64,000 nucleotides of DNA from Actinomycetes bacterium (GTDB lineage: Bacteria > Actinomycetota > Acidimicrobiia > Acidimicrobiales > Acidimicrobiaceae), in NCBI GenBank assembly GCA_021799035.1, contig JAJZBG010000002.1, forward strand, positions 1 to 64,000, in the 5' to 3' direction. Position 1 is the first letter of the stretch; each line of letters starts with the position of its first letter. Under the pieces are notes generated by a model. The model saw only the letters and a list, made by a program, of their open reading frames with translations. It was not told the DNA's origin and searched no databases. Position numbers and translations under genes: made by a program. Shown here in pieces: positions 1-64,000 of the stretch.

Positions 1-133
1 TTTTCGCATGCATGCCCATGGCGAGCCAACCGGCCACCAAAGGAGCCGAAAGCCTGACGACGCGTCGCAGGTTTAGGCACTGGGAGCGAAGAATTTCATT
101 GCATTAGGATTCGATATTTGAAAAGGTAAATAT

Positions 134-1225
134 ATGGCGAAGAATCCGAGTTGGCGCGGGCGCGGTCTGTCCAGGAGTGAAGGCCAGAGCAGCAGGGCGA
201 ATTCCTCTAGCAACAAGTCCGGTCGGAAGCAGACGCAGCCTCCATTGCGAGAGACCAACCAGGGTCGTGGCAGGCAGCAGCGTGCTTATGAAGGTCGCCG
301 AGCCGTTGATGGCAAAGACCAGGTTGAGGCGCATAGGGGAGCTAAGAAGTCACAGGCACCGGAGCTTTCAAAAAGTAGAATTATTCGTGGGAAGAAGAGC
401 TGGGGGGCTTTATCAAGAAAAGGGGCAATCAAAGCCATCGACTTCAGGGAAGGCGGCGGCGGCGGTGAGCACGGAGCAAGGCCCCGGGGTGCACCCAGCG
501 AGACGTTTGTTCCTGAGGTTTTCGTTGAGGTTGAGAAGGGTCCTGAAAGTCCCAAGCCCTCTTCGCACAGGGTTCGCAAGGAACGGGCTCGCGTTAGGAC
601 GGTGGATGAGGTGCTCGAGAGAGAAGTCTCTCGTCAGCTAACACCCGCCGATAAGAAGAAGGTTGAGCGGCTTCTAGCCGCCGCTATAGAAGCTTATGAA
701 AAGGATCGCTATCCTGAAGCCAAGCGCCTATTGGAGCAGGTGCTCGCAATAATTCCAGACTCTTTGTCCGCTCTGGAACTGTACGGCTTGGATCTCTACC
801 GCATGGGTCAGTGGGCGGCGGCGATCAAGGTTCTGGAAGATTTCATCAAGAAGTCAGGCTCTTTTGATCAGCATCCGGTGATTGCCGACTGCTATAGGGC
901 GCAAAGAAGGTACCAGGACGTAGACAGGATCTGGGTGGAGCTGTCGGCGGCTTCTCCATCATCGGATGTGATTGGTGAGGGTCGTATAGTGGTGGCCGGT
1001 GCCGCGGCGGATCAAGGAAAGCTAGCTAAGGCAATTGCGATTCTCGAGCGGTCCTTGTCAATCAGAAGAAAGCCCACTCTTGTAGATCTGCGCCAGTGGT
1101 ACGTACTGGCTGACCTATACGAACGTGCTGGCGAGATCGGCCACGCTAGGTCCTTGTTTTCTCGAATTATCAAGCATGATGCGAACTTTTTTGATGCCGC
1201 CGAGAGATTGTCTGATCTAGGCTAG
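134..1225 (+). CDS. TPR-repeat protein with long basic low-complexity N-terminus
   Basis: This 363-residue protein has two parts. Residues 1 to about 165 are rich in Arg, Lys, Gly and Ser and look disordered. From about residue 170 to the end the sequence is helical with tetratricopeptide-like repeats ([19 protein letters not shown], then [11 protein letters not shown] and [11 protein letters not shown]). TPR domains bind protein partners; the basic tail could contact RNA, DNA or ribosomes, but that is inference. The ATG is preceded by AAAAGG at a normal distance. The first 133 bases hold no gene I can support. The aldolase gene follows after about 70 bases, so the two may share a transcript. 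No signal peptide is seen, so a cytoplasmic location is expected. No specific function is recognised. Confidence 0.8.
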
Positions 1226-1295
1226 TGGGGTCTGGCTTAAACCTCCGGGCTCGTGCTATGGGCCGCAAAGGTTGGTTGTCCATAAGGAGATGACA

Positions 1296-2351
1296 GTGGG
1301 TATTGATCTTGAGCAGCTACTTGGTGATGAGGTAAAGGCCCTTTTGTCACATAGTTGCGAAACAGTCCGGTCTGACGACCTCACTTTGCCGGGACCAGAT
1401 TTCATCGACAGGGTGTTTCTCGATACAGACAGGCCCATTCCAGCCGTGAAGGCGCTCTCTCAGCTTTATAGCACCGGGAGGCTCGCGGGAACAGGTTATC
1501 TTTCGATTCTCCCGGTCGACCAAGGTATAGAACATTCAGGCGCGGCATCGTTTGCCAAGAACCCAGCATATTTCGATCCTAAGAACCTGGTTGAGCTCGC
1601 GCTCAATGCCGAGTGTTCTGCAATTGCGACGACACTGGGTGGATTGGGGATTGTGGCGAGACGATATGCGCACAAGATTCCCTTCATAGTCAAGCTGAAC
1701 CACAACGAGTTGCTCACCTATCCTGCTAAGGCAGATCAGGTCATGTTCAGCTCAGTGAGACAGGCGGCAGACCTGGGTGCTTCCGGAGTGGGAGCTACGA
1801 TCTATTTCGGGTCTGACGGTGCAACGCGCCAGATTCAAGAGGTTTCTGCAGCGTTTGCGGAAGCACACCGGCTCGGCCTCTTTACGGTTCTGTGGTGTTA
1901 TCTGCGAAATCCTGCCTTCAATACTGAAGAGGCTGATTATCACTTGGCTGCGGACTTGACGGGTCAGGCCAACCACATAGGGGTGACCTTGGAAGCGGAT
2001 ATCATCAAGCAGAAGCTTCCGGAGAACAACGGGGGCTATTACGCGTTGAAGTTTGGTCGCACCGACAAACTTGTCTACGAAAAGCTGACTACCGACAACC
2101 CGATCGATCTTACCCGATGGCAGGTTGTCAACTGCTATGCGGGTCGTGTTGGCCTTATCAATTCAGGTGGCGAGTCCAAGGGAGCCTCCGATCTGGCAGA
2201 AGTGGTGCGCACCGCGGTAATCAACAAGCGGGCTGGGGGGCAGGGATTGATTGTAGGGAGAAAGGCGTTTCAGCGTCCGCGGGATGAAGGTGTTGCGCTG
2301 ATCAAGGCTATTCAGGACGTTTATCTCGATCCGTCTGTAAGCGTTGCTTAG
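1296..2351 (+). CDS. fbaB: class I fructose-bisphosphate aldolase (FbaB/DhnA type)
   Basis: The product (351 residues from the chosen start) should interconvert fructose 1,6-bisphosphate with dihydroxyacetone phosphate and glyceraldehyde 3-phosphate by a Schiff-base mechanism, in the cytoplasm. It matches the E. coli FbaB pattern: LPVDQGIEH near residue 70, a KLNHNELL segment, a GATIYFGSD segment and DIIKQKLP, the region that carries the active-site lysine in FbaB. GTG at 1296 is chosen because AAGGAG at 1284-1289 lies six bases upstream. An in-frame TTG at 1272 and ATG at 1290 are less well placed. The gene is convergent with the DUF1015 gene, with about 50 bases between them. Family assignment is firm; the substrate is inferred from the family. 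Confidence 0.88.
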
Positions 2352-2400
2352 TGTCCCTGATGTGAGTGAAGGCGCCATTCCACCTGCATTTCGGCGCATT

Positions 2401-3489
2401 CTATAGGTTGAGTTTCTCTCCAAAGATGAGTCCTGGCAGCGGCTTGGGATAGAACATTGTAGATTTTGGTGGAAGTGGGTTCTTTCCAAATGCTGCCATC
2501 CGAATCTGTTTGATGGTGACAGGTCTGGTCAGCAGTGCCACTTTGGTGGGGTCTGATAGCACTCTCTCACGCAGCCTCCTGGCATCTGTGATGTACTGCG
2601 TGGACCTGGCCTCAAGGACCTTGGCGATAATCTGAGAAGTGATGGCGTCGTTCTGCTTCGGGTCGCTGTGAAAGGGCCTGACCTTGAACGTTGCTTCTCC
2701 GACAAGTAGAAGCAGAGCGTCGGATTCAAGATGGCTGGCCATGTCGTCGTCTGGGAAAGGTTCGATTTCAAATTGCCTTTCCAGTCTCAGCATGATTTCC
2801 GAACGAGTCAAGCTTGTTTTGAAGCAACGATGTATAGGCCGTATCTCGGCTTGCAGCGGGTCTAGGTCGGTCACGAAGCAGAGCAATCGGACCGTGCTCT
2901 GTGGAGGGGAGACCGACAGCAGCTTCATTGCCCTAGCGATTCGGTGATGGCCATCGGCAATGATGAGCTGCGAATTGCGGACTGCTAATTCAATCCGTTC
3001 TTGCTCCGCTGTGTCGGTTATGTGCCATACGGTGTGAACTACACCTGAGTGGTCCGATGCTGACGCCAGAGTCGGCCCTCTTGTGATCTCGTTGGCCCTC
3101 AAGGTGCTTTGGGCCGAAATCGCCCAGATTGGTCCTGCACCAGGGCGAGCGATGATAACGTCGCTGCTTTCTTGCGACAGCGCGGTTACGGACGAAAGCG
3201 TCTGCTCATGAACGAGAATATGGTCAGGTATGTAGGCCTCGTGGCCATCGGCATGGTCGGGCTTGGCGTCGGGGATTTGGTTGCTTATTTCCAGGACACC
3301 AAAGATCCCTTCCAGCAGGCGGGATCTGCCTTTTAGGTCAACGAAGGCCATTTGATAGAGGTAATACCCAAGCTGCTCATCGCGGATCAAATCGCCGATC
3401 TTGGGTGATGCTGGCGGGGTTGTGAGCTTTTCCGGACCGACAAGTGCGGTATCGTAGCGGTATGAGGCTAGCGGTCTAAAGTTGTGCAA
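2401..3489 (-). CDS. DUF1015 family protein
   Basis: This 362-residue protein carries the hallmark ADGHHR motif of the DUF1015 family at residues 178-183. The N-terminal half has the usual pattern of the family (FRPLASYRYD at the start, then a PDHILVHEQT segment). Some DUF1015 members are free-serine kinases (SerK), but that activity cannot be assigned from sequence alone. No membrane segments are seen. It starts at an ATG close to the divergent HAD-phosphatase gene; the 80-base spacer between them should hold both promoters. It lies convergent to the aldolase gene. Confidence 0.85.
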   Translation of the reverse strand: MHNFRPLASYRYDTALVGPEKLTTPPASPKIGDLIRDEQLGYYLYQMAFVDLKGRSRLLEGIFGVLEISNQIPDAKPDHADGHEAYIPDHILVHEQTLSSVTALSQESSDVIIARPGAGPIWAISAQSTLRANEITRGPTLASASDHSGVVHTVWHITDTAEQERIELAVRNSQLIIADGHHRIARAMKLLSVSPPQSTVRLLCFVTDLDPLQAEIRPIHRCFKTSLTRSEIMLRLERQFEIEPFPDDDMASHLESDALLLLVGEATFKVRPFHSDPKQNDAITSQIIAKVLEARSTQYITDARRLRERVLSDPTKVALLTRPVTIKQIRMAAFGKNPLPPKSTMFYPKPLPGLIFGEKLNL

Positions 3490-3569
3490 GTAACTCTAAT
3501 TTCCATTTGAAAGCTGAATCTTATTAAGAAATTAGCATCTGGTCGACTGAAATAGGTAGTGGAGAGGCT

Positions 3570-4358
3570 TTGAGTTGGGTTTTGGATTTAGACGGCGTAA
3601 TTTGGCGTGGCAATCAGGTCATTCAAGGGTCTGCAGAGGCAGTTGAGCGTCTCTTCAAGTTGGGTGTGTCTGTTAATTTTGTTACCAACAACTCGATGCT
3701 CACCCCAGCGGAATACGTGGAAAAGATGAAATCCTTCGGAATTACGATCAGAGAGGATCAGATGTTCACGTCCGCGATGGCAGCTGCGTCAATGCTTGAC
3801 CCAGTGGCAAAGGTATACGTCATTGGTGGAGGCAATGGTGTCAGACAGGCTGTTGAAAGGCGTGGAATCACAGTGGTCGAGGATTCCTCCAAGGCCGACG
3901 CCGTGGTTGTGGGCTGGGATCCTGGCATCACCTTTGACAAGATTACTAATGCCATGAGGGCGATTCGAGCCGGGGCGCGATACATTGCCACCAATGCCGA
4001 TCCAACTTATCCAAACCCTGAGGGACTTTTGCCTGGGACCGGCAGCTTGGCTGCAGCAGTCGCAGTGGCTTCTGGCGTGGAGCCTGTCTTTGCAGGGAAG
4101 CCTAATCCGCCGATCGTTTCCTTGATAAAGCCGCTGCTCTCAGGCGAAGATGTGATGGTCGGTGATCGGCTGAGCACTGATGGCAGATTCGCTAAGGTGC
4201 TTGGTGTGCACTTTGGACTCGTGCTCAGTGGGGTGAAGGAGCCTTACAGCGAGAGCGATGTTGCTGGATCGACAACGATTGCCGATGATCTGCTTTCGTT
4301 GGTGAAGATCTTTGAAACCTACGGCAACCTTCCGGTGGGAGAATTTACAGGAGGCTGA
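3570..4358 (+). CDS. HAD-IIA family phosphatase (NagD-like)
   Basis: A 262-residue haloacid dehalogenase-type phosphatase with all four motifs: DLDGVIW (nucleophile Asp6, general acid Asp8), VTNNS near residue 40, the AGKPNPP lysine motif, and MVGDRLSTD, which binds magnesium. The cap arrangement and length fit the NagD/4-nitrophenylphosphatase (IIA) class, whose members act on phosphoglycolate, nucleotide or sugar phosphates. The natural substrate cannot be told. The start is TTG with GGAGAGG just upstream. An 11-base palindrome (TGACCAGGTCA, 4360-4370) lies directly after the stop codon. Confidence 0.88.
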   Translation: MSWVLDLDGVIWRGNQVIQGSAEAVERLFKLGVSVNFVTNNSMLTPAEYVEKMKSFGITIREDQMFTSAMAAASMLDPVAKVYVIGGGNGVRQAVERRGITVVEDSSKADAVVVGWDPGITFDKITNAMRAIRAGARYIATNADPTYPNPEGLLPGTGSLAAAVAVASGVEPVFAGKPNPPIVSLIKPLLSGEDVMVGDRLSTDGRFAKVLGVHFGLVLSGVKEPYSESDVAGSTTIADDLLSLVKIFETYGNLPVGEFTGG

Positions 4359-4471
4359 TTGACCAGGTCAGCCGTCGTGGCTGTAGCGAAGACATGACGG
4401 GATTGGGATCTTTTGATCATATCCCCAGATTGCCGCGTTTTTGGCCCATTATTCCTAGGAGGGAGATCTAA

Positions 4472-5479
4472 TTGAAGACCACGGAAATAGTGCTTCGCAA
4501 GCGACCAGATGGGCTGCCGACGGCTGGCGATTTTGGACTCAGAGAGATTGAGTTAGGCGTGCCAGCAGTAGGTGAAGTGTTGGTCAGGCTGCTATGGCTG
4601 TCAGTCGATCCATATATGCGTGGGCGCATGTCGGGATTGAGGACTTATGTAGCGCCGTTCCAGCTCGATGAGCCGATCGCCGGTGCCGGAGTTGCCCAGG
4701 TTCTCGAGTCGATGGACCCTGCAGTGGTGCCTGGCGATTTTGTTCTTGGCAACTTCCGCTGGCGGCAATTTGACGTCACTTCGGCGGCTCACCTGAAAAG
4801 GATCGATCCTGACCAAGCTCCACTTTCGGCGCATCTGGGAGTGCTTGGCATGCCGGGATTCACCGCATTTGTGGGTCTCAAGAGAATTGGTGATTTGAAG
4901 CCATCTGACACGGTCTATATTTCTGCCGCAGCCGGGGCAGTTGGCTCGTTTGCGGGTCAGATTGCCAAGATTTTGGGGGCTAAGGTTATTGGATCAGCTA
5001 GTTCCCACGAAAAGGTTCGCTCCGTGGTGGACAAGGGATTTGACGCAGCATTCAGCTACAGGGAGCGATCTGTAAGCAACGCCCTTAAAGAACTCGCTCC
5101 GGAAGGTGTCGACCTCTACTTTGACAATGTTGGAGGTGAGCACCTTCAAGGTGCAATTTCCAATATGGCGAACTTTGGTCGCATTGTCATGTGTGGGGCC
5201 ATATCTCAATACAACCTCACGAGTCCAGCACCTGGACCGTCAAATTTATCGCTTGTAATCTCTAGAAGGCTAACCATAAGAGGATTTATTGTGTCCGATC
5301 ACAGCGACATGCAGGACTCCTTCATGGCCGAGGCCGCCGATTGGCTAAGTAGCGGAAAGCTGAAGTATGACGAGACCGTGAGAGAGGGGCTTGAGTCAGC
5401 TCCAGGAGCATTGATCGAGCTTTTCGAGGGGGCGAATGTTGGGAAGATGCTTGTAAGAGTGGCCCCGCCGGAGGGTTGA
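4472..5479 (+). CDS. NADP-dependent MDR-superfamily oxidoreductase
   Basis: The 335-residue product belongs to the zinc-independent medium-chain dehydrogenase/reductase group related to prostaglandin reductase, leukotriene B4 dehydrogenase and bacterial curcumin reductase. The N-terminal segment includes LWLSVDPYMRGRM, typical of that subgroup. The Rossmann segment AAAGAVGSFAGQIAK should bind NADPH. The likely chemistry is reduction of the double bond of an enone or enal. The start is TTG with a very good AGGAGGG upstream (about 4456-4462). It stands alone in the same direction as its neighbours. No substrate can be named. Confidence 0.88.
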   Translation: MKTTEIVLRKRPDGLPTAGDFGLREIELGVPAVGEVLVRLLWLSVDPYMRGRMSGLRTYVAPFQLDEPIAGAGVAQVLESMDPAVVPGDFVLGNFRWRQFDVTSAAHLKRIDPDQAPLSAHLGVLGMPGFTAFVGLKRIGDLKPSDTVYISAAAGAVGSFAGQIAKILGAKVIGSASSHEKVRSVVDKGFDAAFSYRERSVSNALKELAPEGVDLYFDNVGGEHLQGAISNMANFGRIVMCGAISQYNLTSPAPGPSNLSLVISRRLTIRGFIVSDHSDMQDSFMAEAADWLSSGKLKYDETVREGLESAPGALIELFEGANVGKMLVRVAPPEG

Positions 5480-5631
5480 GCAGTGTGAGTGCTGTAGGGA
5501 TTCAGTCACTTGTTCAGTACAAGGAGTCGTTGAGGGGAAGGTCCTGTTCGTAAGAAGACTCTAATCTTTGGCTAATGTTGCAGGAGCCTTTAGCGTGGAT
5601 AATGTTTCAGTTGGTGTAGCTGGAGAATGTT

Positions 5632-6216
5632 TTGACACATAAGTCGTTGCCGTCAATCAAGCTGGTGTGGCTATTGGCAGGAGCCATGGCAGCGATGAGC
5701 GCTTACGTCGTTATCAGCGGATACGGAGTGTCTGCACACGCACCCGTCGCGGTGGCACAGAGCGTGGATTTGCTCCCCAAGCCCGCAGGTGGTGGCAGCG
5801 CGCCGGTGTCGGTCACCACGACCACGGTGGTCCCGGAAGGCACGACGTCGCCGAGACTCTTGGAGATTCACTCCTCATCTCCGGTGCTCAATTACTCCGA
5901 ACAGTCGAAAGGGCTCACTGAAGTAGGATCCGCCAATGAAAGTTCTCCAGGGGGGGAAGATTCCTCAGGGAAGAGGACATCAAACGCGGATAATCCCAGT
6001 TCCAATGCATCTGCTCAACCTTCGGGCCAAAGAACCTCGTCAGGTGATTCTAAGGATGGTTCCACGCATCGATCGCAATCTGGGGGAGATACAGTGACTA
6101 CGTCGACAACAGCCGCCGTCAAGGCTTCTGAGGGTGGCAATTCTTCATCGACCACAACCACATCGACGACAGTGATCAAAGGCGATGGGGGATCTTCGAA
6201 GAGCGGTGATGACTAG
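5632..6216 (+). CDS. secreted or anchored Ser/Thr-rich low-complexity protein
   Basis: This 194-residue protein begins with a short basic stretch and a hydrophobic segment (about residues 10-30), followed by an AVAQ sequence that could be a signal-peptidase site near residue 42. The rest is rich in Ser, Thr, Gly and Asp, with runs such as TTTTSTT. It has no Cys and no recognisable domain. It looks like an exported, extended protein. The start is TTG with GGAG six bases upstream. It lies about 75 bases before a sensor kinase gene in the same direction, so it may be an accessory of that two-component system; this rests on position only. A leader of about 150 bases precedes it. Confidence 0.65.
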   Translation: MTHKSLPSIKLVWLLAGAMAAMSAYVVISGYGVSAHAPVAVAQSVDLLPKPAGGGSAPVSVTTTTVVPEGTTSPRLLEIHSSSPVLNYSEQSKGLTEVGSANESSPGGEDSSGKRTSNADNPSSNASAQPSGQRTSSGDSKDGSTHRSQSGGDTVTTSTTAAVKASEGGNSSSTTTTSTTVIKGDGGSSKSGDD

Positions 6217-6291
6217 AGTTCCAATGCCGCATCTAGCCGAAGTCGCTCTGAACGGGGAAATTTTGGGAAGTCGGGGACAGTTGGAGGGTGT

Positions 6292-7749
6292 TTGGGCAGC
6301 AAGCACGTGCAAAAGGTGCTGAGCATCAGGGGTTTGCGTCTTCGAAACCTGTCTACGGTGACACGGTTGATGTTGATTTACGCCTTGATTTCGGCTGCAG
6401 CTCTTGGGTTGTTGCTCACTCAGGTGGTAAGAATCTACGCGTCTCACGCCAAAAGCGTCATAATCTCCGATTTGGCCGGAGAGGTGCCCGAGTTTGCAAG
6501 CGCCGCGAATCTCCGGCCTGCCCAGGAAGACCTTTACACTTTTGCCCAATCGTACCTTGCGACACACATCGTCACGAACCAGCACATCCTTTTCATAGAC
6601 ATCTTCGGCCATACGGTCCTTGGGTCTGAAAATTCTTCGCAGGTCTCTGGTTTGCCGCAGGTTTCTGCATTCCTGGCCAGCACCCCGAAGGTCACCACTT
6701 TTGTGACAGGTGATCTAAAAGCGACACAGTATCTCGTCATGGGTTCTCCAATAACCGAAGGTGGAAAGGTTGTCGGGGTCTTGGTAGGGGTTACGAGTCT
6801 TGCAGGGCTTCAGGGGCAGGAGGGGCAAGTGATACTGCTTGCCGGCATGGAGGCTCTCGTTGCCCTGATGTTTTCCGTTATCGCTGGATACTTGCTGCTG
6901 CGGCGTGTGATGCGTGCTGTAGGAAAGGTCACTGAGACGGCTGTCGAAATCTCACATGGCGATCTCGACAGGCGAATCGATTTCCGCGGTCAGTCTGACG
7001 AGGTCGGCAAGCTGGCGATAGCCTTTGACGAGATGATAACCAGAATAAGCCAGACCATGGAGTCGCAGCGAAGGCTGATCGCAGATGTCTCACACCAGCT
7101 CAAAACACCTCTGACGGTTATAAGAGGGAACCTCGAACTTGTCTCCAGGAGCAAAGAGCTCGACAAAGCTGAGCTCGACGAAGTCCTCGAGACCGTGATT
7201 TCCGAGACGGATTATATGAAGAGCATGCTTGAAGCTCTGCTGATGTTAGAGCGCATGAATGATGGAAATGCGCTAAACGAGACGAGCGTGGATCTACGCA
7301 GCTTCATTTCCGATGTCTTCACAAGCGCTATCACGCTCGGAAAGCGGGAGTGGCATCTGGGGGATATACCTGATCTGGCTGTTCGATTTGACGGACCAAA
7401 GGTTCGCGGCGCATTGCTGAATCTGCTTGAAAATGCCGAAAAAGCGACTTCTGAAGGCGACACTATCGCTTTGTCGGCCGTGACTTACAACGGGCATCTG
7501 GACATATCTGTGGCAGATTCTGGACTCGGCATCCAGCCTGTCTATCTTGAGAAGATATTTGAAAGGTTTGAACGAGGTGCAAGCAGAGATCAGCGGGGAG
7601 CAGGACTTGGTCTTGCGATCGTGCAAGCCGTCGCCAAGGCGCACGACGGCACGGTCAAGGTCGACTCTGCCCCAGGTGAAGGCAGTACCTTTACTATGAG
7701 GTTTCCAAGCTCGAGAATCGTGGAGCGGGCCGGCAAGGGGGCGAAGTGA
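6292..7749 (+). CDS. membrane sensor histidine kinase
   Basis: A 485-residue kinase. Transmembrane segment 1 is at about residues 22-45, an extracytoplasmic sensor loop follows to about 175, and transmembrane segment 2 is at about 178-203. A HAMP linker comes next, then a HisKA domain with the H-box SHQLKTPL (phospho-accepting His268), and a HATPase domain with NLLENAEK, ADSGLGI and GAGLGLAIV boxes. It should autophosphorylate in response to an envelope signal and pass phosphate to the regulator encoded just downstream, whose start overlaps this stop as GTGA. The start is TTG with GGAGGG upstream. The signal is unknown. Confidence 0.92.
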   Translation: MGSKHVQKVLSIRGLRLRNLSTVTRLMLIYALISAAALGLLLTQVVRIYASHAKSVIISDLAGEVPEFASAANLRPAQEDLYTFAQSYLATHIVTNQHILFIDIFGHTVLGSENSSQVSGLPQVSAFLASTPKVTTFVTGDLKATQYLVMGSPITEGGKVVGVLVGVTSLAGLQGQEGQVILLAGMEALVALMFSVIAGYLLLRRVMRAVGKVTETAVEISHGDLDRRIDFRGQSDEVGKLAIAFDEMITRISQTMESQRRLIADVSHQLKTPLTVIRGNLELVSRSKELDKAELDEVLETVISETDYMKSMLEALLMLERMNDGNALNETSVDLRSFISDVFTSAITLGKREWHLGDIPDLAVRFDGPKVRGALLNLLENAEKATSEGDTIALSAVTYNGHLDISVADSGLGIQPVYLEKIFERFERGASRDQRGAGLGLAIVQAVAKAHDGTVKVDSAPGEGSTFTMRFPSSRIVERAGKGAK

Positions 7750-8447
7750 ATATCGTGATTGTGGAGGATGACGCAAAAATTGCGAGCTTCTTGTCAAAGG
7801 GGCTAAAAGCGGAGGGATATGCGACACTGACCATATCCGATGGAGACGAGGCCTTGAATCGCGTTCCAGCGATGGGAAATGACGTGGATCTGGTGCTGCT
7901 CGATTTGTCTCTCCCCGGCAAGGATGGGAAAGCGGTTCTGACTTCGTGGCGGGCGAGAAAGTTCACGCGGCCGGTCATCATACTGACGGCTCGTGATGAC
8001 ACCTCGGACAAGATAGAGGGCTTGGACTCTGGTGCGAACGACTACGTGACCAAGCCATTTTCATTTGCTGAACTGCTTGCGCGTATCCGTGCCGCCATTC
8101 GCGGAGCTGACCAGACATCAGCTACCCGTCTTCAGGTCCTTGATCTTGATCTGGATCTGGTGACTAAGGTGGCGTGGCGTGGCGAGGAGAGGATTGACCT
8201 TGCACCCAAAGAATGGGCGCTCCTCGAACTCTTCATGCGCAATCCGAACCAGGTCCTCTCGAGGATGCAGATCCTGAATCACGTATGGGATTACTCTTTT
8301 GACCCCGGAAGCAACATAGTTGATGTATACGTCGGCTATCTGAGGAAGAAGATTAATGCCGCTGGCAAAGTTGAGCTGCTTCAGACGATAAGAGGTGCTG
8401 GTTACAGATTTCTTCCAGTTCAATATCAGTCTGCTCCATCGGCATAG
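7746..8447 (+). CDS. OmpR-family response regulator
   Basis: A 233-residue regulator with an N-terminal receiver domain (acidic pocket Glu7-Asp8-Asp9, phospho-acceptor Asp53 in LLDLSLPG, conserved Lys in VTKPF) and a C-terminal winged-helix DNA-binding domain (APKEWALLELF through RGAGYRFLP). It is the cognate partner of the upstream kinase: the GTG start overlaps the kinase stop by four bases, so translation is coupled. Its target genes cannot be told. The stop codon is part of an 8-bp inverted repeat shared with the end of the convergent LOG-family gene. Confidence 0.92.
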   Translation: MNIVIVEDDAKIASFLSKGLKAEGYATLTISDGDEALNRVPAMGNDVDLVLLDLSLPGKDGKAVLTSWRARKFTRPVIILTARDDTSDKIEGLDSGANDYVTKPFSFAELLARIRAAIRGADQTSATRLQVLDLDLDLVTKVAWRGEERIDLAPKEWALLELFMRNPNQVLSRMQILNHVWDYSFDPGSNIVDVYVGYLRKKINAAGKVELLQTIRGAGYRFLPVQYQSAPSA

Positions 8448-8474
8448 CCGTCCGAGCCCCCGATCTGACGGCTA
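8445..8474. terminator. hairpin between convergent genes
   Basis: TAGCCGTC (8445-8452) and GACGGCTA (8467-8474) form a perfect 8-bp stem with a 14-base loop. It contains the stop codon of the response regulator and reaches the stop of the LOG-family gene on the other strand. There is no T-tract, so it may act as a weak bidirectional terminator or as a 3' stabilising structure. Confidence 0.45.
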
Positions 8475-9548
8475 GCTTCCGCTTGCCTCTCCGGCAGTGA
8501 CGATTCCAGGTTCAATCGCGCTTGGCAGCCTGTTCAAGGCATTGATGAAGCTCCGGAGGCGGCCGTGCGAAACCTGATTGAATGTCAGAGACAGCCTAAA
8601 GAGTGACAAGTAGTCGTTGTCGGCAACCTCTTGAGGCGTCGCGTCGACCTTGTTGATTTCTCCCTCAAGGCAAATGTCGGAGAAATTTTCGTTGAGTTGA
8701 GCTAGCTCTTCGTCCGTCACGCAGAAATTGGTTCTCACGATTAGCTTGTTGCCGACAAACCGCAGGCTGTGGTAGTTCCTATAGAAGTCGACGATCTCGT
8801 CTACAGCCTCATTGACGTCATGGGTTATCAGGTAGAGAGACTGGTCAGGCGGAGAGATAAAGCCTCTGGAGATTGCCTCCTGCTTGAGGAATCTTTCCCA
8901 CGCGTGCCAGTATGTCCCACCCTCTGCATCAAGCAGAACAACCGGGGCGGGAACCGCTTTGCCGGTCTGAATCAAGGTGAGGATCTCGAAACTCTCATCA
9001 AGCGTGCCGAATCCTCCTGGCATGACCACGAAGCCGTGGGACTCTTTGACAAGCATCAGCTTGCGTGTGAAGAAGTACTTCATGCTCACTAGCTTTGGGT
9101 CATTCGCGATGATGTGGTTGGCGAACTGTTCGTGCGGAAGCTTGATGTTTACACCGAAGCTCATTTCCGGGCCAGCGCCTTCCAAGCCTGCTTGCATAAT
9201 TCCAAGGCCAGCCCCAGTGACCGTCATCCACCCGCGTTTTGAGAGTTGGCGCGAAACCTCTCGGGCCACCTCGTAGGTGGGGTCGGAGGGACTTGTTCGG
9301 GCTGAGCCGAACAGAGTTATCTTGCGCTGGAGGTGGTAAGGCTCAAAGACTCTAAAAGCGTTCGCAAGTTCGCGCAGAGAATCGGAGGCGATTTTCAGGT
9401 CAAGCCTTTGAAAGTTCGAGTCCGCAATGGTGATGGCAGTTTCAAGAAGATGACGCAGGACGTCGCGATTATTGACCACTTCCAGCTGGTCTAGAATCTG
9501 CGTCACTAGAACGTCAATCTGTCCTGGTTCTGAAGGCTTATACGTCAC
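8472..9548 (-). CDS. LOG-family Rossmann-fold protein
   Basis: The 358-residue product carries the LOG (lonely guy) family signature PGGFGTLDE at residues 177-185 and a GAGLGIMQAGLEGA segment. Family members can be cytokinin-riboside-monophosphate phosphoribohydrolases, releasing nucleobase from nucleotides. This one is longer than the roughly 190-residue plant-type proteins, having extra N- and C-terminal parts, so its substrate is open. It follows fbiC on the minus strand after 75 bases and may be co-transcribed. Confidence 0.85.
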   Translation of the reverse strand: MTYKPSEPGQIDVLVTQILDQLEVVNNRDVLRHLLETAITIADSNFQRLDLKIASDSLRELANAFRVFEPYHLQRKITLFGSARTSPSDPTYEVAREVSRQLSKRGWMTVTGAGLGIMQAGLEGAGPEMSFGVNIKLPHEQFANHIIANDPKLVSMKYFFTRKLMLVKESHGFVVMPGGFGTLDESFEILTLIQTGKAVPAPVVLLDAEGGTYWHAWERFLKQEAISRGFISPPDQSLYLITHDVNEAVDEIVDFYRNYHSLRFVGNKLIVRTNFCVTDEELAQLNENFSDICLEGEINKVDATPQEVADNDYLSLFRLSLTFNQVSHGRLRSFINALNRLPSAIEPGIVTAGEASGS

Positions 9549-9623
9549 TTCTCTCCTAAGTCAAGCAATCTGAGAGCAATGGCTTCCAAATTGAGATGGT
9601 CGCACTGTCCCTGGATATCGAGC

Positions 9624-11909
9624 CTATAGGGGTTGATAGAGTGTGGTGCGTTGGGCAAGCGGGCGCTTCAGGGGCTCAACAAGCGACTCGAATTCTTCTC
9701 GTGTCAGCTCCTGGCCGTGAATTGCACCTGCGGCACGGGAGATATTCTCACCCATCAACGTTCCGCCAAGATCGTTTGCTCCAGCTTGGAGCAGCTGCCT
9801 TGCGCCATCGATCCCCATTTTCACCCAGCTGGCTTGAATATTGGGCACCAGGCGCTGATAGCTTATTCGTGCGACTGCATGCATTAGAAGAGCTTCTCTG
9901 AACGTTGGACCTTTTCGAGCTTTCTTCTGAAGGTAGATCGGCGAGGCCATATGCACGAACGGCAAGGGAACGAATTCTGTGAAGCCGAGGGTCTCCTGCT
10001 GCAGGCTTCTAGTTATGGCTATATGCCTCGCCCAATTTCTTGGGTTTTCGATGGAACCGAACATGATTGTGATGTTTGAGCGAAGCCCGACGTCATGAGC
10101 CGTCCTGTGTATCTCCAGCCATCGGTCAGTCTTGATTTTGTCAGGGCATAGCGTTGCCCGCACCTCATCGTCAAGAATCTCTGCAGCAGTGCCAGGGAGA
10201 GACTTCAAGCCTGAATCCTTGCACTGTGTCAAATAGCTCTTGAGGTCGATTCCAAGCCGGCGGGCTCCTTCATGAATCTCGAGGGCCGAAAAGCCGTGGA
10301 TGTGGATCCTTTCAGACCCCTTTTTCACGGCGTCAAGGATCTGGAGGTAGTAATCTCCGTCAAAAGAAGGATGGATCCCGCCCTGAAGGCAGACTTCCGT
10401 GGCCCCTGCCTCATCAGCTTCCGTCACCATTTCGCTGATTTGTGAGAGCTCCAAAAGATATGGGTTGCCTCTGAGGTTCAGCGAAAGCGGCCCTTTGGAA
10501 AAGGCGCAGAACCTGCACTTGAAGGTGCACACGTTGGTGTAGTTGATGTTTCGGTTTTTTACGAAAGTAACGGTAGCCCCGGAGATTTCTTTTCTCAGTT
10601 GATCAGCTGTCTCAATCACGCATCGCAGGTCATTTCCACGCGCTGTAAATAGTCTGTAAATCTGGTCCTCGTCTGGGAGAGTGCCCTTGAGCGCTGCCTC
10701 GCAGATCTCGCTGATCTCGGAATGTTCGTGCTTGAAGGAGAGTTCTCGGACCAGCGACCATGTGGGTTGCTTCGACAAAGGGACCGATCCTGCAAGCAAA
10801 GGAGGCTCTGACTCACCTCCGGAAACCCACGAGTCAGTACGTCCGTAGGAAAATGAGTCGCTATTGGACGTGACATGAAAGTTCAGATCAGGATCGATCC
10901 ACCTTGGGCCGTTGAACTCTGGGTAGATCGGAAGCCGTGGAACAAGGTGGTCGCCAAGTGAGGACACGATTGTTTCCAACCGAGTCAACTGCGGCCAGGG
11001 ACGTTCTGGGTTGACATGGTCGATCGTGAGGGGGGAGATCCCCCCAAAGTCGTCCACCCCAGCTTCGATCAGGTCCGTTACTTCATCCGAGAGGTTTGGA
11101 GGCGCCTGGAGGTGCACTCCTGCAGGAAGTATCAGTCTGGCGAGGGCTATTGCCCGCAAGTATTCTTCGCGAGAAGGAGGATGTTGTTCCGCCATAGCAG
11201 TATGTGGCTTGGGAAGGAAGTTCTGGACGATGACCTCCTGGATGTGCCCGTACTGCGAAGCTATGTCGCTTATTGTGTTCAGGGCAAGGATCCGGTCGCT
11301 TTCTGACTCGCCAATGCCAACGAGGATTCCAGTGGTGAACGGTACCCCAGCTTTGCCAGCGTCGGCCAGCGCCGCAACTCGACGTTCTGGAATTTTATCT
11401 GGCGAATGATGGTGAGCTCGAAGCGCTGGGTTCAGGCTTTCAATCATCATCCCCTGTGAAGCTGAAACCTGTTTTAGGTAGGAGAACTCTTCGAGCGTCA
11501 GAGCTCCGGCATTGATGTGTGGAATCAACCCGCTCCTTTCCAGCACTGCCTTCGCAGCTAAGTGAAGGTACTCTATTGTGCTGGAAAAACCCAGGTCTGA
11601 AAGGAATCCTGCGGCCGATCTGTATCTTTCCTCAGGTTTCTCGCCAAGAGTGAAAAGCGCCTCGGTGCATCCGAGGGCCTCTCCGGCGCTCGCCAGTTCT
11701 GCAACCTCGTCTATGGGCATGTAAGGGCTTGAGACTCGAGAAGGAGCTTTGGCAAAGGTGCAGTAGCCACATCTATCTCTACAAAGCATGGTGAGGGGGA
11801 TGAAGACCTTCGGCGAAAAGGTGATTGCACCTCCGAATAGCTCAACCTTGAGCCGTCTGGCACGTGAGAGGAGTTCTGAGGTGGAAAGATCTGAATAATT
11901 GAGTGCCAT
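9624..11909 (-). CDS. fbiC: bifunctional FO synthase (CofG-CofH fusion)
   Basis: At 761 residues this is the fused actinobacterial form of 7,8-didemethyl-8-hydroxy-5-deazariboflavin synthase, which makes the FO chromophore of coenzyme F420 from tyrosine and a ribityl-diaminouracil. Two radical-SAM modules are visible, each with a CX3CX2C cluster motif: Cys43/47/50 in CRDRCGYC (CofG half) and Cys461/465/468 in CTFKCRFC (CofH half). The ATG is preceded by GGTGAG. It lies 91 bases downstream of pgl on the same strand. Other F420 genes (fbiA, fbiB, fbiD) are not in the window. The assignment is secure. Confidence 0.95.
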   Translation of the reverse strand: MALNYSDLSTSELLSRARRLKVELFGGAITFSPKVFIPLTMLCRDRCGYCTFAKAPSRVSSPYMPIDEVAELASAGEALGCTEALFTLGEKPEERYRSAAGFLSDLGFSSTIEYLHLAAKAVLERSGLIPHINAGALTLEEFSYLKQVSASQGMMIESLNPALRAHHHSPDKIPERRVAALADAGKAGVPFTTGILVGIGESESDRILALNTISDIASQYGHIQEVIVQNFLPKPHTAMAEQHPPSREEYLRAIALARLILPAGVHLQAPPNLSDEVTDLIEAGVDDFGGISPLTIDHVNPERPWPQLTRLETIVSSLGDHLVPRLPIYPEFNGPRWIDPDLNFHVTSNSDSFSYGRTDSWVSGGESEPPLLAGSVPLSKQPTWSLVRELSFKHEHSEISEICEAALKGTLPDEDQIYRLFTARGNDLRCVIETADQLRKEISGATVTFVKNRNINYTNVCTFKCRFCAFSKGPLSLNLRGNPYLLELSQISEMVTEADEAGATEVCLQGGIHPSFDGDYYLQILDAVKKGSERIHIHGFSALEIHEGARRLGIDLKSYLTQCKDSGLKSLPGTAAEILDDEVRATLCPDKIKTDRWLEIHRTAHDVGLRSNITIMFGSIENPRNWARHIAITRSLQQETLGFTEFVPLPFVHMASPIYLQKKARKGPTFREALLMHAVARISYQRLVPNIQASWVKMGIDGARQLLQAGANDLGGTLMGENISRAAGAIHGQELTREEFESLVEPLKRPLAQRTTLYQPL

Positions 11910-12000
11910 AATATCTCACCCTATCAAAATCGGAGTGATTGCTCATAACATTGCTCTACCTGTTGGGAGGCAAAAAGGTGAACATGTCTGGACTGAACAG

Positions 12001-12756
12001 CTATTTGTCGACGAGCGAAGCTGCTTCGTAATCGAGGATCAAGTTGACCTGCCCTGCTCTGACCTGGGACACGGGGAGCGATTGATCGCCTTCGAGAAGT
12101 CCCCGGACAGCTGCGGCTTTGTCTTTGCCAGATGTCGTGATGATGACAAGCGCAGCTTGGGAAATTCCACCGAGGCTCAGAGTCAGTCTGCAGTGGGGGT
12201 TCTTGCCTGCTGGATCGTAGTTGGCGAGAAAGATCCTCTGATTGGGTGGTTCCGATAGCGCAGGCGAGTCAGCGAAGAGGCTTGCTGTGTGGCCGTCAGG
12301 CCCGATGCCAAGATGCACAAGCCAAGGCTTTGGGGCAACGCGGATCTTGGCATCATACTCCGCTGCGATCGAATCGCAAAGCTTGTAATCCGACCCGGGC
12401 ATTCCAGAGAAGTGTGAAGAGAGTGCGTGATATTGCGGAGTGGTGAACGGTTGAATCAGCTGTGACACAATGCCGTGGCTGGCAAGGGGCTCCGTGAGGA
12501 ACTTTTTCACATTTGATGTGTTTGAATCGTTGCCAGTGGGCTCCACCACCCTCTCATCGCCCATGTAAATGCTGACATTTGCGGCAAGAGAATGAAAGGC
12601 GCTCTGAGTCGCCAGCGCTCTGTAAAGTCTGGGCGCCAGCGATCCACCAGATGCAAAAAAGCTCCAATAACCTTGTGATCTCTCCGCGAAGGAGATCACC
12701 TGCTTTGAAAACTCATTCGGTATGTCTCTTGTGACGAAGATGTGAAGGTGTTCCAT
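12001..12756 (-). CDS. pgl: 6-phosphogluconolactonase
   Basis: The product (251 residues) hydrolyses 6-phosphogluconolactone to 6-phosphogluconate, the second step of the oxidative pentose phosphate pathway, in the cytoplasm. It shows the sugar-phosphate isomerase-like fold motifs ASGGSLAPRLY, MGDERVV and GIGPDGHTASLF. The ATG at 12756 is chosen because GAGGAAAG lies just upstream and family alignment begins there; an in-frame TTG or ATG further upstream (to 12813) would add 19 unsupported residues. It follows zwf after 96 bases, which fits the pathway order. Confidence 0.9.
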   Translation of the reverse strand: MEHLHIFVTRDIPNEFSKQVISFAERSQGYWSFFASGGSLAPRLYRALATQSAFHSLAANVSIYMGDERVVEPTGNDSNTSNVKKFLTEPLASHGIVSQLIQPFTTPQYHALSSHFSGMPGSDYKLCDSIAAEYDAKIRVAPKPWLVHLGIGPDGHTASLFADSPALSEPPNQRIFLANYDPAGKNPHCRLTLSLGGISQAALVIITTSGKDKAAAVRGLLEGDQSLPVSQVRAGQVNLILDYEAASLVDK

Positions 12757-12852
12757 CGCTTTCCTCTTTTCGCAGCAAATCCAGGTTACGCCAAGCGGGT
12801 CAGATTGTTTCAAGCAGTCTCTGAGCTATGCCTGCAATAGTGCCGTTTTCTT

Positions 12853-14340
12853 CTAAGAGTTGTGCCAATAGTGGCCGGTTGATTGCAGGAGCTTGCTTGC
12901 TTCCTTGGGCCCGTATGTCCCTGCTGCATAGGGGTAGAGCGGGAAGTCGAGATCCGAAAAGGCGCGTTGAATCGGTTCAACGATTTCCCAGGCCTTTATG
13001 ACCTCGTCAGATCGTAGGAATAGAGTCCTGTCGCCTAGAAGCGCGTCAAGGATCAGCCTTTCGTAGGCATCCCAAGACACCTCTTTGAAAGTGTCCGCAT
13101 AGGAAAAGTTCATCGCTACGGAGCGTATGTTATAGTCCTGACCAGGGACTTTTGCTCCGAAAACCAGCTTTATCTCTTCCTCTGGCTGTATTCGGAGGAT
13201 AAGTCGATTGGGTCCAAGTTGTCGGGCAGAGCCTCCTATGAAAGGCAGGTGTGGTGCACGATTGAACTCCATGACTACTTGCGTCTCTCGTTTTGGCATG
13301 CGCTTGCCGGTGCGTATGAAGATTGGGACTCCAGCCCACCTCCAGTTGTCAACTGCAAGTCGCATGGCGACATAAGTCTCGGTTTTGGAGGTGGAGGAGA
13401 CATCCCTCTCCTCCCGGTAGCCCTTGACCTCTTCGGAGTTGATGACGCCGGAGACGTACTGGCCACGAACAGTGCGGCTTGCAACTTCGGCAATTGAGGG
13501 TATCTCGACGGCTGATAGGACTTTCACCTTTTCATTTTGGATTGATTCAGCGGTCATCAACGCCGGGGCTTCCATGAGAACGAGCGAAAGAACCTGAAGC
13601 ATATGATTCTGAATGATGTCCTTTAGGGCTCCGGCGTTTTCGTAGAAGCCCCCCCTGTGACCAACTCCAATCTGCTCGGCAACCGTAATCTGAACGTTGT
13701 TCACAAAGTTCCTGTTCCAAATAGGTTCAAAGATCGCATTTGAAAAGCGTAGCGCTAACAGGTTTTGAACGGTCTCTTTGCCCAGGTAGTGATCAATCCG
13801 GTATATCTGCTCCTCGGAAAAAGAGCGATGCATGTCGCTATTCAGCTTCAAGGCACTGGAGGTGTCGTTCCCGAAAGGTTTTTCGATGATGATTCTTGTG
13901 AACCCGGATGCACCACTTTGAGACAGCCCACTCTCTCCAAGCAATGAGCTGATCGTGCCAAACAGGCTCGGAATCGTTGCAAGATAGAACAGCCTTGATT
14001 TCCCCGTTTGTCTCGTTTGCTCTATGGAGTCGAGCAGCTTTGTGAGCGATTGGTAAGTTGAAATAGACGTGTAGTCGCCTTGGAGATAGTGGAAATTTTC
14101 GATGTAGGTGCCGATTGAATCCCAGCTGGCAGCCGATTCCATGACAAGTCTTCGGAAACCTTCGTCCCCTAAGGGAGATCTCGCAACCCCAATGACTGAG
14201 AATTCGTTCGGAAGTTGTTCTTGATCCCACAGCGAGGCGATCGCTGGGAGGATCTTCCGTGAGGTGAGGTCTCCCGAGGCTCCGAAGATCACCAGTGTCG
14301 TTCCTTCGATCTGTCTTTTTCGATTCATATGGATACTCAT
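12853..14340 (-). CDS. zwf: glucose-6-phosphate 1-dehydrogenase
   Basis: This 495-residue enzyme oxidises glucose 6-phosphate to 6-phosphogluconolactone with reduction of NADP (or NAD). It has the nucleotide-binding segment FGASGDLTSRKILPA at the N-terminus and the active-site signature RIDHYLGKE at residues 181-189. Length is normal for the family. The ATG has GAGGTAG upstream. pgl follows on the same strand and transaldolase lies upstream, making a pentose phosphate cluster. The opcA gene, which often sits between zwf and pgl in actinobacteria, is absent here. Confidence 0.95.
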   Translation of the reverse strand: MSIHMNRKRQIEGTTLVIFGASGDLTSRKILPAIASLWDQEQLPNEFSVIGVARSPLGDEGFRRLVMESAASWDSIGTYIENFHYLQGDYTSISTYQSLTKLLDSIEQTRQTGKSRLFYLATIPSLFGTISSLLGESGLSQSGASGFTRIIIEKPFGNDTSSALKLNSDMHRSFSEEQIYRIDHYLGKETVQNLLALRFSNAIFEPIWNRNFVNNVQITVAEQIGVGHRGGFYENAGALKDIIQNHMLQVLSLVLMEAPALMTAESIQNEKVKVLSAVEIPSIAEVASRTVRGQYVSGVINSEEVKGYREERDVSSTSKTETYVAMRLAVDNWRWAGVPIFIRTGKRMPKRETQVVMEFNRAPHLPFIGGSARQLGPNRLILRIQPEEEIKLVFGAKVPGQDYNIRSVAMNFSYADTFKEVSWDAYERLILDALLGDRTLFLRSDEVIKAWEIVEPIQRAFSDLDFPLYPYAAGTYGPKEASKLLQSTGHYWHNS

Positions 14341-14736
14341 ATCTACCTCTTCGTCGTTGTGTGCTTATGGCAGGAACCGATGGCTACTCCCGAGGTAATT
14401 CGGAGTCCGCTGATGAAAGTTAGAATCAGTCTCTGAACCTAGTCATTTTCACATACCTCTAAGGCAAAATTCAACGTTTTAGGCGGTTCTCGGTTAGTAG
14501 CCCAAGGATCGAGCGACACCACGGGCGCTTCGTGCAGAGCATGGTTCGTGGGGCGAAGCTGGCATCGAACTGCCTTCATAATTTCGAGGTTACCCCCTAA
14601 ACTCGAGGCTAATGTGACGCATCAAGTCTGCGTATGCGTTCTTGGCGTTGCTGACATGAAGTTTGGATCCCTGAGTTCGGCGCTTGTGACGAGGGGAGCT
14701 GGTGTTGATGTCTTGGTTAGTAACTAGACCGTCATA
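14341..14736. other. 396-base intergenic region upstream of zwf
   Basis: No open reading frame with a believable start and no clear RNA gene was found here. It should hold the zwf promoter on the minus strand and the end of the tal transcript. A short stretch near 14548-14562 resembles the T-arm of a tRNA on the minus strand, but no acceptor or anticodon arms can be paired around it. Confidence 0.4.
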
Positions 14737-15834
14737 TCACTCTGCGGACGATGCCTTCTTCTGATCAAGCGCAGTTAGGAGCTCTCTAAATGACGAGGCG
14801 AAGGAGCTGACTCCTTCAGCTTCAAGCTCGTCTGTAATCTTTTCCATATCGATGCCTAGAGCTCTTACGGCGCCAAGAACTTCCCGCGAGTTTTGGGCAA
14901 AGGAAGACTGCTGCTCTGTTGTCTGGCCGTGGTCGATCAAGGCGAGAAGGGTATTCTCGGGCATTGTGTTTACGGTTCCGGGAGCGATGAGGCTGTCGAC
15001 ATAGAGCAGGTCGGAATAGTTAGGATTCTTGGTTGAGGTAGACGCCCAGAGCGGACGTTGGATTTGAGCGCCAGCTGCCTGTAGGCTCCGCCAATCCTCT
15101 TTGTCATATCGCTCTTTGTGAATGACATAGGCTGCCTGGGCTTGGGCAACCGCCACACGCCCCAGCAATTTCTGACCTTCGGGACCCATGGTCTCCAGAA
15201 CGTGATCGATTTTGCTGTCTACCCTCGAGACAAAAAAGGAGGCAACTGAAGCGATTTTGGCCAGATCTCGGCCTTGTTCATGAGCCTTGTAGATTCCAAG
15301 AATATGAGCGTCCATGACTTCCTGGTACCTTTTGAGGCTGAATATAAGAGTTACGTTAACAGATATTCCTCTTGAGAGGGCCTCAGTGATAGCGGGCAGT
15401 CCTTCACGCGTTGCTGGAATCTTGATCATCAGATTTTCTTTGTCGATGCTATCCCAGAGATATTGGGCACTTTCGACAGTTCTGTCGGTATCGTGCGCCA
15501 GTTCAGGATCAACTTCAATCGAGACAAATCCGTCTGCTCGGTCGGATGACTTGTAGATCTCTTCCAGGATCCGGGCTGCATCGGACACGTCTTCGCAAGC
15601 CATCTTCCAGTATGCCGATTTGACGTCCATCGTCTTGGATAGAGAGAAGTACTCCTCGTCATAGTCGTTGGAGTGAGATATGGCGTTTGCAAAGATCGTT
15701 GGATTTGATGTAAGCCCTCGGACTCCAAGCTCCTTAAGCTCCTGAACTCGTCCGGTCTTGATCCAAGCTCGGGAGAGGTTGTCGATCCAGGGACTCTGTC
15801 CGTAGTGTTCATAGAGCGTTTTAAGCGAAGTCAA
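14737..15834 (-). CDS. tal: transaldolase (actinobacterial long type)
   Basis: The product (365 residues) transfers a dihydroxyacetone unit between sugar phosphates in the non-oxidative pentose phosphate pathway. It has LTSNPTIF near the start and the Schiff-base lysine segment MIKIPAT, where the lysine is residue 138. The length fits the class found with zwf in actinobacteria and cyanobacteria. TTG at 15834 is chosen because CGAGG lies eight bases upstream and the usual SPWIDNLSR start region follows. An in-frame ATG at 15891 would add 19 residues but has no ribosome site. No transketolase gene is in the window. Confidence 0.9.
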   Translation of the reverse strand: MTSLKTLYEHYGQSPWIDNLSRAWIKTGRVQELKELGVRGLTSNPTIFANAISHSNDYDEEYFSLSKTMDVKSAYWKMACEDVSDAARILEEIYKSSDRADGFVSIEVDPELAHDTDRTVESAQYLWDSIDKENLMIKIPATREGLPAITEALSRGISVNVTLIFSLKRYQEVMDAHILGIYKAHEQGRDLAKIASVASFFVSRVDSKIDHVLETMGPEGQKLLGRVAVAQAQAAYVIHKERYDKEDWRSLQAAGAQIQRPLWASTSTKNPNYSDLLYVDSLIAPGTVNTMPENTLLALIDHGQTTEQQSSFAQNSREVLGAVRALGIDMEKITDELEAEGVSSFASSFRELLTALDQKKASSAE

Positions 15835-16189
15835 TGCTTTTACCTCGTGGATAGAAATCTGACCAGGAACAACACATATGTTTTGCAGCATGAAATTCGG
15901 GCGGGTCCAAGACAGACTTGCCCGAGTTTTGACATAGCATTACCTACATCCTATCTGAAGAGGGTGACACCTGGCGGAAAGGCTGGTCGTAGATGGACGC
16001 AAGTTGCAATCTGGGAACCTGCTGCTACTCCAGGTGAGATTGCGAGATAGCCGCGCTTTCATTGGGCGTTTTCACTGCTAAGGGAATGATATGAATCGGA
16101 GCAGAAACAGGGAACGTCCGCCTATGATCGATTTCAAGGCAGCTTTTCAAACGGGATGATTGCAGTAGTGCTCAGGAGAACTGGTTTCT
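15835..16189. other. 355-base divergent intergenic region
   Basis: This spacer separates tal (minus) from the LON-domain gene (plus). It holds a sigma70-like promoter pointing right (15929-15957) and a 6-bp inverted repeat TCGGGC/GCCCGA (15897-15902 and 15920-15925). No convincing small gene is present. Confidence 0.5.
15929..15957 (+). promoter_or_regulatory. sigma70-like promoter
   Basis: A perfect -35 box TTGACA (15929-15934) is followed, after exactly 17 bases, by TATCTG (15952-15957). It would drive rightward transcription toward the LON-domain gene that starts at 16190, leaving an untranslated leader of more than 200 bases. Confidence 0.5.
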
Positions 16190-16816
16190 GTGGATAACGC
16201 ATTTCCTCTGCCGATGTTTCCCCTGTCTAGCGTCATGTTTCCCTTTACTGGAATTCCACTTCACGTTTTTGAGATTAGGTATCGCCAGCTCGTTGCAGAT
16301 CTTTCAACCTCGCCTCCATATTTTGGAATCATATTGATCACCAGGGGATCAGAGATTGGCGGAGGGGATGACAGGGCATCAGTCGGAACGATGGCGAGGA
16401 TGTCCGAGAAAGTGGAGCTTGCTGACGGCAGATGGGTGATCCTTTCGGTGGGTGAGACAAAAATACGCGTTACCCGTTGGCTTCCGGATGATCCCTATCC
16501 GCTCGCATTGGTTGAAAGGATCGATGAGGTGCCAAAGGAGGTTGAACAGCCAGGTCAGCTTGGCATGTTGGAAAAGAAGCTGCGCTACTGCTTGCTCTTG
16601 CAAGGCGAGATGTCGCTTGCCTCGACGGTGTCGCCCAACACTGTCCTGTCGCCCAGGCCGGAGGAGGCTCTCTGGCAGATGTGTGCACTCGCTCCAGTCC
16701 CTGTCATCGATCAGCAGAGGCTGTTGGAGGAAGAAAACGCTCCACTTAGGGCTGTACGGTTGGATCAGCTTCTCACGGATAAGATCTCGATCCTAGAATC
16801 CCAACTCTCCACGTAG
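16190..16816 (+). CDS. LON peptidase substrate-binding domain protein
   Basis: A 208-residue protein made almost entirely of the N-terminal substrate-recognition domain of Lon protease, without ATPase or peptidase parts. The typical start pattern LPMFPLSSVMFPFTGIPLHV is followed by FEIRYRQLV. Such stand-alone LON domains are common in actinobacteria and their role is not settled; binding of misfolded protein is a reasonable guess. The start is GTG with AGGAGA about 11 bases upstream. It is preceded by a long leader from the TTGACA promoter at 15929. Confidence 0.85.
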   Translation: MDNAFPLPMFPLSSVMFPFTGIPLHVFEIRYRQLVADLSTSPPYFGIILITRGSEIGGGDDRASVGTMARMSEKVELADGRWVILSVGETKIRVTRWLPDDPYPLALVERIDEVPKEVEQPGQLGMLEKKLRYCLLLQGEMSLASTVSPNTVLSPRPEEALWQMCALAPVPVIDQQRLLEEENAPLRAVRLDQLLTDKISILESQLST

Positions 16817-16881
16817 ATGGATCCCATTATCTTGATAATTGCAAGTCGGGTGGTCTCGAAGTTGTAGCCTGTAGTAATTAG

Positions 16882-16900
16882 TGGGTGGCAGTGCCACCCA
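16882..16900. promoter_or_regulatory. 19-base perfect palindrome, operator or hairpin
   Basis: TGGGTGGCA and TGCCACCCA form perfect 9-bp arms around a single central G. It lies nine bases before the ribosome site of the small membrane-protein gene at 16919. It could be a repressor site or an RNA hairpin controlling that gene cluster. Confidence 0.45.
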
Positions 16901-16918
16901 AACAGCGCGAGGAGCACA

Positions 16919-17245
16919 GTGTCATCGAATTCCAAGGCAAGAGCTAAGAGTCAGGCATCTGAATTCATTGAGCTTGTGATTGGTTATCTGAAGCAAGAAA
17001 CCATTGGTCCAATCGGCAGACTTGGCAGGTACGTAGCTTTTGGGCTTGCTGGTTCGATCCTGGTCTCGATTGGGACAGTGCTGGTGGTGGTAGGCTTTTT
17101 GCGGCTCTTGCAGAGCGAGACAGGGACAGCTTTAACAGGTCACCTCAGTTGGCTCCCGTATGTATTTGCAGCGTTGCTGAGCATGATTATCGTTGCCGCT
17201 GCGATATTCGGCGTCGTCAAGAAAAGAGATACACGCTCTGTCTAA
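16919..17245 (+). CDS. small two-helix membrane protein
   Basis: A 108-residue protein with two clear transmembrane segments (about residues 41-63 and 80-101) and a polar N-terminus. The pattern QETIGPIGRLGRYVAFGLAG followed by the second helix is shared by a family of small actinobacterial membrane proteins, some annotated as holin-like (holin superfamily III type), with no proven function. The start is GTG with GAGGAG upstream. Two more small genes follow closely in the same direction. Confidence 0.75.
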   Translation: MSSNSKARAKSQASEFIELVIGYLKQETIGPIGRLGRYVAFGLAGSILVSIGTVLVVVGFLRLLQSETGTALTGHLSWLPYVFAALLSMIIVAAAIFGVVKKRDTRSV

Positions 17246-17275
17246 TTGAGATCTGGCGAATGCGCCAAGGAGGGA

Positions 17276-17494
17276 ATGTTGAGTTCCAATGAGGCCAAGA
17301 AGATCACAAAGGAAGATCTTGAGGCAAAGCTAAGAGAAATTCGTGGAGAGGTCGACAAGGCTGTTGGTACCGCCAAACCAGCACTTTCTGCGGTGGTTGT
17401 TGCAGTGGGAGTCGCGGTGATATCGATCTCATTTCTGATAGGCCTGAAGATGGGTCGAAAGAAGAACACGGTCATCGAGATAAAGCGGATTTGA
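17276..17494 (+). CDS. small single-pass membrane protein
   Basis: This 72-residue protein has a charged N-terminal helix (EAKKITKEDLEAKLREIRGE), one transmembrane segment (about residues 38-56) and a basic C-terminal tail (KMGRKKN). AAGGAGGG lies just upstream; the true start is either ATG 17276 or the adjoining TTG 17279, the latter being better spaced. It sits between two other small genes with almost no gap. No known family is recognised with certainty. Confidence 0.65.
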   Translation: MLSSNEAKKITKEDLEAKLREIRGEVDKAVGTAKPALSAVVVAVGVAVISISFLIGLKMGRKKNTVIEIKRI

Positions 17495-17495
17495 C

Positions 17496-17717
17496 ATGTT
17501 CAAAGGGATCGCTGGAAAGTTCATCTCTTCCAAGAGATCGGCCCTGATTGCAAGGGCAAAGAGTGGGGATCCGGCGTCGATTGGTCTTGTAGCTCTTTAT
17601 TTTCTGTTTCGTTACGCCAAGAAGCGTTCAGCAGGCAAGGCATACGTGACGAAGCTGCTGCCGGGACAGACAATTTCAATCACAAATATTCCTCCAGTTC
17701 CGAAAAAGAAGCGCTGA
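17496..17717 (+). CDS. small basic protein of unknown function
   Basis: A 73-residue, strongly basic protein with a weakly hydrophobic middle (about residues 28-40) and a KKKR end. Its ATG is two bases after the preceding stop, so it is probably translated as part of the same small cluster with the genes at 16919 and 17276. I do not recognise a family. The segment TKLLPGQTISITNIPP is compatible with a short beta-rich region. Confidence 0.6.
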   Translation: MFKGIAGKFISSKRSALIARAKSGDPASIGLVALYFLFRYAKKRSAGKAYVTKLLPGQTISITNIPPVPKKKR

Positions 17718-17765
17718 ATTCGACTTTGCGCGGATCGTTGAGCGAGGCTGGTATTGTCCTTGTGG

Positions 17766-17816
17766 ATCTCTGCGGCTAGGCGTTGCAGAGATTAGCTAGC
17801 CAACAGACGAGCTAAT
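17766..17816 (+). promoter_or_regulatory. two overlapping hairpins in the trmI leader
   Basis: ATCTCTGC/GCAGAGAT (17766-17773 and 17785-17792) forms an 8-bp stem. ATTAGCT/AGCTAAT (17791-17797 and 17810-17816) forms a 7-bp stem. The two share two bases, so they compete slightly. They lie 11 bases before the trmI start and could end the upstream transcript or regulate trmI. Confidence 0.35.
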
Positions 17817-17826
17817 TGGGGCCGCC

Positions 17827-18756
17827 ATGGAAAAAAGTACCACTGACAGCTACAACAATGCCCAGGAGAAGCCTGATTCCTCAGCCATGAAAGAACTCCA
17901 CCTAGAGCAAAATGAACTGGTTGGGCCGGTATCCACCTTCATCGCAGGCAGCCGGGTTCTCCTGGTGGACGCAAAGGGTCATGAAGCATTTGTCAAATTG
18001 AAAGAGGGCGGTCAAAGCCATACTCATGCGGGATATATACTCCACGACGACCTAATTGGAAAGCCTGACGGATATCTGTACTCTACTAACACCGGTGCAC
18101 AATTCGTCGCATTGATACCCGGACTTGATGACATGGTGCTGAAAATGCCACGTGGTGCGCAGGTTATCTATCCCAAGGACATCGGTGCCATCCTGGTTCA
18201 TGCAGATATATTTCCCGGGGCCAAGGTGCTCGAAGCTGGCGTTGGCTCTGGGGCAATGTCGATGGCTCTTGTCCGGGCAGGGGCGCATGTGACTGGCTAT
18301 GAAGTGAGAGAGGATTTCGCTGAGATCGCCCTTAAGAACGTAGCCATGTTGGCTCGGAGGGGCAGGGAAGGTAGCTACAAAGTCGTGCTAAGGGACATAT
18401 ATTCAGGAATAGGCGAGACCGGTTACGATCGAGCGATACTTGACCTACCCGAGCCTTGGCAGGTGGTGCCGCATCTTCCCGCAGCTCTTGTCTCTGGAGC
18501 AAGGGTGTGCGCTTACCAGACTTCGATAAATCAGGTGGCGGAGTTCAAGCACTCCCTCGACATAGCCGGATTTAGCCAAGTTCGAACTGTGGAGCTCTTG
18601 GAGAGGGGATGGTATATTCAGGGCCGGGCTGTTAGGCCGGACCACCGGATGGTGGCACACACTGGATTCCTGACTTCTGCGCGTTACATTCCATCGTTAG
18701 TTGCGATAAGCCGCAAGGCTAAGGCGGGCGATGTGGACCCGTCTCAGCGCCGGTGA
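17827..18756 (+). CDS. trmI: tRNA (adenine-58-N1)-methyltransferase
   Basis: The 309-residue enzyme should methylate N1 of adenosine 58 in the T-loop of tRNA using S-adenosylmethionine. The SAM-binding segment VLEAGVGSGAMSMAL starts at residue 134, followed by GYEVREDF; the N-terminal beta domain of the TrmI family is present. The active form in the family is a tetramer. In mycobacteria trmI lies just upstream of the proteasome genes, as here. The start is ATG with a weak ribosome site. A strong terminator follows 24 bases after the stop. Confidence 0.92.
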   Translation: MEKSTTDSYNNAQEKPDSSAMKELHLEQNELVGPVSTFIAGSRVLLVDAKGHEAFVKLKEGGQSHTHAGYILHDDLIGKPDGYLYSTNTGAQFVALIPGLDDMVLKMPRGAQVIYPKDIGAILVHADIFPGAKVLEAGVGSGAMSMALVRAGAHVTGYEVREDFAEIALKNVAMLARRGREGSYKVVLRDIYSGIGETGYDRAILDLPEPWQVVPHLPAALVSGARVCAYQTSINQVAEFKHSLDIAGFSQVRTVELLERGWYIQGRAVRPDHRMVAHTGFLTSARYIPSLVAISRKAKAGDVDPSQRR

Positions 18757-18780
18757 CACCAGATTGAACTTCTGATGTTG

Positions 18781-18816
18781 TCAAAAAGCCGTCTGGTGGC
18801 TTAGACGGCTTTTTGA
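18781..18816. terminator. strong bidirectional terminator
   Basis: TCAAAAAGCCGTCT (18781-18794) and its exact complement (18803-18816) form a perfect 14-bp stem with an 8-base loop, flanked by an A-run on one side and a T-run on the other. It should end trmI transcription and also the convergent ferredoxin transcript. Confidence 0.88.
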
Positions 18817-18863
18817 GTTAATGTCAAGTCGAAGCTTTCAGCGGCAATAACCCGCTGATTATG

Positions 18864-19100
18864 TCAGTCGAGCTCCACGAAGATGCACTCGCCAGGGCAC
18901 TCTTCCGAAGCCTCTACCACGGCATCCTCGAGTTCGCTGGGGACCTGAGCCATCTGTGCAGATCCACCCGGGTCGTTGCATATGTTTCCGCTGTCCTTGA
19001 CATAGGCGATTCCATCGTCTTGCAACGTGAAGATGTCAGGACAGATCTCCTCGCAAAGTCCATCTCCCGTACAGAGATCTTGGTCTATCCAGACCTTCAT
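18864..19100 (-). CDS. single-cluster ferredoxin with Asp at the second ligand position
   Basis: A 78-residue acidic ferredoxin. The motif at the N-terminus is Cys10, Asp13, Cys16, with the remote Cys68-Pro giving the fourth ligand. This is the pattern of the Pyrococcus furiosus ferredoxin, whose cluster is ligated by three Cys and one Asp. Cys20 and Cys41 match the positions of the disulfide pair in that protein. Cys72 is extra. It should carry one electron for an unknown reductase or monooxygenase. It is convergent with trmI and divergent from mpa. The ATG is clear and GAGAGGAA lies upstream. Confidence 0.88.
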   Translation of the reverse strand: MKVWIDQDLCTGDGLCEEICPDIFTLQDDGIAYVKDSGNICNDPGGSAQMAQVPSELEDAVVEASEECPGECIFVELD

Positions 19101-19821
19101 ATTCGATTCCTCTCAATACAAATCAAGCTAATGAATCAATGCTGCCTTTAGTCTTACAAAATCCGGCCAACCATCTAAGTATCTACAATCTAATATCAAC
19201 GATGTGCCAAACCGTCGCACTTGGCATGGCTCCGGACGCTCGGCTCTAGAGGATTCTCTCTCTCGCGGAGGCTGGCCGTCAGGAGTTGAGCGCGAGTCTA
19301 GCAATACTGTAGTGGAAATCAAAAATGCCAAGGCAAAGGACTCCTGGGTGGCCTAGCTGCCTAAAGCAGTGTGCCCAAAAGAACCGGCTTGCGAAACGCA
19401 GCGAATGCAAGGCTTAGGCTCTGCTCGGACGGCGGGTGCGAATTCAGCTGCTGTGGCTAAAACGTGATTGCCTGGATACTAGGTCACATATTTGGTCTCA
19501 GTAAGTTTTATTATGCAATGCCCTCACGATTGGAGAGCGTGGTTGGTATGATTAATAAGGCACCCTGAGCTTAAGGTGGAATGGATTTAGTCGCTAGGCG
19601 CGGGCTTAGGATGGCTCAAAAGTTGTATCGAGAAATTCCCTTATTCCTTTCTGATGACTCTCTTCTGGATGGAGGACATACTCTCTCCAGAGGCCTCATT
19701 TCGATGGCGGGTCTCAGCAGCTCCTCACAGCAGTTTGGGCAGGAATTCCTCTATGGCAAAAAGTGAACGAAACTCTTCTGTTGAAGGATCGTCATTGGTG
19801 TAGGTTGGTGAATATCAGGAG
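19101..19821. other. 720-base intergenic region before mpa
   Basis: This is the longest gap in the window. It holds one weak candidate small gene (19581-19766) and a possible extended -10 element TATGAT at 19547-19552. I could not fold it into a tRNA, tmRNA or other known RNA. It probably contains the ferredoxin promoter (minus) and the mpa promoter (plus). Confidence 0.4.
19581..19766 (+). CDS. possible small ORF upstream of mpa
   Basis: A 61-codon frame with an ATG and AAGGTGG directly upstream. The predicted peptide has no membrane segment, no Cys and no recognised motif. It lies 26 to 34 bases after a TATGAT element. It may be a leader peptide or chance; support is weak. Confidence 0.25.
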   Translation: MDLVARRGLRMAQKLYREIPLFLSDDSLLDGGHTLSRGLISMAGLSSSSQQFGQEFLYGKK

Positions 19822-19830
19822 GTGATGGGA

Positions 19831-21588
19831 ATGTCGCAGCACGAGGACAGGGAAGAAATGAGTTTTGATGAGGGAATGACGGCCGAGGAAAAGATCGGTG
19901 TGCTCCAGACGGAGCTCGTGGATTTGCGCCGAAGACTCCAAGATGCACCTCTAAGAGTACGTACCCTGGAAGAGAAACTGCTGGAAGTCAATGGACAACT
20001 GACTCAAGCGATTTCACGGAATGAAAAGCTGACGTTCACCTTGCAGCAGGCCAGGGAGCACATAGCTACACTTCGTGAAGAGGTTGAGAAGCTAACCCAG
20101 CCCCCCTCTGCATACGGCATCTTCCTGGGTCGCAATGATGACGACACCGCAGACATCTACACCTCGGGAAGGAAGATGAGAGTTGCGGTGCATCCTGATA
20201 TATCGCTTGATGATCTGAAGACGGGGCAGGAGGTTGCCCTCAACGAGTCTTTCACCGTCATCCACGTTCGCAACAGAGAGGTAGTTGGCGAAGTGGTGAC
20301 AGTCAAGGACGTATTTGAGGACGAAGGCCGCGCCCTCATTATGGGTAGAGCTGATGAAGAGAGAATTGCCGAGATTGCCGGTGATCTCCAGGGCGTAAAG
20401 CTTAGGGTGGGGGACACCCTGCTCTTTGACTCGCGAACGAATCTGCTGCTTGAGAAGCTTCCCCGCCCTGAGGTGGAGGAGCTCATACTGGAAGAGGTTC
20501 CAGATGTCACCTACGATGACGTCGGTGGGCTTGATCGGCAGATAGAGGAGATAACCGATGCCGTCGAGCTGCCGTTCCTGCACCGAGCTTTGTTTAGTGA
20601 GTACAAGCTGCCAGCTCCCAAAGGGATCCTGTTGTATGGTCCCCCAGGCTGTGGAAAGACGTTGATTGCCAAGGCTGTCGCGAATTCGCTGGCAAAGAAG
20701 GTTGCGGCACTCAACCAGAGCACCAGCGTGAGAAGTTACTTTTTGAACATTAAGGGTCCTGAGCTACTCAACAAGTACGTAGGTGAGACCGAGAGACAGT
20801 TGCGACTGGTATTTCAAAGGGCGAGGGAAAAGTCGGAAGAGGGAGTGCCGGTCATTGTTTTCTTTGACGAGATGGACTCGCTGTTCAGGACTAGAGGAAC
20901 CGGTATCAGCTCTGATATGGAATCCACCATTGTTCCTCAGCTCCTTGCTGAAATCGATGGAGTCGAGGCACTGCGCAATGTCATTGTGATAGGCGCCTCT
21001 AATAGGGAGGATCTGATTGATCCGGCAATTCTTCGTCCGGGCAGGCTGGATGTGAAGATCAAGATCGAACGCCCGAATGAGGCTAGTGCAGCGGCGATAT
21101 TCTCCAGATATCTGACCCCGGATCTTCCGATGGATCAGAACGAAATCGCTACCATAGGTGGCGGAGATCCAGACAAAGCCATCGCTGCGATGATTGAAAA
21201 CACGGTGGAAGAGATGTACCGGACTGACGAGGCTAACAGGTTCTTGGAAGTCACCTACCAAAATGGCGACAAAGAGGTGCTCTTCTTCAAGGATTTTGCC
21301 TCCGGGGCGATGATTGAAAATATTGTTAGACGTGCCAAGAAGCTTGCCATCAAGAGAGCTATCTCGGGTGAGCCATCAGGCATAAGGACCTCTGACCTGA
21401 TCGAGTCCATTGCCAAGGAATACAAAGAGCACGAAGATCTGCCCAATACTACCAATCCGGATGACTGGGCAAAGATCTCCGGTAAAAAGGGTGAGCGAAT
21501 TGTGTACGTCCGCACCTTGGTCTCTGGCAGCACTGACTCTGCGGGAGGAAGGGCAATCGAGAAGGTCGGAACAGGACAGTATCTCTAG
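19831..21588 (+). CDS. mpa: proteasome-activating ATPase Mpa/ARC
   Basis: The 585-residue AAA+ protein unfolds pupylated substrates and feeds them into the 20S proteasome. An N-terminal coiled coil (about residues 15-90) recruits Pup; a tandem OB region follows; the AAA module has Walker A GPPGCGKT at residues 270-277 and Walker [10 protein letters not shown] from 341. The last residues are GTGQYL, the C-terminal docking motif with a penultimate Tyr used by Mpa to open the proteasome gate. ATG at 19831 is chosen because AGGAGG lies eight bases upstream; GTG 19822 and ATG 19825 overlap that site. Confidence 0.96.
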
Positions 21589-21868
21589 ACATACAGGTTC
21601 GGTGTTTGCCGCAGACAAGCCCAGCTGGTTGGGGTCGAGCCGCTACGATCTCTTCAAAAGAGAGAAACTTGGGTTCGAAACAGATGGCCTCATGACATAG
21701 CTATGCACGATGGATTTGAATTGCAGTTTCTCTTTCTTATAAATGAGTCCAGCCGGACGGGTAGTGATCTTGATGACCTGCTCGAATAATCGGAAAAATG
21801 TTTAGTTTGTTTTGTCCTGGAATTCAAGTATTTGCCCCTAGGGCCTCAGATAGCGATAAGGTGCAGGT

Positions 21869-23362
21869 ATGGCTGTAGCAAAGGTCTGCGGGATCGAGAC
21901 TGAGTATGGCATCACCGTGCATGGGGTGCGGGATGCCAATCCAATCACTGCTTCCAGCATCCTGATCAACTCATATATTAACGAGCTTCACGGGAACGTT
22001 GACTGGGACTTTGTGGATGAGACTCCTGGTAACGACGCAAGGGGGTTCGCAAGGGAAAGCTTTCCACCTTCTGAGGTAGAGAGTCATCTGGTTAATACCG
22101 TTTTAACCAATGGTGCACGATATTACGTGGATCATGCGCACCCCGAATATTCTTCGCCTGAATGCATATCACCCAGAGAGGCTGTGATCTACGACAGAGC
22201 CGGCGAGGAGGTGCTCCGTACCTCAATGAGCGCGGCAATGCGGGCAATGCCATCTGGTCAGGAGATTGTCGTTTACAAGAACAATTCCGATCGCAAGGGG
22301 AACTCTTACGGCTGCCATGAGAACTATCTTCTGGATCGGGGGTTACCTTTTGGGAAACTCGTGAAGTACATCACGCCGTTTTTGGTCACTCGCCAGATCA
22401 TCGTTGGGGCAGGGAAGGTTGGGACCGAATCACCTCAAGTTCCCAAGGGCCAAGTGCCGTTCCAGCTTTCGCAAAGAGCTGACTTTTTCGAAGAGGAAGT
22501 TGGGCTCGAAACGACGTTGAAGCGCCCGATCGTGAACACAAGGGACGAACCGCATGCAGACGCATCACGCTATCGGCGGCTTCATGTTATTCTCGGCGAC
22601 GCCAACATGTCAGAAATTTCAAGCTACTTGAAGGTCGGAACTACTTCAATTGTGCTGTCAATGATCGAAGATGGCTTCATGGACGACTTGGACCTTTCGT
22701 TGTACGACCCAGTTTCCTCGCTCAGGCACGTTTCTTACGACCTGACGCTGAAGCGTCAGCTTCGTTTGAAGTCAGGCAAGAGGATGACTGGGCTTGAGAT
22801 ACAGCGAGTGCTTTTTGAGAAGGCTCAGGAGTATCGAGACAGTCGGGGACTTTCTGCGCTGGGTCCTTCGGGTGACGGTGACTCCGTTCTTGAGTTGTGG
22901 GGAAAGGTCCTCGACGTTCTTGAGACAGATCCGATGCAGCTTTCCGATTCCCTCGACTGGGTAGCGAAGTACAGGCTCGTCATGGGTTATCGCGAGCGCA
23001 ACGGCCTCGAATGGGATGACCCCAAGTTGGCGGCAATTGATCTTCAGTACCACGACATAAGGCCGGCAAAATCGCTTTTTTATAGGCTCGGGGTAAGGAC
23101 TATTCTGGGAGAAGAAGAAGTGAAGGCGGCTGTGACCCAACCACCTGCCAGTACGAGAGCATATTTTAGAGGAAAGTGTTTGGAAAGATTTGGTGACTAT
23201 ATTGCGGCTGCAAACTGGGATTCGATGATCTTCGATCTCGGATCTGATCCGCTGAGAAGAGTGCCGATGATGGATCCATTAAAAGGGACAAGAGACCATG
23301 TTGGAAAGTTATTCGACGAAAGTGCGAATCCGGCACAATTGCTAGATAGTCTCGGATCATAA
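21869..23362 (+). CDS. dop: depupylase/deamidase Dop
   Basis: A 497-residue carboxylate-amine ligase-fold enzyme. In the Pup system Dop deamidates the terminal Gln of Pup and also removes Pup from proteins. It starts with the GIETEYGI motif and keeps the HPEYSSPEC and NTRDEPHAD segments of the family. It is longer than PafA and carries the extra N-terminal loop region (residues about 40-75) typical of Dop, and it lies directly upstream of pup, which is the usual Dop place. The 280-base spacer after mpa has a partial inverted repeat (AGAGAAACT at about 21660 and AGTTTCTCT at about 21725). Confidence 0.93.
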   Translation: MAVAKVCGIETEYGITVHGVRDANPITASSILINSYINELHGNVDWDFVDETPGNDARGFARESFPPSEVESHLVNTVLTNGARYYVDHAHPEYSSPECISPREAVIYDRAGEEVLRTSMSAAMRAMPSGQEIVVYKNNSDRKGNSYGCHENYLLDRGLPFGKLVKYITPFLVTRQIIVGAGKVGTESPQVPKGQVPFQLSQRADFFEEEVGLETTLKRPIVNTRDEPHADASRYRRLHVILGDANMSEISSYLKVGTTSIVLSMIEDGFMDDLDLSLYDPVSSLRHVSYDLTLKRQLRLKSGKRMTGLEIQRVLFEKAQEYRDSRGLSALGPSGDGDSVLELWGKVLDVLETDPMQLSDSLDWVAKYRLVMGYRERNGLEWDDPKLAAIDLQYHDIRPAKSLFYRLGVRTILGEEEVKAAVTQPPASTRAYFRGKCLERFGDYIAAANWDSMIFDLGSDPLRRVPMMDPLKGTRDHVGKLFDESANPAQLLDSLGS

Positions 23363-23372
23363 GGAGAGTCAG

Positions 23373-23573
23373 ATGGCAGAGAGAGAACTAAAGAAGAAGT
23401 CAACATCACAGCGAACCGAGGATGAGGTAGTTGATGCGACGGCGCCTTCCGGCACCGAGAAGTCAGAGAAGCTGAAGGCGGAACTCGACGATTTGCTTGA
23501 CGAGATTGACGAGGTGCTCGAGGATAATGCGGAGGAGTTCGTTCGAAACTACGTTCAAAAGGGTGGACAGTAG
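23373..23573 (+). CDS. pup: prokaryotic ubiquitin-like protein Pup
   Basis: A 66-residue, highly charged, disordered protein ending in GGQ. The final Gln must be deamidated to Glu by Dop before PafA can attach Pup to lysines of target proteins. The C-terminal half (KLKAELDDLLDEIDEVLE) is the helix that pairs with the Mpa coiled coil. Start ATG with AAGGAGAG upstream, ten bases after dop. It acts in the cytoplasm. Confidence 0.97.
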   Translation: MAERELKKKSTSQRTEDEVVDATAPSGTEKSEKLKAELDDLLDEIDEVLEDNAEEFVRNYVQKGGQ

Positions 23574-23646
23574 TACCGCAGCCCTCGAGGCGGAAGAGCG
23601 ATTTGGAAATAGCTGCGAAATATTGCGATTGGAAAGGGTGAACTAA

Positions 23647-24462
23647 GTGACATTGCCAGTTTTCGATGTCAGGGAGGATCCTGGTCCGAACTTTATGAAT
23701 CTCCTCATCAAGTCGGGCCTTGGTCCGTTCGAACCCCCGGCTGGCGTAGTTTCAGAACTTTCATCTAAGGGCATTACCGTTCCTTACGGTACAACAATTG
23801 CGGCCCTGAGGTATGCGGATGGGATCGTGATGGCGGGTGACCGAAGGGCTACTGAAGGCAACTTCATTGCTCACAGGCGAATAGAAAAAGTATTTGCTGC
23901 AGACAAGTACTCAGCTGTGGGAATAGCAGGCGCTGCCGGCCCTGCGGTCGAGATGGTGCGCCTATTCCAAACTCAGCTGGAACACTACGAGAAGGTTGAA
24001 GGTGTGAATCTGAGCCTGGAGGGGAAGGCGAATCAGCTTTCCCAGATGATCCGGGCGAACTTGACCATGGCTATGCAAGGCCTTGTGATAATGCCCCTTT
24101 TTGCCGGGTGGGATATCCAACGTAAGGTAGGCCGCATCTTTACATACGATGTCACGGGAGGAAGGTACGAGGAAGTTGCCTATCACGCTATCGGTTCTGG
24201 TGGCAAAGATGCCAGGACTACCATCAAGCTAGGCATCAAAGAGGGAATGAGCAGGGAAGAAGCAATCTCGCTTGCAATTTCTGCACTCTACGAAGCCGCT
24301 GACGAGGATAGCGCTACAGGTGGGCCCGACCTTGTTAGGGGCATCTACCCGATTGTAGCGACAGTGGATAGGAACGGATTTTCGAGATTAGAGGATGCAG
24401 AGGTTGCAGCCGCATCCCGAGAGGTGATCACCATCAAATCTAGCGTAGGTGGAGCACAGTGA
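23647..24462 (+). CDS. prcB: 20S proteasome beta subunit
   Basis: The 271-residue precursor carries a 48-residue propeptide. Cleavage between Gly48 and Thr49 (YG/TTIAALRY) exposes the catalytic N-terminal threonine. Other expected features are MAGDRRAT and the IAGAAGPA segment. It forms the inner heptameric rings of the core. The start is GTG with GGGTGAA upstream. Its stop overlaps the prcA start by four bases (GTGA), so the two subunits are made in a coupled way. Confidence 0.96.
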   Translation: MTLPVFDVREDPGPNFMNLLIKSGLGPFEPPAGVVSELSSKGITVPYGTTIAALRYADGIVMAGDRRATEGNFIAHRRIEKVFAADKYSAVGIAGAAGPAVEMVRLFQTQLEHYEKVEGVNLSLEGKANQLSQMIRANLTMAMQGLVIMPLFAGWDIQRKVGRIFTYDVTGGRYEEVAYHAIGSGGKDARTTIKLGIKEGMSREEAISLAISALYEAADEDSATGGPDLVRGIYPIVATVDRNGFSRLEDAEVAAASREVITIKSSVGGAQ

Positions 24463-25133
24463 CAGTCCCTTTCTATGTAGCTCCAGAACAAGTCATGAAA
24501 GATCGGGCAGATTATGCCCGGAAAGGGATCGCAAGAGGAAGATCCCTGATTGGCAGCGTATACAAAGATGGGATATTGCTCGCTGCAGAGAATCCGTCAA
24601 GGTCTTTGCACAAGATTTCTGAAATATATGACAGGATTGCGTTTGCTGGAGTTGGGAAATACAACGAGTTTGATCAGCTGAGAGTGGCTGGCATCAGACA
24701 TGCCGATACGAAGGGTTTCACTTACTCACGCGATGATGTGGATGCTCGGTCACTCGCGAATGTTTATGCGCAGTATCTGGGTCAGGTCTTCACGCATGAA
24801 ATGAAGCCCCTTGAAGTTGAGATTCTCGTAGCGGAACTTGGGACCGAAGACACTCCAAGCCAGCTATTCCATATCCTTTATGATGGCACCGTCATGGACG
24901 AAAGCCGTTTCAGCGTCCTCGGCGGTGATTCCGAGTCTATATCCGAGAGGTTCGGCGCAGAATTTCAGGCTGACTGGTCGCTTGAGCTGGCTCTGAGGGC
25001 GGCGGTCCGAGCGCTTGCTGGTCCGGAAAGGAACTTGGGCCCAAGGGACCTTGAAGTTGCAATTTTGAGCAAGAAAAACGGTAGAAGGACGTTTGATCGA
25101 TTGGGATATGCGGCTTTGGAAGAGCTTCTCTAG
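24459..25133 (+). CDS. prcA: 20S proteasome alpha subunit
   Basis: A 224-residue alpha subunit forming the outer rings and gate of the core particle. The N-terminus has the actinobacterial pattern APEQVMKDRADYARKGIARG, followed by AAENPSRSLHKISEIYDRI and VGKYNEFDQLR. There is no catalytic Thr, as expected. The GTG start overlaps the end of prcB. pafA follows after 17 bases. Confidence 0.96.
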   Translation: MTVPFYVAPEQVMKDRADYARKGIARGRSLIGSVYKDGILLAAENPSRSLHKISEIYDRIAFAGVGKYNEFDQLRVAGIRHADTKGFTYSRDDVDARSLANVYAQYLGQVFTHEMKPLEVEILVAELGTEDTPSQLFHILYDGTVMDESRFSVLGGDSESISERFGAEFQADWSLELALRAAVRALAGPERNLGPRDLEVAILSKKNGRRTFDRLGYAALEELL

Positions 25134-25150
25134 TTTGCAAGGATTGATTA

Positions 25151-26518
25151 TTGGTGAGTCTTGAGCGTCGTATTTTTGGATTGGAAAATGAATACGGCGT
25201 CACATGCACTTTGAGAGGTCAAAGGCGTCTGTCACCCGACGAAGTTGCTCGGTATTTGTTTCGGCGTGTTGTGAGTTGGGGAAGGTCGAGCAACGTCTTT
25301 CTTGAAAACGGGGCAAGGCTTTATCTTGATGTCGGTTCCCATCCAGAGTATGCAACTCCAGAGTGTGACTCCTTGCGTGACGTCGTCGTGCACGACAAGG
25401 CGGGTGAGAAGATACTTGAGACTCTCGTGGCCTCTGCTGAAGTGAGAATGCGCGAAGAGGGCATCAAGGGTTCAATTTATCTTTTCAAGAATAACACTGA
25501 CTCAGCTGGAAACTCTTACGGGTGCCATGAGAACTACCTCACAACTCGCACAGACGAATTCTCGCATTACGCCGAAGTTTTGATCCCGTTTCTTGTGTCT
25601 CGACAAATCTATGCCGGCGCAGGAAAAGTGTTGCAGACTGCGAGGGGCCCCATCTACTGCATTTCCCAGCGGGCTGAGCACATCTGGGAAGGGATATCTT
25701 CGGCGACCACGCGGTCACGGCCGATCATCAATACTAGGGACGAGCCGCATGCGGACTCTGAAAAGTACAGGAGACTTCACGTCATAGTTGGCGACTCAAA
25801 CATGAGTGAGTATGCGACGTTTCTGAAGGTGGGCGCCACAGCCATCATGTTGAGGATTCTGGAAGATCCGAGTTTCGTATTGCGTGATCTGAGCCTGGAG
25901 AATTCGATTAGGGCAATCCGCGAGATCAGCCATGATATGACTTGCCAGCGCAAGGTGAGACTTGCGAACGGGAGAGAGCTTTCTGCACTTGAAATCCAGC
26001 AGGAGTATTGTGAAAAGGCTCGGAAGTACTGTGATCTGAAGGGTCTTCCTCCGGATGAAGAAAAGGCCTTAGAGATGTGGGAGCACGTTCTTCAAGGGAT
26101 CGAAAAGGACCCCCTATCGCTGGACACCGAGTGCGACTGGGTCATAAAGCACAATCTGATAGAGGCATTTCGAGAGAAGCACGATCTTTCCTTGGCGCAT
26201 CCTCAGATTTCTCTTCTAGACCTCCAGTACCATGATGTAAACGCAGAGCGTGGTGTCTTTTACAAGTTGCAAGATCGTTCCATGGTCGAAAGAATGGTCA
26301 CGGACGAAGAAATTGAACAGGCCATGTCGAACCCGCCGTCAACCACTAGGGCTAAACTGCGTGGAGAATTTATTGCGAAGGCAAAGGAGAAGAAGCGCGA
26401 TTTTACAGTTGACTGGGTGCATCTGAAGTTGAATGACCAAGCTCAGCGCACCGTGTTGCTGAAGGATCCGTTCAAATCCGAAGACGAGAGGGTCGATCGG
26501 CTCATCGAGAGCCTCTAG
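25151..26518 (+). CDS. pafA: Pup-protein ligase PafA
   Basis: The 455-residue ligase activates the C-terminal Glu of Pup with ATP and joins it to lysine side chains of target proteins. It starts with [14 protein letters not shown], and contains [20 protein letters not shown] and [14 protein letters not shown], all typical of PafA rather than Dop. It is a paralogue of the upstream dop gene. The start is TTG (AAGG eight bases upstream); GTG 25154 is an alternative. In mycobacteria pafB and pafC follow pafA; here the next gene is lepB. Confidence 0.94.
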
Positions 26519-26532
26519 GAAGGTTTGGACTT

Positions 26533-27120
26533 TTGCGAGAGCAGGAAGCTCCTGTCGGTTCTGAAGAGCCGCCTAGGAGGTCACTTTCTAAAAGCTCCAG
26601 GAGAAATATCAGGGATCTTGCAATCATCCTTGTGGTTGCTGTGGTTTTTGGGATAGTGATCCGGAGTTTTGTATTCCAGTCATTTTTCATTCCATCTGGC
26701 TCTATGATTCCCACGCTTAAGCCGGGAAATCGAGTACTTGTGAACAAGCTGGCGTATGATTTCCACCCGGTCCATCGCGGCGACATCATCGTGTTTAGGA
26801 CTCCTCCAAATGATCGGGGTAATCCTGCGATTAAAGACCTCGTGAAAAGAGTCGTTGGTCTTCCTGGTGACGTCGTGTCGTCAAAGAACGGAAAACTCTA
26901 CATCAACGGGAAGCCGCTGCCAGAACCGTATCTGCCCCCTGGGACTGTGACGAATGGGGTTCCTGTGACAAAGATTCCCCCTGGTGAACTTTGGGTCATG
27001 GGCGACAACAGAACCGATTCTGAAGATTCGAGATTTTTTGGCCCCATATCGGAAAAATTGATCGTCGGGCGAGTGTTCCTCCGTTACTGGCCATTTAGTT
27101 CATTTAAAGTCTTTGGTTAG
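26533..27120 (+). CDS. lepB: signal peptidase I
   Basis: A 195-residue membrane-anchored peptidase that removes signal peptides from exported proteins. One transmembrane segment (about residues 29-47) is followed by the catalytic Ser57 in PSGSM and the general base Lys105 in VKRVVGLPGD, and later MGDNRTDSEDSR. The start is TTG with AGGAAGG eight bases upstream. It lies 14 bases after pafA and before tatB, so export functions follow the Pup genes directly. Confidence 0.93.
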   Translation: MREQEAPVGSEEPPRRSLSKSSRRNIRDLAIILVVAVVFGIVIRSFVFQSFFIPSGSMIPTLKPGNRVLVNKLAYDFHPVHRGDIIVFRTPPNDRGNPAIKDLVKRVVGLPGDVVSSKNGKLYINGKPLPEPYLPPGTVTNGVPVTKIPPGELWVMGDNRTDSEDSRFFGPISEKLIVGRVFLRYWPFSSFKVFG

Positions 27121-27186
27121 CTAGTCCAACTAGAAGTGTGGCCTTGAACTGCAAGTATTTCTTGTATTGAGGCTACTATCTAACTT

Positions 27187-27597
27187 GTGGGCAACTTGGA
27201 TCCAACAAAGATTGCCATTGTGCTTATAGTGGCGCTGGTCGTTCTGGGGCCAGAGAAGCTGCCAGGCTTCACTAAGCAACTTGGCGCCTGGTGGGGTGAG
27301 TTTCAAAGGGTCAGAGCGCGGATCCAGGGGGAGATCAACGGAGCTGTGGGCCAGATCAACAATGTGGCGTCTCCCCTTACGGAGACGTTCAAAGCGGCGT
27401 CTGCGGGTGCAAGTGGCATTATTCCTTCTATCTTTTCGCCACAGATTGGCAAATCCGAATCAAGCGAGAAGCAAGCAAACAGCGACAGGGGGATATCAAC
27501 GCCTGGAACACCGCGGCCGTCTTTAAAGGCAGGGGAAGGATGGGGGTCGGGCGAAGGGGAGAGCGGATATAGGTACGGAGATCCGAGGCTGAATTGA
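27187..27597 (+). CDS. tatB: Sec-independent translocase subunit TatB (TatA/B family)
   Basis: The 136-residue protein has one N-terminal transmembrane helix (about residues 6-20) with LGPEKLPG, then an amphipathic helix (KQLGAWWGEFQRVRARI) and a disordered Gly/Ser/Pro tail. These are the features of the TatA/B family; the Glu-Lys-Leu-Pro motif and length favour TatB. It works with TatC to export folded proteins with twin-arginine signals. The start is GTG with no strong ribosome site. tatC follows after four bases. Confidence 0.87.
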   Translation: MGNLDPTKIAIVLIVALVVLGPEKLPGFTKQLGAWWGEFQRVRARIQGEINGAVGQINNVASPLTETFKAASAGASGIIPSIFSPQIGKSESSEKQANSDRGISTPGTPRPSLKAGEGWGSGEGESGYRYGDPRLN

Positions 27598-27601
27598 TGA
27601 G

Positions 27602-28405
27602 ATGGTGAAGAGTCAGAGCAGATTCAAGCGAAGGACCCGCTCGTCAGAGATGAGCCTGATTGAGCACCTTGCCGAACTCAGACGACGTCTAATCGTTATT
27701 TTGGCAACGGTGCTTCTGGCGTCAATTATCGCTTATCTGCTTTACAACCGGATATTGGATTTCTTCCTCACCCCTTATTGCACGATCGTCGGAAGCAACC
27801 ACTGCTCGCTATACGTTACCGGGCCGCTTGACGGCTTCGCTTTGAGGCTGAAGATATCAATATTTGGGGGCATTGCCCTTGCTCTGCCGGTGATCTTATG
27901 GGAGCTGTGGAGGTTTATCACACCGGGGTTGAGAAGGAACGAAAAGCGGTACGCAATACCTTTCGTGACGGCATCGCTGGTTCTATTTGCCTTTGGAGCA
28001 TATGTAGCGTACCTGACGTTTCCCCATGCACTGAGGTTTCTTTCGGGCGCAGCAGGACCGCATCTGACTCAGATTTACAGCCCCTCGAGTTACCTGAACC
28101 TGATAATTCTCTTGATGGTTGCATTCGGCGTGGCCTTCGAATTTCCAGTGTTGCTGGTTTCTCTGGAGCTTGCCGGCGTTGTGAGCCCCAAGCGCTTGAG
28201 CGATTTTAGGCGCTGGGCGATTGTCATAATTTTTGCGGCCGACGCGGTTTTCATCCCTTCGTCGGATCCGTTCTCGTTATTCGCGATGGCATTGCCGATG
28301 GTGGCATTCTACGAGATTGCCATTTTGATCGGAAGGCTGATCGTTCGATCGAAGAATAAGAACCAGGCTGCTGTATCTGCCAATGAGGCTGCCCAAGCCA
28401 CTTAG
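27602..28405 (+). CDS. tatC: Sec-independent translocase subunit TatC
   Basis: A 267-residue polytopic protein with six predicted transmembrane helices, the receptor for twin-arginine signal peptides. The conserved entry MSLIEHLAELRRRLI, the SPSSYLN loop and the FEFPVLL segment are present. It begins four bases after tatB. The order pafA-tat-helY is kept in mycobacteria. Confidence 0.95.
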   Translation: MVKSQSRFKRRTRSSEMSLIEHLAELRRRLIVILATVLLASIIAYLLYNRILDFFLTPYCTIVGSNHCSLYVTGPLDGFALRLKISIFGGIALALPVILWELWRFITPGLRRNEKRYAIPFVTASLVLFAFGAYVAYLTFPHALRFLSGAAGPHLTQIYSPSSYLNLIILLMVAFGVAFEFPVLLVSLELAGVVSPKRLSDFRRWAIVIIFAADAVFIPSSDPFSLFAMALPMVAFYEIAILIGRLIVRSKNKNQAAVSANEAAQAT

Positions 28406-28496
28406 GTGAGATTCGATTCTCCCGCTGAATGCACCAGGTAAGCAGTGAGGGGATTCCAGATATTAGTATGATCTCAACGACTACAAGTGGAAAATC

Positions 28497-31205
28497 ATGT
28501 CAGTCCAGAAAGACTTTGTCAGGCGAATCGGTTTTGAACTTGACGAGTTTCAAAACAGGGCAATTGCCGCGCTAGACCATGGAAAGTCGGTTCTGGTGGC
28601 GGCTCCGACCGGATCCGGCAAAACTGTGGTTGCCCGCTACGCCATTGAGAAGGCTCTCAGTTCGAATCTTAGGACGTTCTACACAACTCCTCTGAAAGCG
28701 CTTTCAAACCAGAAGTATCTAGAGTTCTCCGAGCTTTATGGAAGCGAGAATGTTGGTCTTCTCACTGGAGACAATGTCATCAGGCCAGATGCAAGGGTAG
28801 TTGTGATGACCACTGAGGTTTTGAGGAACATGGTTTATTCATCCTCATCCGATCTTTCGTCCCTTGCGTATGTGGTGCTTGACGAGGTGCATTACCTCCA
28901 AAACCCTTACCGCGGAGCGGTTTGGGAAGAAGTCATCATACATCTTCCTCTTGAGGTCGACCTGGTATGTCTCTCTGCAACTGTATCCAACGCCGAAGAG
29001 TTTGCCGAGTGGATCGGCACCGTGAGGGGTGCCACCGAAGCCATAATCGAGGAAAAGCGGCCCGTTGAACTGCGTCACTTCTACCTTATTGGCGAGCGTA
29101 GGTCCGAGTCGCTACTGATGATCCCAACCGAAGTCAACGGACGGGTGAATCCAGAGGGCTCAAGGTTTGACGGCCCTGCCATTGGAGATTTTGTTCGGAG
29201 GCCGAGGCGAAAGAGCCGCTTCTCAACACCCCGGCGAGTAGATGTGGTCGACCAGTTTAGAGAGTGGGGCTTGCTTCCGGCAATTTACTTTATATTTTCC
29301 AGGAATGGCTGCGACGAGGCTGTAAGGCAGTGCCTTTACGAAGGGGTGCGACTTACTACACCTACCGAAAGGTCGATGATTCGGGAGATAGCAGAGTCCA
29401 AAGTCCAGTCCCTGAGCGACGAGGACCTCAGGGCATTGGGCTACACAGAATGGTTGGAGGCTCTTGAGTCGGGGATAGCCTCACATCATGCTGGCATGGT
29501 TCCGCCGTTCAAGGAGATCGTCGAGGCATGCTTTGAGCGGTCACTGGCAAAGATAGTGTTTGCTACAGAGACTCTTTCACTCGGAATAAATATGCCAGCC
29601 AAATCGGTCGTGATAGAAAAGCTCACAAAGTTCAATGGTGACCGCCATGAACCCCTGTCACCCGGGGAATATACCCAGCTAGCTGGTAGAGCAGGGAGAA
29701 GGGGTATTGATGACGTAGGCTACTGTGCAGTTCTCTGGGCTCCCATGATTAGCTTCTCCCAAGTGGCTTCTTTGGCCACAAATCGCTCTTACCCGCTTAC
29801 GTCGTCCTTCAGACCCACTTACAACATGGCAGCAAATCTTGTCGAAGGGTTCTCGCCGGAGTCCGCACACCATCTATTGAACCTGTCGTTTGCCCAATAT
29901 CGTTCCGATGCTGAGATTGTGCATCTAGAAGCGGAACTTTCCAAGCTCCATAATCAGCAGTCGTTGCTTCAACAGAAGGCAAGCTGTGAGTTGGGCAGTA
30001 TCTCCCACTACCTTGATCTCGGGAAAGCAATCCGGTTAGGCGCTTCACCGAAAGCTCCGGTTGCGAAGAGATCAGGAGCTCCCAAGGAAGTCATGGCCAC
30101 GCTGGAGCAGCTGAGTCCAGGCGACATCCTTGCACTCGAGTCCGAAGATCCAGAGCAGATGACTAGGGTGGCGGTGGCTTGGACCTCTCGCCGGAAGAAT
30201 GGCCGCATAGCCGTCGGCCTCGTGGATACCATGGGCATGCGCCACAGCTTCTCTGGACACGATTTCGGTTATCCTCCCGAATCGGTTGGACGCATTCCGA
30301 TCAAGGCTCCGTTCGACCCACATTCGCAAGAATTCACCGAGTACCTGGCGAAATCTCTAAAGGAGTTCAGCTCTACTGATCTTGGCATGTCAGAGCCTTT
30401 GATTGCAACTGCTCCCTCTAGAGCTTCACTTCGTGAGGTTACGGTGAAAAGACGGGAACTGGAGCTTCTGAAACGTAGCCTCGCCAGATGTCCGGATTTC
30501 CGTGACCACGTCATTGCGCAAAGGCAGCTGACCCGTCTCGAAGATCAGATTTCACGGCTGAAGACCCGGATCAAATCGAGCTCTGAGTCCTTGGCTAGGC
30601 AATTCGACAGAGTTCTTGCGATTCTTAGAGGCCGGGGAATGCTGGAAGATTGGCGGCTCACGGCATCTGGCAGGAGACTGGCAAGGCTGTATCACGAAAG
30701 TGATCTGCTGGTTATTCTGGCTCTCGAACACGGAATCTTCGACGGACTCTCAGTCCCGGAATTTGCGGCGCTGCTGTCTGTGTTCACATACGAATCTAGG
30801 GGGCCGGCCAGATATGCGCCTGAGTTTCCAGACCAGAAGACTGCAAAGCTTTATTCGAAAATAGTTCAGCTATGGGGGGACCTTGTGGCAGAGGAAGCCG
30901 CAATGAGTATTCCTCTGACCAGAGAGACTGACCCTGGATTTATGGAAATGGCGTATCGATGGGCGCAAGGGAGGGAGCTGGCGCAGGTCATGGCGCTCAA
31001 TGTGATGTCCGCAGGTGATTTCGTGCGCAACATCAAGCAACTCATTGACTTGGCTCGCCAGTTCGTGGCTCTTGATTTGGACCCGTCGATTGTTGGGGTA
31101 GCCAATGGAGTGGTGGACGCGACACTGAGGGGAGTGGTGCTGGCTTCTTCGGTGGTCGGTATCGATCTTGAACCTGACGCCGACTACGAGAGAGATACCG
31201 AATGA
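28497..31205 (+). CDS. helY: Ski2-like superfamily 2 RNA helicase HelY
   Basis: A 902-residue ATP-dependent helicase related to yeast Ski2/Mtr4. Walker A APTGSGKT ends at Thr43, the DEVH box is Asp129-His132, and later motifs include SATVSN, ATETLSLGINMP and QLAGRAGRRG. A long C-terminal part with coiled-coil stretches follows. It probably unwinds RNA, perhaps feeding a nuclease; its role in actinobacteria is not well known. The ATG has GTGGAAAA upstream. A TATGAT element lies at 28467-28472. It follows tatC as in mycobacteria. Confidence 0.92.
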   Translation: MSVQKDFVRRIGFELDEFQNRAIAALDHGKSVLVAAPTGSGKTVVARYAIEKALSSNLRTFYTTPLKALSNQKYLEFSELYGSENVGLLTGDNVIRPDARVVVMTTEVLRNMVYSSSSDLSSLAYVVLDEVHYLQNPYRGAVWEEVIIHLPLEVDLVCLSATVSNAEEFAEWIGTVRGATEAIIEEKRPVELRHFYLIGERRSESLLMIPTEVNGRVNPEGSRFDGPAIGDFVRRPRRKSRFSTPRRVDVVDQFREWGLLPAIYFIFSRNGCDEAVRQCLYEGVRLTTPTERSMIREIAESKVQSLSDEDLRALGYTEWLEALESGIASHHAGMVPPFKEIVEACFERSLAKIVFATETLSLGINMPAKSVVIEKLTKFNGDRHEPLSPGEYTQLAGRAGRRGIDDVGYCAVLWAPMISFSQVASLATNRSYPLTSSFRPTYNMAANLVEGFSPESAHHLLNLSFAQYRSDAEIVHLEAELSKLHNQQSLLQQKASCELGSISHYLDLGKAIRLGASPKAPVAKRSGAPKEVMATLEQLSPGDILALESEDPEQMTRVAVAWTSRRKNGRIAVGLVDTMGMRHSFSGHDFGYPPESVGRIPIKAPFDPHSQEFTEYLAKSLKEFSSTDLGMSEPLIATAPSRASLREVTVKRRELELLKRSLARCPDFRDHVIAQRQLTRLEDQISRLKTRIKSSSESLARQFDRVLAILRGRGMLEDWRLTASGRRLARLYHESDLLVILALEHGIFDGLSVPEFAALLSVFTYESRGPARYAPEFPDQKTAKLYSKIVQLWGDLVAEEAAMSIPLTRETDPGFMEMAYRWAQGRELAQVMALNVMSAGDFVRNIKQLIDLARQFVALDLDPSIVGVANGVVDATLRGVVLASSVVGIDLEPDADYERDTE

Positions 31206-31281
31206 GCCATTGTTTTCATCAGATTCTGGCAGATTGCAGAAACGCATATGAGAAAGTGAGATAATTTCCAGCTAACCGGCT

Positions 31282-32931
31282 ATGCCGTTCCCAAGTTGGC
31301 CTATGATTTGGGGCGTTATGTGGAAATATGCACCGGAAGTCTTCTCGGAAGACGAGCGCCGTATCCTGTCGAGATACTTTACAAATCTGGATAAGCCAGT
31401 CTTTGCCCTTGTGAACCTGCCGGAGGTAGTCAAGGGTGCTCTGTTCGCGCGATACAGCAGATCGGCGAAGTCCTTGCGACGCCTTTTCCTGGATGAGTTT
31501 TTTGAAGATGGGAAGCTTTCCGAAGGCAGTGCTGTAACAGCAGGGGTAACTCGGGCAGAGGCCCTTTACGAAAAGATGCTGGCAGACTACGGGGACGATT
31601 CCGTGGCCCAGCTTGGCGGTGTCCACCTTGCATGCGAGCAGGCATCGAACATCCTCACGAAGGTGCTTGAGCGCGGTCGCCTTATGGCATATCTAGAGCA
31701 GTCGACGAGATACGTGCCCTATGACAAACCTCTCGCGAATGGGAGGTACAAATACCTAGTACCCGAGGAAATAGGCCTCGCTGGGCTCGAGCAGGCATAT
31801 CGCGAGCACATGGACTCCCTCTTTGCGGAATATATCGCGCTCTTTGGGGATGTTCAGGCCAGGCTTCTGGAAACTGTGGAAAAAGATCCAAATGACTCTG
31901 ACTTCGTGTACAGGTCATCTGTTCGTGCGGTGGCTCTTGACGGTGTGCGGGGAATCTTGCCGGCATCTGCTCTCTCAAATGTTGGAATCTTTGGCTCGGC
32001 CCAGGCTTACGAAGCGCTGATACTGAGAATGAGAGCTTCCAACCTCGCAGAGGTCCGCGACTATGCCGAGCTTATCAAGGTCGAGCTGGACAAGGTGATA
32101 CCAGCTTTTCTAACAAGGCTTGATCGGCCCGACAGGGGAGGGGTGTGGGTTAGGTACCTCCAGGAACGCAACAAACCCCTAAGGGCAGTTGTGAAGGAGC
32201 TTCCAACTCAGTTCGAGGAAAGCCCGAGAGATGATGTGTCCGTGAGGCTGATCCGCTTTGACGCGGACGGTGAGAGGCGAATTGCAGCAGCTGTGATCTT
32301 TTCACAGTCGAGCTGCACCATGAGCGGCGCATATGAGGCGGCTAACTCGCTTACAGCGGAAGACCTCGCAAAGGTCATCAAGGGCTACGTGGGTGAACGC
32401 GAAAATAGGCGCCATAAGCCTGGCAGAGCTTTTGAGGAAACAAGTTATCTCTTTGAGATCGAGTGTGATTATGGAGCATTCAGGGATCTGCAGCGTCACA
32501 GGATGTTGAGCATAGATTGGCAGGTTCTGGGGACGTCACTAGGCTATGCAGTTCCAGAGATCATTGAGGACTTCGGGTTCACCGCAAGATATACCGCTGT
32601 GATGGAGAGTGCTGAAAAGTTCCATGGCGAGTTGATGAAGCTGTGCACTTCAGCAGTGAGCGCCTATGCCGTGCCGATGGCATTCCGGGTTCGGTTCAGT
32701 TTGAATCTTAATGCCAGGGAGGCCCTCCACCTCATAGAACTCCGCTCATCACCTCAGGGTCACACTTCTTATAGAAGGGTTGCGCAAGAGATGTACAATT
32801 GCATCCGAAATGTTGCGCACCACAGCAACGTCGCTTACGCGATGAAGTTTGTCGACATGGGCAATTACCGTCTCGGGCGACTTTCCTCTTTGCGAGAGGA
32901 AGAGAGAAAGAATCAGGGAATTTCCAGATAA
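31282..32931 (+). CDS. tandem ThyX-like (FAD-dependent thymidylate synthase-related) protein
   Basis: The 549-residue protein looks like two ThyX-type domains in one chain. ThyX has the signature RHRxxSxNExSxRY. The first half has R131-G-R133 then A136, L138, E139, S141, R143-Y144, so it keeps the ExSxRY end but lacks the His, Ser and Asn. The second half has R405-H406-R407 and Ser410 but lacks the rest. Classical ThyX is about 230 residues. Long double-length ThyX-like proteins are known in other phyla. Whether this one makes dTMP is open. The start at ATG 31282 has no ribosome site; ATG 31318 is an alternative. Confidence 0.75.
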   Translation: MPFPSWPMIWGVMWKYAPEVFSEDERRILSRYFTNLDKPVFALVNLPEVVKGALFARYSRSAKSLRRLFLDEFFEDGKLSEGSAVTAGVTRAEALYEKMLADYGDDSVAQLGGVHLACEQASNILTKVLERGRLMAYLEQSTRYVPYDKPLANGRYKYLVPEEIGLAGLEQAYREHMDSLFAEYIALFGDVQARLLETVEKDPNDSDFVYRSSVRAVALDGVRGILPASALSNVGIFGSAQAYEALILRMRASNLAEVRDYAELIKVELDKVIPAFLTRLDRPDRGGVWVRYLQERNKPLRAVVKELPTQFEESPRDDVSVRLIRFDADGERRIAAAVIFSQSSCTMSGAYEAANSLTAEDLAKVIKGYVGERENRRHKPGRAFEETSYLFEIECDYGAFRDLQRHRMLSIDWQVLGTSLGYAVPEIIEDFGFTARYTAVMESAEKFHGELMKLCTSAVSAYAVPMAFRVRFSLNLNAREALHLIELRSSPQGHTSYRRVAQEMYNCIRNVAHHSNVAYAMKFVDMGNYRLGRLSSLREEERKNQGISR

Positions 32932-33069
32932 TCTTGAAGAGTTTTCTTTCATTTGCGGAAATACTTTTCGATGTCTTTTGTGTTTTATAAGTGAACTTGG
33001 GCAAAAGGGCAGTGATAGTCACTGCGGACGGGTACAATCCCGCGCCAAAGTACAATTTTTAGGATTGAT

Positions 33070-33642
33070 ATGGCAGACCATTTGGATGACAATTTTGAAG
33101 ATGAAGATGAGTCATTTGAGCAAGACGACTCGTTGGAGGATGATTCTCTCGACGAAGAGCCTTCATTCGAAGATGACTTGGATGAAGACGCCGACGACGA
33201 CTCAGAACTCGAGTTCGAGGAGTTTCCAGGTGAGGACTTCGTAGAAGACATCGATGAGGAATTCGATGACGAGGATATCCTCGCTGACGATCTCGAGGAG
33301 AATGACGAGATCGATGAGATACTTGAGGCAGGTCCGATAAGCGAGCCTAAGCCGATACCCACCCGTAGCGACGAGGACGAGGACGAGGACGAGGATGAAG
33401 AAGACGAGGACGACATTGAGGCAAGTCTCGATGACATTCTCAAGGAGCGGCTCGTAGTACTCGACGAAGAAGAGGAAGAGGAAGAAGACGAGGAGTACGA
33501 GGATTCCGACTATCGAAGCGATATCGCTCTGAGAGTGTTGCCCAAACAGCCTGACGAGTTCGTGTGCCAGAGCTGCTTCCTGGTAAAGAATCGAAGCCAG
33601 CTTGCAGATAAGGACAAGATGTTCTGCAGGGACTGTATTTGA
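33070..33642 (+). CDS. highly acidic DUF4193-type zinc-ribbon protein
   Basis: A 190-residue protein. Residues 1 to about 150 are overwhelmingly Asp and Glu. The C-terminal 40 residues match the actinobacterial DUF4193 ending, with a Cys4 knuckle: Cys166 and Cys169 in CQSC, then FLVKNRSQLAD, and Cys186 and Cys189. This can bind one zinc ion. Usual family members are near 100 residues, so the acidic part is expanded. Function is unknown in the family; the knuckle resembles those of RNA polymerase-binding or RNA-binding proteins, but that is inference. Confidence 0.82.
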   Translation: MADHLDDNFEDEDESFEQDDSLEDDSLDEEPSFEDDLDEDADDDSELEFEEFPGEDFVEDIDEEFDDEDILADDLEENDEIDEILEAGPISEPKPIPTRSDEDEDEDEDEEDEDDIEASLDDILKERLVVLDEEEEEEEDEEYEDSDYRSDIALRVLPKQPDEFVCQSCFLVKNRSQLADKDKMFCRDCI

Positions 33643-33684
33643 TTTGTTGGATGCATTTTTAGGGTTTCCAAGGTAGGGAGAATC

Positions 33685-34221
33685 GTGTCTAAGCCAACGT
33701 TGACTGAGGTGCTTGAGTCTGGCGTGTTCGCAATTGCTGGCGCTCTCGCAGAGTTGCAGGATTCCTTTCCGAAGTTAGTCGAAAAGGGCAGGTCCAATCT
33801 TGAGCCGAAACTCGGAATGGCTAAGTTCGTGGGTCAGTTTGCAGTGTCGCGACTTGAGAATGAAGTTCATAAAAGGACTGATTCAGCTGTGGATCAGATC
33901 TCCGAGCTCTTGTCGCTAGTTTTCGGTACACGGGAAACACAGCAGCAGCCAGATACGAGTAACTCAGAAGCTGACTCCGTAACAGAGAATGCATCTGAGG
34001 CCCCTGTAGCGGCTAGGTCGAATGGATTTGGCGGAGTAGGGAATCCAGATGCAGACGCGTTGCCAATCTCTGGGTATAGGACCCTATCTGCCCAGCAGAT
34101 CATCGCAAGGCTTGACTCTCTAAACTCCAGGGAACTGGATCAGATCGAGCAATACGAGTCCCGTCACCGCAATCGGGCAAGCATCTTGCGAAGTATTGCT
34201 GCAAAGCGTGACAGAAGTTGA
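33685..34221 (+). CDS. helical protein with conserved actinobacterial C-terminal motif
   Basis: A 178-residue protein in three parts: an N-terminal helical region (1-85), a polar linker rich in Ser, Glu and Ala (86-120), and a C-terminal helix pair beginning LPISGYRTLSAQQIIARLDS and containing YESRHRNRASIL. The C-terminal pattern recurs in small actinobacterial proteins, some called lipid-droplet-associated; the role is uncertain. The start is GTG with GGGAG upstream. The stop overlaps the next gene start (TTGA). Confidence 0.7.
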   Translation: MSKPTLTEVLESGVFAIAGALAELQDSFPKLVEKGRSNLEPKLGMAKFVGQFAVSRLENEVHKRTDSAVDQISELLSLVFGTRETQQQPDTSNSEADSVTENASEAPVAARSNGFGGVGNPDADALPISGYRTLSAQQIIARLDSLNSRELDQIEQYESRHRNRASILRSIAAKRDRS

Positions 34222-34703
34222 TCGAGCGGGAACCAGTAATAAGGCTTGAACCTTTTCTGCACGATAACTCTGAGGAGTTGGAGGAGTTCCTCGAGGAGAT
34301 AAGCGGGGAGCTCGCGCTTCGAAGAGGCGGCACTCAGCTCCTTGGGGAGCTTGGAACGCCTGACAAGTTGGCACAAAAGATCTCTGAAGAAGATGAGGAC
34401 TCTTTTGCGCTGACAGTGACCATCAACTCAGTTCTTAGCGGAGTAATTTGGGCCAAGATCGTTGCCAATGAGTTCGGAGATCGAGTCTGTAATGTGCCCG
34501 TCTTTGCCGTTTTGAAGGATGCGAGGAGATGTGGGGTCGGAACGAAGCTTTTCGAGGCACTTGAGCGATGGGTTGATTCCCGTTCAGTTGTTACCATCGA
34601 ATTTACGGCCTTACCGGGCGACAGGCATACCAAGAATTTCTGCGAGTCGAACGGACTGGTGGCACGTTCTTTGAAGATGTACAAAGCGATCGAAAGCTAC
34701 TAG
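34218..34703 (+). CDS. GNAT-family N-acetyltransferase
   Basis: A 161-residue protein with the acetyl-CoA-binding loop RRCGVGTKLFEALERW and the preceding beta strand VPVFAVLKDA, as in GNAT enzymes. The final part (FCESNGLVARSLKMYKAI) is the usual C-terminal strand-helix. The acceptor may be a small molecule or a protein. The TTG start overlaps the stop of the preceding gene, suggesting coupled translation. Confidence 0.8.
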   Translation: MIEREPVIRLEPFLHDNSEELEEFLEEISGELALRRGGTQLLGELGTPDKLAQKISEEDEDSFALTVTINSVLSGVIWAKIVANEFGDRVCNVPVFAVLKDARRCGVGTKLFEALERWVDSRSVVTIEFTALPGDRHTKNFCESNGLVARSLKMYKAIESY

Positions 34704-34809
34704 CACTTTCATCAGGGCAAACCCTTTATTTCTAGCCCACAGGCACGCTCTCTGCCATTTGTCCGAGTTCTAGCCCGTGTCGGTTGGCCAATCCCACTCT
34801 TAGTTGTAG

Positions 34810-36402
34810 CTAGTCGCCGTTTCCGGCAATTTCTGCTTGATCGATGGCTCCGCCTTCTGCTGTTGCTGGCTCCGCGGCCTGGGTTATCTCCGGCGTGGCT
34901 TGCCCAGAATGCTCCTCATGGCTGGCATCTGGCTCCTCGGCTGTTGCTGGCTCCGCGGCCTGGGTTATCTCCGGCGTGGCTTGCCCAGAATGCTCCTCAT
35001 GGCTGGCATCTGGCTCCTCGGCTGTTGCTGGCTCCGCGGCCTGGGTTATCTCCGGCGTGGCTTGCCCAGAATGCTCCTCATGGCTGGCATCTGGCTCTTG
35101 GCCCGTTTCGTTCTCTGAGATTGCTGGTGTTGCCTGAGGTGCAATCTTCTTTCTCGGTCTGGGTGGAGGCGGAATAGCGATTCCAAGAAGTTGAGCGAGC
35201 GCAGGTATGCGTCCAGAACTCTCCTTTGCCAGCTCGACGAGTTCGGTCGGAGCATTCTCGGGAAGTCCCCCAGGAGTGACTTGTCTCCTTATGGGAGATT
35301 GTGACAAGGCATCAAGAAGCGCTGCCCACCGATCTGGCGGTGTATCTGGACTTAGCATATCGTTGGCCGCATTGGTGAGCTCTTCGAGAAGGTCTGAAGG
35401 GAGTTTGGCGATAGGTTCTGGCGGTCGCGATGAAAGCCGAACTGCTCTGATAACTCGCTTTGCGGTGAGGTTATCTCTGATTTCTGCGAGCCAAGCTGAA
35501 TGCAGCGTGGATGCTCGCTGCTCGGTTAGCTCCTTGAGTTTATCGAGCATTTCTCTCGTCTTGTCATCATGGCGTATCTGGTCTGCCGCGCTTATAACTG
35601 ACCGGAGATCCCTCAATGAAGCTTCATTCGCGATTTCGATAGCGACTTCAGCCCTATCTTTCCATGTGGCGAGCTTGAGGATCGGTAGCATTGGCTCTGC
35701 AATGGCAAGTACGGCAGTTTCTGGAATGGTCGGCTTCCCTTCTGCAATTGCCTTTTCGTTCTGGCTTGCGAGCGCCTGGCGCACTGCAGGAAGTCCACCC
35801 TTCAGAAGCTGCTCTGCGATTGGCAGATGCTCGGGAGCTATTTCCTGGAGCACCTGTGACCTGTAAGTGTTTCTAGGCGTCAGCTTCTTGAATCTTGGTG
35901 CGGGTGATTTAGGAGCTGGGCTGGGCTGTGCTGGTCTCTCTGTCCGCCGCCTCTGGACTCGCTCCGCCCCGGCGGCAGTTTCAACGCGCCCCCGTCTCCC
36001 TTCCGCAAGTTGCTCTGTCCCTCTTCGACGCCGAGCACGATCTCCGCCATTTTGGTCAACGGAAGGTTGCCTGCGCGAAGTCCTCGGGGAACGGCGATCT
36101 GCTTCACCGCGCGCCCGTTCTCTGCCGGAGACGGTTCTGGTTACGTATGAAACAGGCTCCTTGCTCGACAACTCAATCAGGTTGGATTGCGTCTGCTTTG
36201 TCTTCGGAGGATAGACCGATTCCACATAAATACCGTCGATCTCGAAGACGACCTCTGCTCGGACTACATCGCCAATCTTTGCGCCATCGTAGAGTATTGA
36301 ACTGTCAAGAGTGCCTCTGGGCTCTTTCGCGCCGGCCGCCCTCCAAGTCCAGAGTCCGTCTGGTCTTTGACTCGTCAATTCAACTTCTAAACGCGAAGAC
36401 AT
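34810..36402 (-). CDS. repeat-bearing protein of unknown function
   Basis: A 530-residue protein with four regions. Residues 1-90 are beta-rich (LEVELTSQRPDGLWTWRAAGA and VVRAEVVFEIDGI), suggesting an OB-like domain. Residues 95-170 are rich in Arg and Pro and look disordered. Residues 170-410 are helical, with stretches such as EVAIEIANEASLRDLRSVI. The C-terminal 100 residues contain three copies of a 27-residue acidic repeat with DASHEEHSG and QATPEITQ. I do not recognise the family. It may bind RNA or a nucleic-acid complex through its first two regions; this is inference. Confidence 0.7.
   Translation of the reverse strand: MSSRLEVELTSQRPDGLWTWRAAGAKEPRGTLDSSILYDGAKIGDVVRAEVVFEIDGIYVESVYPPKTKQTQSNLIELSSKEPVSYVTRTVSGRERARGEADRRSPRTSRRQPSVDQNGGDRARRRRGTEQLAEGRRGRVETAAGAERVQRRRTERPAQPSPAPKSPAPRFKKLTPRNTYRSQVLQEIAPEHLPIAEQLLKGGLPAVRQALASQNEKAIAEGKPTIPETAVLAIAEPMLPILKLATWKDRAEVAIEIANEASLRDLRSVISAADQIRHDDKTREMLDKLKELTEQRASTLHSAWLAEIRDNLTAKRVIRAVRLSSRPPEPIAKLPSDLLEELTNAANDMLSPDTPPDRWAALLDALSQSPIRRQVTPGGLPENAPTELVELAKESSGRIPALAQLLGIAIPPPPRPRKKIAPQATPAISENETGQEPDASHEEHSGQATPEITQAAEPATAEEPDASHEEHSGQATPEITQAAEPATAEEPDASHEEHSGQATPEITQAAEPATAEGGAIDQAEIAGNGD
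34859..35098. repeat. three near-identical 81-bp tandem repeats
   Basis: The unit starts at 34859, 34940 and 35021. The first two copies and most of the third are identical at the base level, and the third diverges at its last bases. The period is 81 bp, equal to 27 codons, so the copies keep the frame of the minus-strand gene. The near identity points to recent expansion and likely length variation between strains. Confidence 0.95.
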
Positions 36403-36543
36403 CTACTCTCCATGCATTATCAGGGATGTTCTCTTCTTGGTCGTGCAATCGACTACATTGCTGAGACTCTCAAGAATGAGGCACCGATCACCTCAGCGAT
36501 CCATCAATCCTAGTTATCAACGTGACTTAAGTTTAAATTCGCT

Positions 36544-36590
36544 TTAGTCAGACTTAGTCAACATAGACGGTCAAACAGCCTTTCTATGTT
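36544..36590. promoter_or_regulatory. direct and inverted repeats upstream of nfo
   Basis: TTAGTCA occurs twice with a 10-base period (36544-36550 and 36554-36560). Next to it AACATAG/CTATGTT form a 7-bp inverted repeat (36560-36566 and 36584-36590). Both lie in the 230-base spacer between divergent genes, 44 bases or more before the nfo start, where an activator or repressor could bind. Confidence 0.4.
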
Positions 36591-36633
36591 GTTCGCGGAT
36601 CCGTTCCGAAAAAAATCGGCTTAGAGGTCTCGG

Positions 36634-37554
36634 ATGAAGCTCAAGCTTGTCTGTAAACCCTACTATTTCATCATGAATGAATCACTGATTGGCGGTCACG
36701 TGTCTGTGGCCGGAGGCATCATGAACGCCTTCGAAAATGGAGTGGCAATTGGGGCGAATTTCATTCAGATCTTCACCGGCAGTCCGAGAGTATGGAAGTC
36801 GTCGATTATCTCTGATGAGGAGGCTTCGCAATTCAGGGCGGAGCTTGAGAACGGAGGTAGCGGAGTCAAGGGACTTGTGACTCACGCATCCTATCTAGTA
36901 AATATGGCATCCACGGATCCAGAACTGCTCCGAAAGTCGGTTGAAGTGTTGAGCGACAACGCCAGATCTGCCTCAAAAATTGGAGCCAGAGGAGTAGTGG
37001 TCCATCTCGGCAGCCATAAAGGAGCTGGATTGTCGTCGCGCATGCAAATCCTCAGAGAAGCCTTGATGAGGGTCTTGGATTCCTTTGACGGTTCGTGCCG
37101 GATACTCCTTGAAAATACTGCTGGAGCAGGTGGAAGCATCGGTACGACTTTTGAAGAGCTGGCTTGGGTGATCGAGTCCTTGGATGGTGATGAGCGGCTC
37201 GGAGTATGCCTAGATACACAGCACCTATTTGCGTCTGGAGTGGCCTATGCGACAATTGTGGAGGCCGACGATGTTGTGGGAAGGCTGGCAAGCACTCTGG
37301 GAATCAAGCGTTTGGGCTGCATACATTTCAACGACTCAAAGGTGCCGCTAGGAGCGCTCAAAGACCGTCACGAAAATCTGGGAGAAGGCTTCATTGGGGC
37401 TGAAGCACTGGGAAATCTGGTGTCACATCCTTTATTGCGGGGTATCCCATTAATACTCGAGACTCCGGGTCGAGGAACTGGGCCGACAACACTTGATGTC
37501 TCCACAGCACGAGAGATACTGCGAAGTGGAATCGAGCGACGCGCAACTATTTGA
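36634..37554 (+). CDS. nfo: deoxyribonuclease IV (AP endonuclease)
   Basis: A 306-residue TIM-barrel enzyme that cuts DNA at abasic sites in base excision repair. The metal-binding pattern of the Nfo family is complete: GGHVSVAGG, THASYLVN, VVHLGSHKG, LENTAGAG, CLDTQHLFASG, IHFNDSK, DRHENLGEG and LILETPGR. Start ATG 36634 with AGAGGT upstream; an internal ATG at 36673 has no ribosome site. Its end overlaps the convergent thioesterase gene by eight bases. Confidence 0.93.
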   Translation: MKLKLVCKPYYFIMNESLIGGHVSVAGGIMNAFENGVAIGANFIQIFTGSPRVWKSSIISDEEASQFRAELENGGSGVKGLVTHASYLVNMASTDPELLRKSVEVLSDNARSASKIGARGVVVHLGSHKGAGLSSRMQILREALMRVLDSFDGSCRILLENTAGAGGSIGTTFEELAWVIESLDGDERLGVCLDTQHLFASGVAYATIVEADDVVGRLASTLGIKRLGCIHFNDSKVPLGALKDRHENLGEGFIGAEALGNLVSHPLLRGIPLILETPGRGTGPTTLDVSTAREILRSGIERRATI

Positions 37555-38308
37555 GGATCCGCAACTCGATGCTAGTCCTCACGATGTCTTCTTTCGCGAA
37601 ATAAATCGTCACAGTGCTTGTCTCGTCGTCCTCGGTGGACCTGTAATACGCTTGGAATTGGTCTTCATATGAAGTGGACTCTCGATACGTCACCTTGCAA
37701 GTCATCGGCTGATCGGATGAAATTGTTATCTTGCGTTGATGCATGACCTCTTCGAGGACTTCTAGATATGTCGCATTGTTCAGATGATGCAAGATATCCT
37801 GATCGGAGTAGCGGATCTGCCAATCGATGGGAGAGGCTTCATGTGGAACCGACTGTTTTTTTGCGCTGCGAATACTTATCTTGTGTTGAAGCGCGAGAGG
37901 TCCGTAGATCTCGTAAAGAATCTCTGGGACGGATATTGGGGCACCGGAACTTGAGCGAGTCAGAACCCAGATTGCCTTCGCTGCAATCAATCTTGTTCCG
38001 GATTCCAAGTCAGTGATGACCGAAGTCCTTTCAACCCATGCTCTACCAGATCCAGTTAGATAAGTCTTGGAGTTGATTGCTTGACCGTATACAGGAAGCG
38101 CCGATACGAGGATGTTGTTCTCGCGCAAGACCCAGTTGCCCATTTCAGAGATATCAGCATCAATCGCGTCAAATGCGGCAACGTCTTGCAGGTATCTGGC
38201 GCATGCATCGATCCTTAGCCGTCCAGACGGGTCCGTGTCCGACAGTGCCACTCGTCTGTTGAGCTGAAACTGGCGCGACGTCGTCAAGGGTTCGCGTATG
38301 TCTAGCAT
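37547..38308 (-). CDS. acyl-ACP thioesterase (double hot-dog)
   Basis: A 253-residue protein with the tandem hot-dog fold pattern of plant-like acyl-ACP thioesterases (FatA/FatB family). The N-terminal hot-dog begins with RRVALSDTDPSGRLRIDACARYLQDVA; the second has IRYSDQDILHHLNNATYLEVLEE, where the Asp and Asn of the catalytic site are expected. It would release free fatty acids from acyl carrier protein. Its 3' end overlaps nfo by eight bases. The gene stands alone on the minus strand behind a spacer with two hairpins. Confidence 0.82.
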   Translation of the reverse strand: MLDIREPLTTSRQFQLNRRVALSDTDPSGRLRIDACARYLQDVAAFDAIDADISEMGNWVLRENNILVSALPVYGQAINSKTYLTGSGRAWVERTSVITDLESGTRLIAAKAIWVLTRSSSGAPISVPEILYEIYGPLALQHKISIRSAKKQSVPHEASPIDWQIRYSDQDILHHLNNATYLEVLEEVMHQRKITISSDQPMTCKVTYRESTSYEDQFQAYYRSTEDDETSTVTIYFAKEDIVRTSIELRILK

Positions 38309-38340
38309 GTCCAGGAGAATCCGCCTCCTCTTTGTCCGTT

Positions 38341-38447
38341 TTGCACCTTAGCGACTTTACAGGGTGTAAGTGTGCAAAGGACGCGATAGTTAATGGGAAC
38401 CAGGACGGCACCGTGAAAAAGGCTCTGTCGGGATTCGTCCTGGTCCC
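38341..38447. promoter_or_regulatory. two large hairpins between the aldolase and thioesterase genes
   Basis: Hairpin 1: 38395-38407 pairs with 38436-38447 (12 bp with one bulge). Hairpin 2: 38341-38350 pairs with 38367-38377 (10 bp with one bulge). The region lies after the class II aldolase and before the thioesterase on the minus strand, so it can end one transcript and control the next. Neither has a clear T-tract. Confidence 0.45.
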
Positions 38448-38460
38448 AAGAAAATGTGGC

Positions 38461-39165
38461 CTAAATGCCTTCCGGGGAGATGTGGCGACAGAGGTAACCA
38501 TACCCGGCGTGGGTTTGTGAGGCGCTCCAGACAAGCTCGTTCTTTGCCTCGACCTCTTCGTCGTCCGACCAGAGTTTCAATGTTCCTGCAGCCATGGCGG
38601 TGAGCTGCACCTTGCAGGCCCGTTCCAGAAGGACCGCTCTCATCACCGCGGTGGCTGCGTCTGGACCTACGGTGACGAGGCCGTGTGCCGGCAAAAGACA
38701 CCCGGCCGCATCGCCAATTGTCTCAGCAAGGGCCTGTCCGAGTTCTCGTGTCCTGATTAGGTTTCCGGTAAGAGTGAAGCGGGGAACGTCAGGTCTTACG
38801 AATGGGACGCCGTCGTGCGAGATGGCGCGAAGTGGAACGCCAAGCGCAGAAAAGGCATTGGCCATAGGCGCGTGTGTATGGACGACTGCATTGATATCAG
38901 GGTTCGCCAGCATGATTTCAGTATGGATCGGGTACTCGAGATGGCGTTTCTGGCTTCCTTCCAGCACTTCTCCGTCGGGCGTGACAAGAACGATTTTGTC
39001 CACTGTCACCTCCTCGAATCCCCATTCAGCTGCTTTCATCCAGATTCCGCGACCTTTTGGGTCGCGTACCGAAGCATGGCCCCACACCATGTCCGTGTGA
39101 CCGGCGACCGCTAAAGCTTGGTTGGCTGTTGCGGCTTCGATCGCTGCCTGAATTGGTGTCGTCAT
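38461..39165 (-). CDS. class II aldolase/adducin-family protein
   Basis: The product (234 residues) has the zinc-binding pattern of class II aldolases: Glu83 in HTEIM, His96 and His98 in HTHAP, and His161 in PAHGLVTVG. Relatives include fuculose-phosphate aldolase and decarboxylases of the pyridine-dicarboxylate type. The substrate cannot be named. ATG at 39165 is preferred because AAAGGA lies upstream and family similarity starts there. An in-frame ATG at 39339, with AGGA upstream and only 18 bases after the previous gene, would add 58 residues and cannot be excluded. It pairs with the isochorismatase-type gene just upstream. Confidence 0.8.
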   Translation of the reverse strand: MTTPIQAAIEAATANQALAVAGHTDMVWGHASVRDPKGRGIWMKAAEWGFEEVTVDKIVLVTPDGEVLEGSQKRHLEYPIHTEIMLANPDINAVVHTHAPMANAFSALGVPLRAISHDGVPFVRPDVPRFTLTGNLIRTRELGQALAETIGDAAGCLLPAHGLVTVGPDAATAVMRAVLLERACKVQLTAMAAGTLKLWSDDEEVEAKNELVWSASQTHAGYGYLCRHISPEGI

Positions 39166-39357
39166 CTCGTCCTTTCTTGTTGATGCTGTACCTCTACGCT
39201 CTGGCTCGGCGAAGATTTTCGGGTTGCTGATTTTCGGGGCAGAACACAACCGGCCATCAACTTCCCCACGCGATTTTAGCCAATCAGCGGCTTCCATTTC
39301 AGCTGGTTCTTCTCGGATAGGTGAGCTGAACCATGACATGGCGTCCTGCCTGCGATT

Positions 39358-40002
39358 CTATTTGTCAGCCTTCATTGCGCGCAGGACATCTTCAAGCTCC
39401 ATTACATCCGCGTATTTTGCCTGAAGATCGAAGAGAGACTGTTGATGTGCCTGTGGCGAGCGATCACCGACGGCCTGCCTCACGACTATCGGCCTGATGC
39501 CGTACTGAAGCGCGTCGACTGCAGTGGACCTGACGCAGCCGCTAGTCGTGCAGCCGGTAATGACCAGGGTATCGATTCGGAGCGAGTTGAGCCTCGTGAT
39601 GAGGTCAGTCCCGAAGAAAGCGGATGCATACTTCTTCACTAGAAGCGGCTCTGACGCTTGGCGACCGAGACGCTCGTCCACCTCAACCTGTTCAGTTCCG
39701 AGTCTGAGTGTGGCCAAACCCTGCATCTTTGAGATCCAGAGGCCAGCATCTCTAAGGTCGCTGGCCTCGTACGCAACGGTGGTATAGAAAATAGGGTTTC
39801 CCATGCTTCTGGCGGTTTTGGTTATCTGAGTTGTTGCGTTGATCACGTCCTCCAAGGGCGCTCCGAGGGGCATTTGAGGGTTTGTAAATGCCTTCACGAG
39901 ATCTACAACGATGACGGCAGGGCTTGCGCCGAATCCTATGTTTCGGCCAAAGCCTCTCTGAAGGAAGAAAGCCTCATCGTCATTTGCCATTTTGCCCACC
40001 AT
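39358..40002 (-). CDS. isochorismatase-family cysteine hydrolase
   Basis: A 214-residue amidohydrolase of the isochorismatase fold. The catalytic triad is visible: Asp34 in VVDLVKAF, Lys123/124 in VKKYASAFFGT, and Cys156 in TSGCVRS. The closest described types are N-carbamoylsarcosine amidase and maleamate amidohydrolase. A cis-peptide segment VITGCTTSG is typical. Start ATG 40002 with GAGGG seven bases upstream. With the class II aldolase downstream it may form a small catabolic operon. Confidence 0.85.
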   Translation of the reverse strand: MVGKMANDDEAFFLQRGFGRNIGFGASPAVIVVDLVKAFTNPQMPLGAPLEDVINATTQITKTARSMGNPIFYTTVAYEASDLRDAGLWISKMQGLATLRLGTEQVEVDERLGRQASEPLLVKKYASAFFGTDLITRLNSLRIDTLVITGCTTSGCVRSTAVDALQYGIRPIVVRQAVGDRSPQAHQQSLFDLQAKYADVMELEDVLRAMKADK

Positions 40003-40105
40003 GGTTCAGCCCTCTATCTCCAAAAATGTATCGGAACAGTTAGTCGGCGTCAACGTTGCCTCGGCAGACTTCTGGCAGTCACAGGGCCGTTGGTGACGCC
40101 GCATG

Positions 40106-40945
40106 TTACCCGCCTGCAGTCAAAGCCTTCTCTTTGTAGATGCAGATGTCGCAGTTCATCGCATTTGTTGATCTGCCTTCTTGTGAGCGGCGAGCCAAGA
40201 GTTCGGCAATTCTGGCATCTGCACCCATCTCTCGAGCCAGCAACAGAGTCACGTTGGTATTCCGTGACTGCCACACACGGGCTTGAGCGTAGATCCTATC
40301 CAGCAACACTCCGGCGAAGAGAAAGTATGGAGCAACTGTAATTCCAGTCGCCCCGAGGCGCTTCAGGCGGTCAAGAGCCTCAACAACACCAGGTTTTGCC
40401 AAAGAGACAAAAGCCGGCTCAACCTCGCCCAGCCCCTTTCGTTCGGTTAGCAGGCGCGCGAGTTTGTAGAGGTCTGAGTTGGCGTCTGGGTCGGTCGAAC
40501 CACGGCCCACAAGAAGTGTGAAATCGGCGCTTTCCACAGCATGAGCGCTGCTTTGCAGCATTTCATATGGGTTTCGTGCTCGATCTTCGACGATTTCAAG
40601 GAGAGTCTGGCCAATGGAAAGATTTCGGCCGTACGTGAACCGAACGTTTCGGAACTTTCTTCTTGCATCCACTATGGCTGCAGGCACGTCTGTTTTGACG
40701 TGCCCTGCCCCTAAGAGCAGCAGGGGGAGGACAATGACGTGTTCAGAGTGGTATTGGGACAAAAGTGTTTCAATCCCGGTAGCTATGTCAGGTTGGGACA
40801 GCTCGATGAAGCCATGACCAACGGGCATAGCCACCCGCTCCCTTAGATGATCTATTACCTCGGAAAACTGGCTCACTCCCTCTTGAGAGGTGGTGCCATG
40901 CCCCACCACCATTAGTGAGGTTTTTGGGTCACGGGGCTTGATCAT
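40106..40945 (-). CDS. cbiX: sirohydrochlorin cobaltochelatase CbiX, long form
   Basis: The product (279 residues) inserts cobalt into sirohydrochlorin (cobalt-early route of cobalamin synthesis). It has two CbiX repeats. Metal-site histidines are His16 in VVGHGTT and His82 in GAGHVKTD. ATG 40945 is chosen because AAAGG lies five bases upstream. It overlaps the end of cbiC by 17 bases, which shows that it is the last gene of the minus-strand cobalamin arm. Confidence 0.88.
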   Translation of the reverse strand: MIKPRDPKTSLMVVGHGTTSQEGVSQFSEVIDHLRERVAMPVGHGFIELSQPDIATGIETLLSQYHSEHVIVLPLLLLGAGHVKTDVPAAIVDARRKFRNVRFTYGRNLSIGQTLLEIVEDRARNPYEMLQSSAHAVESADFTLLVGRGSTDPDANSDLYKLARLLTERKGLGEVEPAFVSLAKPGVVEALDRLKRLGATGITVAPYFLFAGVLLDRIYAQARVWQSRNTNVTLLLAREMGADARIAELLARRSQEGRSTNAMNCDICIYKEKALTAGG

Positions 40946-41528
40946 TTTCAGCCTTTGCAAGTCTGGCTATTGCATTGAATGCGGCGCTCGCTGCGGCTGA
41001 CCCGCCTTTGCGTCCTTCATTGGTGATGTAGGGCAGCCGAGAGGCGCGCAACAGATCTTTCGACTCGGCCGCTCCCACGAAACCGACCGGAAGGCCGATT
41101 ACGAGCACTGGTTCGAACCAAGTCTTTGACGAGAGATCTACTAGCGCCTCGAGCGCAGTGGGAGCGCAGCCGACAATGAAAATTGCTTTCTGTGGGAATT
41201 TCTCTGCACCCATCAACATCGCTGAGTAACTGCGAGTCGGCCAACCAGACTCAGCTGCTTTGGCATCTTTCAGAAAGCACTCCGTTGGGTAGGAGGTTAT
41301 TCCTGCACGGACCATCTCCACGTCGCAAATTACTTGGCATCCTGTCTTGATCGCTTCCACCCCTGCTCGGATCGAGTTGGCTGAGATGCGAAGCGACTTC
41401 GCCAGTTCGAAATCAGCCGTAGCGTGGATGACGCGCTTTGCTACGGCTGCCTCGAGGGGGTCATATTTGGAGAAATCGAACTCGGAAGAGAGGATCTCGT
41501 AGCTTCGCTTTTCAATGGGATGGATCAT
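40929..41528 (-). CDS. cbiC: precorrin-8X methylmutase
   Basis: A 199-residue mutase that moves the C11 methyl group to C12, giving hydrogenobyrinate or the cobalt analogue. The catalytic His35 lies in VIHATADFE. The ending GRKGGSAAASAAFNAIARL is typical. Its stop overlaps the cbiX start and its start overlaps the ferredoxin stop by four bases, so translation is coupled. Confidence 0.93.
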   Translation of the reverse strand: MIHPIEKRSYEILSSEFDFSKYDPLEAAVAKRVIHATADFELAKSLRISANSIRAGVEAIKTGCQVICDVEMVRAGITSYPTECFLKDAKAAESGWPTRSYSAMLMGAEKFPQKAIFIVGCAPTALEALVDLSSKTWFEPVLVIGLPVGFVGAAESKDLLRASRLPYITNEGRKGGSAAASAAFNAIARLAKAENDQAP

Positions 41529-41725
41529 CGTGGCACCTCATTGATGGCGCTTCTAGGGCAAATCTCAATGCACGCGTAGCACAGATTGCATTTCGAACCA
41601 ATTATCCTCGGTTTTCGAGGAGCTCTTCTGATCGCATGCGTGGGGCAGGTGATCAAGCAGCTTCCGCAGGCTGTGCAGAGGTCGTTGATGCCGAGTTTGG
41701 ATGTCAAAAGGGTGGCTCGGGTCAT
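41525..41725 (-). CDS. 2[4Fe-4S] ferredoxin within the cobalamin operon
   Basis: A 66-residue ferredoxin with two complete CX2CX2CX3CP motifs: Cys17/20/23/27 and Cys46/49/52/56. It sits between cbiG-cobJ (2 bases away) and cbiC (overlapping), so it is co-translated with them. It may donate electrons to a corrin ring reduction or to cobalt reduction before adenosylation; this is inferred from place. Confidence 0.9.
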   Translation of the reverse strand: MTRATLLTSKLGINDLCTACGSCLITCPTHAIRRAPRKPRIIGSKCNLCYACIEICPRSAINEVPR

Positions 41726-41727
41726 GG

Positions 41728-43437
41728 TTAGATCTCATATCCACGTGGAGTGAAAAGAAAGTCGCCAAACTGCCTGGTTGCTGTCGAACCTACTATGACG
41801 AGCGAGGTCATGTCAGCTTCACTAGGATCAAAATCAGATAAGGTGAATATCCTTTTTGACTCGCCAGCCCTGCCAATGTTTCTCACGATCGCAACTGGTG
41901 TCTTGCTCGATCGATAGTGGGAGAGTATCTCGATAGCCTTTGGCAGCTGCCAGCTCCGTTCCCTGGACTTTGGGTTATAGATCAGAGTCACGACGTCTGC
42001 TTCTCCATAGGCGTGCAAGCGCTTTTCGATTGTCCACCACGGAGTCAGAAGATCAGATAGTGAGATGTAAGCGTGGTCATGTCCAAGCGGCGCGCCGAGC
42101 AAAGCACCTCCACCGAGGCCTGCTGTGACACCTGGAACGACCGAGATCCGAGGCATATTTTGAAGAGGTATTTCAGTTGATCCTGCCAGCAAAGCCTCGA
42201 GCTTTTCGAACGTGATTGAGGCCATTGCGTAAACCTCTGGGTCACCTGAACATACCACCGCCACTGAGCGCCCCTGAAGGGCAAGACTGATGGCCGAATC
42301 TGCTCGATCGCCCTCCTCTCCAATTGGCGATCTCAACACGAGTTGGCGTGCGGAGAGAAGCTCTTGGCACTGATCGATATAGGCGCTGTAACCTATCACC
42401 ACCTCGGAGTCTATGATTGCCTCTACGGCAGCAGGGGTTCTCAACATTGGAGTGCCTGGACCCAATCCGACTAGCTTGAGACTGCCGGTTGGCCGCTGTC
42501 TCGCGACGGCAACTGTGGCTGATAGGCTCCTGGTTTTGGTAACTAGAAGTTCTGTTGACTTTGATGCAAGCAACGCGGCAGCTTCGCACACAGAGGGAGT
42601 GCCGACGTAAGAATTGACCTCGCCTGAAGGGTTGGGAACGGCGACTTGGGCCAATTCCGTCGAAGCAAAGGCGGCAATGGGAAGATTCTGGCTAGTCAGG
42701 GCAGGGTGGGTGGACCTTGTGTCTATCGTTGCCAACATGGAGACAGCCCGTCGGTCAAGGTGGTTGTCGGCGCATACCTGTGATATAAGCGTGGAAACAT
42801 CTTCCGCTGTTGCCTCGCTTGAGCATCCGACTCCGATTACGAGACTGGGCGGGATCAGCTGGACAGCTGGCCTTTGGACGTCAGCAAGTGCAGTGGTGGA
42901 GTCTGAAATAACCACCTTTGCCGGCCCCAGCCCGCTTTCAAGCTGGATTGGCTCAGGCCAGTCGATGTCTCGCAGGACTACGGGAGAGTTCCCATCAAGC
43001 ATCGATTCAATGACCTCAGCGACATCTCCCTCTGCCGCATATCCGCTCAATCCATCTACGGCCGCCACTCCTGCGAGTTCGGAGGAAGTGGTGATCACCG
43101 CAGTCCCTCCAGTTCGTTTTGCGAGTTCTCCAGCTAGTCGATTCGAGCCTTTATGGCCCCCGAGGAGCGGGATTATGAACCTGCCGGATTCGTCGACGGA
43201 TATTACGAGGGGGTCTTCGGTTTTTGAAAGGTTTCGCTTGGCTAGCAACCTAACGGCGATCGGAAGCGCCATGACAAGCACAAGGGCCCTATCAGATCTC
43301 CAGTGTTCTTCGAGGATCGGGCCTGGTTTTCCAATCTCGACGTGGAGTCCGAGCTTAACTGCGGTCTTCGCGCCACGTTCATTCAGTGCGATTGCGACTG
43401 GATTGCTTATCCCTGATCTCACTCTAGTAATCCCCAA
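41728..43437 (-). CDS. cbiG-cobJ: fused CbiG (cobalt-precorrin-5A hydrolase) and CobJ/CbiH (C17 methyltransferase)
   Basis: A 569-residue two-domain enzyme. Residues 1 to about 305 form the CbiG part, with VLVMALPIAVRLLAKR and IIPLLGGHKGSNRLAGELA; it opens the ring and loses acetaldehyde. From about 315, GLGPGTPMLRTPAAVEAI, VCSGDPEVYAMAS and VTAGLGGGALLGAPLGHD mark the SAM-dependent precorrin-3B C17-methyltransferase. CbiG belongs to the cobalt-early pathway. The start overlaps the cbiET stop by 19 bases. Confidence 0.92.
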   Translation of the reverse strand: MGITRVRSGISNPVAIALNERGAKTAVKLGLHVEIGKPGPILEEHWRSDRALVLVMALPIAVRLLAKRNLSKTEDPLVISVDESGRFIIPLLGGHKGSNRLAGELAKRTGGTAVITTSSELAGVAAVDGLSGYAAEGDVAEVIESMLDGNSPVVLRDIDWPEPIQLESGLGPAKVVISDSTTALADVQRPAVQLIPPSLVIGVGCSSEATAEDVSTLISQVCADNHLDRRAVSMLATIDTRSTHPALTSQNLPIAAFASTELAQVAVPNPSGEVNSYVGTPSVCEAAALLASKSTELLVTKTRSLSATVAVARQRPTGSLKLVGLGPGTPMLRTPAAVEAIIDSEVVIGYSAYIDQCQELLSARQLVLRSPIGEEGDRADSAISLALQGRSVAVVCSGDPEVYAMASITFEKLEALLAGSTEIPLQNMPRISVVPGVTAGLGGGALLGAPLGHDHAYISLSDLLTPWWTIEKRLHAYGEADVVTLIYNPKSRERSWQLPKAIEILSHYRSSKTPVAIVRNIGRAGESKRIFTLSDFDPSEADMTSLVIVGSTATRQFGDFLFTPRGYEI

Positions 43438-44651
43438 CTAATGAATACAGGATTGTCTCCTTCCAGACGCCAAGAACCATCCGGTAGGCGCTTTCCCACT
43501 GGAAGCATAATCTCCATCATGCTTCCAAGCAGATCTGCCGCCTGCGTCACCCTGTCGATTGCAGCGAAACTTGCAAGGACAAACGTGGGCTGAGATAGCC
43601 GGCTCTTGAGGGCATTAAGAACTCGCGTTCCTCCGCCGCCAATAAAGACGGCGTTAGGATCGGGGAGATTCCAGATCGAATCTTGGATCTCTCCTTGGAC
43701 CACCGTTGCAGATGGAAATCGTGAGGAATTGAGTCTGAGGATTCTTGTTTGCATGGGATCGCGGTCTACGAGAAAAAGTCGAATGGCTGGGATCCTCTCC
43801 AATGCGGTCAGGCCTACACTGCCGCTCCCTGCACCGAGGTCCCACAAACACGGCGACTTAGCTTCAAGATGGGGTAGGAGCTTCGACAGTATCACCTCTC
43901 TGACTTCGGGCTTTGTGATCATGCCACGCTGGTGAAGGAAGTCAGAACTGCTTTTCGATGGAGGTAGCGTCGAGACTGATGGCTCATTCGTTGAGTCATG
44001 CCGAATAGCCAGGAAAATCGAGAGGGGAGCAAACTCGGAGCGTGCGATATTGGCAATCGGCGCCTCTACCACCGATTCGGTATTCGCGCCAAGGTCGCTG
44101 CATACGAGGTACCGGTCAAATTCTGCATGAGCATCGTCGAGGAGCTGGGCGATAGCTTGTGGAGGGTTTTCAGGTGAGCAGAGCACGGCGAGTTTGCGCA
44201 CGGGATTTCTTGGATCGATCGCCCTGAGCAGCTCGGCAATGACTCGCTTGTAGCTTCGCCCATGAGCGCTAATGACAGTGGCATCTTCCCAGCTTGTTTC
44301 TGCTTCGGCAAACGCAAGGGAGACCGATGATGGCGCAGGAAATATCTTGAACCTGGACTCTGGAAAGCTGTTCTTGAGCAGACGAACAATTCCAAAATAT
44401 CCGGGATCTCCCGAGGCCAAAACCAAGATCTGGCCGCTGCGACTGTTGATCTCGTTCACTATTTCATCTATTCCCGCCGTCCAATTGATGACAGTGGGAA
44501 GGCGGCCTGGTATGCGGGCCTCGAGCAACGAGACCTGTCTGGATGAGCCGACCACGGCTTCGGCGGTCCGAAGAATCTCCATTAGCTCTTCTTCGGGAGC
44601 ACCTGTGCGGCCGTGGCCATCAATTCCGAGAATGAATATTGTCCTACGCAC
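43419..44651 (-). CDS. cbiET: fused CbiE-CbiT precorrin-6Y methyltransferase/decarboxylase
   Basis: A 410-residue bifunctional enzyme. The N-terminal CbiE part (about 1-205) has ILVLASGDPGYFGIVRLL and APSSVSLAFA. The C-terminal CbiT part (about 235-410) has LWDLGAGSGSVGLTAL, a classic SAM site. Together they methylate C5 and C15 and decarboxylate the acetate side chain at C12. Equivalent to CobL of the aerobic pathway. Overlaps cbiD and cbiG-cobJ. Confidence 0.93.
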   Translation of the reverse strand: MRRTIFILGIDGHGRTGAPEEELMEILRTAEAVVGSSRQVSLLEARIPGRLPTVINWTAGIDEIVNEINSRSGQILVLASGDPGYFGIVRLLKNSFPESRFKIFPAPSSVSLAFAEAETSWEDATVISAHGRSYKRVIAELLRAIDPRNPVRKLAVLCSPENPPQAIAQLLDDAHAEFDRYLVCSDLGANTESVVEAPIANIARSEFAPLSIFLAIRHDSTNEPSVSTLPPSKSSSDFLHQRGMITKPEVREVILSKLLPHLEAKSPCLWDLGAGSGSVGLTALERIPAIRLFLVDRDPMQTRILRLNSSRFPSATVVQGEIQDSIWNLPDPNAVFIGGGGTRVLNALKSRLSQPTFVLASFAAIDRVTQAADLLGSMMEIMLPVGKRLPDGSWRLEGDNPVFISWGLLE

Positions 44652-45702
44652 GGGCGACGACTCTTTTGCCCTCGAAGTCGACCATGATCACCTCAATGTC
44701 TATTGGTTTTGCAATGTGGTTTGCGCAGGCTCTTTTGGCCATCTGGCAAAGAATCCCCAGAGGCCTTTCGTCGCCCTCTTTTTGGCAAACTTCGAAGAAG
44801 TGTCTGGCCGTATTGGTCTCAGTGGCTGCCGCGGCAATTCTCCCTGACGAGTCTGCCAGCCTTGCAGCCTCTGCCAGAACTTGACTGTTGAGATCGCTGC
44901 GGTGGAAATGGGTCATCATGACCTCATTGGCAAGCTTCGAAATCTTTCCCACCATTCCAATCCAGATGATCTTTTCCACGCCCAATTTTGCAGCGCTCTT
45001 TAGGGCAACACCGGTGAAATCACCGACTTCGACGAAACACACAGAGTCCAAATCGTCATAAAGCTGCATGGCGAATGCCTCTGATCTAGACCCGGTTGCT
45101 AACACAATTGTCCGTTCGCCTTGAGCCGTTGCGACGCTGATCTGCTGGATTACCGAAGCTCTGTATGCAGCAGTCGAGAATGGGCGGACAATGCCGGTTG
45201 TTCCCAGAATGGAAATCCCACCGATGATGCCTAGGCGCGCATTTGTAGTCCTCTTTGCCATCTCCTCACCGCCGGGAACGCTAAATGTAAGTTCAAGCCC
45301 CTTGTCGGTGACCTCTCGGACTGCTTTGGAGATCATCTTCTGAGGTACAGGGTTTATTGCCGGATCGCCCACTGGAAGTCCAAGCCCGGCCTTTGTGACC
45401 GTACCAACCCCCGATCCGGCAACAAATTTCAGTTCAGAGTTTGGAGTCTCTTTTGCATGCACAGTCACCCGTGCGCCGTCTGTGCAATCAGGGTCGTCGC
45501 CGGCATCTTTTACCACGACCGCACCTCCGTCGCCGGAGTCCTCAACGGAGAATGAGACACGTTGGCCCGAAGGGAGTTCGACCTCGACGGCATCCGGGAG
45601 CGTCCCATTTGTAAGGAGGATTACGGCGGCCTTGGCCGCCGCGCTGGCACAAGTTCCGGTCGTCCAGCCGGTTCGTAGTTCGTTAGGCTCCGTGGGACTC
45701 AA
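44644..45702 (-). CDS. cbiD: cobalt-precorrin-5B C1-methyltransferase
   Basis: A 352-residue protein of the CbiD family, which methylates C1 in the cobalt-early pathway and has no close relative in the aerobic pathway. Conserved pieces are RTGWTTGTCASAAAKAAV near the N-terminus, GVGTVTKAGLGLPVGDPAINP, and ISILGTTGIVRPFS. The start is ATG. It overlaps cbiET by eight bases. Confidence 0.94.
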   Translation of the reverse strand: MSPTEPNELRTGWTTGTCASAAAKAAVILLTNGTLPDAVEVELPSGQRVSFSVEDSGDGGAVVVKDAGDDPDCTDGARVTVHAKETPNSELKFVAGSGVGTVTKAGLGLPVGDPAINPVPQKMISKAVREVTDKGLELTFSVPGGEEMAKRTTNARLGIIGGISILGTTGIVRPFSTAAYRASVIQQISVATAQGERTIVLATGSRSEAFAMQLYDDLDSVCFVEVGDFTGVALKSAAKLGVEKIIWIGMVGKISKLANEVMMTHFHRSDLNSQVLAEAARLADSSGRIAAAATETNTARHFFEVCQKEGDERPLGILCQMAKRACANHIAKPIDIEVIMVDFEGKRVVARA

Positions 45703-45794
45703 GGGTGATCCTCAATCTTCTTGCACTGAATCGCAAGTTTAATCATCAAAGAGGCAGAAGTCGCATGTTGGTTCAATCCAGCCGATGACGCAAA

Positions 45795-46595
45795 TCATGG
45801 CTGAGGGTTTGTCGGTCGCCCTGATGTGGTCCCCGGGAGTGAACGCTTTCTGAAGCGATGGGCGTAGCCTGGGGAGTAGAGATGGGAACGTCGGGTGGGG
45901 CCGCTCAACACATCGCCTACTATGACAAGGACTGTTCGATTGGCTCCGCTGCCAGCTAGGTCTTTTGCCAACGATCCAAGTGTCGTGGAGATGACGTCTT
46001 GATCCTTCCAGGTCGCTCGTATCACGATCGCCGCCGGTGTCGACTCGTTGAAGGCCGATCCTTCGCAGAGGAGCTCGTCCTGAAGTTCGTTTGGCCTCGC
46101 TCCGGAGAGGAATATTCCCAACGTTCCGCCGATTCGTGCGTAAGCGCTGACGCTCTCCCTTTCTGGCATGGAAGCCTTGGTTTTGCCCGCTAACCGCGTA
46201 AACACGACGCTTTGGGATAGTGCGGGAATTGTGAGCTCTCTTCGCAGGATTGACGCGGCAGCAGCTACTGAAGTCACACCAGGTATGATCTCAAACTCAA
46301 TCTCCCGTTCGACGCAGAAGTCAATTTGTTCCTGGATAGCTCCATAGACCGATGGGTCGCCCGAATGGAGCCTCGCGATCCTCTTCTCGCCATTTGCGTC
46401 GTACAGCTCAAGCACATCTTCCAGCGTCATCCCGGCGGAATCCAAGATTGCGGCATCTTTGCGGCAATGTGACAGAAGCTCCTCAGGCACCAGGGATGAT
46501 GCCCAAATCACGATATCTGCGCCACGAAGCCTGTCTTGTCCCTTTACGGTGATCAGCTCTGGATCACCTGGTCCTGCACCAATGAAGCTAATCAA
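45795..46595 (-). CDS. cobM: precorrin-4 C11-methyltransferase
   Basis: A 266-residue tetrapyrrole methylase (CobM/CbiF). SAM-site motifs are FIGAGPGDPELITVKG at the start, RLHSGDPSVYGA, and EIIPGVTSVAAAASIL. It methylates C11 of (cobalt-)precorrin-4. About 90 bases separate it from cbiD downstream, and 26 from cobI upstream. The C-terminal tail is longer and basic. Confidence 0.93.
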   Translation of the reverse strand: MISFIGAGPGDPELITVKGQDRLRGADIVIWASSLVPEELLSHCRKDAAILDSAGMTLEDVLELYDANGEKRIARLHSGDPSVYGAIQEQIDFCVEREIEFEIIPGVTSVAAAASILRRELTIPALSQSVVFTRLAGKTKASMPERESVSAYARIGGTLGIFLSGARPNELQDELLCEGSAFNESTPAAIVIRATWKDQDVISTTLGSLAKDLAGSGANRTVLVIVGDVLSGPTRRSHLYSPGYAHRFRKRSLPGTTSGRPTNPQP

Positions 46596-46621
46596 TTCAT
46601 CCTCGTTCCAGGGGGTGGAGC

Positions 46622-47383
46622 CTAGTCAGTTGCGGGCTCAGGTTTTCGTAAAGGCGGGGCTATGACTGTTGCGAGGTACGAGAGCCTTTGAGCGGTGACA
46701 GTATCAAGGTCTGAAATGGTCTCGCCCTCAAGGCCGAGCATCTCTCCGACAACAGCTCCCTTCAGCCGGCCTGCCATGTCGAGCGCAGCTTTGATTTCCT
46801 GAAGGTGGCGGCCGCCTTTGTAGATCACTATGGCAGCGTTTGGGCTACCCAGAGCTTCATCTAAGTCTTCCGTTCCCTCTCTAGCTGTCACCAGGAAGAG
46901 TTTTTCGGTTTCATCCAGAAGATTTAGCCCTCCCATCGAAGCCACCTCCTGAAATGCCATGATTCCGGGGATGGTCCTTATTTCTGTCTCGGGTGAGAGG
47001 TGTGCGACTTCTTTTGCAACGAGCGAGAATGTTGAAAAGACGTTGGGATCGCCAAGGGTGACAAAAGCGATGGTCTTGCCCTCGCAAAGAGGTCCATGCA
47101 GGCCTAGGGCTGCTTCTCGAGCTCCCCTGACTCTGGCCTGGGTGCCGGTTTCTCCAGGGCTCATATCGAAGATGATCCTTTGACAGCTGACTTCAGGAAG
47201 GGCATTCCGGACGATGCTTTCGGCCCTGCCTTCGGTGTCAGTCGACGAGCAGGGGGCTATGACCAGATCAGCTTCTTTAATGGCCCGGATAGCCCTCAAA
47301 GTCAGGTTGCCCGGGTCACCTGGACCTACACCGACTCCAATGAGTCGACCAGTTCTGTAACGGTTTGGAGGGGGATCGTTCAA
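46622..47383 (-). CDS. cobI: precorrin-2 C20-methyltransferase
   Basis: The product (253 residues from the chosen start) is a tetrapyrrole methylase with GVGVGPGDPGNLTLRAIRAI, FVTLGDPNVFSTF and IPGIMAFQEVAS, typical of CobI/CbiL, the first methylation specific to corrins. TTG at 47383 is chosen because AGAGG lies six bases upstream; the frame is open back to a TTG at 47476, but those extra 31 residues have no ribosome site and no family support. It is the first methyltransferase in this run, which continues through cobM to cbiX. Confidence 0.9.
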   Translation of the reverse strand: MNDPPPNRYRTGRLIGVGVGPGDPGNLTLRAIRAIKEADLVIAPCSSTDTEGRAESIVRNALPEVSCQRIIFDMSPGETGTQARVRGAREAALGLHGPLCEGKTIAFVTLGDPNVFSTFSLVAKEVAHLSPETEIRTIPGIMAFQEVASMGGLNLLDETEKLFLVTAREGTEDLDEALGSPNAAIVIYKGGRHLQEIKAALDMAGRLKGAVVGEMLGLEGETISDLDTVTAQRLSYLATVIAPPLRKPEPATD

Positions 47384-47579
47384 GCTCAACCTCTGCTCGG
47401 GAAATGTCTCTGTTTGGTTCGAACTAAAGCCTATCGAGAAAGTTGGTGGCAAAAGCCTCCGTAAGAGTTCACCCAAGCATACCGAGGACGCAATCTACGG
47501 ATACTCTTGCAAGATCCGAGAACTCCATACGGTTGGACTTTTCCAGGCTGGTGCAGGAGCTTGTGCCTGACGTATCGAG

Positions 47580-49142
47580 CTAGAGCTTTGCACCGAGCTT
47601 CTGGAATATCATCTGATTTGTCATCTGCTGAACTGGCGCCCTGTTATCAGTGAGAACGATTCCCTTGCCTGGATGTGGGTTTCGCCAGGACCGCAGTAGT
47701 GACTGAGATACTGGTGCGAGGAAACTGGGAAGGGTATTGGGAGCCGGAGGTGAAGTTGGAGTTCTGCTGGCAATCAGCAGTTCGTTGTAGGCGCCAGGAG
47801 CCTTGGCAATGTAAACGTGAGGGAACACAGTTGCGAGAGTGCGTTCAATTGCCTGGATGAGTGGAGCATGGGCTGATGTTGCGTTGACATTCATGGCGAG
47901 AATTCCATCTGAGTTGAGGTGCTGGAGGCACTCCTGAAAGAACTGTTTGGTTGTCAGGTAGAACGGGATGTAAATCTCCTGGCTGTACGCATCAACGATC
48001 ATAAGGTCGTATGTGGCTTTAGTTGTTCTGATGAAAACCCGGCCATCTTCATTAATCACATGAGCCGCCGACTTCTTGAGGTGGAAGTACCTGTTTCCTA
48101 GCTGGATCAGCTTGGGATCTATTTCGACTCCGGTCACTGGGACTGGCGCTCTGAATGGGTCCACGTCTCTGGAATAGAGGGTCGGAATTGTTCCTGCAGC
48201 CATTCCAATGAGCAGTGTATTGACGCTTTTTGACTTGGGGAAAATGTATGGCAGCGTGAGATAGGCGTCGTAATAGAGTCCCGTCAGCCTGTTGGGAGTG
48301 TAGATTGACTGGATTCCAGTCGAGTCATTCACAGAAAGAGCTATTTGGGAACTATTGAGCCTGTAAACCTGAGCGAACTGGTAAGGTGTTTCGACCTCGG
48401 TTATCAGCCCTTTGACCGGTTTCAACAAGGACGTGCTTGCTTGGGTAAAGACGAGGGGCAGGATGCTCGCGAGCAGAAATACGGGTTTTTGGAGAGTTGA
48501 TAGGCCTAGAACCATCAGGACTGTGGCAGACGCCCAAATCGTGGTTCGCACTCCAAAGGTTGGGATTGTGTAAAGCGTAGGAATGAAGGTGCCGAAAAGG
48601 CTGCCGAAGGTTGACCAGAAGTAGAGTGAGCCGGTTTTGGTCCCAGCTGACTCCATTTGATTTATAACCAGGCGAACCGCATAAGGCGATATCGCACCGA
48701 GTGCTGCTACAGGCAGCACGAAGAGGGCAGAGGTGCCAAGAAGAGATGCGATCACTGTCCCTGCAGGTGTTTCAAGCAGTCCGCCAGAGACGGCAGTCAG
48801 CAGGGGATTTGCGAGGAAAGGCAGAAGTGCCACGAATCCGCCCGCACCAATGGCCAGAAGGCTCATTCCTGATGGTGTAGGCCATCTGTCAGCGAGTCTG
48901 CCGCCTAAAGCGTAGCCGGCCGACAGAGCCAAGAGGATGATGCCTATTAGCGTGGACCACACGATCTCCGAGTTTCCGAAGAATGGCTCGAGCAGACGCT
49001 CGGCGCTGAACTCTACAGCCATCACCGAGGCACCCGTGAAAAAGACGAAGAACCGCAGGAAGTTGTGGCGGACGCGCCAATCGCCCTTTGGTTTGATTGT
49101 CTCCGCTGGCATTCTTCCCCTGTTCCCCCGCCTGCGGCTCAT
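47580..49142 (-). CDS. membrane protein with C-terminal spermidine synthase-like domain
   Basis: A 520-residue protein. The first 235 residues form about seven transmembrane helices similar to a transporter half. The C-terminal part resembles polyamine aminopropyltransferase: VTGVEIDPKLIQLGNRYF and YDLMIVDAYSQ. The usual GGGDG loop is altered to GMAAGT, so the donor may differ or activity may be lost. Such fused proteins are widespread and little studied. It stands between two runs of cobalamin genes on the same strand. Confidence 0.82.
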   Translation of the reverse strand: MSRRRGNRGRMPAETIKPKGDWRVRHNFLRFFVFFTGASVMAVEFSAERLLEPFFGNSEIVWSTLIGIILLALSAGYALGGRLADRWPTPSGMSLLAIGAGGFVALLPFLANPLLTAVSGGLLETPAGTVIASLLGTSALFVLPVAALGAISPYAVRLVINQMESAGTKTGSLYFWSTFGSLFGTFIPTLYTIPTFGVRTTIWASATVLMVLGLSTLQKPVFLLASILPLVFTQASTSLLKPVKGLITEVETPYQFAQVYRLNSSQIALSVNDSTGIQSIYTPNRLTGLYYDAYLTLPYIFPKSKSVNTLLIGMAAGTIPTLYSRDVDPFRAPVPVTGVEIDPKLIQLGNRYFHLKKSAAHVINEDGRVFIRTTKATYDLMIVDAYSQEIYIPFYLTTKQFFQECLQHLNSDGILAMNVNATSAHAPLIQAIERTLATVFPHVYIAKAPGAYNELLIASRTPTSPPAPNTLPSFLAPVSQSLLRSWRNPHPGKGIVLTDNRAPVQQMTNQMIFQKLGAKL

Positions 49143-49614
49143 CTTATCAGCAAGGAGCCTTTAGCATTTTGCGGGCGCAAATGCAGAACACAGGCGCGGG
49201 ACCGCCCATCTATAGCTGCGCCATCCCAAGGCCGAATTGGCGAAACATCAGTTCAGTGGGATCACTCATGTGGGCTTATTGCCTGCTCCCACAGCGAAGA
49301 GGAAGAGATGGATCGGATCCACCCTGACGCATCGCTTCGCAAGGGCAAGCGAGGCTGCATGGAATTGGCTGATCACGCCGCGGGAGGCTTATGCCGCTAG
49401 GACTTGAATAAGATCAGCCACCTTGCGTCACACATGGCCATTCGTCCGGAGCGGGATTGTCTGTGCCCAGTTCTAGACAGAGGGCTATACAGGTTGGTTC
49501 ACCCTCCCGGAGGTGCTGCTCGGATAGTCATTTGCATCGGCTAGCTAGTCTTGCCGCATGGTGGAACCTGTCGGCTCAAAGCTTTGCGAGACCAAGAAAT
49601 GTCTTCTGGAATTG
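49143..49614. other. 472-base intergenic region
   Basis: No believable gene was found. A hairpin lies at 49164-49184 (GCATTT-T-GCG pairing with CGCAAATGC, one bulge), just before the membrane spermidine-synthase-like gene on the minus strand. I looked for a cobalamin riboswitch here on both strands and saw none. Confidence 0.4.
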
Positions 49615-50991
49615 CTAAACACAGCAAGAGACGAAGCGCTCTGCGAGGTGCTTCTGAGATCCGAGATGGACATGAAGGTAGCTGGCGAAAAGCGATGAGG
49701 ATGCAAAACCTTCTCGCTTAGTCCCATTTCGGGTGGTAAATGTGACGGCATCGCCTCTCGGCGAGCTTTCGGAGTAGTGGAATTCGTGGCCGTAGAGCCT
49801 CTCTCCAGTTTCGGCGATGCAGTTGTTTACCCTCGACGTTGCAGAGACGTATCCGAGGGTGAGTCTGGAGGTCATCACAATCCGCAACGGGAGGGCTGCC
49901 GTCATGGGCACTTGCCCGACATAATCTGCCAGCCAGATCAATCCACCACACTCCGCCCACGTCGGGAGGCCAGCTCGTACCGCAGAACTCACCTCAACGC
50001 TCAAAGTGGAATTTTTGGACAGCCGTTCTGCGAAAATCTCAGGGAATCCTCCCCCTATGTATAGTCCCTTGGTGCCCCCGGGAAGCTTCTGGTCGTTGAG
50101 GGGATCGAAAAATCGTATTTCAGCACCGGCCTGTTTGAGCGCGTCAACGTTTTCAGGGTAAACGAAGCTAAACGCAGCCCCTGCGGCGACTGCAATGACA
50201 GTGCGTGTCGGAGGAAGTCCGACCTTGGCGCGGAGATTCCCCCTCAGAGGTGTCGCCGAATGCGCTATCTGAATTATCTTTTCCGAATCCAGACGATCGC
50301 CAATCTCTGTTACTAGTACGTTGATGGAGCGCCTGATGGTCTCTGGATCTTCGACTGCGGGCACGAGGCCAAGGTGTCTGCTATTCCAAGAAGTGAACGC
50401 CCCTTTCGGTATTGCGCCCAGGATTTCGAGATCAAGATGCTTGAATCCCCCCTTGATCAGTTCCAGATGGGAGGCCGTTCTGTAGTTGTTGATTATCACC
50501 CCCATCACCTTCACCTGGCTCGAATAGTTTCGGAAGCCTTCAACCGTAGCGGCGAGTGAGGATGAGGTTGAGGTGGCGTCAACCACGAGAATGACTGGAG
50601 TCTCCGTCAAAGCAGCGACCTCCGCCGTTGAGCCGGGCAAGATCCTGGGATCAAGGTCTATCGTGTTATCGGGTCTAGTCATTAGCGAGCCATCGAATAG
50701 GCCCATTACACCTTCTATAACTGAAATGTCACTGTTTTCGCTTGCCTTCAGAAGGGCGTCTCTCACGGCGTGCTGACCTAGCAAGAACGTGTCAAGATTT
50801 GTACCCCGCCTGCCGCAGGCGAGTTCATGATATGTGGGATCGATGAAGTCCGGGCCAACCTTGGCTGGAGTTACTCTTAGACCTTTCGCAGCTAGGGATG
50901 CCATGATTGCGGTTGCGATAGTGGTTTTCCCAACTCCAGACGAGGTGCCTGCAATTATCACCCGTGGACTCAGGTGTTCTCTAGGCTCCAC
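49615..50991 (-). CDS. cbiA: cobyrinate a,c-diamide synthase
   Basis: A 458-residue ATP-dependent amidotransferase that converts the a and c carboxylates of cobyrinate to amides with glutamine. The P-loop AGTSSGVGKT ends at Thr23. The glutamine amidotransferase domain has its nucleophile Cys348 in AECGG. The CbiA/CobB family is clear. It begins two bases after the cobO stop, so the two are coupled. Confidence 0.93.
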   Translation of the reverse strand: MEPREHLSPRVIIAGTSSGVGKTTIATAIMASLAAKGLRVTPAKVGPDFIDPTYHELACGRRGTNLDTFLLGQHAVRDALLKASENSDISVIEGVMGLFDGSLMTRPDNTIDLDPRILPGSTAEVAALTETPVILVVDATSTSSSLAATVEGFRNYSSQVKVMGVIINNYRTASHLELIKGGFKHLDLEILGAIPKGAFTSWNSRHLGLVPAVEDPETIRRSINVLVTEIGDRLDSEKIIQIAHSATPLRGNLRAKVGLPPTRTVIAVAAGAAFSFVYPENVDALKQAGAEIRFFDPLNDQKLPGGTKGLYIGGGFPEIFAERLSKNSTLSVEVSSAVRAGLPTWAECGGLIWLADYVGQVPMTAALPLRIVMTSRLTLGYVSATSRVNNCIAETGERLYGHEFHYSESSPRGDAVTFTTRNGTKREGFASSSLFASYLHVHLGSQKHLAERFVSCCV

Positions 50992-50993
50992 TC

Positions 50994-51518
50994 TCAGTAC
51001 TCGATTCCCTTTTTTGCCTTTATTCCCTGGTCGTAGGCGTGTTTCACCTTGCGCATCTCGGTCACTGTGTCGGAAATGTCGATGATCTCTTGCGGACAGT
51101 CTCTTCCTGTTATCACGACGTTCGTCTTAGGATTTCGGTGAACCAAGGCTGTTCGGACTTCCTCGACCTCAATCCATCCGTACTTAACCGCATACGTCAG
51201 CTCGTCGAAGATGACAAGATCGAAGTCGCCTGACGACAACATGGATTTGGCTACTTCGAACGCATGCCTTCCTTTTGAGACAGTCTCATCAAGGTCGGTA
51301 GATTCCCAGGTGAATCCGTCTCCAAGCGTATGCCATTCGATTCCAAGGTGGTCCGCCAGCTTTCTTTCGCCAGTCTTCCATTTTCCGCTCTTGATAAACT
51401 GAACAACCCCAACTTTCCAGTTCCTAGCCCAACCTCTGGCCATTACCCCGAAAGCTGCCGATGATTTGCCTTTGCCATTCCCCGTATTAACCAGAATTAT
51501 TGATTCAGCGCGTGCCAT
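50994..51518 (-). CDS. cobO: cob(I)yrinate a,c-diamide adenosyltransferase
   Basis: The product (174 residues) transfers the adenosyl group of ATP to cob(I)alamin-type corrinoids (CobO/BtuR/CobA type). The P-loop TGNGKGKSS spans residues 12-20, and VITGRDCPQEIIDISDTVTE is typical of the family. ATG 51518 is chosen because family similarity starts there; the frame runs open to 51620 across the opposite-strand riboswitch, which is not credible coding. A likely promoter for the riboswitch lies inside this gene on the other strand. Confidence 0.93.
   Translation of the reverse strand: MARAESIILVNTGNGKGKSSAAFGVMARGWARNWKVGVVQFIKSGKWKTGERKLADHLGIEWHTLGDGFTWESTDLDETVSKGRHAFEVAKSMLSSGDFDLVIFDELTYAVKYGWIEVEEVRTALVHRNPKTNVVITGRDCPQEIIDISDTVTEMRKVKHAYDQGIKAKKGIEY
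51472..51500 (+). promoter_or_regulatory. candidate promoter for the riboswitch and cobU operon
   Basis: TTGCCA (51472-51477) and AATTAT (51495-51500) are separated by 17 bases. Transcription would begin near 51507, about 36 bases before the riboswitch. The elements lie within the 5' end of cobO on the opposite strand. Confidence 0.35.
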
Positions 51519-51542
51519 ACCCAAAATGGTAGTATTCCATAG

Positions 51543-51683
51543 AGTGCATTTAGGGAATCCGGTGAAAATCCGGAGCTGTCCCGCAACTGTAACGTTGAGC
51601 CGACTCCAACAGTTGACCACTGCGATGAATTAGCGGGAAGGTCGGAGAAGGTGATGATACGGAGCCAGGATACCTGTGCACAC
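51543..51683 (+). promoter_or_regulatory. cobalamin (AdoCbl) riboswitch
   Basis: The conserved parts of the B12 riboswitch are present in order: GGGAA at 51553, CCGGTGAAAATCCGG from 51559, the GCTGTCCCGCAACTGTAA box from 51575, GACCACTGCGA near 51615, GCGGGAAG near 51633, and GGAGCCAGGATACCTG from 51661 (the B12 box). GTGCA (51544) and TGCAC (51677) can close the outer stem. It precedes cobU by about 33 bases, so corrinoid binding should lower expression of the plus-strand operon. Confidence 0.95.
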
Positions 51684-51715
51684 TCTGCAGGTCGAAATGT
51701 TCGATTAGGAGATGC

Positions 51716-52258
51716 GTGGACATCAAAAGTTCAGGGAAGTACGCCTTCCTTGGTGGAACCAGTTCTGGCAAGTCGGCCTTGGCTGAACAGCTAGTAGCTG
51801 CCTCGGGACCCGATATTTGCTATCTAGCGACTGCTCCTGCCACCTGGAGTAATGGCGACCCGGAATTTGCCTCGAGGGTCGCAAGGCACAAAGAGCGCAG
51901 GGGGGATAGGTGGCGGCTGATAGAGCTGCTTGAGCCAGACGCATTATATGACTTGATACTTAATGCTGAGATGCCAACGGTGATTGATTCAGTGGGAGCT
52001 TGGCTGGCTTTTGACGATAGGTTCGAGCCCGATCTCGATCGTTTGGAATCAGCGATATCAAGGTCGAAGGTGCCGCTTTCGTTCGTAGCAGAAGAGAGCA
52101 GCCTCGGAGTGCTTCCAATGAACACTGTGGCACGGGACTTTGTCGATCGCTTGGGTGCCGTTAATCAAAGGATCGTGAAGAGTGTCGACCGCTCATTCTT
52201 GGTGGTCGCCGGAGGACTGCTGGAAGTCTCACAGGCTAAATGGCAAGAGGCGAGATGA
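51716..52258 (+). CDS. cobU: adenosylcobinamide kinase/guanylyltransferase
   Basis: A 180-residue enzyme that phosphorylates adenosylcobinamide and then adds GMP. The P-loop GGTSSGKS spans residues 13-20. His58 in ARHKERRGDRW is in the place of the guanylylated histidine of CobU. The start is GTG with AGGAG upstream. It is the first gene after the riboswitch. The stop overlaps the cobS start. Confidence 0.93.
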   Translation: MDIKSSGKYAFLGGTSSGKSALAEQLVAASGPDICYLATAPATWSNGDPEFASRVARHKERRGDRWRLIELLEPDALYDLILNAEMPTVIDSVGAWLAFDDRFEPDLDRLESAISRSKVPLSFVAEESSLGVLPMNTVARDFVDRLGAVNQRIVKSVDRSFLVVAGGLLEVSQAKWQEAR

Positions 52259-52986
52259 GGGAGGACATCTTAGGGGCAGTCAGTTTTCTGACTATTTTCG
52301 GACGCGGCCACGAACCGACCAATTCCAGCAGGTACTGGTTTTCGTTTTCTGGCGTGCTTGTTGGATTCATATCGGGTTCTGTGTGGTGGCTTCTGAGAAA
52401 GGTGCACCTTCCCCTGGTTGATGCGGCGATCGTAGTCCTTGTCATATTGGTTGTGACTGGCGCAATCCACATTGACGGATTGGCCGATGCTTCAGATGGG
52501 CTATTGGCGCATTTGCCTAGGCACAGGCGATTCGAGGTCATGTCTGGTCCCGAGGTGGGAGCCTTTGGCGTTACTGCTGTCGTGATGACCCTGATAATCA
52601 TGACGGCATCACTCTCTACGATTTCACCTGATCCATTGCTGCTTGTCGGGTTGATGGGGCTTTCACGTGCACTGTGTGCATTGGCAATAGAGCTGTTTCC
52701 TTATGCAAAAGCCGAAGGAATAGTGTCAAGTTTCAACGAATCTTCCCACAGGGGGGCGGGTAGCGTTGGAGTGCTGGCAGCAGAGGCCGTAGTTTGCACG
52801 GCTTTGGTGGTGGCTTCAATGCCCTTTAGAGGAGCTGCTCTTGCTGTTACTGTGCTTGGAGTTCAGGCAATAATTTTGTGGCGTTCGGGGAAGCTTCTCG
52901 GTGGCTACACCGGAGATGTGCTCGGAGCTTCGATAGTGGTATCTGAAACGCTCGCCCTTGTGGTTGGAGCGCTGGTTCAGCGATGA
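52255..52986 (+). CDS. cobS: adenosylcobinamide-GDP ribazoletransferase
   Basis: A 243-residue integral membrane enzyme that joins adenosylcobinamide-GDP with alpha-ribazole (phosphate) to make cobalamin. The signature HIDGLADASDG is at residues 72-82 (Asp74, Asp78, Asp81). About six transmembrane helices follow. ATG 52255 overlaps the cobU stop as ATGA; ATG 52240 is a possible longer start. The stop overlaps the cbiB start in the same way. Confidence 0.93.
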   Translation: MREDILGAVSFLTIFGRGHEPTNSSRYWFSFSGVLVGFISGSVWWLLRKVHLPLVDAAIVVLVILVVTGAIHIDGLADASDGLLAHLPRHRRFEVMSGPEVGAFGVTAVVMTLIIMTASLSTISPDPLLLVGLMGLSRALCALAIELFPYAKAEGIVSSFNESSHRGAGSVGVLAAEAVVCTALVVASMPFRGAALAVTVLGVQAIILWRSGKLLGGYTGDVLGASIVVSETLALVVGALVQR

Positions 52987-53927
52987 CGAGACCGAGGACG
53001 CAAATCGCTAAGCAGATGATGGGTGCTGCCGTAGGTTTGCTTGTTGATCGCGCACTTGGTGAACCCCCGCAGATGGTCCATCCAGTCGCGAATTTCGGGA
53101 AGCTTATGGGCAAACTCGAGCTGTACCTCTGGCAGGACAACCCAGTCTCAGGCTTCTGGTACGCAACCTTTGGACTGGTGATTGCATCGATTACGTCTCT
53201 TGTTGTCGATTCACCGTTCATAGGCACAGCATTAGGAACTTACATTGCGGTTGCAGAGCGATCGCTCCTGGAGCATGCCTTTTCCGTGAAGGCTTCGCTC
53301 GACAATGGTGCTGTTGATGACGCGCGACGTGATTTGCCGGCTTTGGTCGGAAGAGATGTATTGGATCTGAATGAATTCGAAATAGCCAGAGCGGTGGTTG
53401 AATCGGTAGCCGAGAATTCTTCGGATGCAGTTGTGGCTCCTATGCTTTACGCAGCAATCTTAGGGAGTCGCGGAGCTCTGGCCTATAGAGCCATAAATAC
53501 CATGGATGCCATGGTCGGCCATAAGAGCAGCACGTATCTGCGCTTTGGGAGGATTTCAGCAAGGTTGGATGATTTTGCAAACCTCATGCCGTCTAGAGTT
53601 GCAGCAGTATTGACTTGGCTCACGCCGAACGGGCGGTTCCCCCATCCCGGGCTGATTCTTTGCGATGCCAAACGCCATCCGTCGCCGAATGCTGGCGTGA
53701 TCGAGTCAACCTACGCCCATAAGCTACATGTGACTCTCGGCGGAGAGAATTCTTACTTTGGCAGGCAAGAAATCAGAGAGCCGATGGGCCAAGGGCGCAA
53801 GCCATCCTCTCGAGATATTTGGGAAGCCGCTTGCCTTTGCAGGCGTGTGGACACCATGCTTGCTGCACTGCTGCTGGGAGCTGGCTTTGCCCTCTACCTT
53901 CTTGGGTGCGTAGATGAACGTCCTTAG
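52983..53927 (+). CDS. cbiB: adenosylcobinamide-phosphate synthase
   Basis: A 314-residue membrane protein (CbiB/CobD family) that attaches the aminopropanol (phosphate) linker to adenosylcobyric acid. Conserved parts: DRALGEPPQMVHPV near the start, VVESVAENSSDAVVAPM, YRAINTMDAMVGHKS and FANLMPSR. It starts with an ATGA overlap with cobS and ends 14 bases inside the next gene. Confidence 0.93.
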   Translation: MTRPRTQIAKQMMGAAVGLLVDRALGEPPQMVHPVANFGKLMGKLELYLWQDNPVSGFWYATFGLVIASITSLVVDSPFIGTALGTYIAVAERSLLEHAFSVKASLDNGAVDDARRDLPALVGRDVLDLNEFEIARAVVESVAENSSDAVVAPMLYAAILGSRGALAYRAINTMDAMVGHKSSTYLRFGRISARLDDFANLMPSRVAAVLTWLTPNGRFPHPGLILCDAKRHPSPNAGVIESTYAHKLHVTLGGENSYFGRQEIREPMGQGRKPSSRDIWEAACLCRRVDTMLAALLLGAGFALYLLGCVDERP

Positions 53928-56397
53928 CAATGCACAAATTGATGCGGCAAGAAAATTTCTTGTCGGGAGAGCTCATGGAGACAGCGCGTACGGGCTGGAG
54001 CGCCACCTCGGTTTGGAAACTGGAGATCTTCTTGATCTGGCGACCTCTATGAATCCGGTAGCTCCGGACTTCTCCCCCCTTCTCTTGGGTCACCTCGATT
54101 CGCTAAAGAGGTATCCAGACGCAACCAAGTCGCGAGAAGCTTTGGCTGAGGCGCTAGAGGTCGAGTCCGAGCGTTTGATCTTGTGTAATGGCGGGGCTGA
54201 AGCGATCGAACTTGTTTCGAAGCTAGTGACGCGGGGATTTGTCAAGTCGCCGGATTTTTCGCTTTACCGCACGCACATCTCCAGCTACGATCCGACTGGT
54301 CCTTGGTGGGCATCCAACCCTAACAACCCCATCGGAACACTGCTTGACAAGGGAGAGAGACCTGATGTCGTTGATGAGGCGTTCTATCAGATTGCCACCG
54401 GTAGCTGGACGAGGCGAGACTTCGAACACGGAAGCTTTGTCTTAGGGTCGCTCACGAAGCTTTTCGGATTGCCTGGCCTAAGAATTGGCTACCTGGTCTG
54501 CCCTGATGCACAGTCAGCAGGCTTGTTAAATGCTAAGCAGCCAAAGTGGGAGGTCAACTCACTTGCAGCCGCCTCTCTCGGTGAAATGCTTGGCAGCTTA
54601 GATCTGAAAGAGGTTTCTGGAAGCGTTGCAAAGCTGAGAGAGAAGCTTGTCTCTATCTTGCGAGCGAGCGGCTTTAAGCCAAGCCCTTCCGCTGCAAACT
54701 ACGTATACGTTCCTGAGGCCGGAGAACTGCTCGAAAGACTTCTGCGGCACAAGGTGCTGGTGCGCGACACGGGATCTTTCGGGCTTTCAGGCGGCGTCAG
54801 GATTGCAGTGCCAAATGAGGACGGGTTGGGCAGGATTCAAGAGGCTCTGTCCTCCCAAAACCAGCGGAAGGCAAGAGTTCCTCGCAGCAAGGGATCGTTG
54901 ATGATTGTGGGTACCGGCTCTGATTCCGGTAAGAGCACTCTCGTGACGGCACTTTGCCGGATCCTCTCGGACCGGGAGATCTCCGTTGCTCCATTCAAGT
55001 CGCAGAACATGTCGCTCAATTCGGCAGTGACCCCGAGCGGCCACGAAATCGGGAGGGCCCAAGAACGCCAAGCCAGGGCTAGTCGCATTAGTCCGGAGGT
55101 GTCGATGAACCCTATTCTGCTTAAGCCGACTTCTGACATGACATCCCAGGTTGTGGTTCTTGGGGAGCCAGCGTATGAGTGTAGCGCGAAGGAATACCAG
55201 GTCAAAAAGCGCGAGCTGCTAGATATCGTGCTGAAGTCATACGCTTTTCTCAGCCAGCGGTTCGATGTGATTCTCTTGGAGGGTGCGGGATCGCCAGCCG
55301 AGATCAATCTCCTCGAGAACGACATTGTCAATCTTGGGTTGGCAAATCGCGTGGGAGCCAAGGCCTTGCTCGTTGGTGACATCGATCGGGGAGGCGCCTT
55401 TGCCTCTCTGTTCGGAACCGTCGCCATACTCCCCGACACTCTTTCGAGGCTGATCGGTGGATTTGTGATCAACAAGATTCGTGGCGACAGTTCTCTTCTG
55501 GACTCAGGGATTTCCAGGATCGAAGCGTTGACTTCCCGAAAGGTCTTTGGGGTAATTCCTTACTTTGAAGATATGCATGTTGATGCTGAAGACTCTCTTG
55601 CGCTTTCCAACTACGGTGCTTTCCAAGACACGGATGGGGATGGTCTAGATATCGCGGTTATTGCGTTCCCACGGTTATCCAACTTCACTGACTTCGATCC
55701 GCTGGTTGAAGAGCGGCACTGCAATGTGCGATTGGTCAACAATCCTGGGCAGCTTGGCGATCCCGATCTGATCGTGCTCCCAGGATCGAAGTCGACGGCA
55801 GCCGATCTGACCTGGCTGAAGAGGAGAGGATTTGATCGCGCGATCAATCGTAGCCGTTCCAGTGGCACCGTGATTCTTGGAATATGTGGGGGATATCAGA
55901 TCATGGGAGGCGAGATAAGCGACGATTTTGAATCACGTTGCGGGACAATTGAAGGCCTTGGCCTGCTTGAGGTGATGACCAGATTTGAGCGTACCAAAGT
56001 CACTCTGCCGAGACGAGGAGTTTCGCGGTATTTCGGGGGCGTGCAGGTGTCGGGCTACCAGATCCATCAGGGGCGTGTGGCAACACAGGGTTCCGACGCC
56101 CTTTTCTGTCTCAATCCTCCGGTTCGGGACTTTCCGGGCGTCGATCTGTTTGACGGCGCCGTCGATAAGGACGGAGTTACCTTCGGAACTACGTTACATG
56201 GAATTTTCGAGGGCGATGAGTTTCGGTTGGCCTTTCTGTCTCACGTTGCAAGCCTTCGTGGCAAGCAGTTCGAGTCAACTCTCGAATTCCACGAGTTTCG
56301 TGACCGACAGATCGATGATCTGGCCCGAATCGTCTCTAAGAACCTTGATGTTGACAGGCTTTTGACGTCTATGTTCGGGCTTTCCAGCCAACTGTAA
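53914..56397 (+). CDS. cobQ: fusion of CobC/CobD-type aminotransferase and cobyric acid synthase
   Basis: An 827-residue protein. Residues 1-325 resemble threonine-phosphate decarboxylase/aminotransferase (CobD of Salmonella, CobC): LILCNGGAEAIEL, NPNNPIG, VVDEAF, and the PLP lysine Lys182 in SLTKLFGLPGLRIGY. Residues 328-827 are cobyric acid synthase (CobQ/CbiP): P-loop GTGSDSGKS from 333, FKSQNMSLNS, and the amidotransferase Cys658 in GICGGYQ. The aminotransferase part lacks about 30 residues between DFSLYR and NPNNP compared with the usual fold. The fusion would link aminopropanol-phosphate supply to the acceptor cobyric acid. Confidence 0.93.
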   Translation: MNVLSNAQIDAARKFLVGRAHGDSAYGLERHLGLETGDLLDLATSMNPVAPDFSPLLLGHLDSLKRYPDATKSREALAEALEVESERLILCNGGAEAIELVSKLVTRGFVKSPDFSLYRTHISSYDPTGPWWASNPNNPIGTLLDKGERPDVVDEAFYQIATGSWTRRDFEHGSFVLGSLTKLFGLPGLRIGYLVCPDAQSAGLLNAKQPKWEVNSLAAASLGEMLGSLDLKEVSGSVAKLREKLVSILRASGFKPSPSAANYVYVPEAGELLERLLRHKVLVRDTGSFGLSGGVRIAVPNEDGLGRIQEALSSQNQRKARVPRSKGSLMIVGTGSDSGKSTLVTALCRILSDREISVAPFKSQNMSLNSAVTPSGHEIGRAQERQARASRISPEVSMNPILLKPTSDMTSQVVVLGEPAYECSAKEYQVKKRELLDIVLKSYAFLSQRFDVILLEGAGSPAEINLLENDIVNLGLANRVGAKALLVGDIDRGGAFASLFGTVAILPDTLSRLIGGFVINKIRGDSSLLDSGISRIEALTSRKVFGVIPYFEDMHVDAEDSLALSNYGAFQDTDGDGLDIAVIAFPRLSNFTDFDPLVEERHCNVRLVNNPGQLGDPDLIVLPGSKSTAADLTWLKRRGFDRAINRSRSSGTVILGICGGYQIMGGEISDDFESRCGTIEGLGLLEVMTRFERTKVTLPRRGVSRYFGGVQVSGYQIHQGRVATQGSDALFCLNPPVRDFPGVDLFDGAVDKDGVTFGTTLHGIFEGDEFRLAFLSHVASLRGKQFESTLEFHEFRDRQIDDLARIVSKNLDVDRLLTSMFGLSSQL

Positions 56398-56412
56398 TTG
56401 AGAGGTTGAACA

Positions 56413-59400
56413 GTGTTTCTCTATCTGACAAATGCCGACACCGAGCTTCTGACGCTTCGCACCGTATCTGACATCTTGGCTGATTTGGGCATAGAACTTC
56501 ACGCGGTGTCGACATCGTCAGAGATGTGGAGGGATCTCGTTGACTCGGCTTCGGTAATTTGTGTAAGGCTCTTAGGGGGCAAAGACTCATTTTCTGAAGG
56601 TTTAGAGACGCTTACCGAGCTGGCTGCCGCAAAACATCTCCCAATGCTTTGCTTCTCAGGTGAGTCCATTCCTGATCCCGAATTAACCATGCTGTCGACG
56701 GTGCCAAGCGGTATTGTCACGCAGGCGTTTGAATACCTCGTGTGCGGTGGAGTGCGCAACTATGAGAATTTTGTACGTTTCGTATCCGATACCACATTGT
56801 TTTCTGGACTAGGTTTCGAGCCTGCCGAGGCTGTACCAGATGTGGGAATCTTCACGAGGATTCAATCTGGCGGGGATGCACCGAGTGCGGTAATCGTGTT
56901 TTACCGTGCGCACTTTGTCTCTGGCAATACTGTGTTCATTGAATCGTTGGCCAGAGAAGTGGCCGAGGCAGGGCTTGACGTCACGGCGGTCTATTGTTAC
57001 TCGCTTAGGAGCGACTCCAAACGTAGTCCAGTATACGAACTCATCAGTTCCTTAGCCCCTGACGTCATCATCACCACCGTGTTGGCAGGAGGCTCGATGG
57101 CTTCCGATGGACAGTCATGGGACGTTCTGCAACTTGAGGAGCTTGGGGTTCCTGTCGTTCAGGCAATCGTTTCCTCGTCGACCCGCTTGGAATGGGATGA
57201 AAGCCGCTCTGGACTGCCGCCACTCGATGTCACTATGCAGGTTGCGATACCCGAGTTTGACGGCAGAATTGTGACGGTGCCATTTTCTTTCAAGGAGGTT
57301 GTCGATTCGGATGATTACTTTGGAAGTGAGATAACGGCCTACAGGGCCGATCTCGATCGCTGTAGAAGGATCGCGGAATTTGTGGCGCGCCTTTCACGGT
57401 TGCGGCAGAAGCCGAACCGCGACAAAAAGATTGCCATAGTCATATCGGCATACCCTACGAAGAGGTCGAGGCTCGGCAATGCCGTGGGGCTTGACACGCC
57501 CGAGTCGGTTATTTCTCTGCTTCGTGCTCTCAAAGATGCGGGCTATAACATCGACAGAATTCCTGAGAGCGGAGATGATCTGATGGATGAGCTCATGGCC
57601 ACTTTCAACTACGACGTACCGACACTCTCGGTTGGACAGGTTGAGAGGGCCGAGCTGCTGCTGTCGGCCGATGAGTACTTAGCAGAGTTCGACAGGTTCG
57701 GAGACGAAGTGCGAAAGGGGCTTGTCGATGCCTGGGGAGAACCGCCCGGATCCGTTTACGTGGAAGGATCGGACTTCATCTTTCCCGGGATCAAATTAGG
57801 CGAAGTGTTTGTGACGATTCAGCCGCCGCGAGGGTTTGGCGAAAATCCGATCGCCATATACCATTCGCCCGACATGGCACCTACCCATCATTACATGGCT
57901 TTTTACCGAATGCTTGACGTAAAGTACCATGCCGACGCCATAGTCCATGTTGGGAAGCATGGAACTCTTGAATGGCTTCCCGGGAAAGGCATGGGGCTGT
58001 CGCGGAACTGCTATCCGGATCAGGCCCTTGGTTCTGTTCCACTCGTCTACCCGTTTGTTGTCAACGATCCAGGTGAGGGTACTCAAGCAAAGCGCAGGGC
58101 CCATGCTGTGATTGTGGATCACATGGTTCCCCCGCTTACCCGGGCTGAAGTCTACGACGAGCTATCGCGCTTGGAATCTTTGCTTGACGCCCATGCTCGC
58201 TATTCGGGAATGGATCCTTCTAAGCTTCCAGCTTTGAGGCGCGAGATTTGGGGTGTCCTGGTCGATGCGCAAATCACCACCGATCTCAAATTGGACAAGT
58301 CGCCTAATTTTGAAGACTCAGGTTTCGATGATTTGATCGGCGAGATTGATGGCTATTTATGTGAGATCAAAGATGCCCAAATACGAGGTGGATTACACGT
58401 GTTGGGTCGCATCCTCGAAGGCAGCGCCGAAGTGGAGATGCTCGCTGCTCTGAGCAGGTTGGGGGGGCCAGCTTCACCCTCTTTGCGCGAGGCTGTGGCC
58501 TGTGAAATGGGGATTGATCTTGAAATCTTCAGGACAAAAGAATTGGATCTCGTGGAAGCGGAGGTGAAGAGGATCATCTCCGTGGCCCAAGAGCACGGAT
58601 TCAGCCTAAGTTCTCCAGAGCTGTTCCCGACGAGCTATCGCCAAGCGGTAGAGTATTTGTGCAGGGAGGTTGTTCCAAGGTTGCGAGCGACATCCAACGA
58701 GATTCCTGCAGTCCTCGCGGCGCTGGAAGGCCGCTATATTCCTTCCGGCCCTTCAGGCGCTCCTTCAAGGGGAATGGTGCACGTCCTCCCGACTGGGCGA
58801 AATTTTTATTCCATAGACCCAAAGGCTCTTCCTTCTCCCCAGTCTTGGCCAGTTGGTCAGAAACTGGCCGATGCACTGGTCAAGCGGTACCTAGGGGAGG
58901 AGGGGGAGTACCCGTCGTCTGTGGGAATTGTCGTTTGGGGAACGGCTGCTATGAGAACTGCCGGGGACGACATTTCTCAGACGCTGGCCCTGATTGGGGT
59001 TCGGCCCAGATGGGATGTTCAGACTGGCAGGGTGGTGGGGGTTGAGCTTATCGATAGAGAGGAGCTTGCCAGGCCAAGGGTGGATGTGACTCTCAGGGTT
59101 TCGGGGTTCTTCCGTGACGCTTTTCCGCATGTGATCTCACTGCTTGATGAGGCATTTTCAATTGCTTCGAGCAGCCCCGAAGATGACAACCCTATGTCAG
59201 GATCGAAAGAGCTGCCGCGGATCTTTGGTCCAAAGCCAGGCTCATACGGTTCAGGTATCCTTCCCCTGATTGAGGCGAGGAACTGGCGTTCGAACGAGGA
59301 TCTTGCCAAGGTCTATATGACCTGGTCTGGATATTCGTACTCTTCAGGAGCATACGGAAAGTTCGATCCCGAATCCATGGCGGCAAGGTTTGCCAAGATC

Positions 59401-59931
59401 CAGGTTGCTTCGAAGAATCAGGATAACAGGGAGCACGACATCTTCGATTCGGATGATTACATGCAGGATCATGGCGGACTTATTGCGGCCATTCGTCACA
59501 TGTCTGGAACAGACCCCAAGGCCTATTTCGGGGATTCCTCGAATCCGTCAAACCCTCGAGTAAAAACGTTGGCTGAAGAGGCTGCGAAGGTCGTGCGATC
59601 CCGTGTTGTGAATCCGAAATGGATCGAGGCTATGAAGCGTCATGGTTACAAAGGTGCATTTGAGATGGCGGCAACGGTCGACTACCTCTTTGGATACGAC
59701 GCAACGGCTAAAATCGTCGAAGACTGGATGTATGAGAAAGTCACCCAGGCGTATGTTGCAGATGCTTCAGTTAGGAAGTTCTTCGAGAAGTCGAACCCAT
59801 CGGCCCTGACTTCAATTTCCGAAAGATTACTGGAAGCTCACCAGAGGGGGCTTTGGAACGCCTCCGAGGAGTCGTTGGATGCGATTAACTCTGCGATACT
59901 AGAGGCTGAGGGTTGGGAGGAGATTAGGTGA
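56413..59931 (+). CDS. cobN: cobaltochelatase large subunit CobN
   Basis: A 1172-residue protein of the CobN/BchH/ChlH family, the porphyrin- or corrin-binding subunit of the ATP-driven chelatases. The signature [19 protein letters not shown] starts at His512. The overall pattern [15 protein letters not shown] and [14 protein letters not shown] is CobN-like. In the late pathway it inserts cobalt into hydrogenobyrinate diamide. The start is GTG with GAGAGG upstream. The stop overlaps the next gene as GTGA, and the partner ATPase is encoded there. Confidence 0.93.
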
Positions 59932-61808
59932 GAGATTTTCCGTTTACGGCTGTGGTGGCCCAGGATCAGTTGAAGATGTCCTTGTTGCTCAACGCCATCG
60001 ATCCCAGAATCGGTGGCGTATTGATTCGGGGTGACAAGGGCTCTGGCAAGACGACTCTTGCGAGAGCCCTTTCCGAGCTGCTTCCCAATGGGGCACCGTT
60101 CATCGAGGTTCCAGCAGGGGCGACAGAGGACCGCGTGAAAGGATCGGTAGATCTCGCCAAGATGGTCTCAGATGGCACAGTCGCCTCCACCGGCGGACTC
60201 CTGGCTGAAGCGAATGGTGGGGTTCTTTACGTGGACGAGGTAAATCTCCTTGCCGACCACATCGTCGATCTGCTTCTAGATGCTGCAGCCACCGGTGTCA
60301 ACCGGATTGAGAGAGACGGAGTTTCCGCCGTCTTCCCGGCAAAATTTGTCCTGATCGGCTCAATGAACCCAGAAGAAGGGGAGCTTAGGCCTCAGCTGCT
60401 GGATCGCTTCGGCCTGTCGGTGGAGGTTGACGGAATTGTGAATCCGGAGCATCGGAGCCTGGCTTTAATGAGGCGCCTCGAATTCGATAGCAATCCAGAA
60501 GCATTCTGCAAACTGTTTGAACAAGAGCAAGACCAGCTGCGTCAAAGGCTCGGCGAGTCACAAAATGTCAATCGGGATCACCCCATGGGCCTAAGTGCGG
60601 AGCTTTCTAAAGAGCTTTTCAAGGTCGTGACAGAGCTCTGCATAAGTTACGGTGCTCAGGGTTTGCGAGCCGATTTGACGATGGCGCGGGCGGCGGCGGC
60701 TCATGCGGCACTTAGCGGCCGCGACCGCGTTGAAACTGAAGATATCAAGGCTGTCGCACCTCTTGTGCTGGCTCATCGAGCTAGAAGAGATCCTCTTCAG
60801 GGGTTTGAGGATTCACGGAGCGTCTCCGATCTGGTAGAGCAGATCCATAGGAACAGCGAGTCGAAGGGTGGGGGGAGTTCCAAGTCTCAGTCCCAAGCAG
60901 AGGGTGCGGATGAGCGGGCCGGTGAAGGTCCGGAGCGTTCGGGGCCCAGGCCCAAGCTTTCAGAGAAGCCGTCTGGATCGAGTCTGACTTTGGGTTTCGG
61001 TGATGGTCCGATCATAAGGTCTGCAATTCAGCAAAACACCAAGGGCATTTACTCGGATAGAGTTGGGGGAGGGCCCAAAGGACCCACGCCATCCGGCTAT
61101 AGCAGGAGAATCGAGGGGGTCTCAGATAGGCGTGGCGTTGGCGTTGACGTTGTGGGAACTATTACCACCGCGGCATTGCGACGGAGCACGGGATCGATGC
61201 TCGAGAGCGGTTCATTTGTAGGGCCAGAAGACATTGTGATGTCTGAAAAGCTAGCCAAGCAGGGACGTACCATTCTCGTTGGGTTGGATCTTTCGGGATC
61301 CATCGGGATCAAGTCGAGGATACAGCTCGCTTCGACTGTGATTGAGTCTTTGCTCCTCGACGCCTACCAAACCCGAGATCGCGTTGGTGTGATAGTGATT
61401 GCGGAAGGTACCGCCAGAGTCCTGCAAAGGCCCACTCGATCTGTTGAGATGATTCGGGCCAAACTCTCTGGCATTGTCACCGGTGGGATAACACCGCTGG
61501 CGATGGGGATCGATCTTTTGACTGAGCAAGCCAAGACCTGCAGGCAGCTCGGCGAAAACCCGTATTGCATTCTTGTCACTGATGGGAGGGCTACCGGCGG
61601 CGAGTTTGCTTTTCAGGAAGCTCTTCAAGCTGCGCAAAGGTTTGGATCGGAATCGATTCCGAGCTGCATAATTGATATTGAGGATTCCCCGGTAAACATG
61701 GGCTTGGCTAGGAAGCTTGCGAAGGAGACGGGCTCCCAGCTGATTTCGTATCCAGAGCTTGCTCAGTTGATTACTAGCTCTGGTGTGAAACACGCTCTCT
61801 TCCGATAA
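59928..61808 (+). CDS. chelatase ATPase with VWA domain (ChlI-ChlD type)
   Basis: A 626-residue fusion of an AAA+ ATPase (ChlI/BchI type) and a VWA domain (ChlD/BchD type). Walker A GDKGSGKT ends at Thr42; [10 protein letters not shown] is Walker [20 protein letters not shown] is the sensor region. A flexible Ser/Gly/Glu-rich linker (about residues 305-345) follows. The metal-ion-dependent adhesion site DLSGS begins at Asp454, with VTDGRATGG later. It should drive CobN, as CobS and CobT do in the aerobic system. The GTG start overlaps cobN by four bases. Confidence 0.9.
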
Positions 61809-62129
61809 ATCACTTGAACAGGGCAAATTGAGGTCCGTACCTGGATTTCGAAAAGCGGTTGGGTTGACCCGGTACAGCTTGAGGGCCTGTGTCTTGGTGC
61901 CGTCCACGAAGGACGTGGACTTTGGCAATGTGGTCTTAAAGGCGATGCAGGGCTATCGTGGGCTTTGTACAAGTCTCATGGTGGGCTTTGTTCATGCCCA
62001 CGAATATATGTGGATTCGGCATATTCTGAGACTCGGTCCCCTAGCTCGAGAATTGCAAATGCAGCTGCGGAGCGCAGTTGTATTCGAGTGTCGGTCTGAT
62101 TTGCACGGAAGGGTCCCAGGCGTGATCTG
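61809..62129. other. 321-base region with inverted repeats, possible weak ORF
   Basis: A 100-codon frame (61828-62130, TTG start) fills this gap and would overlap the next ATG, but its peptide has no recognisable features and I do not call it. GTCCACG/CGTGGAC (61902-61908 and 61914-61920) is a 7-bp hairpin. GTGGGCTTTGT occurs twice (61958 and 61981), and both copies can pair with GCCCAC at 61996-62001. Confidence 0.4.
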
Positions 62130-62861
62130 ATGACGAAGCGGGATTTCGGTTTCATAGTCGTCGTCCTGGCCCTATTTGTAGCGGCGGATCTTCTGGGGGC
62201 GATAAGCACTGAGGCAATAGTGCTCTTGTGTGTGCTGGTGCCGTCGGTGATCCTTCATGAAGTGTCGCACGGTTACGTGGCGCTCCTGTTTGGCGACGAC
62301 ACTGCAAAGAAGGCTGGACGCCTGACCTTGAATCCGATTGCTCACATCGATCCGATAGGTTCAATCCTGCTGCCAGCATTTCTAATCTTTGTGGGGCTTA
62401 CTCCGATTGGTTATGCCAAACCGGTACCTGTTGACGTATCGAAGTTGCGCTCACCGCGTAATCAGTCAGTCCTGGTTTCCCTGGCGGGACCGTTTGTGAA
62501 TCTCATGATCTCGGCACTCGCGGGGATAATCCTTCACTTGGGATTGGTCAGTCAAGCTGTTGGCCTGAATCTATTGTCAGGTGCTGAGAATTCAACTGCT
62601 CTTTCGTTTTGGGATGGAGTCATTTTTTATGTTGGAGCGATAAACCTTCTCCTTGGAGTATTCAACTTGATTCCAATTCCCCCTTTGGATGGATCAGCGG
62701 TAATAGAGAGGATTCTCCCTTCCAATCTTCTCCCTGTCTATTACCGGTTACGCATGCTGATGTTGCCAATCGTCATTGTGCTATTTCTATTTTTTCCTGG
62801 AGTGCTGGGCAACATATTCACCCCAATAATCAATTTCTGGATAAGGTTATTTGTTCCCTAG
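62130..62861 (+). CDS. site-2-type membrane metalloprotease (M50 family)
   Basis: A 243-residue membrane protein with about six hydrophobic segments. The zinc-binding HEVSH is at residues 43-47 and the third ligand lies in NLIPIPPLDG. The AGPFVNLMIS segment is typical of the family. It is of the compact kind without PDZ or CBS domains. Members cut other membrane proteins to release regulators, or have unknown targets. It follows the chelatase gene after 321 bases and is probably separate from it. Confidence 0.88.
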   Translation: MTKRDFGFIVVVLALFVAADLLGAISTEAIVLLCVLVPSVILHEVSHGYVALLFGDDTAKKAGRLTLNPIAHIDPIGSILLPAFLIFVGLTPIGYAKPVPVDVSKLRSPRNQSVLVSLAGPFVNLMISALAGIILHLGLVSQAVGLNLLSGAENSTALSFWDGVIFYVGAINLLLGVFNLIPIPPLDGSAVIERILPSNLLPVYYRLRMLMLPIVIVLFLFFPGVLGNIFTPIINFWIRLFVP

Positions 62862-62973
62862 CTTGCCATGAACACCTACCTCATTGGGTCCTCAGGCCTC
62901 CGAGGCTGACTTCTCATGCCATGACAGCTGCCTGTTTGAACCTATACAAGCGATGCTGGATGGAACGTGGTTG

Positions 62974-63011
62974 CCTGCTAGATAGCAGGGGCTGATCCAT
63001 GGATCAGCCCC
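62974..63011. terminator. two adjacent palindromes between convergent genes
   Basis: CCTGCTA-GA-TAGCAGG (62974-62989) is a 7-bp hairpin. It is followed without a gap by a perfect 24-base palindrome (62988-63011) that begins GGGGCTGATCCA. The segment ATGGATCAG recurs at 63026-63034. The pair lies between the end of the M50 gene and the end of the convergent secreted-protein gene and probably ends both transcripts. Confidence 0.6.
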
Positions 63012-63056
63012 GTTTGTGCTAGTTCATGGATCAGTGGAACTGCGACGAGATGCTTG

Positions 63057-63947
63057 TCAGCTGTATATCTCGCTCGTGATCGAATGAATCGGAAGTTCCT
63101 GCGAAGCAGGTTCGGTGAAGAGGCCGGTGAGACTGCCGGACTTTCCTGCGAGGGTCCAGCTTGCCACCCAGGTTTCCTTTACTGAGACTGTTGCGGATCT
63201 TGCGCTTTCATAAACGTGGAAAATCTCGCCTTCCGGCCATGGGAGGCCACAGGAATTGTAAGGCCCTGACCAGCTCAGTCCTCTTCCCCATTTGACCCAT
63301 ATCTCTCCAGTAGCATGAATTGACGCAGTTCCGATTGGAGTGGTGTCAGAGAAGTTCTGGTAGAGTGTGCAGCTCGACGTGAGGTAGGCTTTGAGGCCCG
63401 TCAATGCATATCCTGGCGGAATGCTGAAGCGTGGAGTTGGGAGTTCATTCTTGATCGTGTTGTTCCAGTACCAGGTAATGATCTCACTTGGATCTGGTGA
63501 AACGGTCGGTGTGGTCGTGGCAGACGACGAGATGCAGTCAGGGTAGAGCCCGTCGAGGGAGTTCCAAGTCTGGGTTGCTGAAGCCTCGAGTTGCAAGGCC
63601 TCCTGGTAATTCGTGGTCTGTGAGCTTTCCGTCATTATCAAACAGGGCTCGTTCGAGTAGCCGGCGGTCCCGATTATTACATGCGGCATGTACACGTAAT
63701 AGATTGGGACGACGTCCTGTACGGGCCATCCGTTCAGGTACTTGTAGTGCGTTGTTGATGAGGTGACAATCCCGCTTGGAACTTCAGAACTCCCAGAACC
63801 TGAGGAGTTGACCGTTATAGTGCCGCTGCTGCCACTGACTGAGGAAGCAGCAAAAGCCGGAATTGTTGACTTGATGGGGATGAGAAGGGCAAGCGGGAGT
63901 GTAGCGGATGACAGAATGAGTTTCCTGCGTAAATTAAACTCTTTCAT
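63057..63947 (-). CDS. secreted protein of unknown function
   Basis: A 296-residue protein with a signal peptide (basic start, hydrophobic stretch at about residues 10-30, and AFA/A cleavage near residue 33). A Ser/Gly-rich stretch follows (35-65). The mature part has four Cys (102, 138, 193, 233), many Trp and Tyr, and a beta-rich look (SARSATVSVKETWVASWTLAG near the end, about residues 248-268). No known domain is recognised. It starts at ATG 63947 with GGGGAA upstream. The remaining 53 bases to the window end hold no gene. Confidence 0.75.
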   Translation of the reverse strand: MKEFNLRRKLILSSATLPLALLIPIKSTIPAFAASSVSGSSGTITVNSSGSGSSEVPSGIVTSSTTHYKYLNGWPVQDVVPIYYVYMPHVIIGTAGYSNEPCLIMTESSQTTNYQEALQLEASATQTWNSLDGLYPDCISSSATTTPTVSPDPSEIITWYWNNTIKNELPTPRFSIPPGYALTGLKAYLTSSCTLYQNFSDTTPIGTASIHATGEIWVKWGRGLSWSGPYNSCGLPWPEGEIFHVYESARSATVSVKETWVASWTLAGKSGSLTGLFTEPASQELPIHSITSEIYS

Positions 63948-64000
63948 TGTTCCCCGAAGAGGCTAGTGGAGTGGCCGTTACGGGGGAGGCTCAACTACTT

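Follow-up and report, generated by a model that had tools for sequence, protein, structure and literature searches.

A gene in the B12 cluster of this 64,000-nucleotide stretch of DNA (the window) encodes a compact CobD-type PLP domain and a cobyric acid synthase (CobQ/CbiP) in one chain of 827 aa. We read the product as a fusion of cobyric acid synthase with a threonine-phosphate decarboxylase predicted to be functional, encoded in a B12 operon headed by a riboswitch, with the compaction being old and the fusion later. We put the probability of this reading at about 85%. The chemistry is ordinary and the type of fusion is known; the new part is apparently the compact CobD subfamily.

Judged from the families of the two halves, the N-terminal compact CobD would convert L-threonine-O-3-phosphate to (R)-1-aminopropan-2-ol O-2-phosphate, and the C-terminal CobQ/CbiP would amidate adenosylcobyrinic acid a,c-diamide to cobyric acid. 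CbiB, encoded directly upstream, would then link both products. This supports the pathway logic of a preliminary description of this DNA, in which one half makes the aminopropanol-phosphate arm and the other makes the acid that receives it. The PLP half is predicted to be catalytically active and to dimerise, and its tethering to CobQ may bring a benefit, either by channelling or only by keeping the two enzymes at equal amounts.

The fused gene and its B12 locus

The 64-kb window contains most of a B12 pathway. The order on the plus strand is riboswitch, cobU, cobS, cbiB, cobD-cobQ, cobN and a ChlI/ChlD-type gene. Genes for a CobA-type adenosyltransferase and for CobB/CbiA are on the opposite strand, as are the corrin-ring genes.

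40106 to 47476, minus: corrin-ring genes (CfbA/CbiX-like chelatase, cobH/cbiC, cbiG-cobJ, cbiE-cbiT, cbiD, cobM/cbiF, cobI/cbiL)
51497..51695, plus: cobalamin riboswitch RF00174, scoring 91.8 bits against a gathering score of 31.5, located between cobU and the divergently oriented adenosyltransferase gene
51716..52258, plus: CobU/CobP adenosylcobinamide kinase (112.9 bits, under the cut-off of 161)
52240..52986, plus: CobS cobalamin synthase (102 bits, just under the cut-off of 110)
52983..53927, plus: CbiB adenosylcobinamide-phosphate synthase, directly upstream of the fused gene
53914..56397, plus: fused cobD-cobQ(cbiP) gene, a single 827-aa frame with an ATG start, zero internal stops and family matches in both halves
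53914..54867, plus: compact CobD/CobC PLP domain, residues 1-318 (H21, N47, Y67, F115, N138, D154, K182, R190, W212, R284, R296)
54850..54894, plus: variable linker, residues 313-327 (7-67% identity among genus members)
54889..56394, plus: cobyric acid synthase CobQ/CbiP domain, residues 326-827 (P-loop 333, Cys658, HG 762-763)
56413..59931, plus: CobN cobaltochelatase subunit (Pfam)
59928..61808, plus: ChlI/ChlD-type chelatase AAA and VWA protein (Pfam)

The 5' end of the fused gene overlaps the 3' end of cbiB by 14 nt. A CobC/CobD-type PLP domain and a complete CobQ/CbiP in one chain, as first described, were confirmed by NCBIfam and Pfam matches to both halves; the Pfam domains are Aminotran_1_2, CbiA and GATase_3. 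The residue numbers given earlier are all correct: Lys182 is in SLTK, the P-loop GTGSDSGKS starts at 333, and Cys658 is in GICGG. The C-terminal arginine is Arg296. Cobyric acid synthase profiles match residues 328-819 above their cut-offs (NF001989, 576 bits; TIGR00313, 479 bits), and this full-length match, together with the P-loop and the GATase cysteine, places the C-terminal half in CobQ/CbiP. With both enzymes in one chain and CobD N-terminal, the protein is a CobD/CbiP fusion.

For the N-terminal half, the best-scoring PLP family by a wide margin is TIGR01140 (CobD), which matches residues 21-312 with 141.5 bits, under its curated cut-off of 290.55. Standalone compact CobDs are also under this cut-off, at 164-172 bits. 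The score is lowered because two stretches of the domain are shortened. Since the cut-off is missed, we class the PLP half as a compact CobD-like variant and not as a member of the curated model. HisC belongs to the same fold family, but this identity was rejected for the PLP half, as TIGR01141 gives only 88 bits against a cut-off of 276.55. With the CobD of this lineage falling under the curated cut-off, B12 reconstructions that use it may count this step as absent from Acidimicrobiia.

No second CobD was seen in the window besides the fused domain. The preliminary description had considered that a separate intact cobD might be present elsewhere, and none was found in the rest of the draft genome. 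Since the draft (97 contigs) is 94.9% complete, a second CobD could be missed and its absence is not final. The best TIGR01140 match elsewhere is a 355-aa protein with 192 bits. It was rejected as a second CobD because it is HisC, with 308.7 bits on TIGR01141 (above the cut-off of 276.55), and its gene adjoins hisD, hisB and other his genes in a his operon, the neighbours being named from sequence. Another candidate was rejected as DapC-like.

Shortened stretches and the PLP site

About 30 residues had been described as missing in one stretch before NPNNP. The shortening there is real, at about 26 residues, but it is not the only one: a second loss of about 10-12 residues lies between NPNNP and DEAF.

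54256..54318, plus: first shortened stretch, with 20 residues from F115 to N135 where five canonical CobDs/fusions have 37-50
54325..54375, plus: second shortened stretch, N138 to D154, 16 residues against 24-28 in those five proteins plus L146 and HisC

In an alignment with the compact-family profile, residues 126-149 of Salmonella CobD (1lc5) have no partner. An AlphaFold model of the PLP half (pLDDT 95.4, pTM 0.92) has six strands at large-domain sheet positions. The missing elements were placed using the strand order known for fold type I. Judged from the secondary structure of the model and from what is known of the fold, a six-strand sheet would be consistent with the loss of an edge strand. 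The shortening appears to strip an edge strand and helices while sparing the active site. Two elements would be gone from the periphery of the large domain: the edge strand with its next helix, and a helix that canonical CobD has between NPNNP and DEAF.

The preliminary description had proposed comparing a predicted structure with CobD. The nearest solved structure to the model is Salmonella CobD (1lc7), with a Z of 31.9 at 2.4 A over 303 residues, and by this match the model has the CobD fold. The 281-aa core of the shortest compact member is also predicted with confidence (pLDDT 95.5), and 279 of its residues align to 1lc7. Compact CobD is therefore an example of how small a part of this fold may suffice around an intact PLP site.

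Conservation of NPNNP, DEAF, the lysine and the C-terminal arginine had been noted before, and N138, D154, K182 and R296 do match canonical CobD. Over 11 PLP/substrate columns (H, N, Y, F, N, D, K, R, W, R, R), the compact and canonical CobDs are the same except for F/Y at position 115, which is Phe in compact CobD and Tyr in two fusions. Among the best 80 compact relatives found in a species-level genome collection, N47, Y67, F115, D154, K182, R190, W212 and R284 are invariant, and H21, N138 and R296 are nearly so. One compact member, the start of which is uncertain, has Gly in place of H21. For two pairs with unsaturated dS, the PLP half has a dN/dS of about 0.13-0.15 and, by this sequence measure, is under purifying selection.

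These results bear on the earlier suggestion that the active site has been rebuilt or that the domain has become structural. The existence of unfused compact relatives, the canonical PLP site, the purifying selection and the confidently predicted, intact fold all argue against both versions. A PLP half that is non-catalytic and serves CobQ in a structural or regulatory role would fit the two shortened stretches and the TIGR01140 score below the curated cut-off. We consider it very improbable, given that K182, D154, N138, R190, R284, R296 and others are (near-)invariant in the best 80 homologues, which are mostly unfused, that selection is purifying and that the draft genome gave no other CobD candidate.

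The PLP half could also be a decarboxylase whose substrate has shifted, such as one that makes ethanolamine phosphate from L-serine phosphate for norcobamides, like SMUL_1544 of Sulfurospirillum. The structural matches include SMUL_1544 (6oux), with a Z of 27.1. In addition, the draft genome gave no recognisable dedicated threonine kinase: there is no clear PduX-type enzyme, and only two GHMP kinase matches (L147 and L148; G000:C24 and C15). The lack of such a kinase also counts against the reading that we favour, as does the TIGR01140 score. Salmonella CobD is clearly the better structural match, however, and the compared substrate and PLP positions all match canonical CobDs, which makes a shifted substrate improbable compared with the threonine-phosphate decarboxylase that we favour.

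Distribution of the compact CobDs

All of the best 80 relatives are compact; 68 are unfused and 12 are fused. Nearly all are labelled Acidimicrobiia, Actinomycetes or Actinobacteria, and Acidithrix ferrooxidans is included. The cores of the compact CobDs are 281-319 aa long. CbiB is encoded nearby in 72/80 of the relatives' loci and CobQ in 61/80. The compaction is independent of fusion, since the same form is found in unfused, cob-clustered homologues across Acidimicrobiia.

Scores across the class (296 genomes) fall into two clearly separate groups: 33 near-full-length matches have 342-467 bits, and nearly all others, partial genes aside, have 142 bits or less. The PLP-domain tree splits the compact rows from the seven canonical rows, which are long-branched, with an SH-aLRT of 99. 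A phylum sample yielded two compact CobDs from the same phylum outside the class (L137 and L143), which were possibly acquired by gene transfer. No relative of compact CobD was found in the viral contigs searched, and the open-access literature searched yielded no paper on compact CobDs or on the CobD of Acidimicrobiia. The compact CobDs are apparently a real, discrete and undescribed subfamily found mainly in Acidimicrobiia, and compaction would be an old trait of this subfamily.

A further proposal is that the compact CobDs are a distinct subfamily near the minimal fold-type-I decarboxylase (core of about 281 aa), that CobQ or CbiB may bind to their stripped surface, and that fusion would fix a pre-existing complex and channel the aminopropanol-phosphate arm. 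We regard this as unlikely.

Origin of the fusion and related proteins

A search of related genomes, also proposed earlier, found the same fusion in seven of the eight other genomes of the genus (61-65% identity) and in one genome of another family. Among genus members, identity is 56-87% in the PLP half, 59-93% in the CobQ half and 7-67% in the linker. A frameshift or assembly error at the junction had been raised as a concern. Neighbouring cobD and cobQ genes are found in many unfused relatives, and a lost stop could unite them into an artefact. No such error was found at the junction, and since seven other same-genus assemblies carry the fusion, with a diverged linker, an artefact is rejected as having a negligible chance.

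In unfused relatives, cobQ often comes directly after cobD: it lies within 300 bp downstream in 34 of the 80 loci, and in a few more the genes overlap by a few bases. On the PLP-domain tree, the fused state requires about five changes, at least two of which are forced by well-supported branches; the fusion was therefore gained (or lost) more than once. It would have arisen after the compaction, by the union of neighbouring genes on more than one occasion. That adjacent cobD and cobQ genes were united repeatedly hints that it may be advantageous to produce or position both enzymes together.

The CobD-CobQ fusion as a kind is already known. A CobD/CbiP fusion has been described in Geobacter (Trichlorobacter) lovleyi, aligning with the one of Pelobacter carbinolicus (PMC3403914), and another is present in Leptospira interrogans (WP_001052891). 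All three have both enzymes in the order seen here. In contrast to the compact 827-aa protein, the G. lovleyi and Leptospira fusions are 863-aa proteins with a full-length CobD half, and they cluster together on the PLP-domain tree, apart from the compact clade. The bifunctional CobBC (NF053748) also joins a B12 amidotransferase to a CobC-type PLP domain, but there the amidotransferase is CobB (a,c-diamide synthase), and the two domains stand in the opposite order; the present fusion scores 84 bits on this model against a cut-off of 950.

Salmonella CobD (1lc5/1lc7/1lc8) and CobC (9jfb/9jff) share the fold of the compact domain (Z of 31.9 and 27.9, respectively), as well as the HG(G) N-terminal motif, the PLP-site and C-terminal Arg residues and the B12 gene context. 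The compact domain has about 300 aa, compared with 364 in the CobD chain and 341 in the CobC chain, and differs from both in the two shortened stretches on either side of NPNNP.

Two further fusions were observed in the B12 cluster, CbiG with CobJ/CbiH at 41728-43437 and CbiE with CbiT at 43419-44651. Also inside the cluster, at 47580-49142 on the minus strand, is a gene whose 520-aa product has a hydrophobic N-terminal half and contains a spermine-synthase-like domain.
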